64,000 bases of DNA from Bdellovibrionales bacterium RIFCSPHIGHO2_01_FULL_40_29 (lineage in GTDB: Bacteria > Bdellovibrionota > Bdellovibrionia > Bdellovibrionales > Bdellovibrionaceae), in contig MEPU01000004.1 of NCBI GenBank assembly GCA_001771815.1, forward strand, positions 248,001-312,000, in the 5' to 3' direction. How positions within the stretch are numbered: the first letter of the stretch is position 1; every line of letters starts with the position of its first letter. The notes beneath the pieces were generated by a model, which did no database searches, had not been told where the DNA came from, and worked only from the letters and a program-made list of their open reading frames with translations. The position numbers and the translations under genes were made by a program. Below are positions 1 to 64,000 of the stretch, in pieces.

Positions 1-1127
1 GACAGTTCAACCACTTGATCAGGTTTTTTTTCAGGTTTAGTGTAATCCAAAAATTCAGTGATTAAATTATTAAGACGATCAATTTCTTTAATGATAATCT
101 TCATCAGCTTTGTTTGATCAGGATCTGTTGTTTCACTTGAAAGCAATTGCACACTACCACTGATTCCCGCCAATGGATTTCGGATTTCATGCGCAATTCC
201 AGCTGCCAATTGACCAATTGCCGCCAATTTGTCTTTCTGTTTCACTTGTTCTTCTAGCTTTCGCAACTCTGTCACATCTTTCACTAACGAAATCATGAGA
301 TTCTCATTAAGCTCTTCATCAAAATAGCTTGTTCGATCAAATTGAAAAAGTCGCCTTTCAGATTGGCCACTCGAAACATATGCCACATCCCCGGCACCTT
401 GAGTTTTGAATTGATGAATTAAGTTTTGAATATCATCAGTCGCAAGTTTCAAGCCATCATTCAAAAAATTATTCTGAAGTATAATTTTTTGATTGTCCTG
501 ACTGACAATCAATCCTAGTGGAATTTTTTCCAGTAAAACTTTTGAAAATTCCGCTTGTGATTTATATTTTTTCTGAACCTTACTGAGATCACTTTGGATC
601 CCATAGATTTCTTCTTTTAACTGCCCAGATACAATAATAACAGCAATATAGGAAAGATTAAACAATGCCAATGATAGAATATTTTGCATAGATCCCGTTT
701 GAAAAACAGTCAGATTCATTACAGAAATTCCAAATGAAGCCACCATCCCCAACGCGCACAACTGGATAAACTTAAGGTCAAAACTGGCTAAGAAAAGTAA
801 AAACAACTGGATCACTAAAAGAAAACTGGATAATTGAGGAAATGATTTCATAAACAGAACTATAATAAAAAAATCAGTCGCATAAGAAATCAAAGCCCTA
901 CTGCTCGATACTGAAGTATCAATAAAGTAGTGAATAACAAGATGATGTAAAAAAATTGCAGCAAATGAAAAATAGAACGAAAAAACAAAATCCACTTGCA
1001 AAAATGGTTTCTGCAAAAGAATCAGAGTCTGAAATAGGATAAAATAAATAACTAATGCGATTGTGCGCATATTTTGGCGCGCACCTGCTTCAAACAGTAA
1101 CCGAAGGTTTGAGCTTTCAACATTCAC
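1..1127 (-). CDS. pilS: PilS-like sensor histidine kinase, truncated by the window edge
   Basis: Reverse-strand translation gives an HisKA motif (LAAIGQLAAGIAHEIRNPLAGISGSVQLL) preceded by hydrophobic helices. GTG start at 1127 overlaps the pilC stop (TAGTG). Not in the ORF track because it runs off the window. Confidence 0.75.
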   Translation of the reverse strand, partial: MNVESSNLRLLFEAGARQNMRTIALVIYFILFQTLILLQKPFLQVDFVFSFYFSFAAIFLHHLVIHYFIDTSVSSSRALISYATDFFIIVLFMKSFPQLSSFLLVIQLFLLFLASFDLKFIQLCALGMVASFGISVMNLTVFQTGSMQNILSLALFNLSYIAVIIVSGQLKEEIYGIQSDLSKVQKKYKSQAEFSKVLLEKIPLGLIVSQDNQKIILQNNFLNDGLKLATDDIQNLIHQFKTQGAGDVAYVSSGQSERRLFQFDRTSYFDEELNENLMISLVKDVTELRKLEEQVKQKDKLAAIGQLAAGIAHEIRNPLAGISGSVQLLSSETTDPDQTKLMKIIIKEIDRLNNLITEFLDYTKPEKKPDQVVEL

Positions 1128-2359
1128 TACTGTCCACCCATCGTATCTGCCAGACCAAATATAGGTAAATACATAGCCACCATAATAACAGCGATAATCC
1201 CACCCAAAACGACCATCAAAAGTGGTTCAACCAATGCTGTTATTGTTTTAACGGCATTTTCAACTTCATCTTCATAAAAATCTGCGATTTTTGCCAACAT
1301 CACATCTGTCGTTCCCGATTGTTCTCCGATAGCGACCATCTGCGAAACCATTATTGGAATTTCTTTTTGCTTTGCCAGTGGTTGGTGAAATGGTCGTCCA
1401 ATAGTGACTGATTCCCTGCAGGCAATAAGGGCTTTCTCGATAACATAATTTCCAGATGTGCGAGCGGCAATTTCAATAGCCTCGATCAGTCCGATTCCAG
1501 ACGACAGCAGAGTTGAAAGCGTTCGACTCATGCGTGCAACACTGGATTTTTGTATAAGATCGCCAAATAAGGGAGCATTGATCATGACTTCATCAAATTT
1601 ACGTTGTCCCTCCAGAGTATTCATATAATAAGTAAAGCCTGCAACAACTCCAACAATTGAGAGAATAATCACATGCCACTGTTGGCGCAAAAACATCGAT
1701 AGATTCACGATGGCCATTGTCAATGCCGGAAGCGCTTTTCCTGATCCCGCATAGAACTCTTGAAACTTTGGAATAATAAAAAAGATAATACCACCAATAA
1801 CTAGAAATGCGACAAATGTGATGACTATTGGCATCACCAAGGCACTCTTAACTTGGCGTTTTATTTTCTCATTCTTTTCAATGTACATTGAAAGTCGAGA
1901 TAAAATGGTATCTAAAATTCCGGCCTCTTCACCAGCTTGAATCAAATTACAATACAGACGATCAAACACACGGGGATGCTGAATCATCGATTCCGAAAGC
2001 CTACGACCAGACTCAATCGAAGCGCGTATCTGGATAAGTGCCTCTTTTAAAATTTTATTAATAGACCCCTCTGATAAAATTCGAATCGAATCTAAAATCG
2101 GAATACCTGAATTAATCAAAGTTGCAAATTGACGCGTAAAAATTTGCAAATCTTTTGATTTAAGCCGTGGCGCTAAGAACGAACTGATAAAAACGTCCGC
2201 GCTGGAACTCTGTTTTCTTTTCAAATCCACTTCAAGTTTCAATGGCATAAGCTGGCGAGCACGCAACTTGATCTTTGCTTCATTTTCATCTCGAGCTTCG
2301 ATTCGTCCTCGAGACATTTTTCCCGCAATTGTACGTGCTAAGTATTGGTATGTTGCCAC
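1127..2359 (-). CDS. pilC: Type IV pilus inner-membrane platform protein PilC (GspF family)
   Basis: Typical T2SF domains (LKSKDLQIFTRQFATLINSGIPILDSI; second repeat SRTLSTLLSSGIGLIEAIEIA); adjacent to pilB. Confidence 0.93.
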   Translation of the reverse strand: MATYQYLARTIAGKMSRGRIEARDENEAKIKLRARQLMPLKLEVDLKRKQSSSADVFISSFLAPRLKSKDLQIFTRQFATLINSGIPILDSIRILSEGSINKILKEALIQIRASIESGRRLSESMIQHPRVFDRLYCNLIQAGEEAGILDTILSRLSMYIEKNEKIKRQVKSALVMPIVITFVAFLVIGGIIFFIIPKFQEFYAGSGKALPALTMAIVNLSMFLRQQWHVIILSIVGVVAGFTYYMNTLEGQRKFDEVMINAPLFGDLIQKSSVARMSRTLSTLLSSGIGLIEAIEIAARTSGNYVIEKALIACRESVTIGRPFHQPLAKQKEIPIMVSQMVAIGEQSGTTDVMLAKIADFYEDEVENAVKTITALVEPLLMVVLGGIIAVIMVAMYLPIFGLADTMGGQ

Positions 2360-3381
2360 TAAAGTCCCATTTTTTTCAATTGTTCATCTAATTGCTCAGG
2401 TTGATCCGAAGCCGAAAATGCGGTCTTCACATCAAACTGTCGACGAATAAGATTGTGAATGATTGATTGATTCAAAGACTGATAACTTTCTTTTGAAAAT
2501 AAGGACAGATCCAACAAACCATTCGTTTTAAACGCTTGAATCAGCTGGAAAATATTGTCTCGATCACCCTGTCGTAATAGCAAAAGTTCATAAATAGGAT
2601 TCATCGCAGCTCCAACAAGTTTTTGCACGGCAATCCCATTCAATAAAGTCAAAAACCGAAACATCAAACCTGGAGTCAACTTCTCAAGACACTGTTGAAA
2701 AACAATCTGCACGCTTTCAGCTGTTGTTGTTAAATAAACAGCACGTCCTTGCTCAGCTAACTCAATCCATTTTTCCCATTTCTTAACATAGTTAAAATCA
2801 AGAACAACAGTTTCAAGTCCATCATAAATCAGATGATTTGTTTCCCAATCAATAGTGTCCGCACCAAGTTGAATAATGTTGTCCAGAGCCGGCCACTGAA
2901 AATCATTTTCATGTGCATGAATTCCAATAAGATTGACCTTTTCATTTTGTTTCTTTTCTAAAATTTCAGCTATCAAGCTGGATTTTCCCGAACGACGGGG
3001 GCCTGCAAAAATAAAAATACCTTTATCTTTTTTCAGAAGATCCCAAAATAATGGATTCTGAATTTGACATTCCGAATGATTCTTTGATTTGGCAAGAGCC
3101 ATAAACGCCCGAAAACAATCTTTTCGTTCAACAAATGTGAACTTCCAAACATTCGCTTGCGAATGGTATAAACCACTTACAAAGCCTTTAGTTTCCAATT
3201 GAATTTTTTCACCGGGCTGCAAGCAAAGCTCTTTCAAGTCTTCCCACTCGTCAATTTTTAATGGACTATTTTGCATTTCGACCCAATCAAGGCCTGTTTT
3301 TGAAAGTATTTTTTGCCCCACAACAAACGAGATTTGGTGACCATTATTTTCAACTGATAGACTCAACATTTTCTCAATCAT
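2359..3381 (-). CDS. Degenerate PilT/GspE-like ATPase-fold protein
   Basis: Walker A-like GPRRSGKSS, located between pilB and pilC and overlapping pilB by 8 nt. Canonical Asp-box and His-box motifs not seen. Confidence 0.6.
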   Translation of the reverse strand: MIEKMLSLSVENNGHQISFVVGQKILSKTGLDWVEMQNSPLKIDEWEDLKELCLQPGEKIQLETKGFVSGLYHSQANVWKFTFVERKDCFRAFMALAKSKNHSECQIQNPLFWDLLKKDKGIFIFAGPRRSGKSSLIAEILEKKQNEKVNLIGIHAHENDFQWPALDNIIQLGADTIDWETNHLIYDGLETVVLDFNYVKKWEKWIELAEQGRAVYLTTTAESVQIVFQQCLEKLTPGLMFRFLTLLNGIAVQKLVGAAMNPIYELLLLRQGDRDNIFQLIQAFKTNGLLDLSLFSKESYQSLNQSIIHNLIRRQFDVKTAFSASDQPEQLDEQLKKMGL

Positions 3382-5086
3382 TGATTTCTTCTTCTTTCAC
3401 GGATGAATTATAAACTTCCTCGACGGTTGTTTGACCTCGCGCCAGTTTTAATAAAGCACTCCGGCGCAAATTACGAAATCCGCTATCACGTCCAATTTGG
3501 CGTATTTCAGAAGTACTTGCACCCCGCAGAACAGCTGTTTTCACTTTTTCAGTCATGGGCATCAGTTCATAAATAGCTTGTCGCCCCTTGATCCCTGTTT
3601 GATTGCAACTGACACAACCACGCCCACGGAAAAGTTGGAATCTTGGAATATCAACTTTGGGAACGCCGAGCGCAATTAAAGTTGATTCTGGAATTTGTAC
3701 GGGCTCTTTACAAGCTTCACATATTTTTCCAACCAAGCGTTGAGCAACGATCAAATTCAAAGTTGACGTGATGATATACGGCGCTACACCCATATCAATT
3801 AAACGGCTAATTGTTGAAGCTGCATCATTTGTATGAAGCGTGCTCACGACCATATGTCCTGTTGACGCTGCTTTAAAAGAAATTTCAGCAGTTTCTAAGT
3901 CACGAATCTCTCCGACCATCACCACATCCGGATCCTGACGAAGAAAAGCGCGCAAGGCTGTCGAAAAGTTCAAATCAATTTCTGAATTCATTTGAACTTG
4001 ATTAATGCCTTCCAAATTGAACTCAATCGGATCTTCTGCCGTACAGATATTAGTGTCTATTTTATTAATTTCAAAAAGTGCCGAATAAATTGTGGTTGTT
4101 TTACCCGAGCCTGTTGGCCCCGTGATCAAAACCATTCCCTGTGGCAACCCAATAGTTTTTTTTAAAAGTTTCAGATCTTCGTCTTCAAATCCCAACTTTG
4201 TCATATCCAATTGTAAGTTGGATTTATCTAAAAGTCGCATCACGATCTTTTCACCCCACATCGTTGGGATAGAACTGACACGAAAATCCATTTCACGATT
4301 GTCCTTGCTTAACTTAATTTTTAAACGTCCATCTTGCGGACGTCGTTTCTCGGAAATATCCATTCTCGACATAATTTTAATCCGAGAAATAATAGCCGGA
4401 CCCGAATTTAATGGAGGACTTGCTGTTTCCACTAAATTGCCATCCACACGAAAACGGACGCGAAATTTTTTCTCGTAAGGTTCAAAATGAATATCTGATG
4501 CCCGTCGGCGGATGGCTTCAAGCATCACACCATGCACAAACTTCACTACTGGCGCATCTTCAACATCAGAGCCCGTTCCAACTTCAACCGTGGAGCTCAT
4601 GGCGATCAGAATATCTTCCTGCTCCCCGCCTTTATTGCTGAGTTCCGCCGTAGACAGCGGATGGTATTTTTCAATAGCCGACAGGATGCTAGATTCTGTA
4701 GATACGACAGGTTGAATTTTGCATTTGGTGATGTAGCGCAAATCATCCCGTACCTGTAAATTTCCGGGATCTGAAAATGCAACAACCAAAGTTGAACCTG
4801 CTTTTGAGATTGGAATAATACAATTTCTTTCACAGAAATCACGATTAACCGTAGAAACAACAGTATGATCAATTTCAAATTGTGAGACATCAACACCAGG
4901 AATCGCGTACTGTTTTTCAAGTGCGCGCAAAATTTGGGAATCCTTTAGAACACCTAAATGAACAAGAGTTGGTCCCAGACGCGTCTTTGTTCGTTGAGAT
5001 TCGATCAATGCCGCCTGCAATTGATCCTGGCGGATCAATCCCTGCTTGATTAGAATTTCCCCTAATTTATTCAACGACATAACCAA
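3374..5086 (-). CDS. pilB: Type IV pilus assembly ATPase PilB
   Basis: MshEN N-terminal domain, GPTGSGKTTTIYSAL Walker A, VGEIRDLETAEI, GHMVVSTLHTNDA, CxxC zinc motifs. Confidence 0.95.
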   Translation of the reverse strand: MVMSLNKLGEILIKQGLIRQDQLQAALIESQRTKTRLGPTLVHLGVLKDSQILRALEKQYAIPGVDVSQFEIDHTVVSTVNRDFCERNCIIPISKAGSTLVVAFSDPGNLQVRDDLRYITKCKIQPVVSTESSILSAIEKYHPLSTAELSNKGGEQEDILIAMSSTVEVGTGSDVEDAPVVKFVHGVMLEAIRRRASDIHFEPYEKKFRVRFRVDGNLVETASPPLNSGPAIISRIKIMSRMDISEKRRPQDGRLKIKLSKDNREMDFRVSSIPTMWGEKIVMRLLDKSNLQLDMTKLGFEDEDLKLLKKTIGLPQGMVLITGPTGSGKTTTIYSALFEINKIDTNICTAEDPIEFNLEGINQVQMNSEIDLNFSTALRAFLRQDPDVVMVGEIRDLETAEISFKAASTGHMVVSTLHTNDAASTISRLIDMGVAPYIITSTLNLIVAQRLVGKICEACKEPVQIPESTLIALGVPKVDIPRFQLFRGRGCVSCNQTGIKGRQAIYELMPMTEKVKTAVLRGASTSEIRQIGRDSGFRNLRRSALLKLARGQTTVEEVYNSSVKEEEIND

Positions 5087-5115
5087 TAGTTTAATGAGTG
5101 TGACGTTTTTTGTAA

Positions 5116-5877
5116 CTAGACGAAGGGTGAGTTTTTGAATAATTCTAAAATTGCTTGATACTTGATTCGCAAAATCTCGATTTCATGAATGACGATAATC
5201 TCGGCGCGTCGAGCCTCTTCAGCCAGAATGGGCTCATTTCGAGAGTTTAAATCAACAAAAGCCGCACCTCGCGATAAAAAATTAAAATAGGTGATGGATT
5301 CATAGGCTTCTGGATTTTGTTTCTTTGTCAAATTTGAGATCAACAAGACACTACCGCTTTCAAGTTGGGTAAGTTCATTCATCGGAATAATTGAAATTTG
5401 AATGTTAAACACGTACAACTGAACAAGATTCTTAATTTTTTCACTATCAGCAATCTTGTCTGTTGCAATGATCATCTTGAAAAAACCTGCCTGAGCTAAT
5501 TTATTTGTCACTGCCAAAACAAAATCATAATCGCCTATGATAACCGCAGACTCAGAAGTCTTGAGATCAGGCACTTTAGCTAATATTGCTTTGTAAACCG
5601 ATTCTGCAAGCAAATGCATTGGGCGATAATCACGACCTAGTTTTAAAATCACATCAGCAACACCAAATCGACTGGTTTTAAGGTCTAGTGTATGAAGACT
5701 TGGCCGAAAAGCACTAAATTCACCCGATCCTAACTCGATAATATCAAAACCCTGTTGCAAAATTTGCTCTGCAGACAAGTTCTGTTGATTATCGAAAACT
5801 TCGATTTGATTTTTCAAATCACTTAATTCGTTGTACTTACTCAAAATGGATTGTGAAGAAAAATGGATTAACTTCAT
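5116..5877 (-). CDS. Rossmann-fold protein, possibly a divergent shikimate dehydrogenase-like protein
   Basis: Rossmann-like segment (SAVIIGDYDFVLAVTNKLAQAGFFKMIIATDK) with weak AroE-like organisation; the family call is tentative. Confidence 0.4.
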   Translation of the reverse strand: MKLIHFSSQSILSKYNELSDLKNQIEVFDNQQNLSAEQILQQGFDIIELGSGEFSAFRPSLHTLDLKTSRFGVADVILKLGRDYRPMHLLAESVYKAILAKVPDLKTSESAVIIGDYDFVLAVTNKLAQAGFFKMIIATDKIADSEKIKNLVQLYVFNIQISIIPMNELTQLESGSVLLISNLTKKQNPEAYESITYFNFLSRGAAFVDLNSRNEPILAEEARRAEIIVIHEIEILRIKYQAILELFKNSPFV

Positions 5878-6809
5878 GTCGAGAGTCCAAAAAATTTCTG
5901 AGCCAATTCGATATCTTTGAAAATTTGAGTCTTTAAACTTTCCACCGAAGTGAATTTTATTTCATCACGATGAAAATGGCACAACTCTACAGAAATATGC
6001 TCGCCATAAATATCTTGATTGAAATTAAATAAATGCGTTTCAACTTTTAAATAGGGATCTTTATTTTCAAATGTTGGATTAAAGCCAATATTTGTAATGG
6101 ACGGATAAATCTGATTTTTATAATTTACTTTTGTAAAATAAACTCCCTTTCGAGGAATAAATTCAATTTCAGGACTGAGGTTCGCTGTTGGAACTCCGAT
6201 CACACGCCCCCGCTTGTATCCCACTCGCACAGGACCGCGCAAATAATAAGGCCTTCCTAAAAACTCTTCGGCCTTTTTAAGATCTCCATGCTCAAGCATT
6301 TTACGAATTTGTGACGATGAAACAATAAGCCCATCTTTTTCAAAAGCAGGAACAACTGTCAGCCCCCACTTTTTTCGATGGCAGAACTCTTGTAAAAAAT
6401 CAGTATTGCCTGAACGCTTGTTTCCAAAATTAAAATCATATCCAACAACCAAATGCTTGGGATGATAAAATCTATCAATGTAGCTCTCGAGATAGGATTC
6501 GGCGGACATTAGAGATAAATCTTTACTGAATTTTTCTTCAATCAAGTAATCAACACCTAAATTTTCCATCATCTCAGCTTGATCTTTATAATCAAACAAA
6601 CGATGCACGGGCTCCGATGGCATCAGTATTGTTCGCGGATGAGGCTTGAACGTGCAGACAACTGATTTTGTATTTAATTCACGTGCGGTTTTCACCATGA
6701 TCGATAAAAGCCTCTGATGACCTAAATGGACACCATCAAAGTTACCAATTGTCAGCACAGAAGAGTCAATATGAGGGAGAGCTTGTTCTTGAGTATGAAT
6801 CCATTCCAT
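5874..6809 (-). CDS. ribF: Bifunctional riboflavin kinase / FAD synthetase
   Basis: TIGNFDGVHLGHQ and a GVPTANL riboflavin kinase motif. Start placed at MEWIHTQ; the longer ORF begins at 6884. Confidence 0.93.
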   Translation of the reverse strand: MEWIHTQEQALPHIDSSVLTIGNFDGVHLGHQRLLSIMVKTARELNTKSVVCTFKPHPRTILMPSEPVHRLFDYKDQAEMMENLGVDYLIEEKFSKDLSLMSAESYLESYIDRFYHPKHLVVGYDFNFGNKRSGNTDFLQEFCHRKKWGLTVVPAFEKDGLIVSSSQIRKMLEHGDLKKAEEFLGRPYYLRGPVRVGYKRGRVIGVPTANLSPEIEFIPRKGVYFTKVNYKNQIYPSITNIGFNPTFENKDPYLKVETHLFNFNQDIYGEHISVELCHFHRDEIKFTSVESLKTQIFKDIELAQKFFGLST

Positions 6810-6862
6810 CCAGATACAATACCCTATTAAACAGTTGAAATAACCCGAGAAATTAGCTAATT

Positions 6863-8707
6863 TTGCATCGCGTGAAAACATCATATAGTAAAAAACTCGA
6901 GGTCTGGAGACGCTGGTTTGCCATCAATCGCGGCTTCTGGTTCAGAGCTCTATTGTGTTGGATCATTTCGCTCTTTTTTTTAAAAGTCGACGAGGGCGGA
7001 TCCTACGACAATCGCTTTCGCCTTCGTGGACAACAAAAGATTTCCAATGCCATTGTTCTAGTAACTGTCAAAACATCTGACTTTTCTAAAATTTATGATC
7101 TTAAAACCAATTCATTAATCAATACAAATGAGCTCTCAGATTTGAGCGACAGTTTTTATTGGGAGCGATCCCTGTGGCAGAAATTATTAAGCGAAATCTT
7201 AAAACAAAATCCTCGTTCTGTCGGAGTGACACTTTATTTTGGTGACAATGTCGGGCAAATTCGCTTTTCAACCGAAGAAATTATAACATTCAAAGATAAA
7301 AGAGTCTTTTGGGCCACAAATTCAAGCCAATTGGAAAAACTATCCTTGCCCATAGCCACACGCCCTGATCGCTCGAACTTGGGACATATTGATATTCTAA
7401 AAGACGATGATGGAGTCAGTCGTCGTCTTTTTATCAATCCAGATTATCTGCCCAATTTAGCATTTCGCCTGACTCAAGAAATACGCACGGAAAAATATAA
7501 AAACAAAATTCCAATCATCAATTTTACCAAGAGCAAGCAGTTTAAAACTATTTCCTACCTGGATATTATCAACGGTAAAATACCCAGCAATTTTTTAAAA
7601 GGTAAAATCGTTTTAATTGGCACCGAGAAATCAGCTTATTCACAAATCCAAACCCCCATGGGGTTAATGTCCCGCCATGAGTATTGGGGACAAGTCGTTG
7701 AAAATTTGCTCCAAAATAATTTTATCAAAAAGTTACCTTTTTGGTTATATGCTACATTCCTGCTTATTCTAGCCTTATTTGCCATGGCTATCATTTCGAG
7801 TTATCCGCAAGCCGCCGCCCTATTTTTCTTTCTCTGGTTGGTCACTCTAACCGCCGCATTTTCCGCTTGGGTATTTGACAGTTTTGCTATTTGGATTCCA
7901 ATCATAAGCCCTATCAGTCTTTTTATTTTTATTTGGTTGCTCTTTACGGCCTACCAGGCTTTACGAATTGAAAAAGCTCACATGCGACTCAAGCAGGAGC
8001 AAAGTTATTTCTCAGAACTAGAACAACTCAAAAACAATTTTGTGAGCTTAATCAGTCATGATTTAAAAACCCCTATCGCAAAAATTCAAGCCGTCCTGGA
8101 TCGCTTATTGTCATCTGGCACGGTACCTCCGGAAATAAGTGAAGATCTTAATAGTCTTAAAGATTACTCAGAAGAACTCAATCGCTACATTCAATCTATC
8201 TTAAAGGTCTTGCGCGTTGAATCCCGTGATTTCAAAATCATGAAAGAAACTGCTGATATCAATGGCGTCATTGAAAATGTTGTCGAACGCCTAAAGCCTT
8301 TGGCTGCTTCGAAGTCTATTCAAATTCAAGTCAACTTAGAGCCCATGTTTCTGATTGAGTTTGACGTGACCCTGATGACAGAGGTTTTTCTGAATATCAT
8401 TGAGAATTCAATCAAATACACCCCGGAGAATGGGTTGATTCGCATTCGCTCGCACGAAACAGAAACAGATGTCTTTATTGAAATCACCGATACCGGTGAA
8501 GGCATTAGCCCCGAAGATCAAGAAAATGTCTGGAAAAAATTTGTTCGTGGAAAAGCTCAAGATCATAAAACAAAGGGTACTGGACTGGGACTTTTTTTGG
8601 TGAAATACTTTATCGAGCTGCATGGCGGAAAAATTTCTTTAAAATCAGAACTTAAAAAAGGAACAACTATTTTTGTTAGCTTGCCATTGAGTTTTGACAA
8701 CGAATAG
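6863..8707 (+). CDS. CHASE2-domain sensor histidine kinase
   Basis: Extracellular CHASE2-like region, three TM helices, HisKA (LISHDLKTPIAKIQ), HATPase (IENSIKYTPENG, GTGLGL). TTG start at 6863 or GTG at 6872. Confidence 0.88.
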   Translation: MHRVKTSYSKKLEVWRRWFAINRGFWFRALLCWIISLFFLKVDEGGSYDNRFRLRGQQKISNAIVLVTVKTSDFSKIYDLKTNSLINTNELSDLSDSFYWERSLWQKLLSEILKQNPRSVGVTLYFGDNVGQIRFSTEEIITFKDKRVFWATNSSQLEKLSLPIATRPDRSNLGHIDILKDDDGVSRRLFINPDYLPNLAFRLTQEIRTEKYKNKIPIINFTKSKQFKTISYLDIINGKIPSNFLKGKIVLIGTEKSAYSQIQTPMGLMSRHEYWGQVVENLLQNNFIKKLPFWLYATFLLILALFAMAIISSYPQAAALFFFLWLVTLTAAFSAWVFDSFAIWIPIISPISLFIFIWLLFTAYQALRIEKAHMRLKQEQSYFSELEQLKNNFVSLISHDLKTPIAKIQAVLDRLLSSGTVPPEISEDLNSLKDYSEELNRYIQSILKVLRVESRDFKIMKETADINGVIENVVERLKPLAASKSIQIQVNLEPMFLIEFDVTLMTEVFLNIIENSIKYTPENGLIRIRSHETETDVFIEITDTGEGISPEDQENVWKKFVRGKAQDHKTKGTGLGLFLVKYFIELHGGKISLKSELKKGTTIFVSLPLSFDNE

Positions 8708-8735
8708 CCTTTTAAAAATGAAACTGGAGACCACA

Positions 8736-10166
8736 ATGAACTTAAAAACTTTGATCGTTGATGATGAGGCTGAACTCAGAAAATCCGTCGTATCCATACT
8801 GAAGAATACTGATTTAGGTATTCAATTTGATATTGAAGAAGTCAGCAATGGAATGGAAGCCTTGGCAAAGGTTAAAACGAGCGATTGGGATTTAGTCTTG
8901 ATGGATGTTCGTATGCCTGAAATGGATGGTCTTGAAGCCCTACGTGAAATTAAAGAACACAATCCAAGTACTTTTGTTGTTATCATGACCGCACATTCTA
9001 ATTTAAATGATGCCATCACAGCTATTCGCGAAGGGGCGTATGATTATTTAGAAAAGCCCGTCAGCCCTGAAAAACTGAAAGATATAGTTAAAAAAAGCAT
9101 GGAAGCTCACGAGATGGTTTCAAATTTGACGGCATCAAATCCCATATTTGATGATGATATCGAAAGTGAAATTGTTGGAAATAACACAAAAATGAAGGAA
9201 GTTTTTAATTTAATTTACAAACTCTGCAAAGTTGAGACAACGGTACTGATCCGCGGAGAAAATGGAACTGGAAAAGAACTGGTTGCACGGGCTATCCACT
9301 TCAATTCCCCTCGAAAAAGTGGCCAGTTTGTTGCGGTCAATTGTGGAGCTATTCCTGAAAATCTGATGGAGTCGGAGTTTTTTGGACATGAAAAAGGCGC
9401 CTTCACCGGAGCTATTGAACGTAAAATTGGTAAATTTCAATTGGCCAATAACGGCACTTTATTTTTAGATGAGATTGGCGAGCTTCGCCCGGAAATGCAG
9501 GTTAAATTACTTCGAGCCATTCAAGAAAAGAAATTCACTCCGGTGGGAAGCAACCGCGAAGTCAAAACAAATGCTCGCATTGTGGCCGCGACCAATCGAA
9601 ACCTTGAAAAAATGATGGAAACAGATGATTTTCGCGAAGATTTATTCTATCGCCTGAATGTTATGCCCATCTTCTTGCCGCCACTTCGTGACCGGCCAGA
9701 TGACATTCCCGTACTGGCAACAACATTCTTGCAAAAATTTTCAAAACAGCATGAAAAGCAAATTTCTCATATCGAACCCGAGTGTCTCGAGATGATGAAA
9801 AAATACCGCTGGCCAGGAAATATTCGTGAACTTGAAAACATTATCGAGCGCGCCTTTATTGTTGAATCCAGCTCCGTGATGACAAAACAAAGTTTACCAG
9901 ATCAAATCATCAATGAGGTTTCTAAAAGTACACAAGAAGCACTTCCCTTGACGGCTCAGATATCCGCATCGTCAGCTTCTGATGCACAAGCCCCCCTGGA
10001 TTTTGAGATCTACAAAGAAAAAGCAGAAAAAGATTTTATCCTCAGTGCGCTTAAAGCCAATAAAGGAAAAATAAATCAGACTGTGGCGCAAGCCAATATT
10101 CCAAAGAACACACTTCTTCGAAAAATTCGAAAATATGGAATCAATGTCAAAGATTTCAGCGAGTAA
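8736..10166 (+). CDS. NtrC-family sigma-54-dependent response regulator
   Basis: Receiver domain (VDDEAELRKS, LMDVRMPEMDG), AAA+ GENGTGKE, GAFTGA loop, Fis-like HTH. Start after a GGAG at 8736. Confidence 0.93.
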   Translation: MNLKTLIVDDEAELRKSVVSILKNTDLGIQFDIEEVSNGMEALAKVKTSDWDLVLMDVRMPEMDGLEALREIKEHNPSTFVVIMTAHSNLNDAITAIREGAYDYLEKPVSPEKLKDIVKKSMEAHEMVSNLTASNPIFDDDIESEIVGNNTKMKEVFNLIYKLCKVETTVLIRGENGTGKELVARAIHFNSPRKSGQFVAVNCGAIPENLMESEFFGHEKGAFTGAIERKIGKFQLANNGTLFLDEIGELRPEMQVKLLRAIQEKKFTPVGSNREVKTNARIVAATNRNLEKMMETDDFREDLFYRLNVMPIFLPPLRDRPDDIPVLATTFLQKFSKQHEKQISHIEPECLEMMKKYRWPGNIRELENIIERAFIVESSSVMTKQSLPDQIINEVSKSTQEALPLTAQISASSASDAQAPLDFEIYKEKAEKDFILSALKANKGKINQTVAQANIPKNTLLRKIRKYGINVKDFSE

Positions 10167-11202
10167 GTAGCTCCTGACACGCTATTAAGACTTGCTCTGC
10201 AGTTATTTGAGTCATGCAGTGATGATGTTTAAGAGGACATTTTTGATGGCCATGCTTACCACATGGCCGACACGTCAATGAATTATTCTGAACAACAAAA
10301 GCATTTGAAGACCAAGGTCGAAATCCCAAATTTAAAGTAGTTGGACCAAAAAGTGCGACAACAGGAACATTCTGACTGGAGGCCATATGGGCTGGTGCAC
10401 TGTCATTACTGACCACCAGATCACAGGTTGCAATAAACTCTACTGATTCTAGAATCGATTTTTGTCCAGCCAGCACGTGTGTTTCTGGGACAACATGATG
10501 AACCTGTTCACACAGACTTTTTTCATCAGGTCCTCCCATTAAAAAAACCTGATAGCCATTTTGAATCAACATCTGAGACAATTCTGTAAACCCAGAAAGT
10601 GTCCATTTTTTTGTAGCCCAAACACTTCCAGGAAAGATGGCGATTTTTCGTGTGGGCTGATGACTCTGCCTACTTGCCGTGACAGCAAATTTTTCCGGAA
10701 TGGCAACCATGCGACCATTTGATTCTGTTCGATTTAAATTCTCCCAAGTTTCTCCGGAGAGATCCTGACTACTGACGGGATCAATGGGTGATAATAACCA
10801 TAACTGTCGCAGTGGGTCTGGCCATTTTGATTGGTAAGACACGGTTTCTGTAAATACCAAGGAACCAAGCACTGACTTAAATCCAATCTTACGCTTGGCT
10901 TTTATTTGAAAACTCATCAACTGACTTCGAATAGATCGATGAATACAAAAAACAGTTTCAATTCTTATTTGATTGAGCTCTTTAACCGCTTGTAAATAAC
11001 TGTAACGATCGCCTTTTTGAACTTCAAAAATATGATCAACAAATTTTTCTTTCAAAAAATAAGCACCTAGATTTTTTTTGCAAACTAATATCAGGCGATC
11101 ATGGGGATACAGAGATCTCAAACGCTTTAACAAGGGAATTGTAAGAAACAAATCTCCTAAAAAAGCTGTTTGAATAACAACATGCGATCGCACTAAATTC
11201 AT
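10156..11202 (-). CDS. Glycosyltransferase family 9 / LPS heptosyltransferase-like
   Basis: AIFPGSVWATKKW, SNDSAPAHMASSQNVPVVALFGPT; Cys-rich tail typical of WaaF-like proteins. Confidence 0.88.
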   Translation of the reverse strand: MNLVRSHVVIQTAFLGDLFLTIPLLKRLRSLYPHDRLILVCKKNLGAYFLKEKFVDHIFEVQKGDRYSYLQAVKELNQIRIETVFCIHRSIRSQLMSFQIKAKRKIGFKSVLGSLVFTETVSYQSKWPDPLRQLWLLSPIDPVSSQDLSGETWENLNRTESNGRMVAIPEKFAVTASRQSHQPTRKIAIFPGSVWATKKWTLSGFTELSQMLIQNGYQVFLMGGPDEKSLCEQVHHVVPETHVLAGQKSILESVEFIATCDLVVSNDSAPAHMASSQNVPVVALFGPTTLNLGFRPWSSNAFVVQNNSLTCRPCGKHGHQKCPLKHHHCMTQITAEQVLIACQELLTR

Positions 11203-12263
11203 TGTTCGTTTTGACCCGGTCGAATTTCAACAATTTCAGACACTAGCGATCCAATTTTTATTTTGGCTTCAATTCTGAGAATATACTTACGCGAATCATC
11301 AGAAATCCAAATATGCATATCCCCCGCCTGCTCCAGGGCACCACGAGATACGACCTGTGCCTTAATCTGAATCGCATCAAACTCACCAGCCTCAGTCGAA
11401 ATTTTTTCCTTTTTTAATGCCTTCCCTTTAAAAATGATATTCTTTTGATCATCGGCAACCCGAAATGAATACTCTTTGCCAATCTCCCATTTAAAAATAC
11501 GCATATAAAAAATTCCACTAAATGCATTCTGTGAAAATGGTAAAATTTCCCATTCTTGCTTTTTTTCTTCGTGACCTTTTTTTTCGGTGTATTTGTGCTC
11601 CCAATAATTGGCTTTTAAGTTTTTATGGTCAAAATAAGATCGACCCTCGCGAAGTTGCCCCGTTTCTTTAACGTGAAGCTTGAAAACATGAGGTGTGAGA
11701 TCTTCAAAATCAACGTAGGTCTCAACTTGATCATCGACAGAATAAAAATTTGAAAATAAACGACTGGTTTTCAGCTCGGTTAAAAAATTATAGGATTTGC
11801 GACCATTCACTTCGACAAAAGGTTTCACTTGAAATGTTAAGCGCCCTGCTTCTGCGGAAAAATAGCTGACCGAATGGATAACCGTTTCATTCACACGAAA
11901 TGGATCCACACTAGGACGTCTGCTAGAACCAGCGAAGCCCTCAGAATCTTCGATATCTGGTTGACGCTGTGTTGGAGGTGCTCCTTTTACGGGTGCCGCA
12001 CTCGATTTTTTACTTTTACTCTTTTTGCTCTTCACTGGAGGTTCAGGAATTTTGATGGCTTCTTTTTTAATGACTTCAACAGCTCTTGGAGTTGGAGCGA
12101 TTTCTATTGGTGCGGGTGGCTCCGTTGGCTTGATCTGAACTTTCTCTTCGAAGTCGGTACTTTTAAAAATATCCTTTTCACCCTCATATTTTAAATATCC
12201 GGATGAGCACGAAACTGAAAGCCCAAAAATTAAACCTAATACTAATCTTGAAACCATTCTCAT
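11199..12263 (-). CDS. DUF3108-like lipoprotein
   Basis: Lipobox LSVSCSS; C-terminal region (ETVIHSVSYFSAEAGRLTFQVKPFVEVNGRKSYNFLTELKTS) resembles DUF3108. Confidence 0.7.
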   Translation of the reverse strand: MRMVSRLVLGLIFGLSVSCSSGYLKYEGEKDIFKSTDFEEKVQIKPTEPPAPIEIAPTPRAVEVIKKEAIKIPEPPVKSKKSKSKKSSAAPVKGAPPTQRQPDIEDSEGFAGSSRRPSVDPFRVNETVIHSVSYFSAEAGRLTFQVKPFVEVNGRKSYNFLTELKTSRLFSNFYSVDDQVETYVDFEDLTPHVFKLHVKETGQLREGRSYFDHKNLKANYWEHKYTEKKGHEEKKQEWEILPFSQNAFSGIFYMRIFKWEIGKEYSFRVADDQKNIIFKGKALKKEKISTEAGEFDAIQIKAQVVSRGALEQAGDMHIWISDDSRKYILRIEAKIKIGSLVSEIVEIRPGQNEQ

Positions 12264-13153
12264 TCAAACTTCTTCCATCTTCGGTGAACCCACATCCAAT
12301 GTTCTGGATGTTGACGCACAATTTTTTCCAACTCCAAATTAAAACGATTCGTCACATTTCTTTTATAACTCTCATCATCATCACCAGAAAATGGCTGCAA
12401 ATCAATTCTTTCGCCAAAACAAACATGAAGTTTCTGCTTCTGATCCCAGTATGTATAAATTGGAATGACCGGCGCCTGAGTTTTCTTAGCAAATAACGAC
12501 AACCCGTAGGCTGTTCCTGTTTTTTTTCCAAAAAAAGTGGTCTCGACCCCATAAGGCATACCCATAAATTGGTCCAGCACAAAAACAACCCCCTGCTGTT
12601 TTTTAAGAACTGCCAATATTTCAAATGCATTTTTGCGGGAATGAGCATCAATAAATTTTGTCTTCGCGGCACCACGCAAGTTGAACCAAAACTCATCCAA
12701 AAATTTGCTCTTAAAACGTTTTGTAATAATAGTAACTGGCAAGATCTGCTGACTGATCACAGCCGCCGCAAGATCTCCGCTGCCTAAATGCAGTGACAAA
12801 AATAGAGCCCCTTTTCTTTCACTCTCAAGAACTTTTAAATTCTCCAAACCCTCAAAAAGAACATGACGCTGGATCCAGTCCTCAGACACAGAAGGAATTC
12901 GAATCACATCAAAAAAACTGCGGCACATATTCTGCATTGATTTCCGAGCAATCTCAACTTTGCGCTCAAGCGTTTCATTGGGAAAAACCAAATCTAAATT
13001 GGCAAATAGGACATCTTTTCGAATACGAAAAACATCGACCCAAAGAAATGCTAAACACTTTCCCAAATAAAGATTTACTTGATTTGGCAGATGCGCCCAA
13101 ATCCAAGCTAAAAATGAACTACAAATGGCGGCCAATTTTTTCAAAAAATTCAC
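12260..13153 (-). CDS. Lipid A biosynthesis acyltransferase (LpxL/HtrB family)
   Basis: Membrane-anchored LPLAT with FLSLHLGSGDL and VVFVLDQF. Likely GTG start near 13153 with RBS; ORF extends to 13192. Confidence 0.85.
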   Translation of the reverse strand: MNFLKKLAAICSSFLAWIWAHLPNQVNLYLGKCLAFLWVDVFRIRKDVLFANLDLVFPNETLERKVEIARKSMQNMCRSFFDVIRIPSVSEDWIQRHVLFEGLENLKVLESERKGALFLSLHLGSGDLAAAVISQQILPVTIITKRFKSKFLDEFWFNLRGAAKTKFIDAHSRKNAFEILAVLKKQQGVVFVLDQFMGMPYGVETTFFGKKTGTAYGLSLFAKKTQAPVIPIYTYWDQKQKLHVCFGERIDLQPFSGDDDESYKRNVTNRFNLELEKIVRQHPEHWMWVHRRWKKFE

Positions 13154-14129
13154 TCCTTGTGTTGGAATCAATTTCAACCCGATAGTCAACACCCTGAAGA
13201 TGCTCCTTAATGACTGGATCTTGAATTTTAATTAAATCCTTAGCTGTTGTTACCAGTTTAAGCCCTGGCATCTGAACCAAAAGCTCACGGTAGTGTCGGA
13301 CAATATCGTCTATTTCAGACGCTGAATAGTGATGATGATCTGGAAATTTTCTAAATTCAACAACCTGAAATTTTTCTTTCTCCAGTGCTGATTTGAATGA
13401 TTCGGGACGTCCTAACCCACAAAAAACAAAAAGTGGATCTCTTTCAGCTTGAAGCGACCCCATCTGTAAAATTAACTTGGATTTATAAAGTGATGTTTTT
13501 AACTGAGGAGCGTGTTTTAAAATAATTTGAGAAAGTTTTAAAATTTTCTCATCTTCGGAAAGATTTGTTTTAGTTAAAAGAATGGCATCGGCGCGACCCA
13601 ACTGTCGAAGCGATTCCCGCAAACGCCCGATCGGTAATGGTTGGAAATAATTCAAAGGCGCCGTGGAATCAACAAGAACCAAATCAAACTGACGAGCTAA
13701 CTTGCGATGACTAAAACCATCATCAATGATAACAAGATCAGGCTTTTCAAAGGCAACTGCTTGCAATGCTGTTTTGTACTTCACCGGACCAGACCAAACA
13801 GAACACTGTGGCAAAAGTGATTGCAGCAAGCAAGGCTCATCACCAAAAATCTGAGTTGCTTTGGGATTCATTAAATCCACCTTTTGTGGCGTCTTAAGAC
13901 TCCCTTTGTAACTTCGAGAAACTATAACAATCCGCTGATAGCCAGCAGCTAAATAGCTGTTCGCCAAAAGCAGAACGCATGGAGTTTTCCCCGTTCCACC
14001 AACAGAGATATTCCCCACCGAAATCACAGGCACACCCACATCTATTTTTTGAATAAAATTTGAATCATACAATTTATTCTTGAGATCCGACCCCCACTCA
14101 TAAATAAGCTGTAGAGGGCGAAGAATCAT
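13119..14129 (-). CDS. lpxK: Tetraacyldisaccharide 4'-kinase
   Basis: SVGNISVGGTGKTP Walker A and IIDDGFSHRKL. Confidence 0.95.
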   Translation of the reverse strand: MILRPLQLIYEWGSDLKNKLYDSNFIQKIDVGVPVISVGNISVGGTGKTPCVLLLANSYLAAGYQRIVIVSRSYKGSLKTPQKVDLMNPKATQIFGDEPCLLQSLLPQCSVWSGPVKYKTALQAVAFEKPDLVIIDDGFSHRKLARQFDLVLVDSTAPLNYFQPLPIGRLRESLRQLGRADAILLTKTNLSEDEKILKLSQIILKHAPQLKTSLYKSKLILQMGSLQAERDPLFVFCGLGRPESFKSALEKEKFQVVEFRKFPDHHHYSASEIDDIVRHYRELLVQMPGLKLVTTAKDLIKIQDPVIKEHLQGVDYRVEIDSNTRSEFFEKIGRHL

Positions 14130-15283
14130 AAATAAGACTCTAACGATTCAGCAACACGCGCCGTTGCGCCCTTGTTGCCAAGGTACGAAGTCAGCGTTTT
14201 TAAATCAGCTATCGTTTTTTGGGTGTACTCTGGATCTGTGATATAGCGATCCATCAGTTTGAATAACTCATCTGGATTAACGTCACTTTGTTTGCGCTCA
14301 GGAACGACTTCACATCCCAAAATTAAATTCACCAGTCCAAAAAACTTTACTCCACGAATAAAAAAATGCGCAAATAATCCTGTCAGACGACTAAGTTTAT
14401 AGATAATCACCATCGGCTTATGCAATAAGCCCACCATCAAGGTCGCTGTTCCTGATGCCACAAGGATATAATCAGCCAGACTGATCATTCGATTAGGATC
14501 ATCCTGAAGCAAAATATACGGAGATTTGAAATTCTCAAGTCGAGCTTGCATCTCTTCTTTTTTAATTGTGGGAGCCACAAAAATCATGAGTCGCAAGTGG
14601 TTATGCTTTTTCAACAAACGCCGAGCCGTTTCCAATTGAACATTTAATAACTGATCCAGTTCACCCCGACGAGAACCCGGCATCAATGCCACTATTTTTT
14701 CTTTCGATGTGATACCAAATTTTTCACGACGCGAAGAAATTTTTTGTTCGTCATACAAGTCCGGATCAATTTCATCTAAAAGCGGATGCCCCACAAACTC
14801 ATATGGCACACCTCGGGATTGATAAAAATCCACTTCAAATGGAAAAAGCAAAAAGGCTTTAACGCAGAATTTTTTAATCGTCTCAACCCGACTTTTACGC
14901 CAAGCCCAAACTTGTGGAGAAATATAATAAAAAACCTTAAGCCCAAAGGCATGCAACTTTCGAGATAAAAATAAATTAAACTCAGGGTAATCCATAACAA
15001 CCACCACACCAGGACGACGCTCTTTTGCGGCTATTACCAATTGATCAAAAACCAATTTCAATTTTGAAAACTGTGCAAAAATCTCGGAGGCTCCAACCAC
15101 GGCCATTTCTTCAGATTTGCCCAAACGTTCAAACCCCTGGCGCTCCATCTCATCGCTTCCGACTCCAAAGAAGTGGTAATTCTTCCCCTGAGATCGCCAG
15201 TACTGCATCAGCTTTAAGGCGTAATGCGCGCTGGATGCTTCAGCAGCAATAATCATTATTTCAATGGGCTTTTTTGAATCCAC
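14126..15283 (-). CDS. lpxB: Lipid-A-disaccharide synthase
   Basis: AAEASSAHYALKLM, YYISPQVWAWRKSR, ALMPGSRRGEL. GTG start at 15283 overlapping the upstream stop (TAGTG). Confidence 0.93.
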   Translation of the reverse strand: MDSKKPIEIMIIAAEASSAHYALKLMQYWRSQGKNYHFFGVGSDEMERQGFERLGKSEEMAVVGASEIFAQFSKLKLVFDQLVIAAKERRPGVVVVMDYPEFNLFLSRKLHAFGLKVFYYISPQVWAWRKSRVETIKKFCVKAFLLFPFEVDFYQSRGVPYEFVGHPLLDEIDPDLYDEQKISSRREKFGITSKEKIVALMPGSRRGELDQLLNVQLETARRLLKKHNHLRLMIFVAPTIKKEEMQARLENFKSPYILLQDDPNRMISLADYILVASGTATLMVGLLHKPMVIIYKLSRLTGLFAHFFIRGVKFFGLVNLILGCEVVPERKQSDVNPDELFKLMDRYITDPEYTQKTIADLKTLTSYLGNKGATARVAESLESYL

Positions 15284-16209
15284 TAAGCACCTCGAATCGA
15301 TAGACGCTGCACCATTTTCTCGACAAGCTCTAAAGCACGGGTGGCTTCCAGACCCGTGATAGCTAGAGTTGCCTTTCCAAGCAGGCATTGAATAAAATGG
15401 TTTACTTCTAAAGCCAAAGCATCTTGCTTTGGAATATGTGTTTTGATGATTTCATGAAAAGGTTCAACGACCAAAACCTTCAATGTCTCGGCCTCTTGGG
15501 TCGCTGTATTCATATAAATAACTTCATCTTTTTTAACCAAACGATAATTTCGAATAATCTGTGGAGTGACTCGAGAGTTATTAATGGTTATTTGCAATCC
15601 ACTTTTCAGTTTCAAACGAACTGAAACATCATCTGTTGTTGGTTGAATAAGGCAGCTTCCTTGTATTTCAAAATCCACAACAGGCTCTTCGAAAATCCAT
15701 TGAACCAAATCCAGATCGTGAATGGTCAGATCATGCAATACACTGACATCGGCACCACGAATACGGAATGGAGCTAGGCGATTTATTTCTAAATACGTGG
15801 CTCCTTGTTTATTTTTCTTTAAATACTCAAATGCGGGATTAAAACGTTCAATATGTCCCACTGTGAACAGTGTTCTATTTGATTCAGCAATTTCACAAAG
15901 CCTATGGCCCTGTTCAGACGTTGCGGCGATTGGCTTTTCAACAAGTACAGGCACTTTGTTTTTCAAAAAGAACTCGGCTACCTCATAATGCGCCTGAGTA
16001 GAAGTCACCACATGAACAAAGTCCACATGACCAATCATATCTTCTTTTTTTGCAAAAGCCTGAACACCCAATTCACTTGCTACTTTTTGTGCTTGTTCAA
16101 ATGAATAATCGCACACGCCAACCAATCGAGCTTCCGCATGAGCCTTGATCTTCTGTGCATGAAACTGTCCCAGATATCCTACACCGACAACGGCTCCACG
16201 AAGCTTCAT
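15283..16209 (-). CDS. Gfo/Idh/MocA-family oxidoreductase; candidate GnnA-like UDP-GlcNAc 3-dehydrogenase
   Basis: GVGYLGQFHA Rossmann motif, VEKPIA, VGHIERFNPA; position between lpxA and lpxB. Confidence 0.85.
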   Translation of the reverse strand: MKLRGAVVGVGYLGQFHAQKIKAHAEARLVGVCDYSFEQAQKVASELGVQAFAKKEDMIGHVDFVHVVTSTQAHYEVAEFFLKNKVPVLVEKPIAATSEQGHRLCEIAESNRTLFTVGHIERFNPAFEYLKKNKQGATYLEINRLAPFRIRGADVSVLHDLTIHDLDLVQWIFEEPVVDFEIQGSCLIQPTTDDVSVRLKLKSGLQITINNSRVTPQIIRNYRLVKKDEVIYMNTATQEAETLKVLVVEPFHEIIKTHIPKQDALALEVNHFIQCLLGKATLAITGLEATRALELVEKMVQRLSIRGA

Positions 16210-16235
16210 AAATCTCCTTAAAATAAAACCCCGTT

Positions 16236-17051
16236 TTATTCGTCGGCGGTAGATCCACCGGCATTCCGGGAAATCGCTATGCCGCGACTCGAGCTTTTAA
16301 TAAATTGAACTAAATAATCAATATTTTCTGAGGGTGTACACTCATTCGCAATTCGCTCATATGCATTTTCCAATGTGGTTGAACCCATAATGACAATGCG
16401 AATCGCTTTATGAATATTTGAAACTTCTTGTTTCGAAAATCCTTTACGTAATAAACCCACTTTATTCGTCGCCCGAACAATGGCGTAATTCCCTTGGGCT
16501 CTTGAAAAAGGCAAAATATCTTTGTTCACGATACTGGACCCTGCAACAAATGAATTTTTACCAATTTTAGAAAATTGATTGAAAGCACAAACTCCACCAA
16601 TAACGACATTATCTTCAACCACACAATGGCCACCAAAATGAGAATTATTGGCGACAATCACATTGTTGGCGATCTTACAGTCATGACCCACGTGTGAATA
16701 AGCCATAAAATAGCAATTATTCCCAATCACCGTCGCGCCATCATGTTTGCTGGTGGCAATATTCATAGTCGAAAATTCACGAATGACATTGTTATCACCG
16801 ATGATCAACTTAGTGGGCTCAGCCTTGTAGCTGATATCCTGCGGAGGACCGCCAATAACGGCCCCTGGCGAGATGTGATTGTTCTTACCGATCTCTACAA
16901 TTCCAAACCGAGAACCAATTGTCACATGACTTTCGACATATGTTCCTTGGCCGATTTTTACTCGGCCCTGGATGTTACAATAAGGACCTATTTCTATGTC
17001 CTCATCCAATTCAACATCTGCTGATACAATACTTGTAGGATGGATTTTCAT
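16236..17051 (-). CDS. lpxA: Acyl-ACP--UDP-N-acetylglucosamine O-acyltransferase or N-acyltransferase
   Basis: Hexapeptide repeats, GPYCNIQGRVKIG, GDNNVIREFSTMNIAT, YSHVGHDCKIAN. Confidence 0.94.
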   Translation of the reverse strand: MKIHPTSIVSADVELDEDIEIGPYCNIQGRVKIGQGTYVESHVTIGSRFGIVEIGKNNHISPGAVIGGPPQDISYKAEPTKLIIGDNNVIREFSTMNIATSKHDGATVIGNNCYFMAYSHVGHDCKIANNVIVANNSHFGGHCVVEDNVVIGGVCAFNQFSKIGKNSFVAGSSIVNKDILPFSRAQGNYAIVRATNKVGLLRKGFSKQEVSNIHKAIRIVIMGSTTLENAYERIANECTPSENIDYLVQFIKSSSRGIAISRNAGGSTADE

Positions 17052-17071
17052 TTCAGCTATTTCTTCCGCAA

Positions 17072-17584
17072 CTATTTTTCTTTATCAAAAGCTTTGATAA
17101 CGTCTTCGGTGATATCAGAATCCGCTTGAGCATATAATACAATTTGTGCCGTGGGATTACTTTGAATAACCATGCTCAGGCTTTTTTCTTTAGCTACTTT
17201 TTCGATTACTTTTTTCATTTTTTCAACGATTGGTGCTAATAAATCATTTTCTTTTTTACCAAGTTCGTTTTGGGCTTTTTGTGCAATTTGGTTAAATTTT
17301 TGCATTTCTTCTTGAAGCTCTTGAGCTTTTTTAGCCAAAGCCTCTTCAGCTAAAACGGATTTCTTTTTGTCAAAATCTTCGCGCATTTTATCAATGTCAG
17401 CTTTTTTCTTTTCCAGATCCTTATTTTTCTTTTCAGCTTCTTTCTTCATTTCTTCTTTGGCTTTTTTACCTGCAGAAGATTTTTCGATAGCCTTTTGCAC
17501 ATCAACATAAGCCAACTTGAATTCGGCAGCAGAGGCCATAGAGGCTGTCATCATCATCGCTACTAAAATATAAACTGTTTTCAT
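17072..17584 (-). CDS. OmpH/Skp-family periplasmic chaperone
   Basis: Signal peptide, LAYVDVQKAIEKSSAGKKAKEEM, long Lys/Glu coiled coil, next to bamA. Confidence 0.88.
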   Translation of the reverse strand: MKTVYILVAMMMTASMASAAEFKLAYVDVQKAIEKSSAGKKAKEEMKKEAEKKNKDLEKKKADIDKMREDFDKKKSVLAEEALAKKAQELQEEMQKFNQIAQKAQNELGKKENDLLAPIVEKMKKVIEKVAKEKSLSMVIQSNPTAQIVLYAQADSDITEDVIKAFDKEK

Positions 17585-17608
17585 ATTTATTCTCCTTTTT
17601 GATTATTA

Positions 17609-20035
17609 TTAAAATGGTGGTCCAATTGAAAATTCAAAATTCACCGTGTCGCGATCCAATTCGTCGGAGGTCAGCGGCCAACCCCATTCAAATCGCAGTA
17701 AACCTAATGGTGATTGCCAACGAAATCCAATACCAAAATCGCTCATTAAATTTGCTGTTGTGATGCTATCATCAGCCTGTCCGATATCATAAAAAACGAC
17801 CCCAGTCAGAGCGGCTTCTTTGATCAGTGGAAACTGTAATTCGGATTGAAATAATATTTCTTTTGTTCCACCAAAAATCAATGTGGCCCGACGACGACGT
17901 TCTTCATCAGTAATAGGCGTCTTTACATAGAAAGGATTGCCATCATCTGTTCCAATTTTATTGTAACGATCCTGCGAAAAAATGCGACGGCCAACAGTGC
18001 TGGAACCAAAGCCCCGCAAAGAATAGGCCCCCCCCATTTGGTATAGCTCTGTGAAGGGCACATCATCACCACTTTCATTGGGCTGAATATTCAGATACGT
18101 CAGATTATTGCGCCAAACAACATCCCAAAAAATATTCTTAAAATATCGCAATCGAGTTGAAAATTCTTGATATTTTAGCTCTCCACCAAGGCCGGCCCGT
18201 TCGTACGAAATATCTGCAAAGATACCTTTTGATGGGGTAAAGCGATCATTTCTTGTGTCGTATTCCAGTGTCAAAGTAGCTGAACTTGTCGTTCCTTTTG
18301 CCGTGTCTAATGGAAACAAAAAAGGATCCGTATCTTTATTTGCAAATAGCTCGGTCTTATCCAATTTGTATCGAACAATGGCACGAAATTCATCGGACCA
18401 AATTGGGTGACCAAATCGAACAGCAGCGCCTGTTCTACGATTGTCATATGTAGGACGTTCTTTGTTTTCAATATAAAATAAATCAAATCCTGCCGACCAA
18501 AGTGTGTCCTTAAAATAGGGTTCGGTTAAACTCAATGAATAATCTTGGCGATTCTTAGTCGCATCAATGCGAGCACCCAACGTCTGGCCCAAACCACGAA
18601 AGTTATTCTGCTGAATCGAACCACCCAGGCTAAGCCCCTGAACATTTCCGTACCCCGCCGTCAGTTGAAGCTGTCCAGTATTTCGTTCCTTGATCACGAT
18701 ATCAATATTCAATTGATCTGGTTTCTCTGGAGGAGTGCTGGTCTTAAAGCTCACTTCATCGAAAAAACCCAAACGCTGAATATTTTCCTGAGATAGTCGT
18801 TTGCGCGTTTCATTGTACAATTCGCCCTCAAAAATTTTCAATTCACGACGGACAACCTTATCACGAGTTTTACTATTACCGACGACGTTGATAGCTCCGA
18901 AATAAACTTTGTTTCCTTTTTCAAATTCAAATACCAAATCTACTTTTTTATCTTTTTCATGGAATGCATACCGTGGATTCACATTCGCAAAAGCATAACC
19001 CAAGTCGCCGCATTTTGCCTGCAACTCAGCGATATCTTTTTGCATCACATCGACAGCAAACACACCGTTGTCTTTGATTTTAACAACATCATAAAGCTCT
19101 GATTTTGGAAATAACAAATCCCCTGCGAAATCAACTTCACCGATACTGTATTGATCACCCTCTTCGATATGATACGTGATATAAATTGATTTCTTGTCCG
19201 GGGTTACCGTTACCAAAGGGCGATCAATTTTAACCTGCACGTATCCCAAGTTCCAATATAGAAATTTTAAAACTTGAATATCCCGCTCGAAGGCCTCTTG
19301 CTTGAATGAGCCTGAGCTGCTCATTCCTGAAAAGAAGCCAGCCTCTTGAGTAAAAAGTCTTCCCTTAAGATAGGAGTCCTTTAAATTTGTATTCCCAATC
19401 AATGTGATTTTCTTAACTTTAACCTTATCATTTTCTGAAATTAAAAACTTCACCCGAACAGATTCATCTTTTTTAACGTCTTCAATGATGGGCTCAATTT
19501 TAACGAGATAAAAGCCCTTGTCTTCGTAAAATTTTTCCAACTTAGCAACAGCTTCTTTGATTTTAGAAGTGTTTAATAATTCGAAATTCTTAAGCCCCGT
19601 CTCTTTTTCTAAATCTTCGGCTTTCTGTTCGAGATTCCCCTCGAATGTCACTTCGGCGATGGTTGGTTTTTCAACCACTCGGTATTCTAAATGCACACCA
19701 TTATTTTTAACTTCACGTGTGGCTTCAATCTGAACAAAATAGCCCAGTTTAAAAAGAGCTTGGATGTCTTGGGTGATTTGCTTTTCCGAATAGATTCCAC
19801 CCACCTGCGAAACCATTTTAACGAGGATAGCCTCTTTTTCGATTTTCTTCTGACCCACAATGGATATGGATTCAATACGAACGGCTTTTGCTGTTTTTCC
19901 ATTTTGTGGTGAGGCGACCTGTTTTTTTGATGTTTTTGGCTTCGTCTGAGACACAGCCGCAGGACTTGTTAAAAAAACAATGAAGAACCCAAAAAATAAA
20001 AAAATCCCTAATTCTTTTAATGACTTATTATGCAC
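17609..20035 (-). CDS. bamA: Outer membrane protein assembly factor BamA
   Basis: Five POTRA-like repeats and an Omp85 barrel with YSLRGFGSSTVGRR; terminal Phe. Confidence 0.95.
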   Translation of the reverse strand: MHNKSLKELGIFLFFGFFIVFLTSPAAVSQTKPKTSKKQVASPQNGKTAKAVRIESISIVGQKKIEKEAILVKMVSQVGGIYSEKQITQDIQALFKLGYFVQIEATREVKNNGVHLEYRVVEKPTIAEVTFEGNLEQKAEDLEKETGLKNFELLNTSKIKEAVAKLEKFYEDKGFYLVKIEPIIEDVKKDESVRVKFLISENDKVKVKKITLIGNTNLKDSYLKGRLFTQEAGFFSGMSSSGSFKQEAFERDIQVLKFLYWNLGYVQVKIDRPLVTVTPDKKSIYITYHIEEGDQYSIGEVDFAGDLLFPKSELYDVVKIKDNGVFAVDVMQKDIAELQAKCGDLGYAFANVNPRYAFHEKDKKVDLVFEFEKGNKVYFGAINVVGNSKTRDKVVRRELKIFEGELYNETRKRLSQENIQRLGFFDEVSFKTSTPPEKPDQLNIDIVIKERNTGQLQLTAGYGNVQGLSLGGSIQQNNFRGLGQTLGARIDATKNRQDYSLSLTEPYFKDTLWSAGFDLFYIENKERPTYDNRRTGAAVRFGHPIWSDEFRAIVRYKLDKTELFANKDTDPFLFPLDTAKGTTSSATLTLEYDTRNDRFTPSKGIFADISYERAGLGGELKYQEFSTRLRYFKNIFWDVVWRNNLTYLNIQPNESGDDVPFTELYQMGGAYSLRGFGSSTVGRRIFSQDRYNKIGTDDGNPFYVKTPITDEERRRRATLIFGGTKEILFQSELQFPLIKEAALTGVVFYDIGQADDSITTANLMSDFGIGFRWQSPLGLLRFEWGWPLTSDELDRDTVNFEFSIGPPF

Positions 20036-20084
20036 TTAGGAAGGCTAACGAGACTTGCGGGCCTTGTCAAAGAAGGTTCGTCAG

Positions 20085-20810
20085 CTATTGCGCAAAACGT
20101 CCATCTTTGACTTTAAAGACACGAGGAAAAAGACCTGAAAATTGCAAATCATGAGTGACGACAATAAGGGTCAGTCCTAGCTTTTGCCTGAGCTCAAAAA
20201 ATAACTGCTGGATTTTCAGTGAATTCTCTGAATCTAAATTCCCTGTTGGCTCATCCGCAAATAAAATTTCCGGATCTTTGATTAAAGCGCGTGCAATAGC
20301 GACTCGTTGCAATTCACCACCACTCAATTGGTTCGGATAATGATCCACACGGTCCTCGAGCCCCATAAATTTTAACCAAGAATAAGCTTTCTCAGCGATA
20401 TCTATTCTCTTCTCGCCTGCTATAAGAGCGGGCAACATCACATTCTCAAGAGCAGTGAACTCTTGAATCAAATGATGAAATTGAAAAACAAAACCCATTT
20501 TCTGATTGCGAAACTGAGAGAGTTCTTCATCCGACATTTTAAAAAGATCTTCACCACGAAATGTCACATTTCCCGACGTGGGACGATCCAAGGTTCCTAA
20601 AATTTGCAACAATGTGGATTTTCCGGCACCTGATGCCCCCAATAGACAAATCGCTTCGCCTTTTTGAATTTGCAAACTGACACCTTTTAATACCGGAAGC
20701 TCTGTAGCTCCTGTGGGATAATTTTTAAAAATATCATGAGCCTCAAGCAAATAGCCCATCGGATTTTCAGGCATCTGGTTCCTATTATCCATTCTTAAGA
20801 CCCTCCACAA
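20085..20810 (-). CDS. lolD: Lipoprotein-releasing ABC transporter ATPase
   Basis: GASGAGKSTLLQILGTLDRPTSG, LSGGELQRVAIARAL; adjacent to the permease. Confidence 0.93.
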   Translation of the reverse strand: MWRVLRMDNRNQMPENPMGYLLEAHDIFKNYPTGATELPVLKGVSLQIQKGEAICLLGASGAGKSTLLQILGTLDRPTSGNVTFRGEDLFKMSDEELSQFRNQKMGFVFQFHHLIQEFTALENVMLPALIAGEKRIDIAEKAYSWLKFMGLEDRVDHYPNQLSGGELQRVAIARALIKDPEILFADEPTGNLDSENSLKIQQLFFELRQKLGLTLIVVTHDLQFSGLFPRVFKVKDGRFAQ

Positions 20811-22020
20811 CTTCTAAACGACTTCCCTTTATGGCTGGCGACAGTGTCGCCACAAAACACAGTGCAATCGTTGATATGCCGATTGTCAGCAAATCAATCG
20901 CACGCAAATGAACATCAATTTCGTCAATCTTGTAAACAGCCCCTGAAATCAAACTAAAATGGTTCTGCAACACCATAAAACCAAAACACAGTAAAAATCC
21001 TAAAAAATATCCTGCAATTGTTCCAATAACTCCAACTAAAATCCCCTGACCCACAAATATTTTTCGAATGTCTTTTGCACTGAGGCCCAAAGTTTTTAAT
21101 ATAGCAATATCAGAATATCTCTGACGAATAAACACATACAAGGTGCTTGAAATATTAAAAGCCGCCACAACAACAATAATAAAAACAACAAAAAATATAA
21201 TCACTCGCTCAATCCGAACAGCTTCAAATAGATTACGATTCACATCGTACCAATCCATCACTGCAAATGAAGGTCCCAACCGCTGCAACAGCCGCGCGGA
21301 AGCCTCCTGCGATTGATCTCTATGCTCCATCTTAATGAAGGCACCGGTGTATCGATTTCCAATTTGCGTGAGATCTTGCAATGCCGCAAGATCTCCAATA
21401 ACCAAACGCTCATTCCAATCATTCTTGCCAAAATCCAAAATTCCGGAAACTTTAAAGGGCTTTGCCTGTCGTCGAAATCCCGATTTATCAAAGGGAGTTG
21501 CTAGCGGAACGACAATGTACATCGAATCATTGATCTTCAATTGAAAGCGCTTGGCCAACCCCATTCCGATCACGACATTCTCGGCATCCATTTTCAATGC
21601 ACCAAATTTAATTCGGTTTTCTAATTGCAGCACACTTTTCAGATCAGCCTGCTCTACTCCTTGAAACAAAATTCCTGAAACCTGACCTTTATGTGCTAAA
21701 ACGGCTTCGGCATAAGCAAAACGCATCATCGATTCAATTCGGGGCTCGATGGATTTTAACTTTTTTGAAAAATCACCCCAATCATCAACGAGCTTTCCTC
21801 GGCGAACCACTTGCACATGTCCAGTCACATCCGTCAGTGCATTTTTAAAGGTTTCTTCAAAACCACTCATCACAGCCATGGCCGCAACCAACGCCGCCAC
21901 ACCAAGAATCAATCCTAAAAAGGCCAATGGAGCCGATCCCCGCTGCATAAAACTTTTAGAAAATAAAAGACGATAGGCTATCCAAATTTTGAATTTAAAA
22001 TCTTCAGAACGCGTTCTCAT
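20785..22020 (-). CDS. Lipoprotein-releasing ABC transporter permease LolC/E
   Basis: MacB-like core and FtsX domain; RSEDFKFKIWIAYRLLFSK start; adjacent to lolD. Confidence 0.92.
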   Translation of the reverse strand: MRTRSEDFKFKIWIAYRLLFSKSFMQRGSAPLAFLGLILGVAALVAAMAVMSGFEETFKNALTDVTGHVQVVRRGKLVDDWGDFSKKLKSIEPRIESMMRFAYAEAVLAHKGQVSGILFQGVEQADLKSVLQLENRIKFGALKMDAENVVIGMGLAKRFQLKINDSMYIVVPLATPFDKSGFRRQAKPFKVSGILDFGKNDWNERLVIGDLAALQDLTQIGNRYTGAFIKMEHRDQSQEASARLLQRLGPSFAVMDWYDVNRNLFEAVRIERVIIFFVVFIIVVVAAFNISSTLYVFIRQRYSDIAILKTLGLSAKDIRKIFVGQGILVGVIGTIAGYFLGFLLCFGFMVLQNHFSLISGAVYKIDEIDVHLRAIDLLTIGISTIALCFVATLSPAIKGSRLEVVEGLKNG

Positions 22021-23166
22021 TCAATATCCGCATCGACCACCTGGCCAAGGGTTCCATTGAGTTGGGCCTTCAAATAGGCCATTACAAAATCATCAAAATC
22101 ACCATCCATCACGTTATGGACCTGATTGGTTTGAAATCCTGTTCGGTGATCCTTAACCATTTGATAGGGATGCATCACATAGGACCGGATTTGCGACCCC
22201 CACTCGTTGGCTTTTTTCTGAGAATTAAATTCGTCTTTTTCTTTATTACGACGCTCGATCTCTTTTTCATATAAAGCAGCTTTCAGCATCTTGAGTGCTT
22301 TTTCACGATTCTGAATCTGAGACCGCTGAGTTTGACAAGAAACCACAATCCCCGAAGGACGATGGCGCATACGAACTGCAGAATCCGTTTTATTCACGTG
22401 CTGACCACCCGCTCCGCTAGAGCGATAGGTTTCGACATCAATTTCATCCGGTTTGACTTCAATATTAATATCATCGTCGACCTCGGCCCAGACTGAAACT
22501 GAAGCAAATGACGTGTGTCTTCGCGCATTGGAATCAAATGGTGAAATCCGCACCAAACGATGCACGCCCGCTTCGGCCTTCAAATAACCGTAGGCATACT
22601 CTCCAGAAATTAAAACCGTGCATGATTTAATACCGGCCTCATCACCATCCGAGCGATCTAAAATTTCAAATTTATAGCCATGCTTGTCCGCATAACGCGT
22701 GTACATCCGCAGCAACATCATAGCCCAATCACAGCTTTCTGTTCCACCAGCACCAGAGTTGATCGACAAATACGTAGAGTTTGAGTCCAGCTCACCGCTC
22801 AGAACTCGTTTCAATTCTAGATCCTGACCAATTTTATCAATTTCTTTAAGCTCTGATTTAACCTCTTTGAAGGTCTCTTCGTCATGAGCCTCCACAGACA
22901 TTTCTAAAAGGACTTTGGCATCTTCCAGTCGATTTTGAAATGAATTCCATTCCGTGATGGCTTTTTCCAAGATGGATTTTTCTTTGTTGAGTTTTTGCAT
23001 CTCCGCAGGCTTTTCCCATATGGCAGGGTTTTGCGCAGAAAGCTCTAATTCTTGAAGGCGTTTTTTCTTTTTATCCAAGTCAAAGATACCCCCGAAGCTC
23101 TGTCGAAAATTTCTCTAATTCGGCAATGGATTTTTTGATCTCTGGGGCTTCTGCAACTATAGACAT
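22017..23166 (-). CDS. prfB: Peptide chain release factor 2, two reading frames joined by programmed +1 frameshift
   Basis: GGQHVNKTDSAVRM in the main ORF (22017-23078). Upstream frame from ATG 23166 (MSIVAEAPEIKKSIAELEKFSTELRGYL) stops at CTT TGA C within GGGGGTATCTTTGAC. Confidence 0.96.
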
Positions 23167-23200
23167 AAACCAAGTGTAAAAAACTGGCCTTCAGAGTCAA

Positions 23201-23653
23201 TCACCAAAGCGGATGACGAACCTGCTCAAAACAAGAATTTTGGATCTGGAACATCACTTTCTCCTCGGATTTTGACACCTCATGATCGTAGCCCAAAAGA
23301 TGCAATAATCCATGGATCATCATGTAAACCAATTCAGCCTCGAGAGGATGCCCCTGGCGCTTCGCTTGTTTTTTTAGCACAGGCATGCAGAATAACAACT
23401 CACCCAACGCCTGCGGATCGGCCGATAGGAAACTCAGCACATCTGTCGACTTGTTCTTGCCGCGAAATTGCATATTGATCTTTCGCATTTGAGCTTCAGT
23501 CAGAAAAACAAAAACAATTTCAGCCCTGTCGGTTAATCTTTTTTTCTGGCGAAGTCGCTTTGCGCACAAAGATTGAATGCACAGATCCAGTGCTTTTTCT
23601 AAACGCTTCGTGTTTATTTTTTCAGAGGTCTGATTGACAATAGTTAACTTCAT
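23201..23653 (-). CDS. ybeY: Endoribonuclease YbeY (16S rRNA maturation)
   Basis: MMIHGLLHLLGYDHE zinc motif and NMQFRGKNKSTDVLSF. Confidence 0.94.
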   Translation of the reverse strand: MKLTIVNQTSEKINTKRLEKALDLCIQSLCAKRLRQKKRLTDRAEIVFVFLTEAQMRKINMQFRGKNKSTDVLSFLSADPQALGELLFCMPVLKKQAKRQGHPLEAELVYMMIHGLLHLLGYDHEVSKSEEKVMFQIQNSCFEQVRHPLW

Positions 23654-23670
23654 AAGCAAGTCTTCAAAGT

Positions 23671-24477
23671 ATGCCTCAACCACCATCAAATCTCAAAGAA
23701 TTTCATGCTCTCGTTAAAATCATTGCTGACTTGCGCGGTCCTGACGGATGCCCTTGGGATAAAGAGCAAACTCATCAAAGCTTGGCACCCTACGCAATCG
23801 AAGAAGTCCACGAAATGGTCGAAGCCATCGAATCTGCTGACGATAAGCACATGTGCGAAGAGCTCGGTGATGTGTTATTTCAAGTCGTTCTTCATAGTCA
23901 ATTGGCCGAAGAAAGAAAGACATTTTCCATCACTGATGTTATTCAAGGAATCTCTGAAAAAATTGTTCGTCGCCATCCCCATGTTTTTGCTGCAACACCT
24001 GTCAGCGGCACCGCAGAGGTTCTTAAAAATTGGGATGAAATAAAAAAACTTGAGAAACTGAATAATCCTCGAAAAGTAAAAGTGATTGATGTTCCCGCTG
24101 GCCTTCCCGCACTTCAAAGAGCCCATGATATTGGAGAAAAAACACAAAAATTAAAGTTTGATTGGACCGCCGTTCAAGATGTATTGGCACAGCTCAAAGC
24201 CGAAATTATCGAATTGGAAGAGGCCATGCTCGAAGATGTTTCACCCGATAGTTTTTCTCATATTCAACATGAAATGGGAGACGTTCTTTTCTCTGCGGCC
24301 CAGCTGTCACGACATCTCGAAATCGAACCAGAAAGCTGTCTTCGTCAGGCTAATCGCCGCTTCCTGAGCCGTTTTGACAAGATGTTAGAGATCGGAAAAA
24401 TAACTGCTGAACAATTTAAAAATCTGTCAGCAAATGAGAAAGAAAAACTCTGGAGTGATGCAAAAAAAGAATGTTGA
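23671..24477 (+). CDS. mazG: Nucleoside triphosphate pyrophosphohydrolase MazG
   Basis: LRGPDGCPWDKEQTHQSL, EEVHEMVEAIE, EELGDVLFQVVLHSQ. Confidence 0.95.
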   Translation: MPQPPSNLKEFHALVKIIADLRGPDGCPWDKEQTHQSLAPYAIEEVHEMVEAIESADDKHMCEELGDVLFQVVLHSQLAEERKTFSITDVIQGISEKIVRRHPHVFAATPVSGTAEVLKNWDEIKKLEKLNNPRKVKVIDVPAGLPALQRAHDIGEKTQKLKFDWTAVQDVLAQLKAEIIELEEAMLEDVSPDSFSHIQHEMGDVLFSAAQLSRHLEIEPESCLRQANRRFLSRFDKMLEIGKITAEQFKNLSANEKEKLWSDAKKEC

Positions 24478-24779
24478 TTTTATTGACTGCTCTTTTGACA
24501 AAAAAATAAAATTTCGTGATTTAAAACTTGCAAAAAATGTTCAATCATTTATCAATTCAATTCTGTAAAAATAATTAAAAATTTTATGATCCCTGTGATT
24601 TCAATATGTTACGTTGCCTCAACTTGAAACGCTCTTGAATTTTACTGAGCCAATTCACCCACTTAACACCACCTTCGCGTTTACTAGACGACTCGGACAC
24701 ACTTGTCAGAAGCCATTCAGAATTTTGAATCAGTCGGACGATAAGAAGTTGTCCACTGTAGGCACAAACGAGGAAGTAT

Positions 24780-25817
24780 ATGAAAAATAAATTAGTTGTC
24801 TCTCTGATCGCACTTGCAAGCTTCGCCCTTTTCTCTAGCTGTGAAAAAGGTGGTGGAGATTTTTCAATCCTGTCTGAGTCCTCTCAGTTTCAACAGGCCT
24901 CGACGTTTGTGCCCCGCAAACTGGATGTTTTATTTGTTGTCGATAACTCAGGCTCTATGAGTTCATCACAAACCAACTTAGCAAATAATTTTCCATCATT
25001 TATTAATTATTTTAAATCCAAAGGGTATGACTTTCGAATTGCTGTCACCACAACAGATGCTTTCTACGGAGATCAGTTCGTGAGCAGTGGTTGTTCGCTT
25101 TGCAATATTTCACAAACTGAATTTCGAGGCACTCCGAAATTTGTCGACAACAACACGCCTGACTTAGAAGCCACTTTTGCTGCCAATGTTCAAGTGGGTA
25201 CAACTGGAGCTCCTGACGAGCGCGCTTTCTCAAGCTTTAAAGCTGCCCTGGGAAGTTCATTGAATGCGACCTTTCATCGACCCGATGCTTTTTTATCAGT
25301 GATTATTGTTTCTGATGAAGAAGATTTTTCACATGACGATATCAGCCAGAATGAGTCTTACTCTCAACCCACTTTGCATTCAGCGGCTTCGTACAAAACA
25401 TTTTTAGAAACATTCACTGCAGGACAAGCCACAAGCGATTTTTCTGTTTCAACAATTTCCATACTTGATGAAACGTGTCGAGCTTCACTGGGCTCGGGAC
25501 GAAAAATTGGAGTTCGCTATATGGAACTAGCCGACTTAACAGGGGGAACAAAGAATTCATTATGCACATCTTTTGCAACAATTTTGGATAATATCAGCAC
25601 CTCGATTGCAACACAAACTCAGGCACAGTTTCAGCTGAATAAAAAACCAGTCATCGAATCAATTCGCGTTATCATTGATGGAGTTCTTGTACCCGAAAGC
25701 ACGGTTGATGGTTGGTCTTATGATAGCGTTTCCAACAGCATTAAAATCAATGGTTCTACTTATCAACCATCAGCAGGCTCAAGCATCACTATTAACTTTG
25801 ATCCCGATATCACTTAA
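24780..25817 (+). CDS. VWA-domain lipoprotein
   Basis: Lipobox LFSSC; MIDAS-like DVLFVVDNSGSMSSSQ. Confidence 0.8.
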   Translation: MKNKLVVSLIALASFALFSSCEKGGGDFSILSESSQFQQASTFVPRKLDVLFVVDNSGSMSSSQTNLANNFPSFINYFKSKGYDFRIAVTTTDAFYGDQFVSSGCSLCNISQTEFRGTPKFVDNNTPDLEATFAANVQVGTTGAPDERAFSSFKAALGSSLNATFHRPDAFLSVIIVSDEEDFSHDDISQNESYSQPTLHSAASYKTFLETFTAGQATSDFSVSTISILDETCRASLGSGRKIGVRYMELADLTGGTKNSLCTSFATILDNISTSIATQTQAQFQLNKKPVIESIRVIIDGVLVPESTVDGWSYDSVSNSIKINGSTYQPSAGSSITINFDPDIT

Positions 25818-25837
25818 AGAAAGCGAGATACTTATTT

Positions 25838-26398
25838 ATGTTACATCCCGAAAACGACTGGTTTGTCCTACTTGGTGATCAAAAGTTTGGACCTTACGAT
25901 TACAAAACAATGATCTCGATGATGCAAAAGCATGAGCTGATGGACTATAACTACGTCTGGGCAGCCCACCTGGACAGCTGGACTCCGGTCTATCAACTCG
26001 AGGAATTCAGCAAAGATCGATTTCAGATTCTTTTGCAGAAAGAATCTGAATACTTAAATACTTTTATCCAACGTAAATCGGCGCGCATCGAAGTTGATAT
26101 CCCTTTGATGGGTCATAATGGTATTCGTTTTTTTGATGGCAAGGTGACATCGCTCTCGGAACAAGGCGCACTTTGTATGATCAATACGCCACTTGTTCAA
26201 ATTGGTGATTTTCTGAAAATGCATTTCAAGACCAATGGTCCAGATGCTCTGTCTTTCAACACTGAAGCGGAAGTTATCCGAAAGAATTTTTCAAAACAGC
26301 GCTTGAATTCAAAATCTGGACTCTATTACGCGGTCCGCTTTAACGATATACAAACGGTAGGTCTTGAGCAGATTCAAAAATGGGTCTCTGCCGCATAA
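25838..26398 (+). CDS. GYF_2-like plus PilZ domain protein
   Basis: N-terminus DWFVLLGDQKFGPYDYKTMISMMQ...VWAAHLDSWTPVYQL resembles GYF_2/DUF4339. C-terminus has RxxxR (RKSAR) and SLSEQG in PilZ-motif positions. Confidence 0.72.
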   Translation: MLHPENDWFVLLGDQKFGPYDYKTMISMMQKHELMDYNYVWAAHLDSWTPVYQLEEFSKDRFQILLQKESEYLNTFIQRKSARIEVDIPLMGHNGIRFFDGKVTSLSEQGALCMINTPLVQIGDFLKMHFKTNGPDALSFNTEAEVIRKNFSKQRLNSKSGLYYAVRFNDIQTVGLEQIQKWVSAA

Positions 26399-26439
26399 CT
26401 TTTACTTTTAATTTAATAAAACCTTTTTAAGGAGGAAAT

Positions 26440-27153
26440 ATGGCATTTTTTAATTTCATGAATAATTCAGGTGTGGTTGGATGGACGATCCTCCTGACGG
26501 GTATCGCAGCGATCGCTTTAATCGTCGAGCGTGCACGTACACTTTACTTTGACTTCGGAATGAATGTCGATGAGTTCACAAATAAGATTCAAACACTGGT
26601 TCTTGGCAAAAAGAACGAAGAGGCTATTATTGCCTGCGCTCAATTAGAAAATAAACCATTGGCTCGAGCTTTCAAACTGATTCTTGAAAAATCAGATCGT
26701 GATGATGAGACGATTTTTCAGGCCCAAGACATCGCCATGGCAGAAACAGTTCCTATGTACACCAAACGTTTACATTACTTGTCGATGCTGGCTAACGTTT
26801 CCACCTTGTTAGGTCTGTTGGGTACGATCCATGGTTTGATCCTGTCGTTCCAAGCGGTGGCGCAAGCCGATCCCGCAGAAAAACAAGCCATGTTGGCATC
26901 TGGTATCGCGGTATCGATGTACACCACGGCACTGGGTCTTGCTGTTGCCATTCCGGCCATGGTGGCATTCTCATTTTTGACGTCACGACAAAATGAATTG
27001 CTTGAGCAAATGACAGAGAAATGTTCGAAACTGACAGAGATTTTAACAAGCAGCCATATTCCAGGCTTGAACAAGAATACTGTTTTTCCAGAAGTATCTC
27101 GTATGAATACCAACGGACCTACACCACCGTCAGTGAGTTCAAAAGTTTCTTAA
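26440..27153 (+). CDS. MotA/TolQ/ExbB proton channel family protein (AglR-like)
   Basis: LLGLLGTIHGLILSFQAVA...LASGIAVSMYTTALGLAVAIPAMVAFSFL. Confidence 0.9.
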   Translation: MAFFNFMNNSGVVGWTILLTGIAAIALIVERARTLYFDFGMNVDEFTNKIQTLVLGKKNEEAIIACAQLENKPLARAFKLILEKSDRDDETIFQAQDIAMAETVPMYTKRLHYLSMLANVSTLLGLLGTIHGLILSFQAVAQADPAEKQAMLASGIAVSMYTTALGLAVAIPAMVAFSFLTSRQNELLEQMTEKCSKLTEILTSSHIPGLNKNTVFPEVSRMNTNGPTPPSVSSKVS

Positions 27154-27182
27154 TTAAGATTTTTTCTTAAGGAGAAAAAATT

Positions 27183-27731
27183 ATGCGTAAGCGATTTAAA
27201 CCGTTACTCAACCACAACTCTGAATTCGCATTGGATTTGGCACCACTTTTAGCGGTGATGGTGAAGTTGGTACCAGTTCTTTTAGTCTCATCCGCATTTG
27301 TGCAGATGTTGATTATTGAAACGGAACTTCCTCAAGTGGTTCAGCAAGCAATCGAACAGCAAAACAAAGATCCAAAGGCAACCCAAGTTGCCGTTGAGGT
27401 CTCTCGCAAATTTGGTGTGAAATTTATTATCACTGAAAATGGCAAGCAAATGGTTGAAACAGTCGCTTTGACAACTGAAAAAGAACTGGATCTTCCTCGT
27501 CTGCATGCCAAGTTTCAAGAGATCAAAAAATCTCATCCCGAAATATTTAAAATTGAAATGAGTCCCGAAGAAGATGTTCCCTACAGTGATGTTGTTCGCG
27601 TGATGGATGAAGCACGCAAATCACGTAGCAACGATATCAAATTTCCCGTCAAGGACATGAAAACAGGACAAGATACATCCACTTTGTATATGTTTCCTGA
27701 AGTTGTCTTTGGCAACACGATGGATGGGTAG
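27183..27731 (+). CDS. ExbD/TolR-like protein 1 (TM Asp replaced by Ala)
   Basis: Single N-terminal TM (LAPLLAVMVKLVPVLLVSSAFVQMLII) with a periplasmic domain; between exbB-like and second exbD-like genes. Confidence 0.8.
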   Translation: MRKRFKPLLNHNSEFALDLAPLLAVMVKLVPVLLVSSAFVQMLIIETELPQVVQQAIEQQNKDPKATQVAVEVSRKFGVKFIITENGKQMVETVALTTEKELDLPRLHAKFQEIKKSHPEIFKIEMSPEEDVPYSDVVRVMDEARKSRSNDIKFPVKDMKTGQDTSTLYMFPEVVFGNTMDG

Positions 27732-27735
27732 CTAT

Positions 27736-28224
27736 ATGGCACGCAAAAGATTTATTCCTGAAATTAAAAAGAATCAAACATTTGGGCTTAATATCACCTC
27801 GATGACAGATATGTTCACCATCTTATTGGTGTTCTTACTGCAGTCCTTTGCTTCCGGTGAAATCAACCTTGATCCTGTTCAGGGTGTGCGCTTGCCGTCA
27901 TCATCAACTGAAAAAAATCTTGTTGATGGTGCTCGCATTTCAATATCGCCCACCGAACTTAAGTTTGATCAGTTGAAAGTGGCCGACGTTAAAGACAATA
28001 AAATTGCATCATCAGCTATTGATCCTAATGATTCTAATTTCATAAAACCACTCTTTGATGAATTGCAAAAATTCAACAAAGACAACGAGAAACTGGCCAA
28101 AACAGGAAAAGTTCTGTTTCAAGCCGATCGCGATACTCCGTACGCAACTTTACGAAAAGTGATGTACACGGCTTCTATGGCCGGATTCCCAAACCTTAAA
28201 CTGGTGACGACAGCAGGAAATTGA
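27736..28224 (+). CDS. ExbD/TolR-like protein 2 (TM Asp retained)
   Basis: FGLNITSMTDMFTILLVFLLQSFA TM and YATLRKVMYTASMAGFPNLKLV C-terminus. Confidence 0.87.
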   Translation: MARKRFIPEIKKNQTFGLNITSMTDMFTILLVFLLQSFASGEINLDPVQGVRLPSSSTEKNLVDGARISISPTELKFDQLKVADVKDNKIASSAIDPNDSNFIKPLFDELQKFNKDNEKLAKTGKVLFQADRDTPYATLRKVMYTASMAGFPNLKLVTTAGN

Positions 28225-28225
28225 T

Positions 28226-31200
28226 ATGACTATAAAAACACGGATGCTTTTACTACTAACCGCTTTGACTTCAACACCGACGCTTGCTTTGCAAGAGAAC
28301 ACCAAAGGACTACTTCCTGAAGTGCGCTTGAACTCAACAAATGAAGATAAAAACACAGAAACAGCTTATCAATCTGAGTTGATGATCACCAAAGCTGAAA
28401 ATAAAGCCATTGATTCTTTGACACGAATTATTTCAAAGAAAAAAGGCAACCCCGAAGAAGCAGATCTTTTATTTCGTCTGGCCGAGCTGTATATGCGTCG
28501 AGCCAAATCCGGACGTTTCTTTGATCTTAATCAGAATATTAAAATCACAAAATCCAATGTGATCCAACAGAAAGCCCAAGTCTCTTTAAAAAGCGCCATT
28601 GGTATTTATAACCGTATCGAAAATGAATTCCCAAAATACAAAGACTTAGACGCTGTTTTTTTTAATAATGCTTTAGCACATCAACAAACACGACAAATAG
28701 AACGCGCCAAAGATCTATACAACCGCCTGACCCGAGAATTTCCGAAATCAAGCTTGGTTCCGGATGGTTTACTTGAAGTCGGTGAAATCTACTACAATCA
28801 GCAAAACTTTACTGTCGCTTTAGAAAAATTCAAAGCCATTGAAAAGTATCCTAAATCAAAAGCTTATCCTTATGGAATTTACAAATCCGCTTGGTGTCAT
28901 TACAACTTAAAAAATACGGATGATGGCATCAAGCAGTTGCTTGCTGTTGTTCGACAAAATCAAGCAGATGCTACTGATCCCAAAAAATACAATCTTCGCA
29001 AAGAAGCTCTGCGCGATTTAACATTATTTGTTGGCGAAACAATGCCACCAGATGATTTGTATACATTCTTCGAAAAGATCACAACTGCGGACGAACTGGG
29101 CGACACAATGATGGGTCTTGCCAGTCTGTATGAGTCCCACTCTCGTCATAAAGAAATCAGTTTATTTGTTAAAGAATTTATAGAGAAACATCCTGATAGT
29201 CCTCATGCTCCAAAGTTTTTCGCAAAACTCATTGATAATAGCGAAACTTTAAAACAGCGTGACACTGTTATTTCCTATTTAAATAAAATGTCTGAATCAT
29301 GTAAGTTACAAATCAATTCTGAGTGCAATAGTATTTTTCGCCGAGCCAGTCTGGATATTTCAAAAAAATGGTGGGATATCTGGCTTAAGAATAAGAAAAA
29401 CACAGAGTTTTCCCATTTAACCGAACAGGCCTTTGAAATTTTGCTTTCAAACGATGATCTTGCAAAACCAGATTCAAAATCCCGTTATGCCTATGCTGAA
29501 TTACTTTTTCAACAAGACAAATTTGATAAAGCCAGTGATAACTATGAGTTGGTCTCTCATCACAAAGGGATTGATAAAACATTGGGACATGATGCTCTAT
29601 ATGGCGCCCTTTTCTCGATTGAAAAAGCTCTTGATAAAAAAGATGACGCTGTCCTGACTGAAAAACAGAAATCATTGGCCGAGCGTTATCTCAAAGAATA
29701 TCCAAACGGAGAGCATGGCACATCTATTCAGTACAAATTGGGTTTTATTTTTTACAAACAGCAAGATTTTGATACGGCAGTTAAATACTTTACCCCACTG
29801 ACGACCAAGACCAAGTATCCTGAAATCAAAATGAAATCTGAAGATTTGATTTTGGATATCTACAATATTAAAAAAGATTACAAATCCATTCAGTCATTTG
29901 CAAAAAATGTCCTGAAAACAACTGATGCTGCTGCACGGAAGCAAACATTAACAAAGATTCTAGAAGAAGCTCATTATGCTCAAATCCAAGTGGATGCGGC
30001 GGATCTGCCAGTTGAAAAGCGCATCGATCAGTTGCGTTCGTTTGCATCACAACACAATGTCTCTAAATTGGGACAGGATGCTTTTTGGCAATCGATCAGC
30101 TTGGCCTACTCGAATGGTTTTGATGTTCAAGGGGCTGATATGAGCCTGGATTACATCAAGCAGTACCCAAATGATTCAAAAAAATTGGACTCGATGAAAG
30201 AAGCCACAAAAGCATTTATTGATGCCGGTCAAATCAAAAAAGGAATTATCACAGTTCGTGAATTGGCCCGTCTTGATCCAAAAAATAGCATGAAACATTT
30301 AGAAATGTCTTGCGACTTGCTACGTATCAACAACCAACTGCCCGAAGCTCGTGGATGTTACAAAGGATTATTTGGCATAACGGATAAATCTAAAAAACCT
30401 GAGCTGTTGTCAAAAATGGTGAAAACTTTTAAAGAAGGCACACAATCTCCTGAGCTGGAATCTCTTGAGAATCAAATACTCAGGGAAAATATCGAACCCT
30501 ATGCCACCCGCTTGTTGATTTCAAAAGCGAATGCTCTTTTGGAAAATAACAAAATGACTGAAGCTTTTAATCTGTCACTTAAAATAAACTCGCGCCCTGT
30601 TGATGCGGATATTCGAGCTGAAGCCCGCTTGATTCAGGCCGAAGTCCTCGAGAAAGAATTTTTTGCTCAAAGCGTGAAAGCCCGTGAAAATAAATTTGCC
30701 ATGGTCTTGTCGATGAAAACAGAAAAAATGGATAAGGCCTACACCGCTTATTCAACGACCATCAAAATGTCCAAGACCGATCGAATTCAGGCGCGTGCGC
30801 TGCAAGGTATCGATCGCCTCTATGCCCACTATGTTGAATCGATCACCAATATGCCAATCCCGGGATCGCTCACCGCTGAAGAACAAAAAGGACTTCGCGC
30901 TGAATTGGTTAAACTAACAGAACCGTTCTTAGTTAAAAAGACCGAGAATCTGGCTCGCCTTCGTAAAATATCATCACTGTCCGCGGCAGATTCGCAATCC
31001 ATCAACTGGAGCGAGTTTAGTCCTGAAAAAACAATTGAACCTCGCGTGCAGTTTCCGTCTGCTCAGAAGCTATCCCATTTTATTCCATCAAAATTTGAAA
31101 TTGATTCCAATGGTTATTCCCGCCTTCCAGCCAGCGAGAAAAAATGTGATGCCAAAGCAGCTCCCACAGCAGAAGTCCTGGGTGGATGCATCCAAAGTAA

Positions 31201-31858
31201 AAAATTTACTGAAGCCGAGACCTTGGCCTTCAAGTTATCGAGCATAAAAGAAACTCGTGCAACAGGACTCTACTACCTCAGCGTGCTTGCCGACAAGCAA
31301 GCTGAGTATGAGAAAGCACTTTGGCTGATTGAAAAGGCAATGGTCTTGGATCCAGAAAATTCAATGATCAATTATCAAAAAGGAAAAGTGCTTTATTCTG
31401 TCGAAGGAATCAACAGTGCATTACCTTATTTTGAAAAAGTTTTGGACATGAAAAAAACATCACCAGAACTCGCGATCATGAATGCCTTGAAGTCGTTCTC
31501 GGATCGAGACTATATCACGGCGACAGAAGAATTTTCTAGATTAACCACTGACGAGCTTTATAATTATAGTCTAGTTGAACTTTATGTTGAAGCCACAGCC
31601 CAGAAAGGCGAAGCGGAGGAAGCTCTGAAATTATCTTCAAAATTTCTCAATTCGAAACCGGATAATGTCGATATGTGGATTGAGCAGGCTCGTGTTTTTG
31701 AGATATTTGTCATGAATCCTAACAGTGCCATGAACAGTTATCAAAAGGCATTGGCCAAATCAGTAAAAACTGATCAAAAAGATTGGTTGAAGAAGAAAAT
31801 TGAATTTTTAAAAACGAATAAAAACAGTCAAATAACGTCGTACGTAGGTGGGAATTAA
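28226..31858 (+). CDS. Large TPR-repeat exported protein (Glt-like)
   Basis: 1210 aa; signal peptide; repeated TPR-like helices (FRLAELYMRRAKSGR, YKLGFIFYKQQDFDTAVKYF). Confidence 0.8.
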   Translation: MTIKTRMLLLLTALTSTPTLALQENTKGLLPEVRLNSTNEDKNTETAYQSELMITKAENKAIDSLTRIISKKKGNPEEADLLFRLAELYMRRAKSGRFFDLNQNIKITKSNVIQQKAQVSLKSAIGIYNRIENEFPKYKDLDAVFFNNALAHQQTRQIERAKDLYNRLTREFPKSSLVPDGLLEVGEIYYNQQNFTVALEKFKAIEKYPKSKAYPYGIYKSAWCHYNLKNTDDGIKQLLAVVRQNQADATDPKKYNLRKEALRDLTLFVGETMPPDDLYTFFEKITTADELGDTMMGLASLYESHSRHKEISLFVKEFIEKHPDSPHAPKFFAKLIDNSETLKQRDTVISYLNKMSESCKLQINSECNSIFRRASLDISKKWWDIWLKNKKNTEFSHLTEQAFEILLSNDDLAKPDSKSRYAYAELLFQQDKFDKASDNYELVSHHKGIDKTLGHDALYGALFSIEKALDKKDDAVLTEKQKSLAERYLKEYPNGEHGTSIQYKLGFIFYKQQDFDTAVKYFTPLTTKTKYPEIKMKSEDLILDIYNIKKDYKSIQSFAKNVLKTTDAAARKQTLTKILEEAHYAQIQVDAADLPVEKRIDQLRSFASQHNVSKLGQDAFWQSISLAYSNGFDVQGADMSLDYIKQYPNDSKKLDSMKEATKAFIDAGQIKKGIITVRELARLDPKNSMKHLEMSCDLLRINNQLPEARGCYKGLFGITDKSKKPELLSKMVKTFKEGTQSPELESLENQILRENIEPYATRLLISKANALLENNKMTEAFNLSLKINSRPVDADIRAEARLIQAEVLEKEFFAQSVKARENKFAMVLSMKTEKMDKAYTAYSTTIKMSKTDRIQARALQGIDRLYAHYVESITNMPIPGSLTAEEQKGLRAELVKLTEPFLVKKTENLARLRKISSLSAADSQSINWSEFSPEKTIEPRVQFPSAQKLSHFIPSKFEIDSNGYSRLPASEKKCDAKAAPTAEVLGGCIQSKKFTEAETLAFKLSSIKETRATGLYYLSVLADKQAEYEKALWLIEKAMVLDPENSMINYQKGKVLYSVEGINSALPYFEKVLDMKKTSPELAIMNALKSFSDRDYITATEEFSRLTTDELYNYSLVELYVEATAQKGEAEEALKLSSKFLNSKPDNVDMWIEQARVFEIFVMNPNSAMNSYQKALAKSVKTDQKDWLKKKIEFLKTNKNSQITSYVGGN

Positions 31859-31887
31859 AATGGACTGCAAATTAATAAGGGACACTC

Positions 31888-32157
31888 ATGAAAACGCAGA
31901 GAATACAGACGACGTTAGCAGCTGCTGCACTATTTTTTCTAGGTACATTCCTAGTCATCCAGCCTGCTTTCGCCAAAAAAACTGAGGTTCGGAAAGTTCA
32001 AGAAGTGAATTTTTCTGAAATGAATCTGAAGGGTACAATTCGTAACCCTGATGGCGCATATCTGGTACAAAAGAAAGGGCTTAAATTTATGCCCCTTCAT
32101 GATGTGCAAAAAGATATGGACGCAAAGATTCGCGAAACATCATTGTACATAGACTAA
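31888..32157 (+). CDS. Small exported hypothetical protein
   Basis: 89 aa, clear signal peptide (AAALFFLGTFLVIQPAFAKK), co-directional in the operon. Confidence 0.6.
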   Translation: MKTQRIQTTLAAAALFFLGTFLVIQPAFAKKTEVRKVQEVNFSEMNLKGTIRNPDGAYLVQKKGLKFMPLHDVQKDMDAKIRETSLYID

Positions 32158-32176
32158 ATTGGAAGCAGAGGGACGT

Positions 32177-33601
32177 ATGTCAGTACTTATATTTAAACAA
32201 GTGACCGAATCGGGAAACAGTAAAGTTTTCAGAATTGATTCAAAATCAACAGCGAAAACCTTTGGCTGTTCGCGAAAAGCCAATCTGATTTCTATTGATC
32301 CGCTTTCCGACAAATTCGATGGGGTTTTCGAGCATCGCGAAGATGGATGGCATTATGTCTCATTTGATATTAAAAATAAAACTCCTGATCTTAAAATCAA
32401 AATGGATGACTCGTTTCAACTTGCAAACTCGAAGTTGCATTTTTTCGTGCATGAAACGAAGGAACATCTTTATGACGATTTCTCAAGACTTAACACTGTG
32501 GGTACTGCTGAAAGACAGGTTTATGTTGTCAGTCGTAACAATCGCATTTTAGAAACAAAAGTTCTTCCTAAAAATACAGGTTTTTCTTTTGCGATTCATG
32601 GCAAACAGAATCTTTTCAAAATCAATGCAACAACAGATTGGATCAGCGAATTGCATGATGGTTTTGAAATCAAATCAAAGTTGATTCAAGTCGATCCCCT
32701 TTCACACTTGAATCAGACACAAAATGTGGGTCTTTCTCAAAAAGAAAAACGCACCGTTGCGGCGACAATGGCTCTTTGCTTATTATTGGTTTTCACGGCT
32801 TTCGTTATACCGAATGAAACTCCTCTTGTTGCTGAAAAAGAATTGCCAAAAGCAGCCATGAATGTGGTCTTTAAAACAGACAAAAAAGTCAGACAAGCTC
32901 AGCAGAAAAAAGTTCAAGCGCAAAAAGCTCCGGCCCAAGCCAATAAAGAAGTTGGCGGTTCAGCTGGGGGTGGTCGCGTTTCAGCATTGCTCAAAGGGGC
33001 CGTTGGCGTCCGAATTTCTCAATTGATTGGTAAAGTTTCTGCGACAGATGCTCGAACAGCAAATGTTCTGGTAACAACCGGAGCCAAAGCTGGCGAAGGG
33101 GCTTCTGGTCGAGCACTGGCGGCAGTTGGTAAAGTGGAAGCTTCGGGCCGAAATTGGAATGGAGAATCTGCAGGTTCTGGAACTGGTGTATCTACTGCCG
33201 GTATCGGTGGTGGTAAAGGCACAAAAGGTTTAGGCGGCGGTCTTGGTCAAGGTAAAACAGGATCTGGTGGCGTGGGTTTGATCGAAGAAGAATCTGAAGT
33301 GATTGGTGGATTAGACCGCGAAATCATTGCTCAGTATATTAAAACACAATTAGGACAAATTCTTTATTGCTACGAACGTCAGTTATCAGCAAATCCTGAC
33401 TTGTATGGAAAAGTTGCTGTGAAATTTACTATCAGCGGCAATGGACAAGTTGAAACACAATCTATTAACGACACAACTCTCAAAAGTGTTCCCGTTGAAG
33501 GATGCATCCTGAGTAAGGTTGCCAAATGGAAATTTCCAGAGCCTCGCGGTGGAACAAAAGTGTTAGTGACCTACCCGTTTTTATTTAAGAGTACGAATTA
33601 A
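32177..33601 (+). CDS. FHA-like N-terminus, single TM, Gly-rich linker, AgmX/PglI-type C-terminal (TonB-like) domain protein (GltG-like)
   Basis: TM TVAATMALCLLLVFTAFVIP; C-terminus REIIAQYIKTQLGQILYCYERQLSANPDLYGKVAVKFTISGNGQV...VAKWKFPEPRGGTKVLVTYPFLF. Confidence 0.82.
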   Translation: MSVLIFKQVTESGNSKVFRIDSKSTAKTFGCSRKANLISIDPLSDKFDGVFEHREDGWHYVSFDIKNKTPDLKIKMDDSFQLANSKLHFFVHETKEHLYDDFSRLNTVGTAERQVYVVSRNNRILETKVLPKNTGFSFAIHGKQNLFKINATTDWISELHDGFEIKSKLIQVDPLSHLNQTQNVGLSQKEKRTVAATMALCLLLVFTAFVIPNETPLVAEKELPKAAMNVVFKTDKKVRQAQQKKVQAQKAPAQANKEVGGSAGGGRVSALLKGAVGVRISQLIGKVSATDARTANVLVTTGAKAGEGASGRALAAVGKVEASGRNWNGESAGSGTGVSTAGIGGGKGTKGLGGGLGQGKTGSGGVGLIEEESEVIGGLDREIIAQYIKTQLGQILYCYERQLSANPDLYGKVAVKFTISGNGQVETQSINDTTLKSVPVEGCILSKVAKWKFPEPRGGTKVLVTYPFLFKSTN

Positions 33602-33645
33602 GGATGAAAACCAGCCGCTACGATGGCAGAATAGGATTATCGAAG

Positions 33646-34461
33646 ATGAAATTTACGAATTTAACAACAACAGTCTTTCTGATACTGGCATTAGCCTTCC
33701 CGGCAGTAGCCCAGGAAAAGAAAGTGGAGGCAAGTACTCCCGCTTCCAAAGGCACCTCTGACAAAATGGATTTAAAAAAATTAGAAGACAAGTACTGGTC
33801 ATCAAAAGATGATGACTATGGTGTTATTCAAAATAGGACATTTGCAAAAACAGGGCGAATTTATGGATCCGCTGTTTATGGTCCATTAATCAATGACCCG
33901 TTTGCCAAAGGCCGCGCTGCAGGAGCCATGATAGGCTATTATTTGAACGAAGATTTTGGAGTTGAATTCAGTTATCTCAGCTATAGCACAAGCAAAAATG
34001 ACACTGTTGCTGAGTATGAAAGTTTACAAAATCCTGCATTTATGGTTTCTCCTAATTATAACTTAGTCAAAGCCACAAAAGCACTTTCACTGACTTACAC
34101 CCCGTTTTACGCAAAAATGGCTTTTATGAATAAAGCGATCATGTATTTTGATATGGGCTTTACTTTAGGAGCTGGTTTAACAGATTACGAGCAACAAAAA
34201 ATTTCAAAAGATGGCGGCGGAGTCAAAACTCAAACAAATGAAATGGCCTCTTCTCCGCATTTTGAAATTGGTGTCATGCAACAGTTATTTTTGAACCAAT
34301 CTTTTGCATTTCGCCTGGATATTAAAAACTCGTTTTACACACAAACTGTAAAACAATATGAAATTGGAAATGCCGCATTGGAATCAACTCGAAGTGAAAC
34401 TTCGAAAAGCATCAATGACACGACAATCACATTTGGTCTGACAGTTTTTTTCACAAAGTAA
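33646..34461 (+). CDS. Outer membrane beta-barrel protein of a motility/envelope complex
   Basis: Signal peptide MKFTNLTTTVFLILALAFPAVAQ; alternating barrel strands; C-terminal aromatic strand TITFGLTVFFTK. Confidence 0.75.
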   Translation: MKFTNLTTTVFLILALAFPAVAQEKKVEASTPASKGTSDKMDLKKLEDKYWSSKDDDYGVIQNRTFAKTGRIYGSAVYGPLINDPFAKGRAAGAMIGYYLNEDFGVEFSYLSYSTSKNDTVAEYESLQNPAFMVSPNYNLVKATKALSLTYTPFYAKMAFMNKAIMYFDMGFTLGAGLTDYEQQKISKDGGGVKTQTNEMASSPHFEIGVMQQLFLNQSFAFRLDIKNSFYTQTVKQYEIGNAALESTRSETSKSINDTTITFGLTVFFTK

Positions 34462-34484
34462 GGGTGAAGTAAATATGAAAAGAA

Positions 34485-36590
34485 ATGAAACTTAACAAAA
34501 ATGATATTATCAAGACCGTCTTACTGACTACTGTCTTTGTCCTTGCCACCCCTCAATGGGTGATGGCTGAAGGCATCCTTACGACCAAGTCCGCTGGTCG
34601 AAAACCAACCTCAGATGTCAAGTACCGTCAATCAGGAGTTCCTGTTTTTGATTTAGTTCAAAAGAAAGGCTCTGAAGTTATTAAGATTAAAAATATTCCT
34701 AAATTAGATATCGGCGAAGAAAAAGAAATCGAAGCTGCTGATTCTGATTTGAATTTACCCGCAAGTCGCGAATTCAAAGCCATGACAGCACAACCCCGAG
34801 TCTCCCCGCCGTTACTTAAAATTCCTCAGACAGCGTTGCTACCTGTGCAACAGACTCGCAAACTGGCAAGTGAATTCAATATTGAAAAAATTCCAACAGT
34901 TAAACAACTGGATATCGTTCCAGAGCCGCTAGTCGTCACCTCTGAAGTGGCTCTTCAGAATTTAGTCGAAATCAAACCTGACGAGTACAAAATGCTTCAG
35001 GCGCTTATTTTCTTGGAATATCAAAAGAAATATGACTTGGCGATGAGCCTTTTTGTTGAGTTGATGGATACCAAAGAATTTCGTTCACAGGCTTTGTATC
35101 ATTATGCTCTGACAGCGTATGGACTTGGTTTGTATTCTGAATTTCGCCATAAAATGATTCAGGTCAGTCAGGAAACAAAAGACCTGCATCTTAAAAAAAT
35201 GGCGGTTGAGCAATTGGCTAAGAATGTTGGAACACTTGAAAATTCGGACATCGCCTTGATTGATCCTTTGGTGGAATCATTTGATATTGATATCACTTCA
35301 AACGAAAAGTACCTTCTTCGCCGAGCAAAGTATTTTTCTGAAAAAGGTGATTTGGGACAACTTGAAAATTCATTGATTTTCATTTCTGAGAAATCTCCGC
35401 TTTATCCTGAGGCTTCATTATTAAAAGCGATCTTTAACTACCGCCAAGGGAAAGTGGATATGGCCATTGCCGATTTAGAAAACTCATGGCCTATTATTGA
35501 AGATAAAAAACGTGATCAAGTTCGAAACTTAACGGCGCTGACATTGGCCCGTCTGTATTTCCAAAAGGGAGACTACAAATCATCTTATAAAACGTACCTC
35601 AAGATCGATAAATCTAGCCCCTCATGGTTGCAAGCCATGGTGGAGCAAGCTTGGACGCAAATCTTGGCCGGAGATAACGAAGGCGCCGCTGGAAATATGT
35701 TTTCGATGCACACTGATTTTTTTCGAAAAGCCTATGCTCCCGATACCTATATTGTTCGAACAGTCGGTTACTTGAATCTTTGTCAGTTTGGTGATGGCGT
35801 CAATGTCTTGAACGATCTTAAAAAGCGTTACAGCTCTATCCAAGAACGTTTGGAAGCTTATCAAAAAACAAGCAAAGAACCTGTTCGCTATTATGAACTG
35901 GTCAAAACATGGTTGCGCAATACCAATGTTGATGAAGTTGATGGCTTGCCACGAGCATTCATTGTTGAACTGGCCCGCCATCCTCATTTCACTTCTGTAC
36001 AAAAACAAATCAACAACTACGAAGATGAGAACTTAAAGTTCAATAAAATCGCCATTGATTTGATTCGTAAAGAACGCGAAGCCCGTTTGAAAATGCTGCA
36101 AGCCAAAAACGAATTTTTAGCTCTGAAGCGAAAAGGTGTTACAGACAGCAGTCTTCAGAAAAAGGAAAAAGAATTTTTAGCTGTTGGCGTTGAACACATG
36201 ATTATCAGTCGTGCTCGCGAAGGCATCAAAAAAATGCGCCTGTCGGCGATCGCTCGCTTAGATAAAGAAAAAGATTCGTTGCGCTTAAAAGCCGCGAAGA
36301 ATCTGCAGGGACGATTCGATACTTTCGTGGCTTCTCTTGGCAACTTGGTTGACCAGAATGAAGTGCTTTCTTATGAAATCTATTCAGGAGCCGGTGAACA
36401 CATCCGCTTCCAAATGGCTGGCGGAGAAATCAATAAGCGCGAATCGGCATCGTTAGCTCCGGACGAAAAAGAAAGCTACAAATGGAAATTTAAAGGCGAA
36501 GTTTGGGAAGACGAACTGGGCCACTATCGATCATCACTTAAAAACGTCTGCCCAGCAGATGACATTGCACAAGTACAAGGGAGCAACTAA
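34485..36590 (+). CDS. TPR-containing exported protein (Glt-like)
   Basis: 701 aa, signal peptide, helical repeats (ALARLYFQKGDYKSSYKTYLKIDKSSPSWLQAMVEQAWTQILAGDNEGA). Confidence 0.7.
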   Translation: MKLNKNDIIKTVLLTTVFVLATPQWVMAEGILTTKSAGRKPTSDVKYRQSGVPVFDLVQKKGSEVIKIKNIPKLDIGEEKEIEAADSDLNLPASREFKAMTAQPRVSPPLLKIPQTALLPVQQTRKLASEFNIEKIPTVKQLDIVPEPLVVTSEVALQNLVEIKPDEYKMLQALIFLEYQKKYDLAMSLFVELMDTKEFRSQALYHYALTAYGLGLYSEFRHKMIQVSQETKDLHLKKMAVEQLAKNVGTLENSDIALIDPLVESFDIDITSNEKYLLRRAKYFSEKGDLGQLENSLIFISEKSPLYPEASLLKAIFNYRQGKVDMAIADLENSWPIIEDKKRDQVRNLTALTLARLYFQKGDYKSSYKTYLKIDKSSPSWLQAMVEQAWTQILAGDNEGAAGNMFSMHTDFFRKAYAPDTYIVRTVGYLNLCQFGDGVNVLNDLKKRYSSIQERLEAYQKTSKEPVRYYELVKTWLRNTNVDEVDGLPRAFIVELARHPHFTSVQKQINNYEDENLKFNKIAIDLIRKEREARLKMLQAKNEFLALKRKGVTDSSLQKKEKEFLAVGVEHMIISRAREGIKKMRLSAIARLDKEKDSLRLKAAKNLQGRFDTFVASLGNLVDQNEVLSYEIYSGAGEHIRFQMAGGEINKRESASLAPDEKESYKWKFKGEVWEDELGHYRSSLKNVCPADDIAQVQGSN

Positions 36591-37228
36591 TGAAAAATTT
36601 AACACTGATCACCATCACCGCACTATCTTTAAATGTATTTGCCGAGCCTATGGCCGCGCGAGATGGTTTGGAAAAAATCAAAACCAATGTTGAAAATGCA
36701 AAATCGAATCAAAAAGAATACGATCGCAACCTAGAAGTGGTTAAAAAAAATATTGCCGAAATCAATAAAGCCAAGTCTACATTTTTGAAACAAAAAGAAG
36801 TCGTTTCAACAGAGATCGTCAAAAACAATGATTCTTTAAAGAAGGTCATGGTTCAAGAGCGTGATCTGAATATTTTGATGACTCAAGAGAAAGAAAAACT
36901 TCAAACAGAAACAAAGCAGTTGGAGCAGTTAGAAAAAATGATCGCGCAAATTAAAATGAATCAAGTTCAGCGCGAAGCCAATATTGCTGAATACCAGAAC
37001 CAATTGCGTTCAACAACGGACGAGAAAAAAGCCTGGAAAGATCGCGAATCTGAATTGCGCGCTCAAGAATCAAAAACAATTCAAGCCGTGCGTACAATTG
37101 CCAACGAAGAGTCAACTTGGTCTAATAAAAAGAAAGGTTACGAAGGCGAACTCAAGCGCTGGAGTGCTGAAGCTGAAAAACAGCAAAAAATCCAAGCCAC
37201 TTACCAGGGCTTAGCTGAACAAAACTAA
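36590..37228 (+). CDS. Exported coiled-coil protein
   Basis: Signal peptide followed by about 190 aa of heptad-rich sequence; start overlaps upstream stop (TAATG). Confidence 0.7.
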   Translation: MKNLTLITITALSLNVFAEPMAARDGLEKIKTNVENAKSNQKEYDRNLEVVKKNIAEINKAKSTFLKQKEVVSTEIVKNNDSLKKVMVQERDLNILMTQEKEKLQTETKQLEQLEKMIAQIKMNQVQREANIAEYQNQLRSTTDEKKAWKDRESELRAQESKTIQAVRTIANEESTWSNKKKGYEGELKRWSAEAEKQQKIQATYQGLAEQN

Positions 37229-37249
37229 TTTTATCCTGCATACATCATA

Positions 37250-37277
37250 CTATTGGAAGCGCACAGCGCTCCAATAG
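37250..37277. terminator. Hairpin between convergent gene sets, possible terminator
   Basis: CTATTGGAAGCGC-aca-GCGCTCCAATAG, 12 bp stem with one bulged base. No clear T-tract. Confidence 0.4.
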
Positions 37278-37296
37278 CTGTGAAGTGACCCCATAT

Positions 37297-38931
37297 TTAA
37301 CGACGCAAAATTTTACGCCAGATGCGTCCCAGAATATCTCCGATGGAATGAATCCCAAGAACTTTGCCACCAATAACAAACATGACTCCTGCGGCACCAA
37401 TACTGACAACCAGGTTCAGAATTAATCCGACAGTCCCCGTCAGCACAGCTTCTAAATAGAAAAAAATATTGGCTACCGCGCCTATGAAAATAGCCAACAC
37501 GGCAAATCGAAACGCATTCTTCAGAAATGAAAAGTATTGAAAACCAGCAATGAATCTCGGATAAAAACCCAATAAAAGAAATAAATTCAACGCCGCCGAT
37601 GTCGTGGTTGAAACCATCAGTCCATAGACTCCATAGCGCCCCATCAGGACTGGTGCTAACAACACATGCGCTAGCAAACACACGCCCGATACCACTGCGG
37701 GGAACCACGTGTTCTTAATCGCATAGTAAGCTGGAGTTAACACGCGAACAGCACTCGAAAAAATCATGATCCAGCAGTATGTTTTTAAAATCAGAGCCGT
37801 GTTTAAAACATCTTCAGCACCAAACTGTCCGCGCCCAAAAAGCAATTGAACAATAGGTCTCGCTAAAACAAATAACCCGGCTGCGGCTGCCATCGATAAT
37901 AATAAATTCAATTCCAGATACTGCTGCGTCACTGCAGACATTTTGGCTTTATCATTTTTTGAAAATAATCCAGATAGCATCGGCAAAAGCGCTGTTCCAA
38001 GACTGACCGAGATCAGCGAAAGCGGCAATTCAATCAAACGATCAACATAGTTAATATAAGAGATTGTGCCTTCCACCAAAGAGGATGAAAAATGCAGATT
38101 GATAATTGTCGTAAATTGCAAAAGCCCCATTCCGAATAATCCGGGAACCATATTTCTTAACACCCTCTTAAAATCAGAGTTCTGAAAATCCAAAGAGAAT
38201 TTTGGAAAATACCCCGCTTTTCGAAGTGCCGGAACTAAAATGGCGGCTTGTAAAATGCCACCGACCAAGACTCCCCACCCCAACTGATCCCCCTGCATGG
38301 GAAACAAATCATGGGGAAGTATCGTAAAAACAATCATCGCCATATTCCACAAAGTGGGAGCCATTGCGGGCAAAGCAAACTGGCCAAGTGCATTTAAAAT
38401 ACCCATCATAAAGGCATAGGAACTGATAAAAAAGATGAATCCAAACATGATCTTGGTTAACCGTAAAGTGAGCAGGTACTTTTCGGTGTCCATCTGATAG
38501 GCGGCATCCAGCACGAGCTTAAGCAGCGGATCTGGATACAGGACACCCAAAGTCGTGAGACCGCCTAAAATCACCAGAAGAAATGTGTAGATAGAATTGA
38601 CTAAATTTTGGGCTCTGGCGGGACTATCCAGATTGGATTCAACAAAGACAGGGATGAAGCTAACCGATAAGGAGCCTTCCCCCAGAAGCCTGCGAAACAT
38701 ATTTGGCAGCTTAAAAGCCGCAGCCCAGGCATCTGTGATGCGTTTATCGAAGTATGCCGCCAAGAGGCTTTCGCGCAGCTGTCCCAGAATCCGACTGGTC
38801 ATTGTTCCAAAGGCCATGGACAAGGCGTTTTTCAATACAGATTGGTCTTGCTTGTCTGGATGCCCTATGTTAATTCCTAACCTTTGATATTTTATATAAA
38901 TCCTATCTGGAGGTTTTAAGTGGCACAACAC
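37297..38931 (-). CDS. murJ: Lipid II flippase MurJ (MviN)
   Basis: MFRRLLGEGSLSVSFIPVF motif and multiple TMs. Start uncertain: the longest ORF overlaps the divergent rpsT start. Confidence 0.93.
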   Translation of the reverse strand: MLCHLKPPDRIYIKYQRLGINIGHPDKQDQSVLKNALSMAFGTMTSRILGQLRESLLAAYFDKRITDAWAAAFKLPNMFRRLLGEGSLSVSFIPVFVESNLDSPARAQNLVNSIYTFLLVILGGLTTLGVLYPDPLLKLVLDAAYQMDTEKYLLTLRLTKIMFGFIFFISSYAFMMGILNALGQFALPAMAPTLWNMAMIVFTILPHDLFPMQGDQLGWGVLVGGILQAAILVPALRKAGYFPKFSLDFQNSDFKRVLRNMVPGLFGMGLLQFTTIINLHFSSSLVEGTISYINYVDRLIELPLSLISVSLGTALLPMLSGLFSKNDKAKMSAVTQQYLELNLLLSMAAAAGLFVLARPIVQLLFGRGQFGAEDVLNTALILKTYCWIMIFSSAVRVLTPAYYAIKNTWFPAVVSGVCLLAHVLLAPVLMGRYGVYGLMVSTTTSAALNLFLLLGFYPRFIAGFQYFSFLKNAFRFAVLAIFIGAVANIFFYLEAVLTGTVGLILNLVVSIGAAGVMFVIGGKVLGIHSIGDILGRIWRKILRR

Positions 38932-39192
38932 AAATCAGCAGCAAAAAGAGCTCGTCAAGCTGTGAAGAAGAACGCTGTTAATACAGCTCGTAAATCGAAA
39001 GTCCGTACTAGCGAAAGATCATTAGCTGCTGCGATTAAGAAAGCCGACAAAAAGGAAATCCCTGCATTGTTATCTGCTTACACAAGCCAAATGATGAAAG
39101 CCGCTCAAAAAGGCGTTTTCAACAAAGCAACGGCTGCTCGTAAAATTTCACGTCTTTCGACGCAAGTTCACAAAACAACAACAGCAAAATAG
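38920..39192 (+). CDS. rpsT: 30S ribosomal protein S20
   Basis: AQHKSAAKRARQAVKKNAVN; GTG start at 38920 after GGAGG. Confidence 0.96.
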   Translation: MAQHKSAAKRARQAVKKNAVNTARKSKVRTSERSLAAAIKKADKKEIPALLSAYTSQMMKAAQKGVFNKATAARKISRLSTQVHKTTTAK

Positions 39193-39230
39193 TTTTAAAT
39201 TTTTTAAGTCTCTAAACTATCAGTGATTAA

Positions 39231-39262
39231 AAAAATCCGAGTTCAAAAACTCGGATTTTTTA
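39231..39262 (+). terminator. Rho-independent terminator of rpsT
   Basis: AAAAATCCGAGT-tcaaaa-ACTCGGATTTTTT: perfect 12 bp arms and U-tract. Confidence 0.88.
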
Positions 39263-39303
39263 TTGTAGAAGGTTTATGAATCCATCGATCAAATATCGAA
39301 AGA

Positions 39304-39666
39304 TTAGATCATCTCGTAACGAGTGGCGACTTTTCGGGCCACGTAGGCCCGGATCTGACGTTTCAAAGCAATAGAAATATCATCAAAACTCACGCCGTAA
39401 ACATAATGATCTGCAGAAGTTTGCTTATTCTTTAAAGTCGTACGCACTGAAAAAAAATCACCATCAGAAATAAAGAAATTCACGATGATTTTCTGATTTT
39501 CATCCAAAATAAAGTCGGACTTAAAAGATATTCCACCCTCGCCGATCTCAACACCTTGAACAACGCTGGCTTGGCCACGACACAAGAATGTTAAATTTTT
39601 GCGAAATGATTTTCGCGGAAATTTTCGTCGTAATTGGTATGAATCAGCTGCTCCAGACATACTCAC
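39304..39666 (-). CDS. PilZ domain protein
   Basis: RRKFPRKSFR (RxxxR) and EIGEGGISF at the second PilZ motif position. Confidence 0.8.
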   Translation of the reverse strand: MSMSGAADSYQLRRKFPRKSFRKNLTFLCRGQASVVQGVEIGEGGISFKSDFILDENQKIIVNFFISDGDFFSVRTTLKNKQTSADHYVYGVSFDDISIALKRQIRAYVARKVATRYEMI

Positions 39667-39803
39667 TTATCGGTTTAGTAACGCCATTACTTGTGTCTTA
39701 ATATGAGATTCGCACTCTATAATATTTGAATGTGATTTTTTAGCTTCATGTCCAAGAGTAAATGAATTTGAAAGTGTAGAACTTGTTCACGAAATTTCAG
39801 AAC

Positions 39804-40805
39804 TTACAACGAGCAGGACTTGAGTACCATATTTTCAAGCCAAATATGTGAGGACACTGGCGATGTTTTCAAAGCTTTATCGGTTTCATGCAGCACGATC
39901 AGAGCCTCTTCTAATTTTCGAATGGGCCAAAGGCGCGCTTGATCACAATAACTTTCAATAAAATATGACGGAACCTGCGCCAAGCTAGCCAACTTGGCGC
40001 CGCCTAACCCTTGATCCATTCCTGATCGCACCGTCAATAACATCCGAATATGCCGAGAAAGCAAACTGACAATTCCCACTTCGTTTTGACCCTGATCTAA
40101 AAGCGAAACTAATTGCTCGAGCGCTTTGACACGATCTTTTTGACCGATGGCTTTGGTGAAATCAAAAATACTTTCTTCACGACTAAAAGAAACCACCGAA
40201 TTGACATCGGCCATCTCTATAGTGGTTTTAGCTCCGATATACTGTTGAATTTTTTGTATTTGATTATCCAGCTCGGTCAGATTATTTCCAACCAATCGGT
40301 GCAAACGATGAATAGCATCGGTTGCGATCTTAAGCCCTTGATTCTGAGCTAAATGCGAAATCCATTGCGGAACTTGGTTGTCATAGGGTTTTTTGAATTC
40401 AACGCAAACGGCTTTATCCAATAAAATTTTAATCGCTTTTTTTCGCTTATCAACTTTTTCAGCAAAAATAACAAAGACAGATGATTCCACAGGATTTTCT
40501 AGAATAGGTTCTAATTGAATCAATTCACTGTCTTTGAGTTCATGAGCATTTTTTAAGATAATCAAACGATGTGAAGTAAAGACCGGCAAGGTCTCGACGG
40601 TATCTTTTACGGTCGTGATATCGGCGTCGCTTGAATAAAATAATGAGTAATTAAAATCTGTCGTGTTTTCATCTAAAACAGCATACTTGAAACGGTCCAC
40701 GCATTGATTTAATAAGTAGGGCTCATCACCAAACAAAAAATAGATCGCTTGGAATTTTTTTGAATCCAAATCCTTGTATAATTTTTGCTGGTCGATAATG
40801 GCCAT
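39804..40805 (-). CDS. holA: DNA polymerase III subunit delta
   Basis: YFLFGDEPYLLNQCVDRF and helical C-terminal domain typical of HolA. Confidence 0.88.
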   Translation of the reverse strand: MAIIDQQKLYKDLDSKKFQAIYFLFGDEPYLLNQCVDRFKYAVLDENTTDFNYSLFYSSDADITTVKDTVETLPVFTSHRLIILKNAHELKDSELIQLEPILENPVESSVFVIFAEKVDKRKKAIKILLDKAVCVEFKKPYDNQVPQWISHLAQNQGLKIATDAIHRLHRLVGNNLTELDNQIQKIQQYIGAKTTIEMADVNSVVSFSREESIFDFTKAIGQKDRVKALEQLVSLLDQGQNEVGIVSLLSRHIRMLLTVRSGMDQGLGGAKLASLAQVPSYFIESYCDQARLWPIRKLEEALIVLHETDKALKTSPVSSHIWLENMVLKSCSL

Positions 40806-40843
40806 TTACACCCGGTCGTAAAAAAGTATTTTCAAAAGCTCGA

Positions 40844-41425
40844 TTAAAAATTTTCGAGCATGCTATCAAATGCTGCTTGCATCATTTCTTTTGATAATGC
40901 GTCCAAAGTCTGCCGTTTCGCAGACTGGTTGTAAAGACTGTTGCTGGTATTAATAACTGGGAGCGTAATTTGTGCTGCGCTAAAATTTTTGGCTTGCTTA
41001 AAGGTTCCGCTCCAGAGCACAGCATTTGACCCTTTTTTCTTCAACTCCATAAATACATCAACTGTCATTGTGTATTGCGAAGCCAGCACCGTGCCATCTG
41101 GCAAGAAATCATCCTTTGAAGGCTCGATGACAGTTGAATCTCCGGCCAGAATTTCAATGCCTACGATATGACCTTGTAAAATAGCTTCAGCATCACTTTC
41201 ATTGTTTTCTAATGTGGCAACTCGTGATCGCAAAGCCTCAGACTTAAGCGAGTTTGTAAAAAAAACTTCTACGCCAGGCTCCATCGTGACATTCTTAAAA
41301 AGTGGCACTTGGATTCGACGAACATTTCCCGGTAAAACTTCAAGATGCGTGCTCAGTTTATAAGCGCATGAAGGCATGACTGCGGTTGTTATAGTTAAAA
41401 TAAATAATACAAAAATCGCTTTCAT
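40844..41425 (-). CDS. LptE-like LPS assembly lipoprotein
   Basis: Lipobox MPSCAYKLS; VRRIQVPLFKNVTMEPGVEVFFTNSLKSEALR. Confidence 0.75.
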   Translation of the reverse strand: MKAIFVLFILTITTAVMPSCAYKLSTHLEVLPGNVRRIQVPLFKNVTMEPGVEVFFTNSLKSEALRSRVATLENNESDAEAILQGHIVGIEILAGDSTVIEPSKDDFLPDGTVLASQYTMTVDVFMELKKKGSNAVLWSGTFKQAKNFSAAQITLPVINTSNSLYNQSAKRQTLDALSKEMMQAAFDSMLENF

Positions 41426-41455
41426 CTGCTTTAATAAACGCGCAAGGAAAGACGT

Positions 41456-42603
41456 ATGTCAAACCCTATTCTTCTAGCCCCTGGCCCGGTTCAGCTGCAT
41501 CCCGAGGTGCAGAGAATCTTGGCTCAGCCCATGATTCATCACCGAACTCCCGAGTTCGATTGCATCCTTGCACATGCACTTTCTGGATTAAAATTTTTAT
41601 TTCAAACTGAGCAGCCCGTTTTCATTCACACATCAACTGGCAGTGGTGGAATGGAATCCGCTTTAGTGAATACTTTAAATCCTGGCGATCATGTGTTGGC
41701 CATTGTCTCCGGTAAATTTGGAGAACGCTGGGCCGAGATCGCGGAAGTTTACGGGGCTCATGTTCATCGACTTCCAATTGCATGGGGTGACGCAGTTTCA
41801 CCTGAGGTTGTAAAAAATTATTTGAAAGAAAATCCACAGACAAAATTAGTTTTAACTCAAGCTTGTGAAACCAGCACAGCAACTGTTCACGACATTAAAG
41901 CTCTTGGTGAAATTGTAGCTCAAACAAATGCTTTGCTCTTAGTTGATGGCATCACTGCTGTTGGGGCCTTTCCCATTCCCATGGATGAATGGAAAATTGA
42001 TGGCCTAATTGCTGGCAGTCAAAAAGGTATTATGTTACCCACCGGACTGAGCTTTGTGAGCTTTTCTAAAAAAGCTTGGGCTGTTGTTGAGACCGCAAAA
42101 ACGCCTCGGTATTATTTTGATTTGCGCAAAGAACTCAAAGCCAATAAAAATGGCGAGACTCTTTTTTCTTCGGCAGTATCTCTTATTAAAGCCTTGGATT
42201 TTGTACTGAAAGAACTCCAGACCAAAGACTTAAAGCAACACTTTAAGGAAATCAAAAGGCGTGCTGATTTCACCAGGACTATTGGCCAACTGATGGGTTT
42301 AAGTTTGTATTCAAAATCACCGTCGGACTCGGTCACTGCTTTTCAATTGCCGGCCTCAATCACGACCGAAAATGGCGTTCAATTGCGCACTCATTTTGAA
42401 AAAAAATACCACGTTACAATCATGGGCGGCCAAGACCAAGCCAAAGGAAAAATCCTTCGCTTGGGGCATATGGGGTACATTACCGATCATGACATGATTG
42501 AAACAATGTCCCGACTTGCTAGCGCTTTGCACGATTTTGGATGCACTATCGACAGCGAAAAAATCAAACACGAATCCATTCAGTGGTTAAAGGCAAATTC
42601 ATT

Positions 42604-42607
<4 letters not shown>
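41456..42607 (+). CDS. Class V aminotransferase (alanine-glyoxylate/serine-pyruvate type)
   Basis: LLAPGPVQLHPEVQ, HHRTPEFD, PLP Lys in GSQKGIMLPTGLSF. Confidence 0.9.
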
Positions 42608-44888
<2,281 letters not shown>

Positions 44889-44953
44889 GCACTGCGAAAA
44901 AAGCGTTTGACTGAGTCGCCATCTTAATAGAAATTGTCGATTCGATTCAAAAT

Positions 44954-45029
44954 GGTTCGCTAGCTCAGCTGGTAGAGCATTTCACTTTTAATGAAAGGGT
45001 CGATGGTTCGAATCCATCGCGAGCCACCA
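44954..45029 (+). tRNA. tRNA-Lys (TTT)
   Basis: Cloverleaf: acceptor GGTTCGC/GCGAGCC, anticodon loop CTTTTAA, T-loop GGTTCGAATCC, encoded CCA. Confidence 0.95.
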
Positions 45030-45057
45030 ATTTTGTTTCGAATCTCTTCTCTTCCGT

Positions 45058-45133
45058 GTTCCCATCGTCTAGTGGCCTAGGACACCTCCCTTTCACGGAG
45101 GATACAGGGGTTCGAATCCCCTTGGGAACGCCA
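45058..45133 (+). tRNA. tRNA-Glu (TTC)
   Basis: Acceptor GTTCCCA/TGGGAAC, anticodon TTC in CCTTTCACGG, T-loop GGTTCGAATCC, encoded CCA. Confidence 0.95.
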
Positions 45134-45141
45134 ATAACCAA

Positions 45142-45189
45142 TACCGGAATCCCGGTATACAAGTTAACCGGTATACCTGAATTCCAGTA
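45142..45189. repeat. Imperfect 19-bp inverted repeat just downstream of tRNA-Glu
   Basis: TACCGGAATCCCGGTATAC - aagttaaccg - GTATACCTGAATTCCAGTA; 16 of 19 positions pair. Confidence 0.8.
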
Positions 45190-45190
45190 A

Positions 45191-45541
45191 CTACGTAAAA
45201 TCCTGACTTTGTATTTCACTCTTCAGTAAATTAAAAATCCAAGCTCCAAGTTTATCAGCCATGTCGATGACATTCTTATCAATAACTTTCGCGAGTTTTA
45301 AAATTGTTTTACATTCTTGAACTGAAGCATAAGACATTTGATAAAATCTTTTCTTCTCTGGCACCGTTCGCTTCGCATTACCTTCGGAAAGATTTAGCGC
45401 AATGGACGAGGCCGCTCTAAATAACTGATCACGCAAATGACCCTTCAATTCTAACTGTTCCGCCGCTTGGTGAAATTCAATCGCTAATTCTAAAGTTCTG
45501 AATTTTTTCATAGATTTTTCTCCACACTGAGTGCAGTTCAA
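45191..45541 (-). CDS. Four-helix-bundle protein (S23 / 23S rRNA intervening-sequence family)
   Basis: MKKFRTLELAIEFHQAAEQLELKGHLRDQLFRAASSIALNLSEGNAK (inner start near 45510) is typical of the family. Confidence 0.85.
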   Translation of the reverse strand: MNCTQCGEKSMKKFRTLELAIEFHQAAEQLELKGHLRDQLFRAASSIALNLSEGNAKRTVPEKKRFYQMSYASVQECKTILKLAKVIDKNVIDMADKLGAWIFNLLKSEIQSQDFT

Positions 45542-45794
45542 AAACTATATTCAGATAACCGACCATTTCACAGTGGCTTGATTACTTGTTAAGTGCGAGC
45601 TCCGGAAATAACCGTCAGCGAATCCAACTATTGATCGGCCTTACAACCTTGTTTACCCTATGTTAAATTTAGGAAGTGGCCAGGGTGGAAACACTGGTTC
45701 GAAAGTCTTCGCATTGAGTACGTCAAATTTTTCTTCTTTATTGCCACATACTTATAGTGTACACCCAAATAGATATTCGAACTGGGAGAACTGC

Positions 45795-46157
45795 ATGATT
45801 AAAGGATATAAAGACTTTTACTATAATGTCACCGACATGAATCGCGCGATCAAGTTTTATACTGAAGCATTTGAAATGACAAAAACTTACGGGCATGAAT
45901 ATTGGACAACAATGACTCTAGGAAATTTGAACTTAGGGTTGCATTGGACTGAAGCTGAGGCGATTCCGCTTACACCAAGAAACTCACACGGCCAAAATAA
46001 CGGCGGAACATTAACCCTTCATTCAGACGACATTATTGCAGATCGAAAAAAAATTGAACACGCCGGTGGAAAAATTCTTGGCGAGTCCAAGCAAGATTGG
46101 GGTCATATGCTAGTATTTGAAGACCTTGACGGAAACGTTCTTAAGTTGATGAATTAA
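45795..46157 (+). CDS. VOC-family (glyoxalase-like) protein
   Basis: KDFYYNVTDMNRAIKFYTEAFEMTKTY ... HMLVFEDLDGNVLKLMN. Confidence 0.85.
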   Translation: MIKGYKDFYYNVTDMNRAIKFYTEAFEMTKTYGHEYWTTMTLGNLNLGLHWTEAEAIPLTPRNSHGQNNGGTLTLHSDDIIADRKKIEHAGGKILGESKQDWGHMLVFEDLDGNVLKLMN

Positions 46158-46404
46158 TTATGACTAATGAAGACCAAAAGCTGGCTCTTCTCCAAAGGTA
46201 AGGGCCCCAAGATTTATGTTAGCCGCAATAGGCTTTTACTCTTAAACGATAATAACCCTTGGCAATTGAATTTATTTTGCAAAATCTCAACATCCGCACA
46301 ACCTCAGCACTCCTTTCCTCGAGTGTACATTTGACAGTTCTATATTAATTTCAAAAAAAATTAATTGCCTGTTACGTAATTAAAAACCTGTCTATATTCC
46401 ATCG

Positions 46405-47628
46405 ATGAAAGTTTTTTTTAATTTACTTTTATTAGCTTCTGCCATCCTAGGTTGCGAATCAAAAGATGATTTGCACTCGTTTCAAAATTCATCACCTCAA
46501 TATAACATTATCAATGGTGCACTTTTAGTTGATACCCAACTTCCGCAAATGTCGCAAATTACAATTGGCCAGACAAATTGTTCGGCCACCTTAGTCGGCC
46601 CCAATGTCATTCTTACGGCGGCTCATTGTATTGGAGAATTTCCGGAGCAATTATTTGGCCCGGTTAACGGAGCTTTTTACAAAGTTAAATTAACTCTTAA
46701 TCCAAAGTACAATGAAACCCATGAAACCTACGATGATAATAGTTTGGCACTGGCTTCGGACGCAGCTATTGGTATCTTGGAAAAAGAAATTCCAAATATA
46801 ATCCCCGCCACCATTTCTCATAAAAATCCATCGATTAACGATCCCATTTTGATGGCGGGATGTGGCGCCCCGACTGAGGGAATAAGACAATTTGGTTTTT
46901 CACGTGTTAACAAACAAGGATCAACAGGGTTTACTCTTTCTGATTCCAACTCGATGCAAATAATAAATCATGGTGATTCTGGCGGCCCGAGCTTTATGGT
47001 GAACGAAAAGAATGAATTATCGCTTTTCGCCGTCAATTCAACCAGTGATTTTTCATATGCTCAAGGCGTTTCCAGCGTGGTGAACACACCCGAAAACGAC
47101 AATGCCATTTTTATTAATCAATTTATCTCTAAAAATAATTTGAAAGTTTGCGGGATCAATCTTAAATGCGGAACCATCAGCCTTATTCCGAAAGGCCTAG
47201 GTTACAGCACTTCTCTTTTGGTCAGTATTGATGGTGTCCAAACCGAGATTTCAAACAAAACACAAGTCAGTCGTAATACCATATTAAAATCATCCGTAAA
47301 AGGTGACATGGTTTTTGCTCAACTGGGAAAAGTGGACGATTTTACCAATCTTGATGTCAAAGGCAAAATGGTGCTGATCGCTCGTGGAGAAATTGCATTT
47401 TTGGATAAAATGAAAAATGCCAAAAAGGCCGGGGCTGTTGGTATAATTATATTTAACACATCCGATGATGATATCAACGCGAGTTTAGATGAGGCATCAG
47501 ACTTTCCCATCCTGGTCATTAATAATACCGCCGGCCAATCTTTAGTGAGCTCGTTAACGGCGGGCGCTAAAATCTCGGTCGAATTTAAAGTGACCTCTCA
47601 GATATATACGTTTGATAAAAAAAATTAA
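46405..47628 (+). CDS. Trypsin-like serine protease lipoprotein with C-terminal PA domain
   Basis: Lipobox AILGC; LTAAHC, SDAAIG, HGDSGGPSF triad. C-terminus DVKGKMVLIARGEIAFLDKMKNAKKAGAVGIIIFN is PA-like. Confidence 0.87.
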   Translation: MKVFFNLLLLASAILGCESKDDLHSFQNSSPQYNIINGALLVDTQLPQMSQITIGQTNCSATLVGPNVILTAAHCIGEFPEQLFGPVNGAFYKVKLTLNPKYNETHETYDDNSLALASDAAIGILEKEIPNIIPATISHKNPSINDPILMAGCGAPTEGIRQFGFSRVNKQGSTGFTLSDSNSMQIINHGDSGGPSFMVNEKNELSLFAVNSTSDFSYAQGVSSVVNTPENDNAIFINQFISKNNLKVCGINLKCGTISLIPKGLGYSTSLLVSIDGVQTEISNKTQVSRNTILKSSVKGDMVFAQLGKVDDFTNLDVKGKMVLIARGEIAFLDKMKNAKKAGAVGIIIFNTSDDDINASLDEASDFPILVINNTAGQSLVSSLTAGAKISVEFKVTSQIYTFDKKN

Positions 47629-47648
47629 AATGAAGCGTGCTCACATGG

Positions 47649-48284
47649 CTACTGTTTCCACCCCAGGGCTTTTGAAACTGCAGGCAATTGCTCAATAAAT
47701 ATTTCGCGGCACTTTTCGGCGATTGCTCGATGCTCCATTTGCGTCGCCGCATTTGTGCGAAGCTCGATGTAGTGGATCCAACTTCGAATCGTACCATTCA
47801 TATAGATTTTGGTAGCAGCACTTAGCGGTAAAAGGCTTCTTGCGCACTCTTTAGCAATGCCTTTCTCAAGTGCTTCTGAATATTTCTGAAAAGAAAAATC
47901 CCAAACTTGCTGTTGAGTTGTCTCGAACCAACCTTGAGTCACTTGGTCAAAGTCATCAATCGAGTTCTGACGATTTTTATGATCTTGCCGCCGAGCACGT
48001 GTCAGCATAAAATCATCAGCCTTTGCGTATCTTTGGGAAAATTCCTGAAATGAAAACGAGCGATGCCTTAAAATCTGAGGAGCTATGGCGCGAGACGTTT
48101 GAACTTCTAAAACCATATTAGCTTGTTCAAAGACCGACCAGTGACCATGCTTCGCACAGTAACCCAAGAGCCCGCTAACATCAGGATTGTCCTGATTCTT
48201 TGGATTGCTGACCCTGGCACAATAAGCCATAACTTCTTCTGCTTTTGGCGTAATCGCAATTAAACAAACCTCTTCTTTAACCAT
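47649..48284 (-). CDS. thyX: FAD-dependent thymidylate synthase
   Basis: [15 protein letters not shown] (RHRxxSxxxxSxR ThyX motif). Confidence 0.93.
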
Positions 48285-48383
48285 TTCGAACTCCTTTGCT
48301 TTCAAAACCAATTTTAAGCAAATCAATCCAAAATGTAAGGAATATGATTTCATATTTATCATTCTTTAAGTTATACAATTAAA

Positions 48384-49262
48384 ATGGAACAAATACCGAT
48401 TCACCTTCTAAATGCATTTATGGTTTTCAATGATTCACAAAATATAACGAAGGCTGCCGAAATTCTTGGTATTACGCAACCAGCGCTTTCAAAACAATTG
48501 AAGGCCTTAGAAGCAAAATTCCCGCAACCCATTTTTTCGACTCAGGGGCGGCGAAAAATCCTGACGTTTTTTGGACGGGATCTTCAGAATCGAATTAAAG
48601 GTCAAATTGGCAACATTCAGGAGAGCATTCAAGAAAGTCTTCTTCTTCATTCTGACATGAAACAAGTCAAAATTCGAGTTTCGGGACGCCAAGGAGTTTT
48701 GGATCGAATCTCTAAGAAACTCGAATTTCAGGGGACATTAATTTTCAATGAGTCTTCAAATCAGCAAGTCATTGATGATTTGCTTTGCATGAGAGCCGAG
48801 ATTGGAATTGCCCATGATTTTCCAAATAGTTTCAATCTTGTCGCAAAGCCACTTTTCAAAGAAGAGTTCAAGCTTGTGATCCCTAAAAAATTTCTTTTAA
48901 AATCAAAAAAATATGGAAAATCACTTTTCGAAGAATTAAAGCTGAGTCCATGCATTGGCTTTAAGGCCGAGGACGAAATCTTGAATCAGCTGTGCACTGA
49001 TAATTCTATATCAAAATCTCAGTTGCAAATGAGCCGAATCACTTCAAATTATTCCAGTGTTGCAAAAATGGTCGATGCCGGATTTGGGTGGGCGGTTATT
49101 CCTTCCTATCTTGAAGTCGACTTAAAAAGGAACTGGAGCATTCCAGTTCCTCTCGAAGTTTTGACATCACGAAAATTTTCTATTCTCTATCGCCATGAAT
49201 TTTCAAAAACCCCCTGGTTCAACGACATTATCAAAGAAATTAAGGGCATTTTTGGGAGTTGA
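48384..49262 (+). CDS. LysR-family transcriptional regulator
   Basis: N-terminal HTH: HLLNAFMVFNDSQNITKAAEILGITQPALSKQLKALE. Confidence 0.9.
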   Translation: MEQIPIHLLNAFMVFNDSQNITKAAEILGITQPALSKQLKALEAKFPQPIFSTQGRRKILTFFGRDLQNRIKGQIGNIQESIQESLLLHSDMKQVKIRVSGRQGVLDRISKKLEFQGTLIFNESSNQQVIDDLLCMRAEIGIAHDFPNSFNLVAKPLFKEEFKLVIPKKFLLKSKKYGKSLFEELKLSPCIGFKAEDEILNQLCTDNSISKSQLQMSRITSNYSSVAKMVDAGFGWAVIPSYLEVDLKRNWSIPVPLEVLTSRKFSILYRHEFSKTPWFNDIIKEIKGIFGS

Positions 49263-49427
49263 AGTCGCGAACTATGGTTTTCCAACTTAGGGATTTTTCC
49301 ACTATTTTTTTTAACCATAAAGACTCCTTTATATTGGAAACTTGTTCAGTTACTTCTAGTGAATAGCGCTTAATCGAATTCACTGATTCTTAAATTTAAT
49401 AATACCAGTAAATTCAAATACTTATAC

Positions 49428-49469
49428 CAAGTAAGTCAAGTTTTTACATACTAAAACTTGACTTACTTG
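49428..49469. promoter_or_regulatory. 17-bp perfect inverted repeat upstream of AbiE-like operon, putative antitoxin operator
   Basis: CAAGTAAGTCAAGTTTT - tacatact - AAAACTTGACTTACTTG, 33 bp before the antitoxin start. Confidence 0.7.
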
Positions 49470-49502
49470 AGCAAGTAACCGATACTGATACAGAGGTTAC
49501 AG

Positions 49503-50222
49503 GTGAATATTGCAAAGCACATTAGAATACAAATAGATAAGGGCAGCAGTGGGCAATTGTGGACCTATAAAGACTTCCATAACCTACCCGTCATCCCAGT
49601 AGCGAAAGCTTTAAGTCGCCTAGCAAAGCAAGGTGTTTTGCTACGCGTGCGAAAAGGAATTTATTTTAAACCTAAAAAAACCGTGCTGGGATCAACAGCG
49701 GCTGACCCTTTATTAGTTGCCAATGCAGTACTTAGTCATAAAAAGAAAGCCCACACCTACGCCGGAGGCACCGGCGCCTTCTACAATGCCAGACTAACAA
49801 CTCAAGTCCCCGCCACTGCCGCCATCATAAGTGATGTGCCCCATCGCCACCTCAAGATTGGCAATACAGACATTCAGGTTGTATATAGAAAATTATCCCA
49901 CATGAAAGATGCAAGCCTTAATGATGTATCCCTGGTTCTGTCATTACGTGCTATTAATAAAATACCGGATACATCAGCCTCAGATGCAGTTTTAAAAATA
50001 CTTAATATGCTGGGGACAGATAGAGATCGCTTAGATAGAGTTGTCGGATTTGCCAGCTATGAGCCTCCGCGAGTGAAGGCTTTAGTTGGAGCAATGGCAC
50101 AACAACTAAAGTATAAAGGCGATAAGCTTGCTAAATTAAAGAAATCTCTTAATCCTCTAACAAAATACAAGTTGCAAATTAGTCATGTTTTGCCAACTGC
50201 GCCCGACTGGAATATCCTCTAA
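49503..50222 (+). CDS. DUF6088/AbiEi-like type IV toxin-antitoxin antitoxin
   Basis: N-terminal winged-helix (WTYKDFHNLPVIPVAKALSRLAKQGVLLRVRKGIYFKPKKT); paired with an AbiEii-like gene. Confidence 0.85.
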   Translation: MNIAKHIRIQIDKGSSGQLWTYKDFHNLPVIPVAKALSRLAKQGVLLRVRKGIYFKPKKTVLGSTAADPLLVANAVLSHKKKAHTYAGGTGAFYNARLTTQVPATAAIISDVPHRHLKIGNTDIQVVYRKLSHMKDASLNDVSLVLSLRAINKIPDTSASDAVLKILNMLGTDRDRLDRVVGFASYEPPRVKALVGAMAQQLKYKGDKLAKLKKSLNPLTKYKLQISHVLPTAPDWNIL

Positions 50223-50224
50223 CG

Positions 50225-51142
50225 ATGTTTTTATCAGAGCATCCTGATTTTAAAGATTTGATCGGCCAAGTCGCTCGCAATATGGGCGTTAGTAACGCTA
50301 TCGTTGAAAAGGATTATTGGGTTACTCTTGCGCTTTACCACTTAGCCCATTCTGAATTTAAAGATGAGTTTATTTTTAAAGGCGGAACCAGCTTATCAAA
50401 GGCATTTAAATTAATTAAACGCTTCTCTGAAGACGTGGATCTACTTTTTATTGATATTGGAAAGAGAAAACGTACACGCCTTAAAAAAGTTAGAGATTTT
50501 ATATCTTCACAAGGCTTTTCATATTTTGAGGGCACTGAGCACGAAAACACTAGTAGTAACGAAAGCCGCACGTCTTGTTTTGATTATAAAAAAAATTATG
50601 CCGACTCACTTGGCGGCATATTACCATTTGTTAAATTGGAAATGGGCTACAGGGGTGGGCAAACTCCGAACACATTGATACCCATAACTTCCTACCTAGC
50701 AGAAGCAATGCTTGCCGGCGGCGAAGCATCTGCATATTTTGATCTAATGCCTTTTGAAGTTAAAGTACTTGCCCCAGAGAGAACACTTGTTGAAAAGTTA
50801 TTTGCGTTACATTCAGCATTTGAAAAAGGTGAAATTGAAAAAAGAGTACGTCATTACTATGACGCATATCACTTATTGGGCTTACCCGACGTGATAAAGT
50901 TTTTAGGAACGGCGGACTATAAAATCTTAAAACAAGATGTTTATGATTTTTCTGTGGCTTGTTTTCCAAACTCACCTATACCCGCTGTTGAAAAATTACA
51001 TGAAAGTAAATCACTGTCGCCAGATCATGACAGCCTCAAAAGAATTAGAACAGCCCACGAAGGCTCGGATCTTATTTTTGGCGACAAGCCAACAGTTGAA
51101 GAAATGTTTGATCGTATTTCAAAATACCTAAGTAAAATATAA
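50225..51142 (+). CDS. AbiEii-like nucleotidyltransferase toxin
   Basis: FIFKGGTSLSKAFKLIKRFSEDVDLLF nucleotidyltransferase motif; 2 nt between stop and start. Confidence 0.9.
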   Translation: MFLSEHPDFKDLIGQVARNMGVSNAIVEKDYWVTLALYHLAHSEFKDEFIFKGGTSLSKAFKLIKRFSEDVDLLFIDIGKRKRTRLKKVRDFISSQGFSYFEGTEHENTSSNESRTSCFDYKKNYADSLGGILPFVKLEMGYRGGQTPNTLIPITSYLAEAMLAGGEASAYFDLMPFEVKVLAPERTLVEKLFALHSAFEKGEIEKRVRHYYDAYHLLGLPDVIKFLGTADYKILKQDVYDFSVACFPNSPIPAVEKLHESKSLSPDHDSLKRIRTAHEGSDLIFGDKPTVEEMFDRISKYLSKI

Positions 51143-51189
51143 GCTCAATTCTTCGTGGCAGCAGGTCTTTTGTTAGCTACAATACGCAA

Positions 51190-52185
51190 CTACCGCGACA
51201 CCGCTAAAACTAGGCTACCCAATTTATGTCTTGATTCAACTATTCTATGTGCCTCTACGATTTTATCGAATGGAAGCGTAGTTCCTATTAAAGGACGAAA
51301 TTTTTTTTGTTTACAAAGAGACAATAGAAACTGCAGATCATTTTCATTCTCACTGATCGAGCCAGAAAAAACTTTTTGTGATTGAGTTAATGATATCCAA
51401 ATATTTCTTAAAGTTGTTGGCAAGTCAGCAACGACAAGTCCCAATCTGCCCTTTGCAGTCAACTTATGTTTAATTTTTTCAAATGTAATAGTTCCTACAG
51501 TATCAAGTATCACATCATATTTGTCCATTTCCGTTAGCCATGATCGCTCTCTATAATCAATGACATCTTTGATACCCAATTCGGTGACAGCTGAAACTTT
51601 TTCTGTACTGCATACTGCTGTGACATGGGCGCCCATCAATTGACCCAGTTGAATAGCAGAACTACCTACCGCCCCACCAGCGCCAATTACAAGGAGGCGC
51701 TCGCTTTTCTTTAGTTTGACTTTATCTCGTAAAAAAATAAGAGCTGTTACACCGCCAAATACTAACGCCACGGCCTGTTCATAACTGATATCTATTGGAA
51801 TTTTAGCTGTTGCGCTGTTTTCATTAAGCAGTCGATATTGTGCATGGCCACCGAGTTTCATACCCAAGTTAGAAACAACACGATCTCCGGTTTGAAACTT
51901 ACTTACCCCTTCTCCCAAAGCTACAACTTCACCAGCCAGATCAGTGCCTAATGCCTCATACTTGGGATGTTTGAATCCAAACAGTAACCCCATAATGATT
52001 CCATAGCCCTTCGGAACATTTTTGCTACGAAGTCTCCAGTCACCAGTAGACACGGTAGTCGCATGTATCCGAACTAGCATTTGACCCTTTTTTGGAATAG
52101 GGATTGGGGCTTCTTCAATAGAAACAACATCAGGCGAACCAAAAATACGATTTCGAGCTATAAGCATTACTTGGGGCGTTCTCAT
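51190..52185 (-). CDS. NAD(P)-dependent alcohol dehydrogenase / quinone oxidoreductase-like MDR protein
   Basis: ATTVSTGDWRLRSK, LGTDLAGEVVALGEGVSKFQTGDRV, VIGAGGAVGSSAIQLGQLMG. Confidence 0.9.
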   Translation of the reverse strand: MRTPQVMLIARNRIFGSPDVVSIEEAPIPIPKKGQMLVRIHATTVSTGDWRLRSKNVPKGYGIIMGLLFGFKHPKYEALGTDLAGEVVALGEGVSKFQTGDRVVSNLGMKLGGHAQYRLLNENSATAKIPIDISYEQAVALVFGGVTALIFLRDKVKLKKSERLLVIGAGGAVGSSAIQLGQLMGAHVTAVCSTEKVSAVTELGIKDVIDYRERSWLTEMDKYDVILDTVGTITFEKIKHKLTAKGRLGLVVADLPTTLRNIWISLTQSQKVFSGSISENENDLQFLLSLCKQKKFRPLIGTTLPFDKIVEAHRIVESRHKLGSLVLAVSR

Positions 52186-52303
52186 TTTTTATGTCCTTTT
52201 AAAATATTGAATGGTGCTCTTCTAAATACATAAATTTTAATAGGGATAACCAATGAATATCGACATGTTATTCATTATGGCGCGCCATAGCGTGGACTAT
52301 TAC

Positions 52304-52348
52304 CTGATGAAACTCGATCGCAAGTTCTAATTTTCTGAATGTTTTCAT
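52304..52348 (-). pseudogene. Truncated remnant of a four-helix-bundle gene
   Basis: Reverse-strand MKTFRKLELAIEFHQ matches MKKFRTLELAIEFHQ of the intact gene at 45191-45541, then diverges and stops. Confidence 0.75.
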
Positions 52349-52439
52349 ATTCATCATACATACGCCGATCCATGTTTGAATCGCCCCCACCCCGAACAAA
52401 AAGTTTGCGCCCGCTCACCACCTGCTATAAAATTTTTCG

Positions 52440-53042
52440 ATGGAAATACAATGCGAATGCGGAAAATTCCGCGCTGAACTGACTCAATTCCCAAAAAATA
52501 CGCCCGGGCGATTAAAATGCTATTGCGATGATTGCCAAGCCTATTTGCATTACCTGAAACGGGATGATTTGTTAGATCAAAACGGTGGAACTGAAATCAT
52601 CCCGGCTTATCCATCAGACATCAAGTTGATCGCTGGCAAAGAGTTTATAAAATGCACGAGGCTTTCTCCGAAAGGTATGTTTCGTTTTTCGACAACTTGT
52701 TGCAATACGCCGATCCTCAATACGGCTCCAAATCGTCCATGGGCAGGAATTCATCGTCGCATGTACACGGTCAAAGATCCGCACAAGCTCGATAATGAAT
52801 TAGGTCCGGTAAAAAGCAGTGTCATGGGAAAGTACGCGAAAGGAACGCCACCCGCTGGAACTCCGCAGACATTTGATTTTAAAGGAATGGTCACGGTTAT
52901 GCCGTTTCTATTAAAGGGAAAGCTTTTAGGAAAATCCAATCCTTCGCCCTTCTTTGAAAATGGCGAAGCGATCGTCGCACCCCAAATATTGACGAAAGAA
53001 GAGCGCTCAAAGCTGACGGACTTGGGTCATGAAAAAAAATAA
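52440..53042 (+). CDS. DUF6151-like Cys-rich protein
   Basis: MEIQCECGKFRAEL...LKCYCDDCQAYLHYL...FSTTCCNTPILNT; TTC-ATG start at 52440. Confidence 0.75.
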   Translation: MEIQCECGKFRAELTQFPKNTPGRLKCYCDDCQAYLHYLKRDDLLDQNGGTEIIPAYPSDIKLIAGKEFIKCTRLSPKGMFRFSTTCCNTPILNTAPNRPWAGIHRRMYTVKDPHKLDNELGPVKSSVMGKYAKGTPPAGTPQTFDFKGMVTVMPFLLKGKLLGKSNPSPFFENGEAIVAPQILTKEERSKLTDLGHEKK

Positions 53043-53059
53043 ATTCAGGAGTTTTTAAA

Positions 53060-53419
53060 ATGGAACAACAATCTCATTCACTTATGTATTATGCCCTTCA
53101 CTGGTTGGTTGCGGCTTTTGCTTTGTTAATCACCTGTAAAATTATGCCTGGTTGGCGCGTGAAAGGTTTTGGCTCGGCCATGATCACCGCTGTGGTGATT
53201 GGTTTAGCCGATGCGATTATTTGGCCCGTGTTGATCGTTCTGACTTTGCCGGTAAACATTTTAACTTTAGGTCTTTTCACCTTTGTCGTTAACGGCGCGG
53301 TTTTAAAAATATGTTCGGGCCTTCTTGAAGACTTCGAAATCGATGGCTGGTGGTCGGCCATCATCGGCGCACTGGTCTTGGCCGCGATCAGTTCTTTATT
53401 TCACTGGATGCTCGTTTAA
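53060..53419 (+). CDS. Phage holin family 4-like (Phage_holin_4_2) membrane protein
   Basis: Four TM helices, MITAVVIGLADAIIWPVLIVLTLPVNILTLGLFTFVVNGAVL. Confidence 0.85.
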   Translation: MEQQSHSLMYYALHWLVAAFALLITCKIMPGWRVKGFGSAMITAVVIGLADAIIWPVLIVLTLPVNILTLGLFTFVVNGAVLKICSGLLEDFEIDGWWSAIIGALVLAAISSLFHWMLV

Positions 53420-53458
53420 GTCGATCCCCCTTTATTTAGCCCATCACAGGATGGTTGC

Positions 53459-53497
53459 TAATATGGTATGATGGACTTAACAACCTATACCATATTA
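53459..53497. promoter_or_regulatory. 11-bp perfect inverted repeat upstream of YdeI-like gene
   Basis: TAATATGGTAT - 17 nt - ATACCATATTA, ending 10 nt before the ATG at 53508. Confidence 0.55.
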
Positions 53498-53507
53498 AGA
53501 AATTTAC

Positions 53508-54104
53508 ATGAAAAGTGCTCGAACTAAGAAAAAAATCAGCGGAATAGACGTGCTTTCTCTCAAATCTGTGAAGGAGTGGGAATCATGGTTGAAGATGAAC
53601 CATGCGGATTCAGACAGAGTATGGCTGTGTATCCAAAAAAAAGGGTCAGTTAAAAAGTCTCCAACTTACGCTGAAGCACTTGATGTTGCCCTTTGCTATG
53701 GCTGGATCGATGGACAGAAAAATCGTTATGATGAAAACTCATGGCTCCAAAAGTTCACACCGAGACGCCCTCGAAGTAGCTGGTCAAAAAAGAATACTGA
53801 ACATGCCGAACGACTTATTAAATCTGGAAAAATGAAATCCCCAGGACTTACCCAGATCGAAAAAGCAAAGAAAGATGGGCGATGGGAAGCCGCTTATGAC
53901 TCTCAAAGCAATGCAATCATTCCAGAAGATTTTCTCAAGGCCCTTAAACGGAATAAAAAAGCTGAAGCATTTTTCAATTCTCTGAACAAAACGAATCTCT
54001 TTTTGATCGCTTATCGACTTCAAACTGCAAAGAAACCAGAGACGCGTGAAAAACGTATGAAGACAATATTGGAGATGATGTCAAAGGGCGAAAAAATCGC
54101 TTAA
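53508..54104 (+). CDS. YdeI/OmpD-associated family protein
   Basis: EWESWLKMNHADSDRVWLCIQKKG...EALDVALCYGWIDGQKNRYDENSWLQKFTPRRPRSSWSKKN. Confidence 0.9.
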   Translation: MKSARTKKKISGIDVLSLKSVKEWESWLKMNHADSDRVWLCIQKKGSVKKSPTYAEALDVALCYGWIDGQKNRYDENSWLQKFTPRRPRSSWSKKNTEHAERLIKSGKMKSPGLTQIEKAKKDGRWEAAYDSQSNAIIPEDFLKALKRNKKAEAFFNSLNKTNLFLIAYRLQTAKKPETREKRMKTILEMMSKGEKIA

Positions 54105-54160
54105 ATCAAAAGTGAAATTTAAGATGGGTCCGGCGCTACCTACTCAACTTTTACAATGAT

Positions 54161-56344
54161 CTACGGCGTTTCAATCGGAGCATAATTCAAATGTGTGTTC
54201 ATCATGTATTTAAAATCAGCTTTAACTTTATCGGCATTTTGTACGGAGTTGAATAACCTAACTTCGTCTAACTGACCATTGAAGTTTCCACCGGCGACAG
54301 GCATTCCAATACGGTCAAAGGTTCGTCCTGCTGCAATTTCTCCTGCTGTGCCCGCTCCTGAATTAGTCATTACCCCATTCACATAGAAAGCTGTCGCACC
54401 CGTCGTGCTGCGTGTGATGGTGACATGCCTCCAGGCATTGTTGTTGATGGCATAATTGGAATGGGCCACGAAGGTATTACCAACCCCGATAGCCAAAGAG
54501 CCATTGGTTACTCCACCAACTCCATTGGGGATGACGCCAAAGAAAATATCGTCAACGCTTGCGCCCACTTCAATTCCAGTAATTCCGGGAGCAGTCCATG
54601 TTGAGGCTGTCCCCGTTTGCGAGGTGCGCATCCACGTTGAAAACGTTGAGTTATTACCGATCACAGGTTGCAAGTTGGTGTTAACGGTAATGTAGTCACT
54701 ACTACTACTTAAATTAGCACTTTCTCCAATAACACCTGCAATACTAGTGGGTGGAGTGGCGCTGACTGTACCATGGCGAGCATTTACAGTTGAATCTTTA
54801 TACTGAGGGGCCGCACCCGTAGGATTATCATTCAAATGCCAAACCATCCAATAGCTGGTCCATACACCTGTTTTATTCTGCGCATCTGATGCTGCTGGAT
54901 TATTGTAGTACATATAAAAATAACCTTTTTCACTTGTAGCCGCGATAGACGGAATTCTAACCCATATTTGTGAATTGCCTGTGGGATCCCAATTTTCAAT
55001 TTCATAATCAAGAGCCGTCGTATCATCAGACGCGACAAAACGAATATCAGCTCCATTGGTTTTGGTGTCAGAATAACTTATAAGACTGGAATTAATAGTG
55101 ACTAAGACAGGTTGATCCGAGTGCGCCACTGTTTGATCTAAATTATTGATATCAATACGAAGGCGTTTTTGCCAACTGATGTTCCACCAACTAATACTTG
55201 AGTTAAAAGCGATGCTTTCTACTGAAGGATCGAAAGCTGTGGCTGAAGCTGTTGCGGTCACTGTTTCCGACGATAGATCCATTATGTAAACGACCTTCGT
55301 GTAGGTGCCAGAGTCTATTTGTGTGCTTGTAATACTTGATAAACAGGTTGCATCAGAATAAAAAACTGCAGCGCCTGTTTTAGCCAAATTCACTGCTAAG
55401 TTTGCGCCTACGATTGCAGGAATTCCATTAGCATCAGCTGCAAAAATTTGAATGGGATAACAAACGCCAGCTTTTGCGTCTGGAGGAGCGTACATAACAA
55501 GTATATCCGGATTACCTGTAAAGTAGACATTTTGCGAAGCTCCCTCTAAACCCGCATTCGATGCGACCAAGATACCGTTAGGATCTGAGATGGTCGTTAT
55601 CTTAACCCAAACATCTGTAGAAAAAGGAGCTGTCGCAGAAATAGAAACTGAAGTGATGGTTGGCGTACTTGCATTGCAATTGGCAAGCGAGCTGTAATAT
55701 TTTGGATTAGTTGTATTGTAGTTGATCGCCAGACTGATAGTTCTTGCAGTATCATTAATAGCATTGCCCATATTATCTTGGGTCTGCACAGTTAACTGAA
55801 CGCAGTCATTCACTTTAATAAAACTAGGCGGAGTGACCCATACCAGGCGCGTAGGAGTACCGCTGAAAGTTGCCGTGACGTTTCGTGTGGCTGTTTGAGC
55901 TACGACTTGGTTTGCGTTGTTTTTGGCATTGTAGTTGACACGAATAACGGCGGAGCGGGCTCCAGCTGAGGCTCTGTTCGCGGTAACAACAAAAATACAA
56001 GAGCTACGGCCCGCAAGGCTTGCACCACAATCACCACCGGTGCCAGGGAAAGTTCCACCTTTAAAACTAAAGCTATCCGTGTGTCCAGTAAAAGTATCAC
56101 CCGCGACACCGGTGACTTCGAGATAACTCGTGTTGGTTAGAGTAAAAATATGGTCTACATCGGTATTAATAGCAATTGTGCCATAATTGTACGTTGTGGC
56201 GTCAGAAATTTCTAAAGCTGCCAGGCTGTTATTACTTTTCCAATATGCAAAAGGAATCAATACCTGTGAGGATGCACTGAATGCGACAAGCTGAATCGCC
56301 ATAAAGCTCAAAATGAGACTAGAAAGCCTAGGAAATAAAAGCAT
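54161..56344 (-). CDS. Large secreted DUF2341 + LamG (concanavalin-like) surface protein
   Basis: Signal peptide; WWNISWQKRLRIDINN...DIRFVASDDTTALDYEIENWDP (DUF2341); WRHVTITRSTTGATAFYVNGVMT (LamG). Confidence 0.85.
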   Translation of the reverse strand: MLLFPRLSSLILSFMAIQLVAFSASSQVLIPFAYWKSNNSLAALEISDATTYNYGTIAINTDVDHIFTLTNTSYLEVTGVAGDTFTGHTDSFSFKGGTFPGTGGDCGASLAGRSSCIFVVTANRASAGARSAVIRVNYNAKNNANQVVAQTATRNVTATFSGTPTRLVWVTPPSFIKVNDCVQLTVQTQDNMGNAINDTARTISLAINYNTTNPKYYSSLANCNASTPTITSVSISATAPFSTDVWVKITTISDPNGILVASNAGLEGASQNVYFTGNPDILVMYAPPDAKAGVCYPIQIFAADANGIPAIVGANLAVNLAKTGAAVFYSDATCLSSITSTQIDSGTYTKVVYIMDLSSETVTATASATAFDPSVESIAFNSSISWWNISWQKRLRIDINNLDQTVAHSDQPVLVTINSSLISYSDTKTNGADIRFVASDDTTALDYEIENWDPTGNSQIWVRIPSIAATSEKGYFYMYYNNPAASDAQNKTGVWTSYWMVWHLNDNPTGAAPQYKDSTVNARHGTVSATPPTSIAGVIGESANLSSSSDYITVNTNLQPVIGNNSTFSTWMRTSQTGTASTWTAPGITGIEVGASVDDIFFGVIPNGVGGVTNGSLAIGVGNTFVAHSNYAINNNAWRHVTITRSTTGATAFYVNGVMTNSGAGTAGEIAAGRTFDRIGMPVAGGNFNGQLDEVRLFNSVQNADKVKADFKYMMNTHLNYAPIETP

Positions 56345-56619
56345 ATCTAGAATTATATACTAAAGACCTCAAAAAACAAAAAGATAACGACACCCAATTG
56401 CATTACTTCACTTTTCAACGGCAAAATCACAAACAGGAACAAAGGTAAGAAACCCACACTGAAGCTCCGACCGTATTCATACTGCACTAAATACCAGTCA
56501 GAAGATTGAATTTAAGGGATCGCCTGCCTTGAAAGCTAAATTCATTGTTAAAACTGCAAGTCATGTATAATCTGTTAAAGTAAAAAACTAGATAAATTTA
56601 AAAGTGCAGGAGGCACGAT

Positions 56620-57303
56620 ATGAAAAATGTAGGCCTAAACTTTGTCTTCTTTTTTTTCGCAATGCAAAGTTTTTCCGCTGGAATGCCGCCATTAAAAAGT
56701 AAGTCTTCACTCACAAAAAACGTGAATTTTTTCAGCGCAAGTGATTTGAACATCACCCAAGTTAAATCAAACATCAAAGTGAAAAATGGTAATTTTTCAT
56801 CACAGAATATTTATGGTCTTTACGTGAGACAACTTGCTCAGGTACCCGTGGGACAGCCCTGCACCAGTGCCAGCATTATTTATCCAAACACCGGAGCCGG
56901 TGCCGCTTCAAATACTGCGGTTGGCACGTTCGTCATGCGTGTGATCATTGATCCAAGTCATGAAGCAGAAGTTGGGGCCAATTTTTTGTACAATATGATT
57001 TATAATACCAGCCAATACATTCAAACAACTTATCCGTCTTCACCTCCGGGCTGTTCATTGCCAGGCTGCACATGGGGTTCTGATACAACTCTCTATAATT
57101 GGTGTATTCACTTAGGAGTTATCGCTCCAGTCTCTATCAGTTCGGGATTTACAACCTCAAATATTGTTCCATCTACGAAGCTCGCATCAACGACAGACTA
57201 CAACTATAATCTTGCAAGCAGTTATGAATATCTTGGCCCCATTTCCTGTGATGATCAGCAGTTGACCTGCTCTGTAGCATCATCACAAATACAATCATTT
57301 TAG
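56620..57303 (+). CDS. Secreted Cys-rich hypothetical protein, copy A
   Basis: Signal peptide; PPGCSLPGCTWGSDTTLYNWCIHLGV and GPISCDDQQLTCSVASSQIQSF shared with the next gene. Confidence 0.75.
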   Translation: MKNVGLNFVFFFFAMQSFSAGMPPLKSKSSLTKNVNFFSASDLNITQVKSNIKVKNGNFSSQNIYGLYVRQLAQVPVGQPCTSASIIYPNTGAGAASNTAVGTFVMRVIIDPSHEAEVGANFLYNMIYNTSQYIQTTYPSSPPGCSLPGCTWGSDTTLYNWCIHLGVIAPVSISSGFTTSNIVPSTKLASTTDYNYNLASSYEYLGPISCDDQQLTCSVASSQIQSF

Positions 57304-57315
57304 GAGAACACGACA

Positions 57316-58017
57316 ATGATTAAAAAACTCATTCTATTTTTTTCTTTCTGCATAACGGCTACAGCACTGATTTCCTGCACAGATTCATCGGGACCCTATG
57401 CAGCGTCACATTTTACGACAAATCAGTTAATGACGGCCCAGGACGCAGTGAATTCAGCATCTTCAAATATTTCAATTACGAATGCAGCTGGGGCAGCCAT
57501 CACGGCATCAGGACTGTATATCGCATCTTATGATATCAACGACTGCTCTGCTTGCTATGGAAGCCTGTACTCAGGAAACAATACGACAGGTGCACTTGTA
57601 GAGTCTGTTTCTTTCGAGGCCGGTCAATCTATTGAGATAGGACAAAATTATTTGTACAATCTACTTTATAGCGGAATCAGTGTTATGCAGCTGAACGGAG
57701 TGCCTCCGCCATGCCAGCTACCTGGTTGCTCTTGGAGCGGCGACACCCCTATGACAGGTTGGTGTCTTACACTTGGCGTGATGTCGCGAAACTCTGCTTA
57801 TACATTTTCTTCTTATACGAATGGCTCTCTTCCTGCGGCAAACGTGGTTCCATTTGGTCAAGCTGTTACCAGTATACCGTTCAACTACAAATTTGATTTG
57901 ATTGATCCCCTGACGTTAGGAGCTGGTAACGCATGTCTTGGTCCAATCGTTTGCGATGATCGAACTCTGAACTGCAGCGTGAGTTCTCGTCAGAATCAGT
58001 CGTTTCAAGTGTACTAG
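57316..58017 (+). CDS. Secreted Cys-rich hypothetical lipoprotein, copy B
   Basis: Lipobox ALISC; PPPCQLPGCSWSGDTPMTGWCLTLGV and GPIVCDDRTLNCSVSSRQNQSF. Confidence 0.75.
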   Translation: MIKKLILFFSFCITATALISCTDSSGPYAASHFTTNQLMTAQDAVNSASSNISITNAAGAAITASGLYIASYDINDCSACYGSLYSGNNTTGALVESVSFEAGQSIEIGQNYLYNLLYSGISVMQLNGVPPPCQLPGCSWSGDTPMTGWCLTLGVMSRNSAYTFSSYTNGSLPAANVVPFGQAVTSIPFNYKFDLIDPLTLGAGNACLGPIVCDDRTLNCSVSSRQNQSFQVY

Positions 58018-58152
58018 CTTTTCGATCGGCCACTCAATAGATTCAAACTGAGACATCGAATACAAGCAGATAGTCATCTTCGACATTACTGCACGCCCCA
58101 CTGCTATCAAACTTTCGTTTACACCACAAGTTTTCTTACTTATCATTTTTGA

Positions 58153-59196
58153 ATGAACATGATTCTCGAGTTACCACCTTATAAATTTGACTCCTCACTT
58201 AATGATTATCCTGTAGATAATGAAGAGTGGTCTGCTTTTATTATGAATCTTCTAGAAAAATTAAGGATCACATCCGATATTCAAAAAAATTTAGTGATTT
58301 ATGAATACCTAGGTATGGCCCTTAGAACAGCACGGCGCTTTGATGAAGCCGAGTTGTATCTTTCCAAAGCCTTGGCTTTATCAGAAAGTCCTTCAAAAAA
58401 AATTCAAAATTTAATTAGATTGGCGCATGTCTACCAATGGGAAAAAGAGTTTTCAAAAGCCAAGGCACTATTTGATCAAGCCAGATATTTAATAAATGAA
58501 AATGATATCTCTGAAAAATTAAAGTCCGCCTATCATCAACATTTAGGAAAATTTTATTTTGATCAAGGATATATGGGACTGGCTGTTACTGAATTTGAGC
58601 TTGCTTTAAATATAAGAACAACAATTAAAGCACCCCAAGATCAAATCGAATCAACGACCTTATCATTAATCGAAGCTAAGAAAAAATGGCCAATTGTTCT
58701 TAATAATATTGTCATTCGCAGAGCTCAAATCTCCGATGCTGAAGCAATTCATAATGCGCACATGGAATCAATCAATGAAATTTGCGTTAAAGACCATACT
58801 TCAGATGAAATTCGAGTTTGGGGTGGAAGAACTTTTGATCCCGCAATTCGACTACCAGGAATTCAAAATCAATTCTATTTAGTCGCGGAATCAAACGGAA
58901 TCATCGAGGGTTTCTGTCAATTAAAAACGTCATTTAAAGATAACTTAAAATCAGCACATCTTTTTGGATTTTATATCACTCCAAAAATTCTAAAAAAACG
59001 TGTTGGAGATGCTCTCATGCAACTTGTTTTTGAATATTGCGAATCTGAAAATATTAAATTAATTACTTTAAAATCATCCATTACATCTTTTGGTTTCTAT
59101 CAAAAATATGGTTTTATCCAAACTGGTGAGCTGACCGGACTTATTCGCGAAGGAGTCATGATTAGATGTTACCCCATGCGGAAAGAGATTAAATAA
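58153..59196 (+). CDS. TPR domain + GNAT acetyltransferase fusion
   Basis: N-terminal TPR helices (YEYLGMALRTARRFDEAELYLSKALALSES); C-terminal GNAT (VIRRAQISDAEAIHNAHMESI...FYQKYGFIQTGE). Confidence 0.82.
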   Translation: MNMILELPPYKFDSSLNDYPVDNEEWSAFIMNLLEKLRITSDIQKNLVIYEYLGMALRTARRFDEAELYLSKALALSESPSKKIQNLIRLAHVYQWEKEFSKAKALFDQARYLINENDISEKLKSAYHQHLGKFYFDQGYMGLAVTEFELALNIRTTIKAPQDQIESTTLSLIEAKKKWPIVLNNIVIRRAQISDAEAIHNAHMESINEICVKDHTSDEIRVWGGRTFDPAIRLPGIQNQFYLVAESNGIIEGFCQLKTSFKDNLKSAHLFGFYITPKILKKRVGDALMQLVFEYCESENIKLITLKSSITSFGFYQKYGFIQTGELTGLIREGVMIRCYPMRKEIK

Positions 59197-59242
59197 AGCG
59201 AGACTATCGACAAAAAACTACCCTATTAAGGATTCTCACATT

Positions 59243-59599
59243 CTAAGACGCCTTATGTATCGGGGTCAGAGTCAGCTTAAAACCCATCGTTTTTAAAATT
59301 GAAGCCAAAGTATCAATTGTCGGATTCCCCTTTTCGCCTAACGCTTTGTAAATCGCTGCAGTTGAAATACCTGCTTCTTTAGCTATATCTTCAAGGGACA
59401 TATCAAAAGCCTGAGAAACCCGGCGCAACGAAAGTAAAAAGGCCGGTGGAAAATCGGCATTTTCCTCTAAAGAGGTTTTTAAATACTCGAATGCTTCCTT
59501 CTTATTCTTTTTTAAACGCCCCATCATCCAGTCATCATACTTAACTTCTGGCTTGGAATTTTTCTTTACTTGTTTTTTGGTCACTGTTTTATTAGCCAT
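59243..59599 (-). CDS. HigA-like/XRE antitoxin
   Basis: HTH: MSLEDIAKEAGISTAAIYKALGEKGNPTIDTLASILKTMGFKLTLTP; overlaps toxin gene by 8 nt. Confidence 0.9.
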   Translation of the reverse strand: MANKTVTKKQVKKNSKPEVKYDDWMMGRLKKNKKEAFEYLKTSLEENADFPPAFLLSLRRVSQAFDMSLEDIAKEAGISTAAIYKALGEKGNPTIDTLASILKTMGFKLTLTPIHKAS

Positions 59600-59912
59600 T
59601 TTTCCAATCCTTTAAATACTGTTTCGCTTTCTGGATATCTTTACTTTGCGTTTTCTTATCTCCACCTATCAGAAGCAATAGTATCTTTTGCCCCTGAATA
59701 GAGAAATACACTCGAAAACCAGGTCCAAAATCGATCCGAAATTCAAAGACGTCTTCTCCAACCGATTTAACATCGCCCAGATTTCCGAAAGCCGCCCGGT
59801 CCATGCGAGTTTGTATGATCTGCCGAGTCTTTTTATCTTTCAAAGATTCCAGCCACTTTTCAAAAGGCGCTTTTTTCCCGCGTGGCTTGTAGATACTTAA
59901 CTCGTATGTCAT
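59592..59912 (-). CDS. RelE/HigB-family toxin
   Basis: KKAPFEKWLESLKDKKTRQIIQTRMDRAAFGNLGDVKSVGEDVFEFRIDFGPGFRVYFSIQGQKILLLLIGGDKKTQSKDI. Confidence 0.92.
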   Translation of the reverse strand: MTYELSIYKPRGKKAPFEKWLESLKDKKTRQIIQTRMDRAAFGNLGDVKSVGEDVFEFRIDFGPGFRVYFSIQGQKILLLLIGGDKKTQSKDIQKAKQYLKDWKNG

Positions 59913-59919
59913 ATCATAC

Positions 59920-59941
59920 ATTTTCTACTATAGTAGAAAAT
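59920..59941. promoter_or_regulatory. 22-bp perfect palindrome at the HigBA-like promoter, putative operator
   Basis: ATTTTCTACTATAGTAGAAAAT, immediately upstream of the toxin start. Confidence 0.75.
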
Positions 59942-60079
59942 CCTTTGCTTGTCCATAAAATAGTGTCCTTTACATATTTTAACCCTTGCACAAGGTTTTC
60001 CAACCCTGTTCTATAAATCAACGTGCAGTATCCACCTATACAAGGCGAGATTCGGCCTCAAAAATTCTGCTACCCCTAG

Positions 60080-61189
60080 CTACCATGACTTGATAATTCC
60101 TTTCTTAGAGCGACCAATTTTTTTGGCTTCAATGCTTCTTTTTTTCCAAATTTTCCGGTCTTCTGCGGCTAAAACTTTGTCTTGCTTTCGCATTCCATGA
60201 CGAACTTCGGCCTCAAGCTTTTGATAACTCCGCCATCTGTCATCAGCCAGAGAACCATCAGCGATAGCTTCTTTGATTGCACAGCCAGGTTCCGTTTGAT
60301 GTTTGCAGTCGCTAAAACGGCAGCTCTGTATTAGGTCTTCAATATCTGAAAACTGAGTGCGAACTCCGTCGGCATGATCTGAAAGCTGAAGCTCTCGCAT
60401 TCCTGGGGTATCAATAATTAGTCCGCCGTAGCGACTGACATAAAGATTACGAGAAGTCGTTGTATGACGACCTTTCCCATCACTTTCCCGCACATCCTGA
60501 GTTTTTATTTGCTCATTCCCAATGAGAAAATTGACTAAGGTTGATTTACCGACTCCGGAAGAGCCGATAAAAATCGAAGTCGTTCCTATCTTAAGATATT
60601 CAGCAAGAAATTCTGCCTTTTCAAAATCGTTTTTTGAAAGGGCATGAATTTCCACCCCTGGAAATTCTTTTTGTACATCGGCCCTGACGTCGTCGATGTC
60701 CTCAAGACAAGCATCTGCCTTTGTTAATAAGATGACAGGAACTGAACCCGCATCCCGAGCAACGGCAAGGTATCGCTCGATACGACGATAATTCAAGTCA
60801 GTGTTTACTGACGTAGTAATGAAAGCATAATCCACATTCGTCGATAGAATTTGCATGTCTGCACTTGAGCCGACTTGCTTTCGATGAATAATGGTTTTTC
60901 TCTCAAGAACCTGATGAATAACTCCACGGTCAGACTGACTGGGAAACTCCACCATGACCCAATCACCAACGGCGGGATAATCAACACGAGATACCGCATT
61001 AAACTGCATCTTGCCGCTGACAGAAGCCCAAAAAATTTGATTAAGGCCCGCTTGCAAACGATAGAGATTTCTCTCTTCGCAAATAACACGGGCTGGAAAC
61101 AACGAACTAGAAACAAGATCGGGAATCTGACTTTCAAAAAAGTCATCCCAACCAAATAGAAACAAAAATTCCTTTTCGGAACTAAGCAT
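60080..61189 (-). CDS. rsgA: Small ribosomal subunit biogenesis GTPase RsgA
   Basis: Circularly permuted GTPase: LLTKADAC, GSSGVGKSTLVNFLIG, DTPGMREL; C-terminal zinc motif CRFSDCKHQTEPGC. Confidence 0.94.
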   Translation of the reverse strand: MLSSEKEFLFLFGWDDFFESQIPDLVSSSLFPARVICEERNLYRLQAGLNQIFWASVSGKMQFNAVSRVDYPAVGDWVMVEFPSQSDRGVIHQVLERKTIIHRKQVGSSADMQILSTNVDYAFITTSVNTDLNYRRIERYLAVARDAGSVPVILLTKADACLEDIDDVRADVQKEFPGVEIHALSKNDFEKAEFLAEYLKIGTTSIFIGSSGVGKSTLVNFLIGNEQIKTQDVRESDGKGRHTTTSRNLYVSRYGGLIIDTPGMRELQLSDHADGVRTQFSDIEDLIQSCRFSDCKHQTEPGCAIKEAIADGSLADDRWRSYQKLEAEVRHGMRKQDKVLAAEDRKIWKKRSIEAKKIGRSKKGIIKSW

Positions 61190-61588
61190 GTAAACTCCTT
61201 AAGTTAATTTCAAAAATGAAAAACCTTAAGGGCCTAAATTAAAACCTAAATTGTATTGATTAGTTCAGGTGCGAAAGAAGGCCCTTAATTACTGATTGAT
61301 GCGACATAAAGACCTCCCTTGAAATGAAATTGAGCGACAAATGTGCCGCTGATGAGTCTAATTTAAAAGAAATTGTATAAATGGTCAATAGTATTAAAAA
61401 TTCTTATTTCTGGCGAACCAGATCTACAAAGGAAAGCCAATCAAAGCGTGTATCAAAGAAAGTTGAGATTCCTAGTCTCAATTCCACACCACTTGTCATT
61501 GACCAAATAGTAACGACAACCCCGGTTTCAGAACCAATGGGAAAACGAACGGCATAATAATTCCATACTGTAGGAAAGTATTTTTTAT

Positions 61589-62068
61589 TTATGTGCGAAC
61601 GGCGGCTTCGAGAGTGGCCAGATCAATCTTCGTCATCGTCATCATGGACTCGAATGCCCGCTTCGCTTGGTTTTGATCAGCACTCGTGGTTAGTTCGAGC
61701 AAGCGTCGCGGAGTAATTTGCCACGAGAAACCCCAGCGATCCTTGCACCAACCGCAGGCGCTTTCCATTCCGCCATTCCCAATGATCGCATTCCAGTAAC
61801 GGTCCGTTTCTTCCTGATTGTCAGTTATGACCATAAAGCTGACGGACTCGTTAGGTTTGAAATTGGGGCCACCATTTAAGCCAACAAAATTACGACCAAG
61901 CACAGTGAACTCGACGGTCAGCTCGCTGCCTTCATGCCCCCCTGGAAAGTCACCGGGTGCTTTATTCACTTTCCCGACATGGCTGTTGGGAAATGTGGCC
62001 GCATAAAATGCAGCCGCTTTGCTTGCTTCACCGTGGTCGAACCAAATGCAGGTCACAAAATCCGCCAT
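61589..62068 (-). CDS. PhnB-like VOC family protein
   Basis: [27 protein letters not shown]...[21 protein letters not shown]. Confidence 0.9.
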
Positions 62069-62119
62069 GAACTAACTCCTCATTTTTTATAAGTTAGCAT
62101 TTTCATTCAGCGAACTCAT

Positions 62120-62674
62120 CTAAAATTTTGAAAGCTTCTTGGGAGCTCCGGCAGTGACTTCTTTTTTATGTGCGGCAAATGCTGCCAGAACTTCGCTTTT
62201 CTCGCGACTGGGTATCTTGAAGTAATCAAGAGTGCGCCCAAGCTCTGCAGCGACTTCATCAAATTCTTCCGACGAAATTTTTAGCTCACGATGTGCTTCT
62301 TCAAGACCTAAATTGGTTTTTCCTGGCTTGGTCGCCGTGTATTTTAACGGGCCCCCTGTAGCCTTACTGACCCAAAGAGTTCGCATGAACTTAAGACCAG
62401 GCAATCTATCTAAACTCTCGGTATGCCATTTTTTGAGAGCAGGATTTTGCGAATTTTTTCCGACCATAGGGTTTTCTATAAGCGCATCGCTAAAGTGATC
62501 AATCACTGCAGCAATGGCATATACACCGCCCAATCTTTCGTAAAGACTTTTTTCTCCTTTTGCTAGAGCTAAAGCCGGTTGCGAAAACGCACTAAAAAAA
62601 GTGATGAGCGCAGCGGCAAGTGCAAAAGATTTAAGTGACGATTTCATTTTTTTTATCAGAATTTGTGTAGGCAT
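62120..62674 (-). CDS. Exported group 1 truncated haemoglobin-like protein
   Basis: Signal peptide then KSLYERLGGVYAIAAVIDHFSDALIENP...; start at 62674 or upstream. Confidence 0.8.
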   Translation of the reverse strand: MPTQILIKKMKSSLKSFALAAALITFFSAFSQPALALAKGEKSLYERLGGVYAIAAVIDHFSDALIENPMVGKNSQNPALKKWHTESLDRLPGLKFMRTLWVSKATGGPLKYTATKPGKTNLGLEEAHRELKISSEEFDEVAAELGRTLDYFKIPSREKSEVLAAFAAHKKEVTAGAPKKLSKF

Positions 62675-62850
62675 TTTTTCCCCTTTTAAAATAGTGGTGT
62701 CGTTTCCGACAGTAGGTTGCACCACTTATGCCACTGTGTTAAATGTATGAAGAGCATTAGATCACCGGTTTTTAGATAAAAAGTCTATAATATGGGGAAA
62801 TTGTCATGGGTATGGGAAGTCTCGCCCCAAGTTTAAATTAGGACGGCAGC

Positions 62851-63178
62851 ATGAATACAAAAATTCAAGATCTAATGAAACAAATCAATTCGCTCCAAGA
62901 AGAAGTCGAAAGAGAATACCGACATGCGCGAGAAGAATTCGTAACTCGAAAAGTTCTGTTAGCAGAGAATTTTTTAGCTCAACAACGTCGACACAAAATT
63001 GGAATTCTACGATTTATATTACAATCCAGAATTCTGGTTATCCTGAAGGAAACCACGACTATTATCCCAAATTCTTTGATTACGGAGATGGTGCGACATA
63101 CAGGTCGGGCCTTGCCAGACTTCGTAAGCAATATGGTCAAACGGAGAATACTCCCTAACAAAGCCGCTCACTTTTCTG
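62851..63178 (+). pseudogene. Internally deleted and frameshifted gene: coiled-coil N-terminus fused out of frame to its own C-terminus
   Basis: Frame 1: MNTKIQDLMKQINSLQEEVEREYRHAREEFVTRKVLLAENFLAQQRRHKIGILRFILQSRILVIL. The protein-like C-terminus NSGYPEGNHDYYPKFFDYGDGATYRSGLARLRKQYGQTENTP* lies in another frame (63003 onward). Confidence 0.6.
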
Positions 63179-63179
63179 T

Positions 63180-63683
63180 TTACGAAGAAAAAAGTTCTTT
63201 GAATTTTTGAATATCAATGGATTTGTTTTTTGGAATTTCAGCAAAATAATTTAATTGCCATTTTTGCGTTTTCGCCGCCAGTTTGCTATCCACCACATCC
63301 CAAATTGGATAGACTCTTATAGCGCGTTTACCGCCTTTTCCATTTACAGAAAATACGCCCTGCTTAACTAATACTTCCTTAGGAAACACAAAATATCCCT
63401 GGCGACTTTTTGTTTTCACCATCACCACAAATAAGTCGACATGATCTGATTCATCATAGGGTTGAATGGACTCGCCAGTGGTTCGTTTCCAAATCGTTAC
63501 AAATTGTCCAATTTTAGTCGGTGTGATTTTGGCCTGACGATACCGAACTGATCTTTCATTTATTTTAAAGCTACAGGCGTGATATTCGGAGCTTTCCAAT
63601 TCTTTTTTTGGAAGAGTGCACTTGAAACTGCATACTTCAAATACATGTTCACGCAAAAGATTAAAATCATCTAAAAAATTCAT
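63180..63683 (-). CDS. MepB-family protein
   Basis: ESSEYHACSFKINERSVRYRQAKITPTKIGQFVTIWKR...YFVFPKEVLVKQGVFSVNGKGGKRAIRVYPIWD. Confidence 0.88.
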   Translation of the reverse strand: MNFLDDFNLLREHVFEVCSFKCTLPKKELESSEYHACSFKINERSVRYRQAKITPTKIGQFVTIWKRTTGESIQPYDESDHVDLFVVMVKTKSRQGYFVFPKEVLVKQGVFSVNGKGGKRAIRVYPIWDVVDSKLAAKTQKWQLNYFAEIPKNKSIDIQKFKELFSS

Positions 63684-63873
63684 TTTCTTAACATAGTACA
63701 AATTGAATAGGACGTCACTGACAGCTATATGCAATCAAAGCAATCCAGCAAGGAATAAATAACAAGCCGCATTTTGACCTAGTACCAGGTTTGTAGAAAT
63801 CAATATCCAAAAATAAATCGATCTACTATATTTTTAAAACGCAATCAAGCGTACTTAAAACCAAGGAAATCCC

Positions 63874-64000
63874 ATGATTACATTAGGACGTCGCCTCGTC
63901 GCAATTGCCATTATCACATCAGCATGTTGGGCCCAAGCCACAACACAAGATCAAAAAGCAGCCGCGGCTATCACTCTCAGAAATAACCAATTTCGAACAG
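63874..64000 (+). CDS. Exported protein, truncated by the window end
   Basis: ATG after AAGGA; MITLGRRLVAIAIITSACWAQATTQDQKAAAAITLRNNQFRT with signal peptide. Confidence 0.6.
   Translation, partial: MITLGRRLVAIAIITSACWAQATTQDQKAAAAITLRNNQFRT

Follow-up and report, generated by a model that had tools for sequence, protein, structure and literature searches.

The window analysed here, a stretch of 64,000 nucleotides from contig MEPU01000004.1 of Bdellovibrionales bacterium RIFCSPHIGHO2_01_FULL_40_29, contains a tightly packed operon of 11 genes on the plus strand (Table 1). A preliminary description of this DNA had drawn a co-directional run of ten genes at 25838-37228, and all ten ORFs are indeed found there on the plus strand, with gaps of 1-41 bases between them; however, that range starts one gene late, since it omits the lipoprotein gene at 24780-25817, whose end is separated from the GYF-PilZ gene by 20 bases. 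The operon is flanked by MazG and YbeY genes upstream and by a convergent MurJ gene downstream. For ExbD2 and GltG the start is likely better placed at ATG 27736 and ATG 32177, respectively, and the barrel may begin at 33646.

Table 1. Genes and features of the 11-gene operon (positions of the window).
Feature	Coordinates	Strand	Basis
MIDAS/vWA-domain lipoprotein, putative surface adhesin, Bd1483-type, first gene	24780..25817	+	NCBIfam
GYF_2 + PilZ protein, Bd1482-type	25838..26398	+	Pfam
ExbB/AglR-type motor ring subunit, Bd1481-type	26440..27153	+	MotA_ExbB
ExbD1, AglQ position, bd1480-type, axle subunit without canonical membrane Asp	27183..27731	+	ExbD 3.4e-18
Relocated acid in ExbD1: Asp18 at 27234-27236; canonical position is Ala24 at 27252-27254	27234..27254	+	alignments
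ExbD2, AglS position, canonical Asp at 27808-27810	27736..28224	+	ExbD 1e-15; ORF open from TTG 27703
GltD-GltE fusion, exported TPR protein, 1210 aa	28226..31858	+	matches to separate GltD, GltE
GltF (CglF) homologue, exported, 89 aa	31888..32157	+	NF033764 1.9e-4
GltG: eroded FHA, one membrane helix, Gly-rich linker, TonB-like AgmX/PglI C-terminus	32177..33601	+	
Outer-membrane beta-barrel, GltA/GltB type	33604..34461	+	TIGR04565 OMP_myx_plus 2e-23, above cut-off
GltC homologue, exported TPR protein, 701 aa	34485..36590	+	NF033756 5e-35, under cut-off
Exported coiled-coil protein, Bd1473-type by position	36590..37228	+	period-3.5 signal, conservation

Since the identical 11-gene order is kept in at least 16 other genomes of the family (L041, L042, L045, L046 and L048-L059), the association of these genes is far beyond chance. 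The motor extends through most of the order: ExbD1 of the window type is found in 116 of 141 genomes, and the best matches of the ExbB score at most 150 bits outside the order, while nearly all genomes inside it reach 157 bits or more. In some families of the order the motor genes are separate from the remaining genes of the operon.

Profile searches uphold the domains assigned earlier, namely GYF-PilZ, ExbB (MotA_ExbB, 1.5e-25), the two ExbDs, TPR, the AgmX-type tail and the barrel. The adhesin-like lipoprotein at the head of the operon matches the NCBIfam models MIDASAdhsBdello (8.2e-17) and CglD (2.9e-11), both under the curated cut-offs; its N-terminus carries a lipobox-like ALFSSC, its DNSGSM motif and SDE.D are invariant or nearly so across the family, and its gene occupies the equivalent place in 16 further genomes. 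The second protein has matches to Pfam GYF_2 (1.3e-9) and PilZ (1.5e-9), and all 14 sequences compared keep both arginines, R79 and R83, of the PilZ RxxxR motif. Its GYF profile resembles the GYF structure 7z3c of M. xanthus AgmX/GltJ (E 2.4e-4). It is a probable cytoplasmic adaptor responsive to cyclic dinucleotides.

The two large proteins are TPR proteins, as had been described, and their identities are now refined to a GltD-GltE fusion (1210 aa) and GltC (701 aa). GltD and GltE have a gene each in the order's other families (986-1017 aa and 304-308 aa, respectively), and the separate ORFs of these families and of Myxococcus match the model of the fusion at about 6-960 and 980-1213. The 1210-aa protein is considered a fusion because the separate proteins cover its first ~960 and last ~230 positions. 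The separate GltEs of the other families have lipobox-like N-termini, while in the fusion GltE is an internal domain and therefore can have no such lipid anchor. The 89-aa protein, which had been left without assignment, can be assigned as GltF, its match to NF033764 being under the cut-off: the HMM of its family retrieves Myxococcus GltF (2e-9) and NfsF (3e-6), MXAN_4868 has the same length of 89 aa (PMC3169522), and CglF and GltF are two names for one protein (PMC4488436).

The C-terminal half of GltG matches NF033760 (9.9e-39), and its tail matches myxo_SS_tail NF033768 (6.5e-32). At the N-terminus Pfam FHA passes in one of 21 orthologues (2.5e-13), to which the N-termini of the others align by profile (E 2e-11). 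Compared alone with the FHA of true GltG by hhalign, the N-terminus gives a probability of 90 (E 1.9e-7), and with full GltG profiles the hhalign alignment is confined to the C-terminus. Judged by these profiles, the N-terminus is an eroded FHA domain. The last protein shows the periodicity of a coiled coil (power 2.51 at period 3.5 versus 0.5 at 3.6) and is conserved in 23 aligned sequences as well as in other families of the order; profile searches give no convincing match to any family, and it is not found among the other Glt sets examined. The earlier suggestion that it may be lineage-specific is thus borne out as far as tested.

By gene content and order, these 11 genes are the operon Bd1483-Bd1473 of the predator Bdellovibrio bacteriovorus. 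In the genome taken to be HD100 it lies in equal order on the minus strand, with 10 of the 11 genes within the stretch read, and because of this common order the genes fit Bd1483 (MIDAS lipoprotein), Bd1482 (PilZ), Bd1481 (aglR), bd1480 (aglQ) and so on down to Bd1473. The HD100 operon likewise has the MIDAS adhesin first, the GYF-PilZ gene second and the Asp of ExbD1 moved, and in itself differs from that of the window only by sequence divergence. A shared order of all 11 genes and a monophyletic motor thus define a Bd1473-1483 type which includes the window operon, the identities of the HD100 and Tiberius genomes being presumed. On the whole, four Glt-like sets are present in Bdellovibrio against two in the window genome.

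In the genome presumed to be P. exovorus JSS, 10 of the 11 genes have been lost and three unrelated genes stand in their place. An intact GYF-PilZ gene (50% identity) is kept there between MurJ and MazG, which suggests either that GYF-PilZ has another function as well or that the loss is recent. The presumed Ca. B. qaytius genome, from another epibiotic organism, keeps the operon, and therefore its loss does not track epibiotic life and is ruled out as a mark of epibiotic predation.

We then consider the kinship of the operon to the machines of Myxococcus. The likeness to the Glt/Nfs envelope machine seen in the preliminary description is confirmed, as homologues of all seven core components, AglR, AglQ, AglS, GltC, GltD, GltE and GltG, are present and linked, with GltD and GltE fused. 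Related clusters in Bdellovibrio are, as had been stated, described by Luciano et al. (2011), who placed the Bd0828-0838 set nearest to AglRQS and reported GltH, GltI, GltJ and GltK to be absent from Bdellovibrio. None of these four is seen in the operon, and a scan of the whole genome for AgmX-type tails gives no clear GltJ. With the Agl-Glt machine of M. xanthus (AglRQS, GltA-K) the window set shares ExbB, two ExbDs, GltC, GltD, GltE, GltF, GltG and the GltA/B barrel. Unlike that machine, it is encoded in one operon with a linked adhesin gene, its GltD and GltE are fused, its FHA is eroded, its GYF domain is fused to PilZ rather than lying within GltJ, and its ExbD1 lacks the canonical Asp which both ExbD-like subunits have in Agl-Glt. 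The Nfs-like locus of Myxococcus also has GltC-G homologues that match the window HMMs, with no motor genes in the stretch read. The NCBIfam equivalog cut-offs, which define the gliding proteins of Myxococcus and not the wider family, are missed by GltC (121/450 bits), GltG (133/650) and CglF (21/90), and on these scores the three are homologues, not equivalogs, of the Myxococcus gliding proteins.

The second Glt-like set of the window genome, on contig C6, is of the Bd0828-0838 type, also found in the presumed P. exovorus genome, and shares GltC, D, E, F, G, the barrel, ExbB and two ExbDs with the window set. Unlike the latter, it has a separate GltD and a lipoprotein GltE, a true FHA in GltG, and Asp in both ExbDs, and the stretch read contains neither a vWA gene nor one for GYF-PilZ or the coiled-coil protein. 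Against the Myxococcus models the C6 set scores 9e-59 for full-length GltG, 3e-53 for GltC and 3e-11 for CglF, compared with 9.9e-39 (C-terminal part only), 5e-35 and 1.9e-4 for the window set. The likeness to Agl-Glt noted earlier therefore holds as to the Glt type, but Agl-Glt is not the closest system: the operon is of the Bd1473-1483 type, and by these comparisons the Myxococcus machine is related more closely to the C6 set.

The motor was placed with an ExbB tree rooted on TolQ/ExbB rows, in which AglRQS of the Myxococcus genome was recognised by the published protein lengths of 245 and 162 aa. The window-type clade groups neither with AglR nor with the C6 type; it joins the M2-type motor of M. 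xanthus (92/90, on a long branch), which in this tree is thus nearer to it than AglRQS. The window-type motor may accordingly be a relative of M2, which keeps Asp in both ExbDs. Trees of GltD and GltC give no resolved placement for the Myxococcus rows. The same tree bears on whether the operon is instead a Tol-Pal or TonB nutrient-uptake system. Its ExbB and ExbD do match TolQ/TolR models, like all such motors, but the scores are far under the equivalog cut-offs (TolQ 69.5/221 bits, ExbB 46.2/206.2), and the TolQ/ExbB rows, including the TolQ-like and ExbB-like proteins of the genome itself, are split off at 100/100. Moreover, the operon has GltC, GltD-E, GltF and GltG, and no TonB-dependent receptor, TolB or Pal. 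An uptake system, an outcome which the preliminary description had named as a refutation, is thus very improbable.

ExbD and TolR have one Asp in the membrane helix. In the alignments ExbD1 of the window has Ala24 at this canonical site, and Asp18 stands six residues upstream. In all members of the taxonomic family examined, ExbD1 has D at -6 and A/S/G at 0, bd1480 ('aglQ') of the presumed HD100 genome included. Both this moved form and the usual one (N/S at -6, D at 0) occur among the other families of the order, and the usual form is that of nearly all other Glt motors. Among about 100 ExbD1 sequences, including a few duplicates, 57 have Asp only at -6, 45 only at 0, one at neither and none at both; the sequence lacking both (L269) and another D/S case (L267) come from paralogous sets. 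This exclusion between the two sites is striking, and it is not statistically proven because only 2-5 switches lie behind it (5 on a 59-row tree, 2 on a wider tree), so that a sign test has no power. ExbD2 keeps the canonical Asp in 59 of 59 sequences checked, and therefore any working axle should contain ExbD2. Both ExbDs carry Asp in AglRQS, M2, the C6 set and the other three sets of the presumed Tiberius genome, and AglQ and AglS are each described with one Asp in the membrane helix (PMC9389320). An ExbD1 without the canonical Asp and with an acid six residues upstream is new as far as we found in the literature.

Lacking the canonical Asp, ExbD1 most likely pairs with ExbD2 as the other half of an asymmetric axle. 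We propose, tentatively, that the Glt motor of Bdellovibrionales would have such an axle, with one canonical-Asp helix and the acid of the other about 1.5 helical turns toward the cytoplasm. Another reading, compatible with either role of the machine discussed below, is that ExbD1 is regulatory or structural and lies outside the pore, the axle being an ExbD2 homodimer. Such a homodimer fits equally well and would explain why the canonical Asp is missing in ExbD1 and always present in ExbD2; but ExbD1 retains an acid close to where its helix meets the cytoplasm and, in this motor type, one or other of the two sites is always filled, which suggests a pore role. In M. xanthus, AglQ and AglS are both predicted to form proton channels with AglR (PMC9389320). 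We regard the homodimer as conceivable but somewhat doubtful.

Because of the homology of the components, the linkage of the 11 genes, the nearly order-wide motor and its separation from Tol/Exb, we consider that the operon encodes one proton-driven, trans-envelope force machine of the Glt family for surface movement, with a probability of roughly 0.6. The presence of MglA in the window genome also counts for this reading. The parts and their kinship are read from the sequence; the direction of force, the contacts between partners, the axle composition and the role in gliding are what we infer. In such a machine the ExbB ring would surround an axle including ExbD2, turned by proton flow, and GltG would transmit the stroke to GltD-E, GltF and GltC in the periplasm by way of its one membrane helix and its TonB-like tail; an interaction of AglR with GltG is reported in M. 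xanthus (PMC3169522). The periplasmic proteins would in turn be joined to the outer-membrane barrel and would act on the MIDAS lipoprotein at the cell surface, by moving or by engaging it, so that the cell might be pulled over surfaces, biofilm or spent prey, while GYF-PilZ on the cytoplasmic side would couple assembly or activity to cyclic dinucleotides.

Published mutants and expression make gliding by a window-type machine plausible. In B. bacteriovorus, bd1480 is raised on surfaces and low in a mutant of the cGAMP enzyme Bd0367 (PMC9140294), insertions in Bd1481 and Bd1483 lower predation on biofilm (PMC2277423), and Bd1482 has been proposed as the PilZ effector of DgcA for gliding (PMC3271064). 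Against the main reading, a bd1483 deletion leaves invasion normal (PMC11003981), and the literature search yielded no gliding assay for a strain with a Bd1473-1483-type operon cleanly deleted. The closer kinship of the C6 set to Agl-Glt and the lack of GltH, GltI, GltJ and GltK counterparts among the 11 genes also count against it. The gliding engine could instead be the C6 set, and the window set would then be a paralogue specialised in moving or displaying the MIDAS adhesin or some other surface material, much as Nfs moves the spore coat in Myxococcus. This would agree with the better scores of the C6 set against the Myxococcus models, with the place of Bd0828-0838 nearest to AglRQS in Luciano et al. 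(2011), with the loss of prey attachment upon a Bd0838 insertion (PMC6561027), and with the possible grouping of the window-type motor with M2, whose deletion leaves motility unaffected. However, the motor gene reported as surface-induced is bd1480 and not a gene of the Bd0828 set (PMC9140294), and the Bd1481 and Bd1483 mutants fail chiefly when the biofilm is thick, a setting in which gliding would count (PMC2277423). We hold such a division of roles to be possible, with the odds against it.

With the force machine for surface movement as the preferred reading, a single conserved candidate machine has almost all of its parts assigned, and a MIDAS adhesin and a PilZ input are tied to it, in a genome with just two candidate Glt sets. 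The moved Asp of ExbD1 bears on the question, posed in PMC9389320, of whether AglQ and AglS form hetero- or homodimers. If the asymmetric axle is true, it would be an ion motor with a stepping or gating cycle unlike that of MotAB, TolQR or AglRQS.

The lysine within the membrane helix of the window ExbD1 is invariant among the family sequences checked, and is absent from other families. Two paralogous Glt-type motors in related genomes also depart at the aspartate sites of this helix, numbered from the canonical membrane Asp site as position 0: in the ExbD1 of L267 (G043:C16) position -6 is Asp while position 0 is Ser, and the ExbD1 of L269 (G057:C73) lacks Asp at both sites. The two motors may represent an independent instance of the same ExbD1 Asp change.

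The GYF-PilZ gene is retained as an orphan at L310, where the gap left by the lost operon genes is occupied by dioxygenase-like, YceI-like and LysR-like genes (assigned by eye). In order-level relatives (L061, L062, L066 and L067), GYF-PilZ carries an additional GYF-like repeat N-terminal to the GYF-PilZ part, and the vWA and GYF-PilZ genes stand in reversed order.

Features in the window, its own genome and a related genome
Feature	Location	Remarks
Lysine within ExbD1 membrane helix	window 27264-27266	4 residues past the lost Asp
Orphan GYF-PilZ	L310 16897-17454	2,657,893-bp genome; other ten operon genes lost
Second Glt core (L073)	own genome C6, about 46,800-57,000	barrel, GltC, GltD, lipoprotein GltE, GltF, FHA-GltG, ExbB, two ExbDs
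Short ORF with AgmX/PglI C-terminal domain (L009)	own genome C4:6487-6756	
Short ORF with AgmX/PglI C-terminal domain (L010)	own genome C12:95804-96076	

Within the own genome, both short AgmX/PglI ORFs are distant from every ExbB found. The second Glt core on contig C6, with LptC/LptB/RpoN-like genes immediately downstream, is probably this genome's real equivalent of Agl-Glt.
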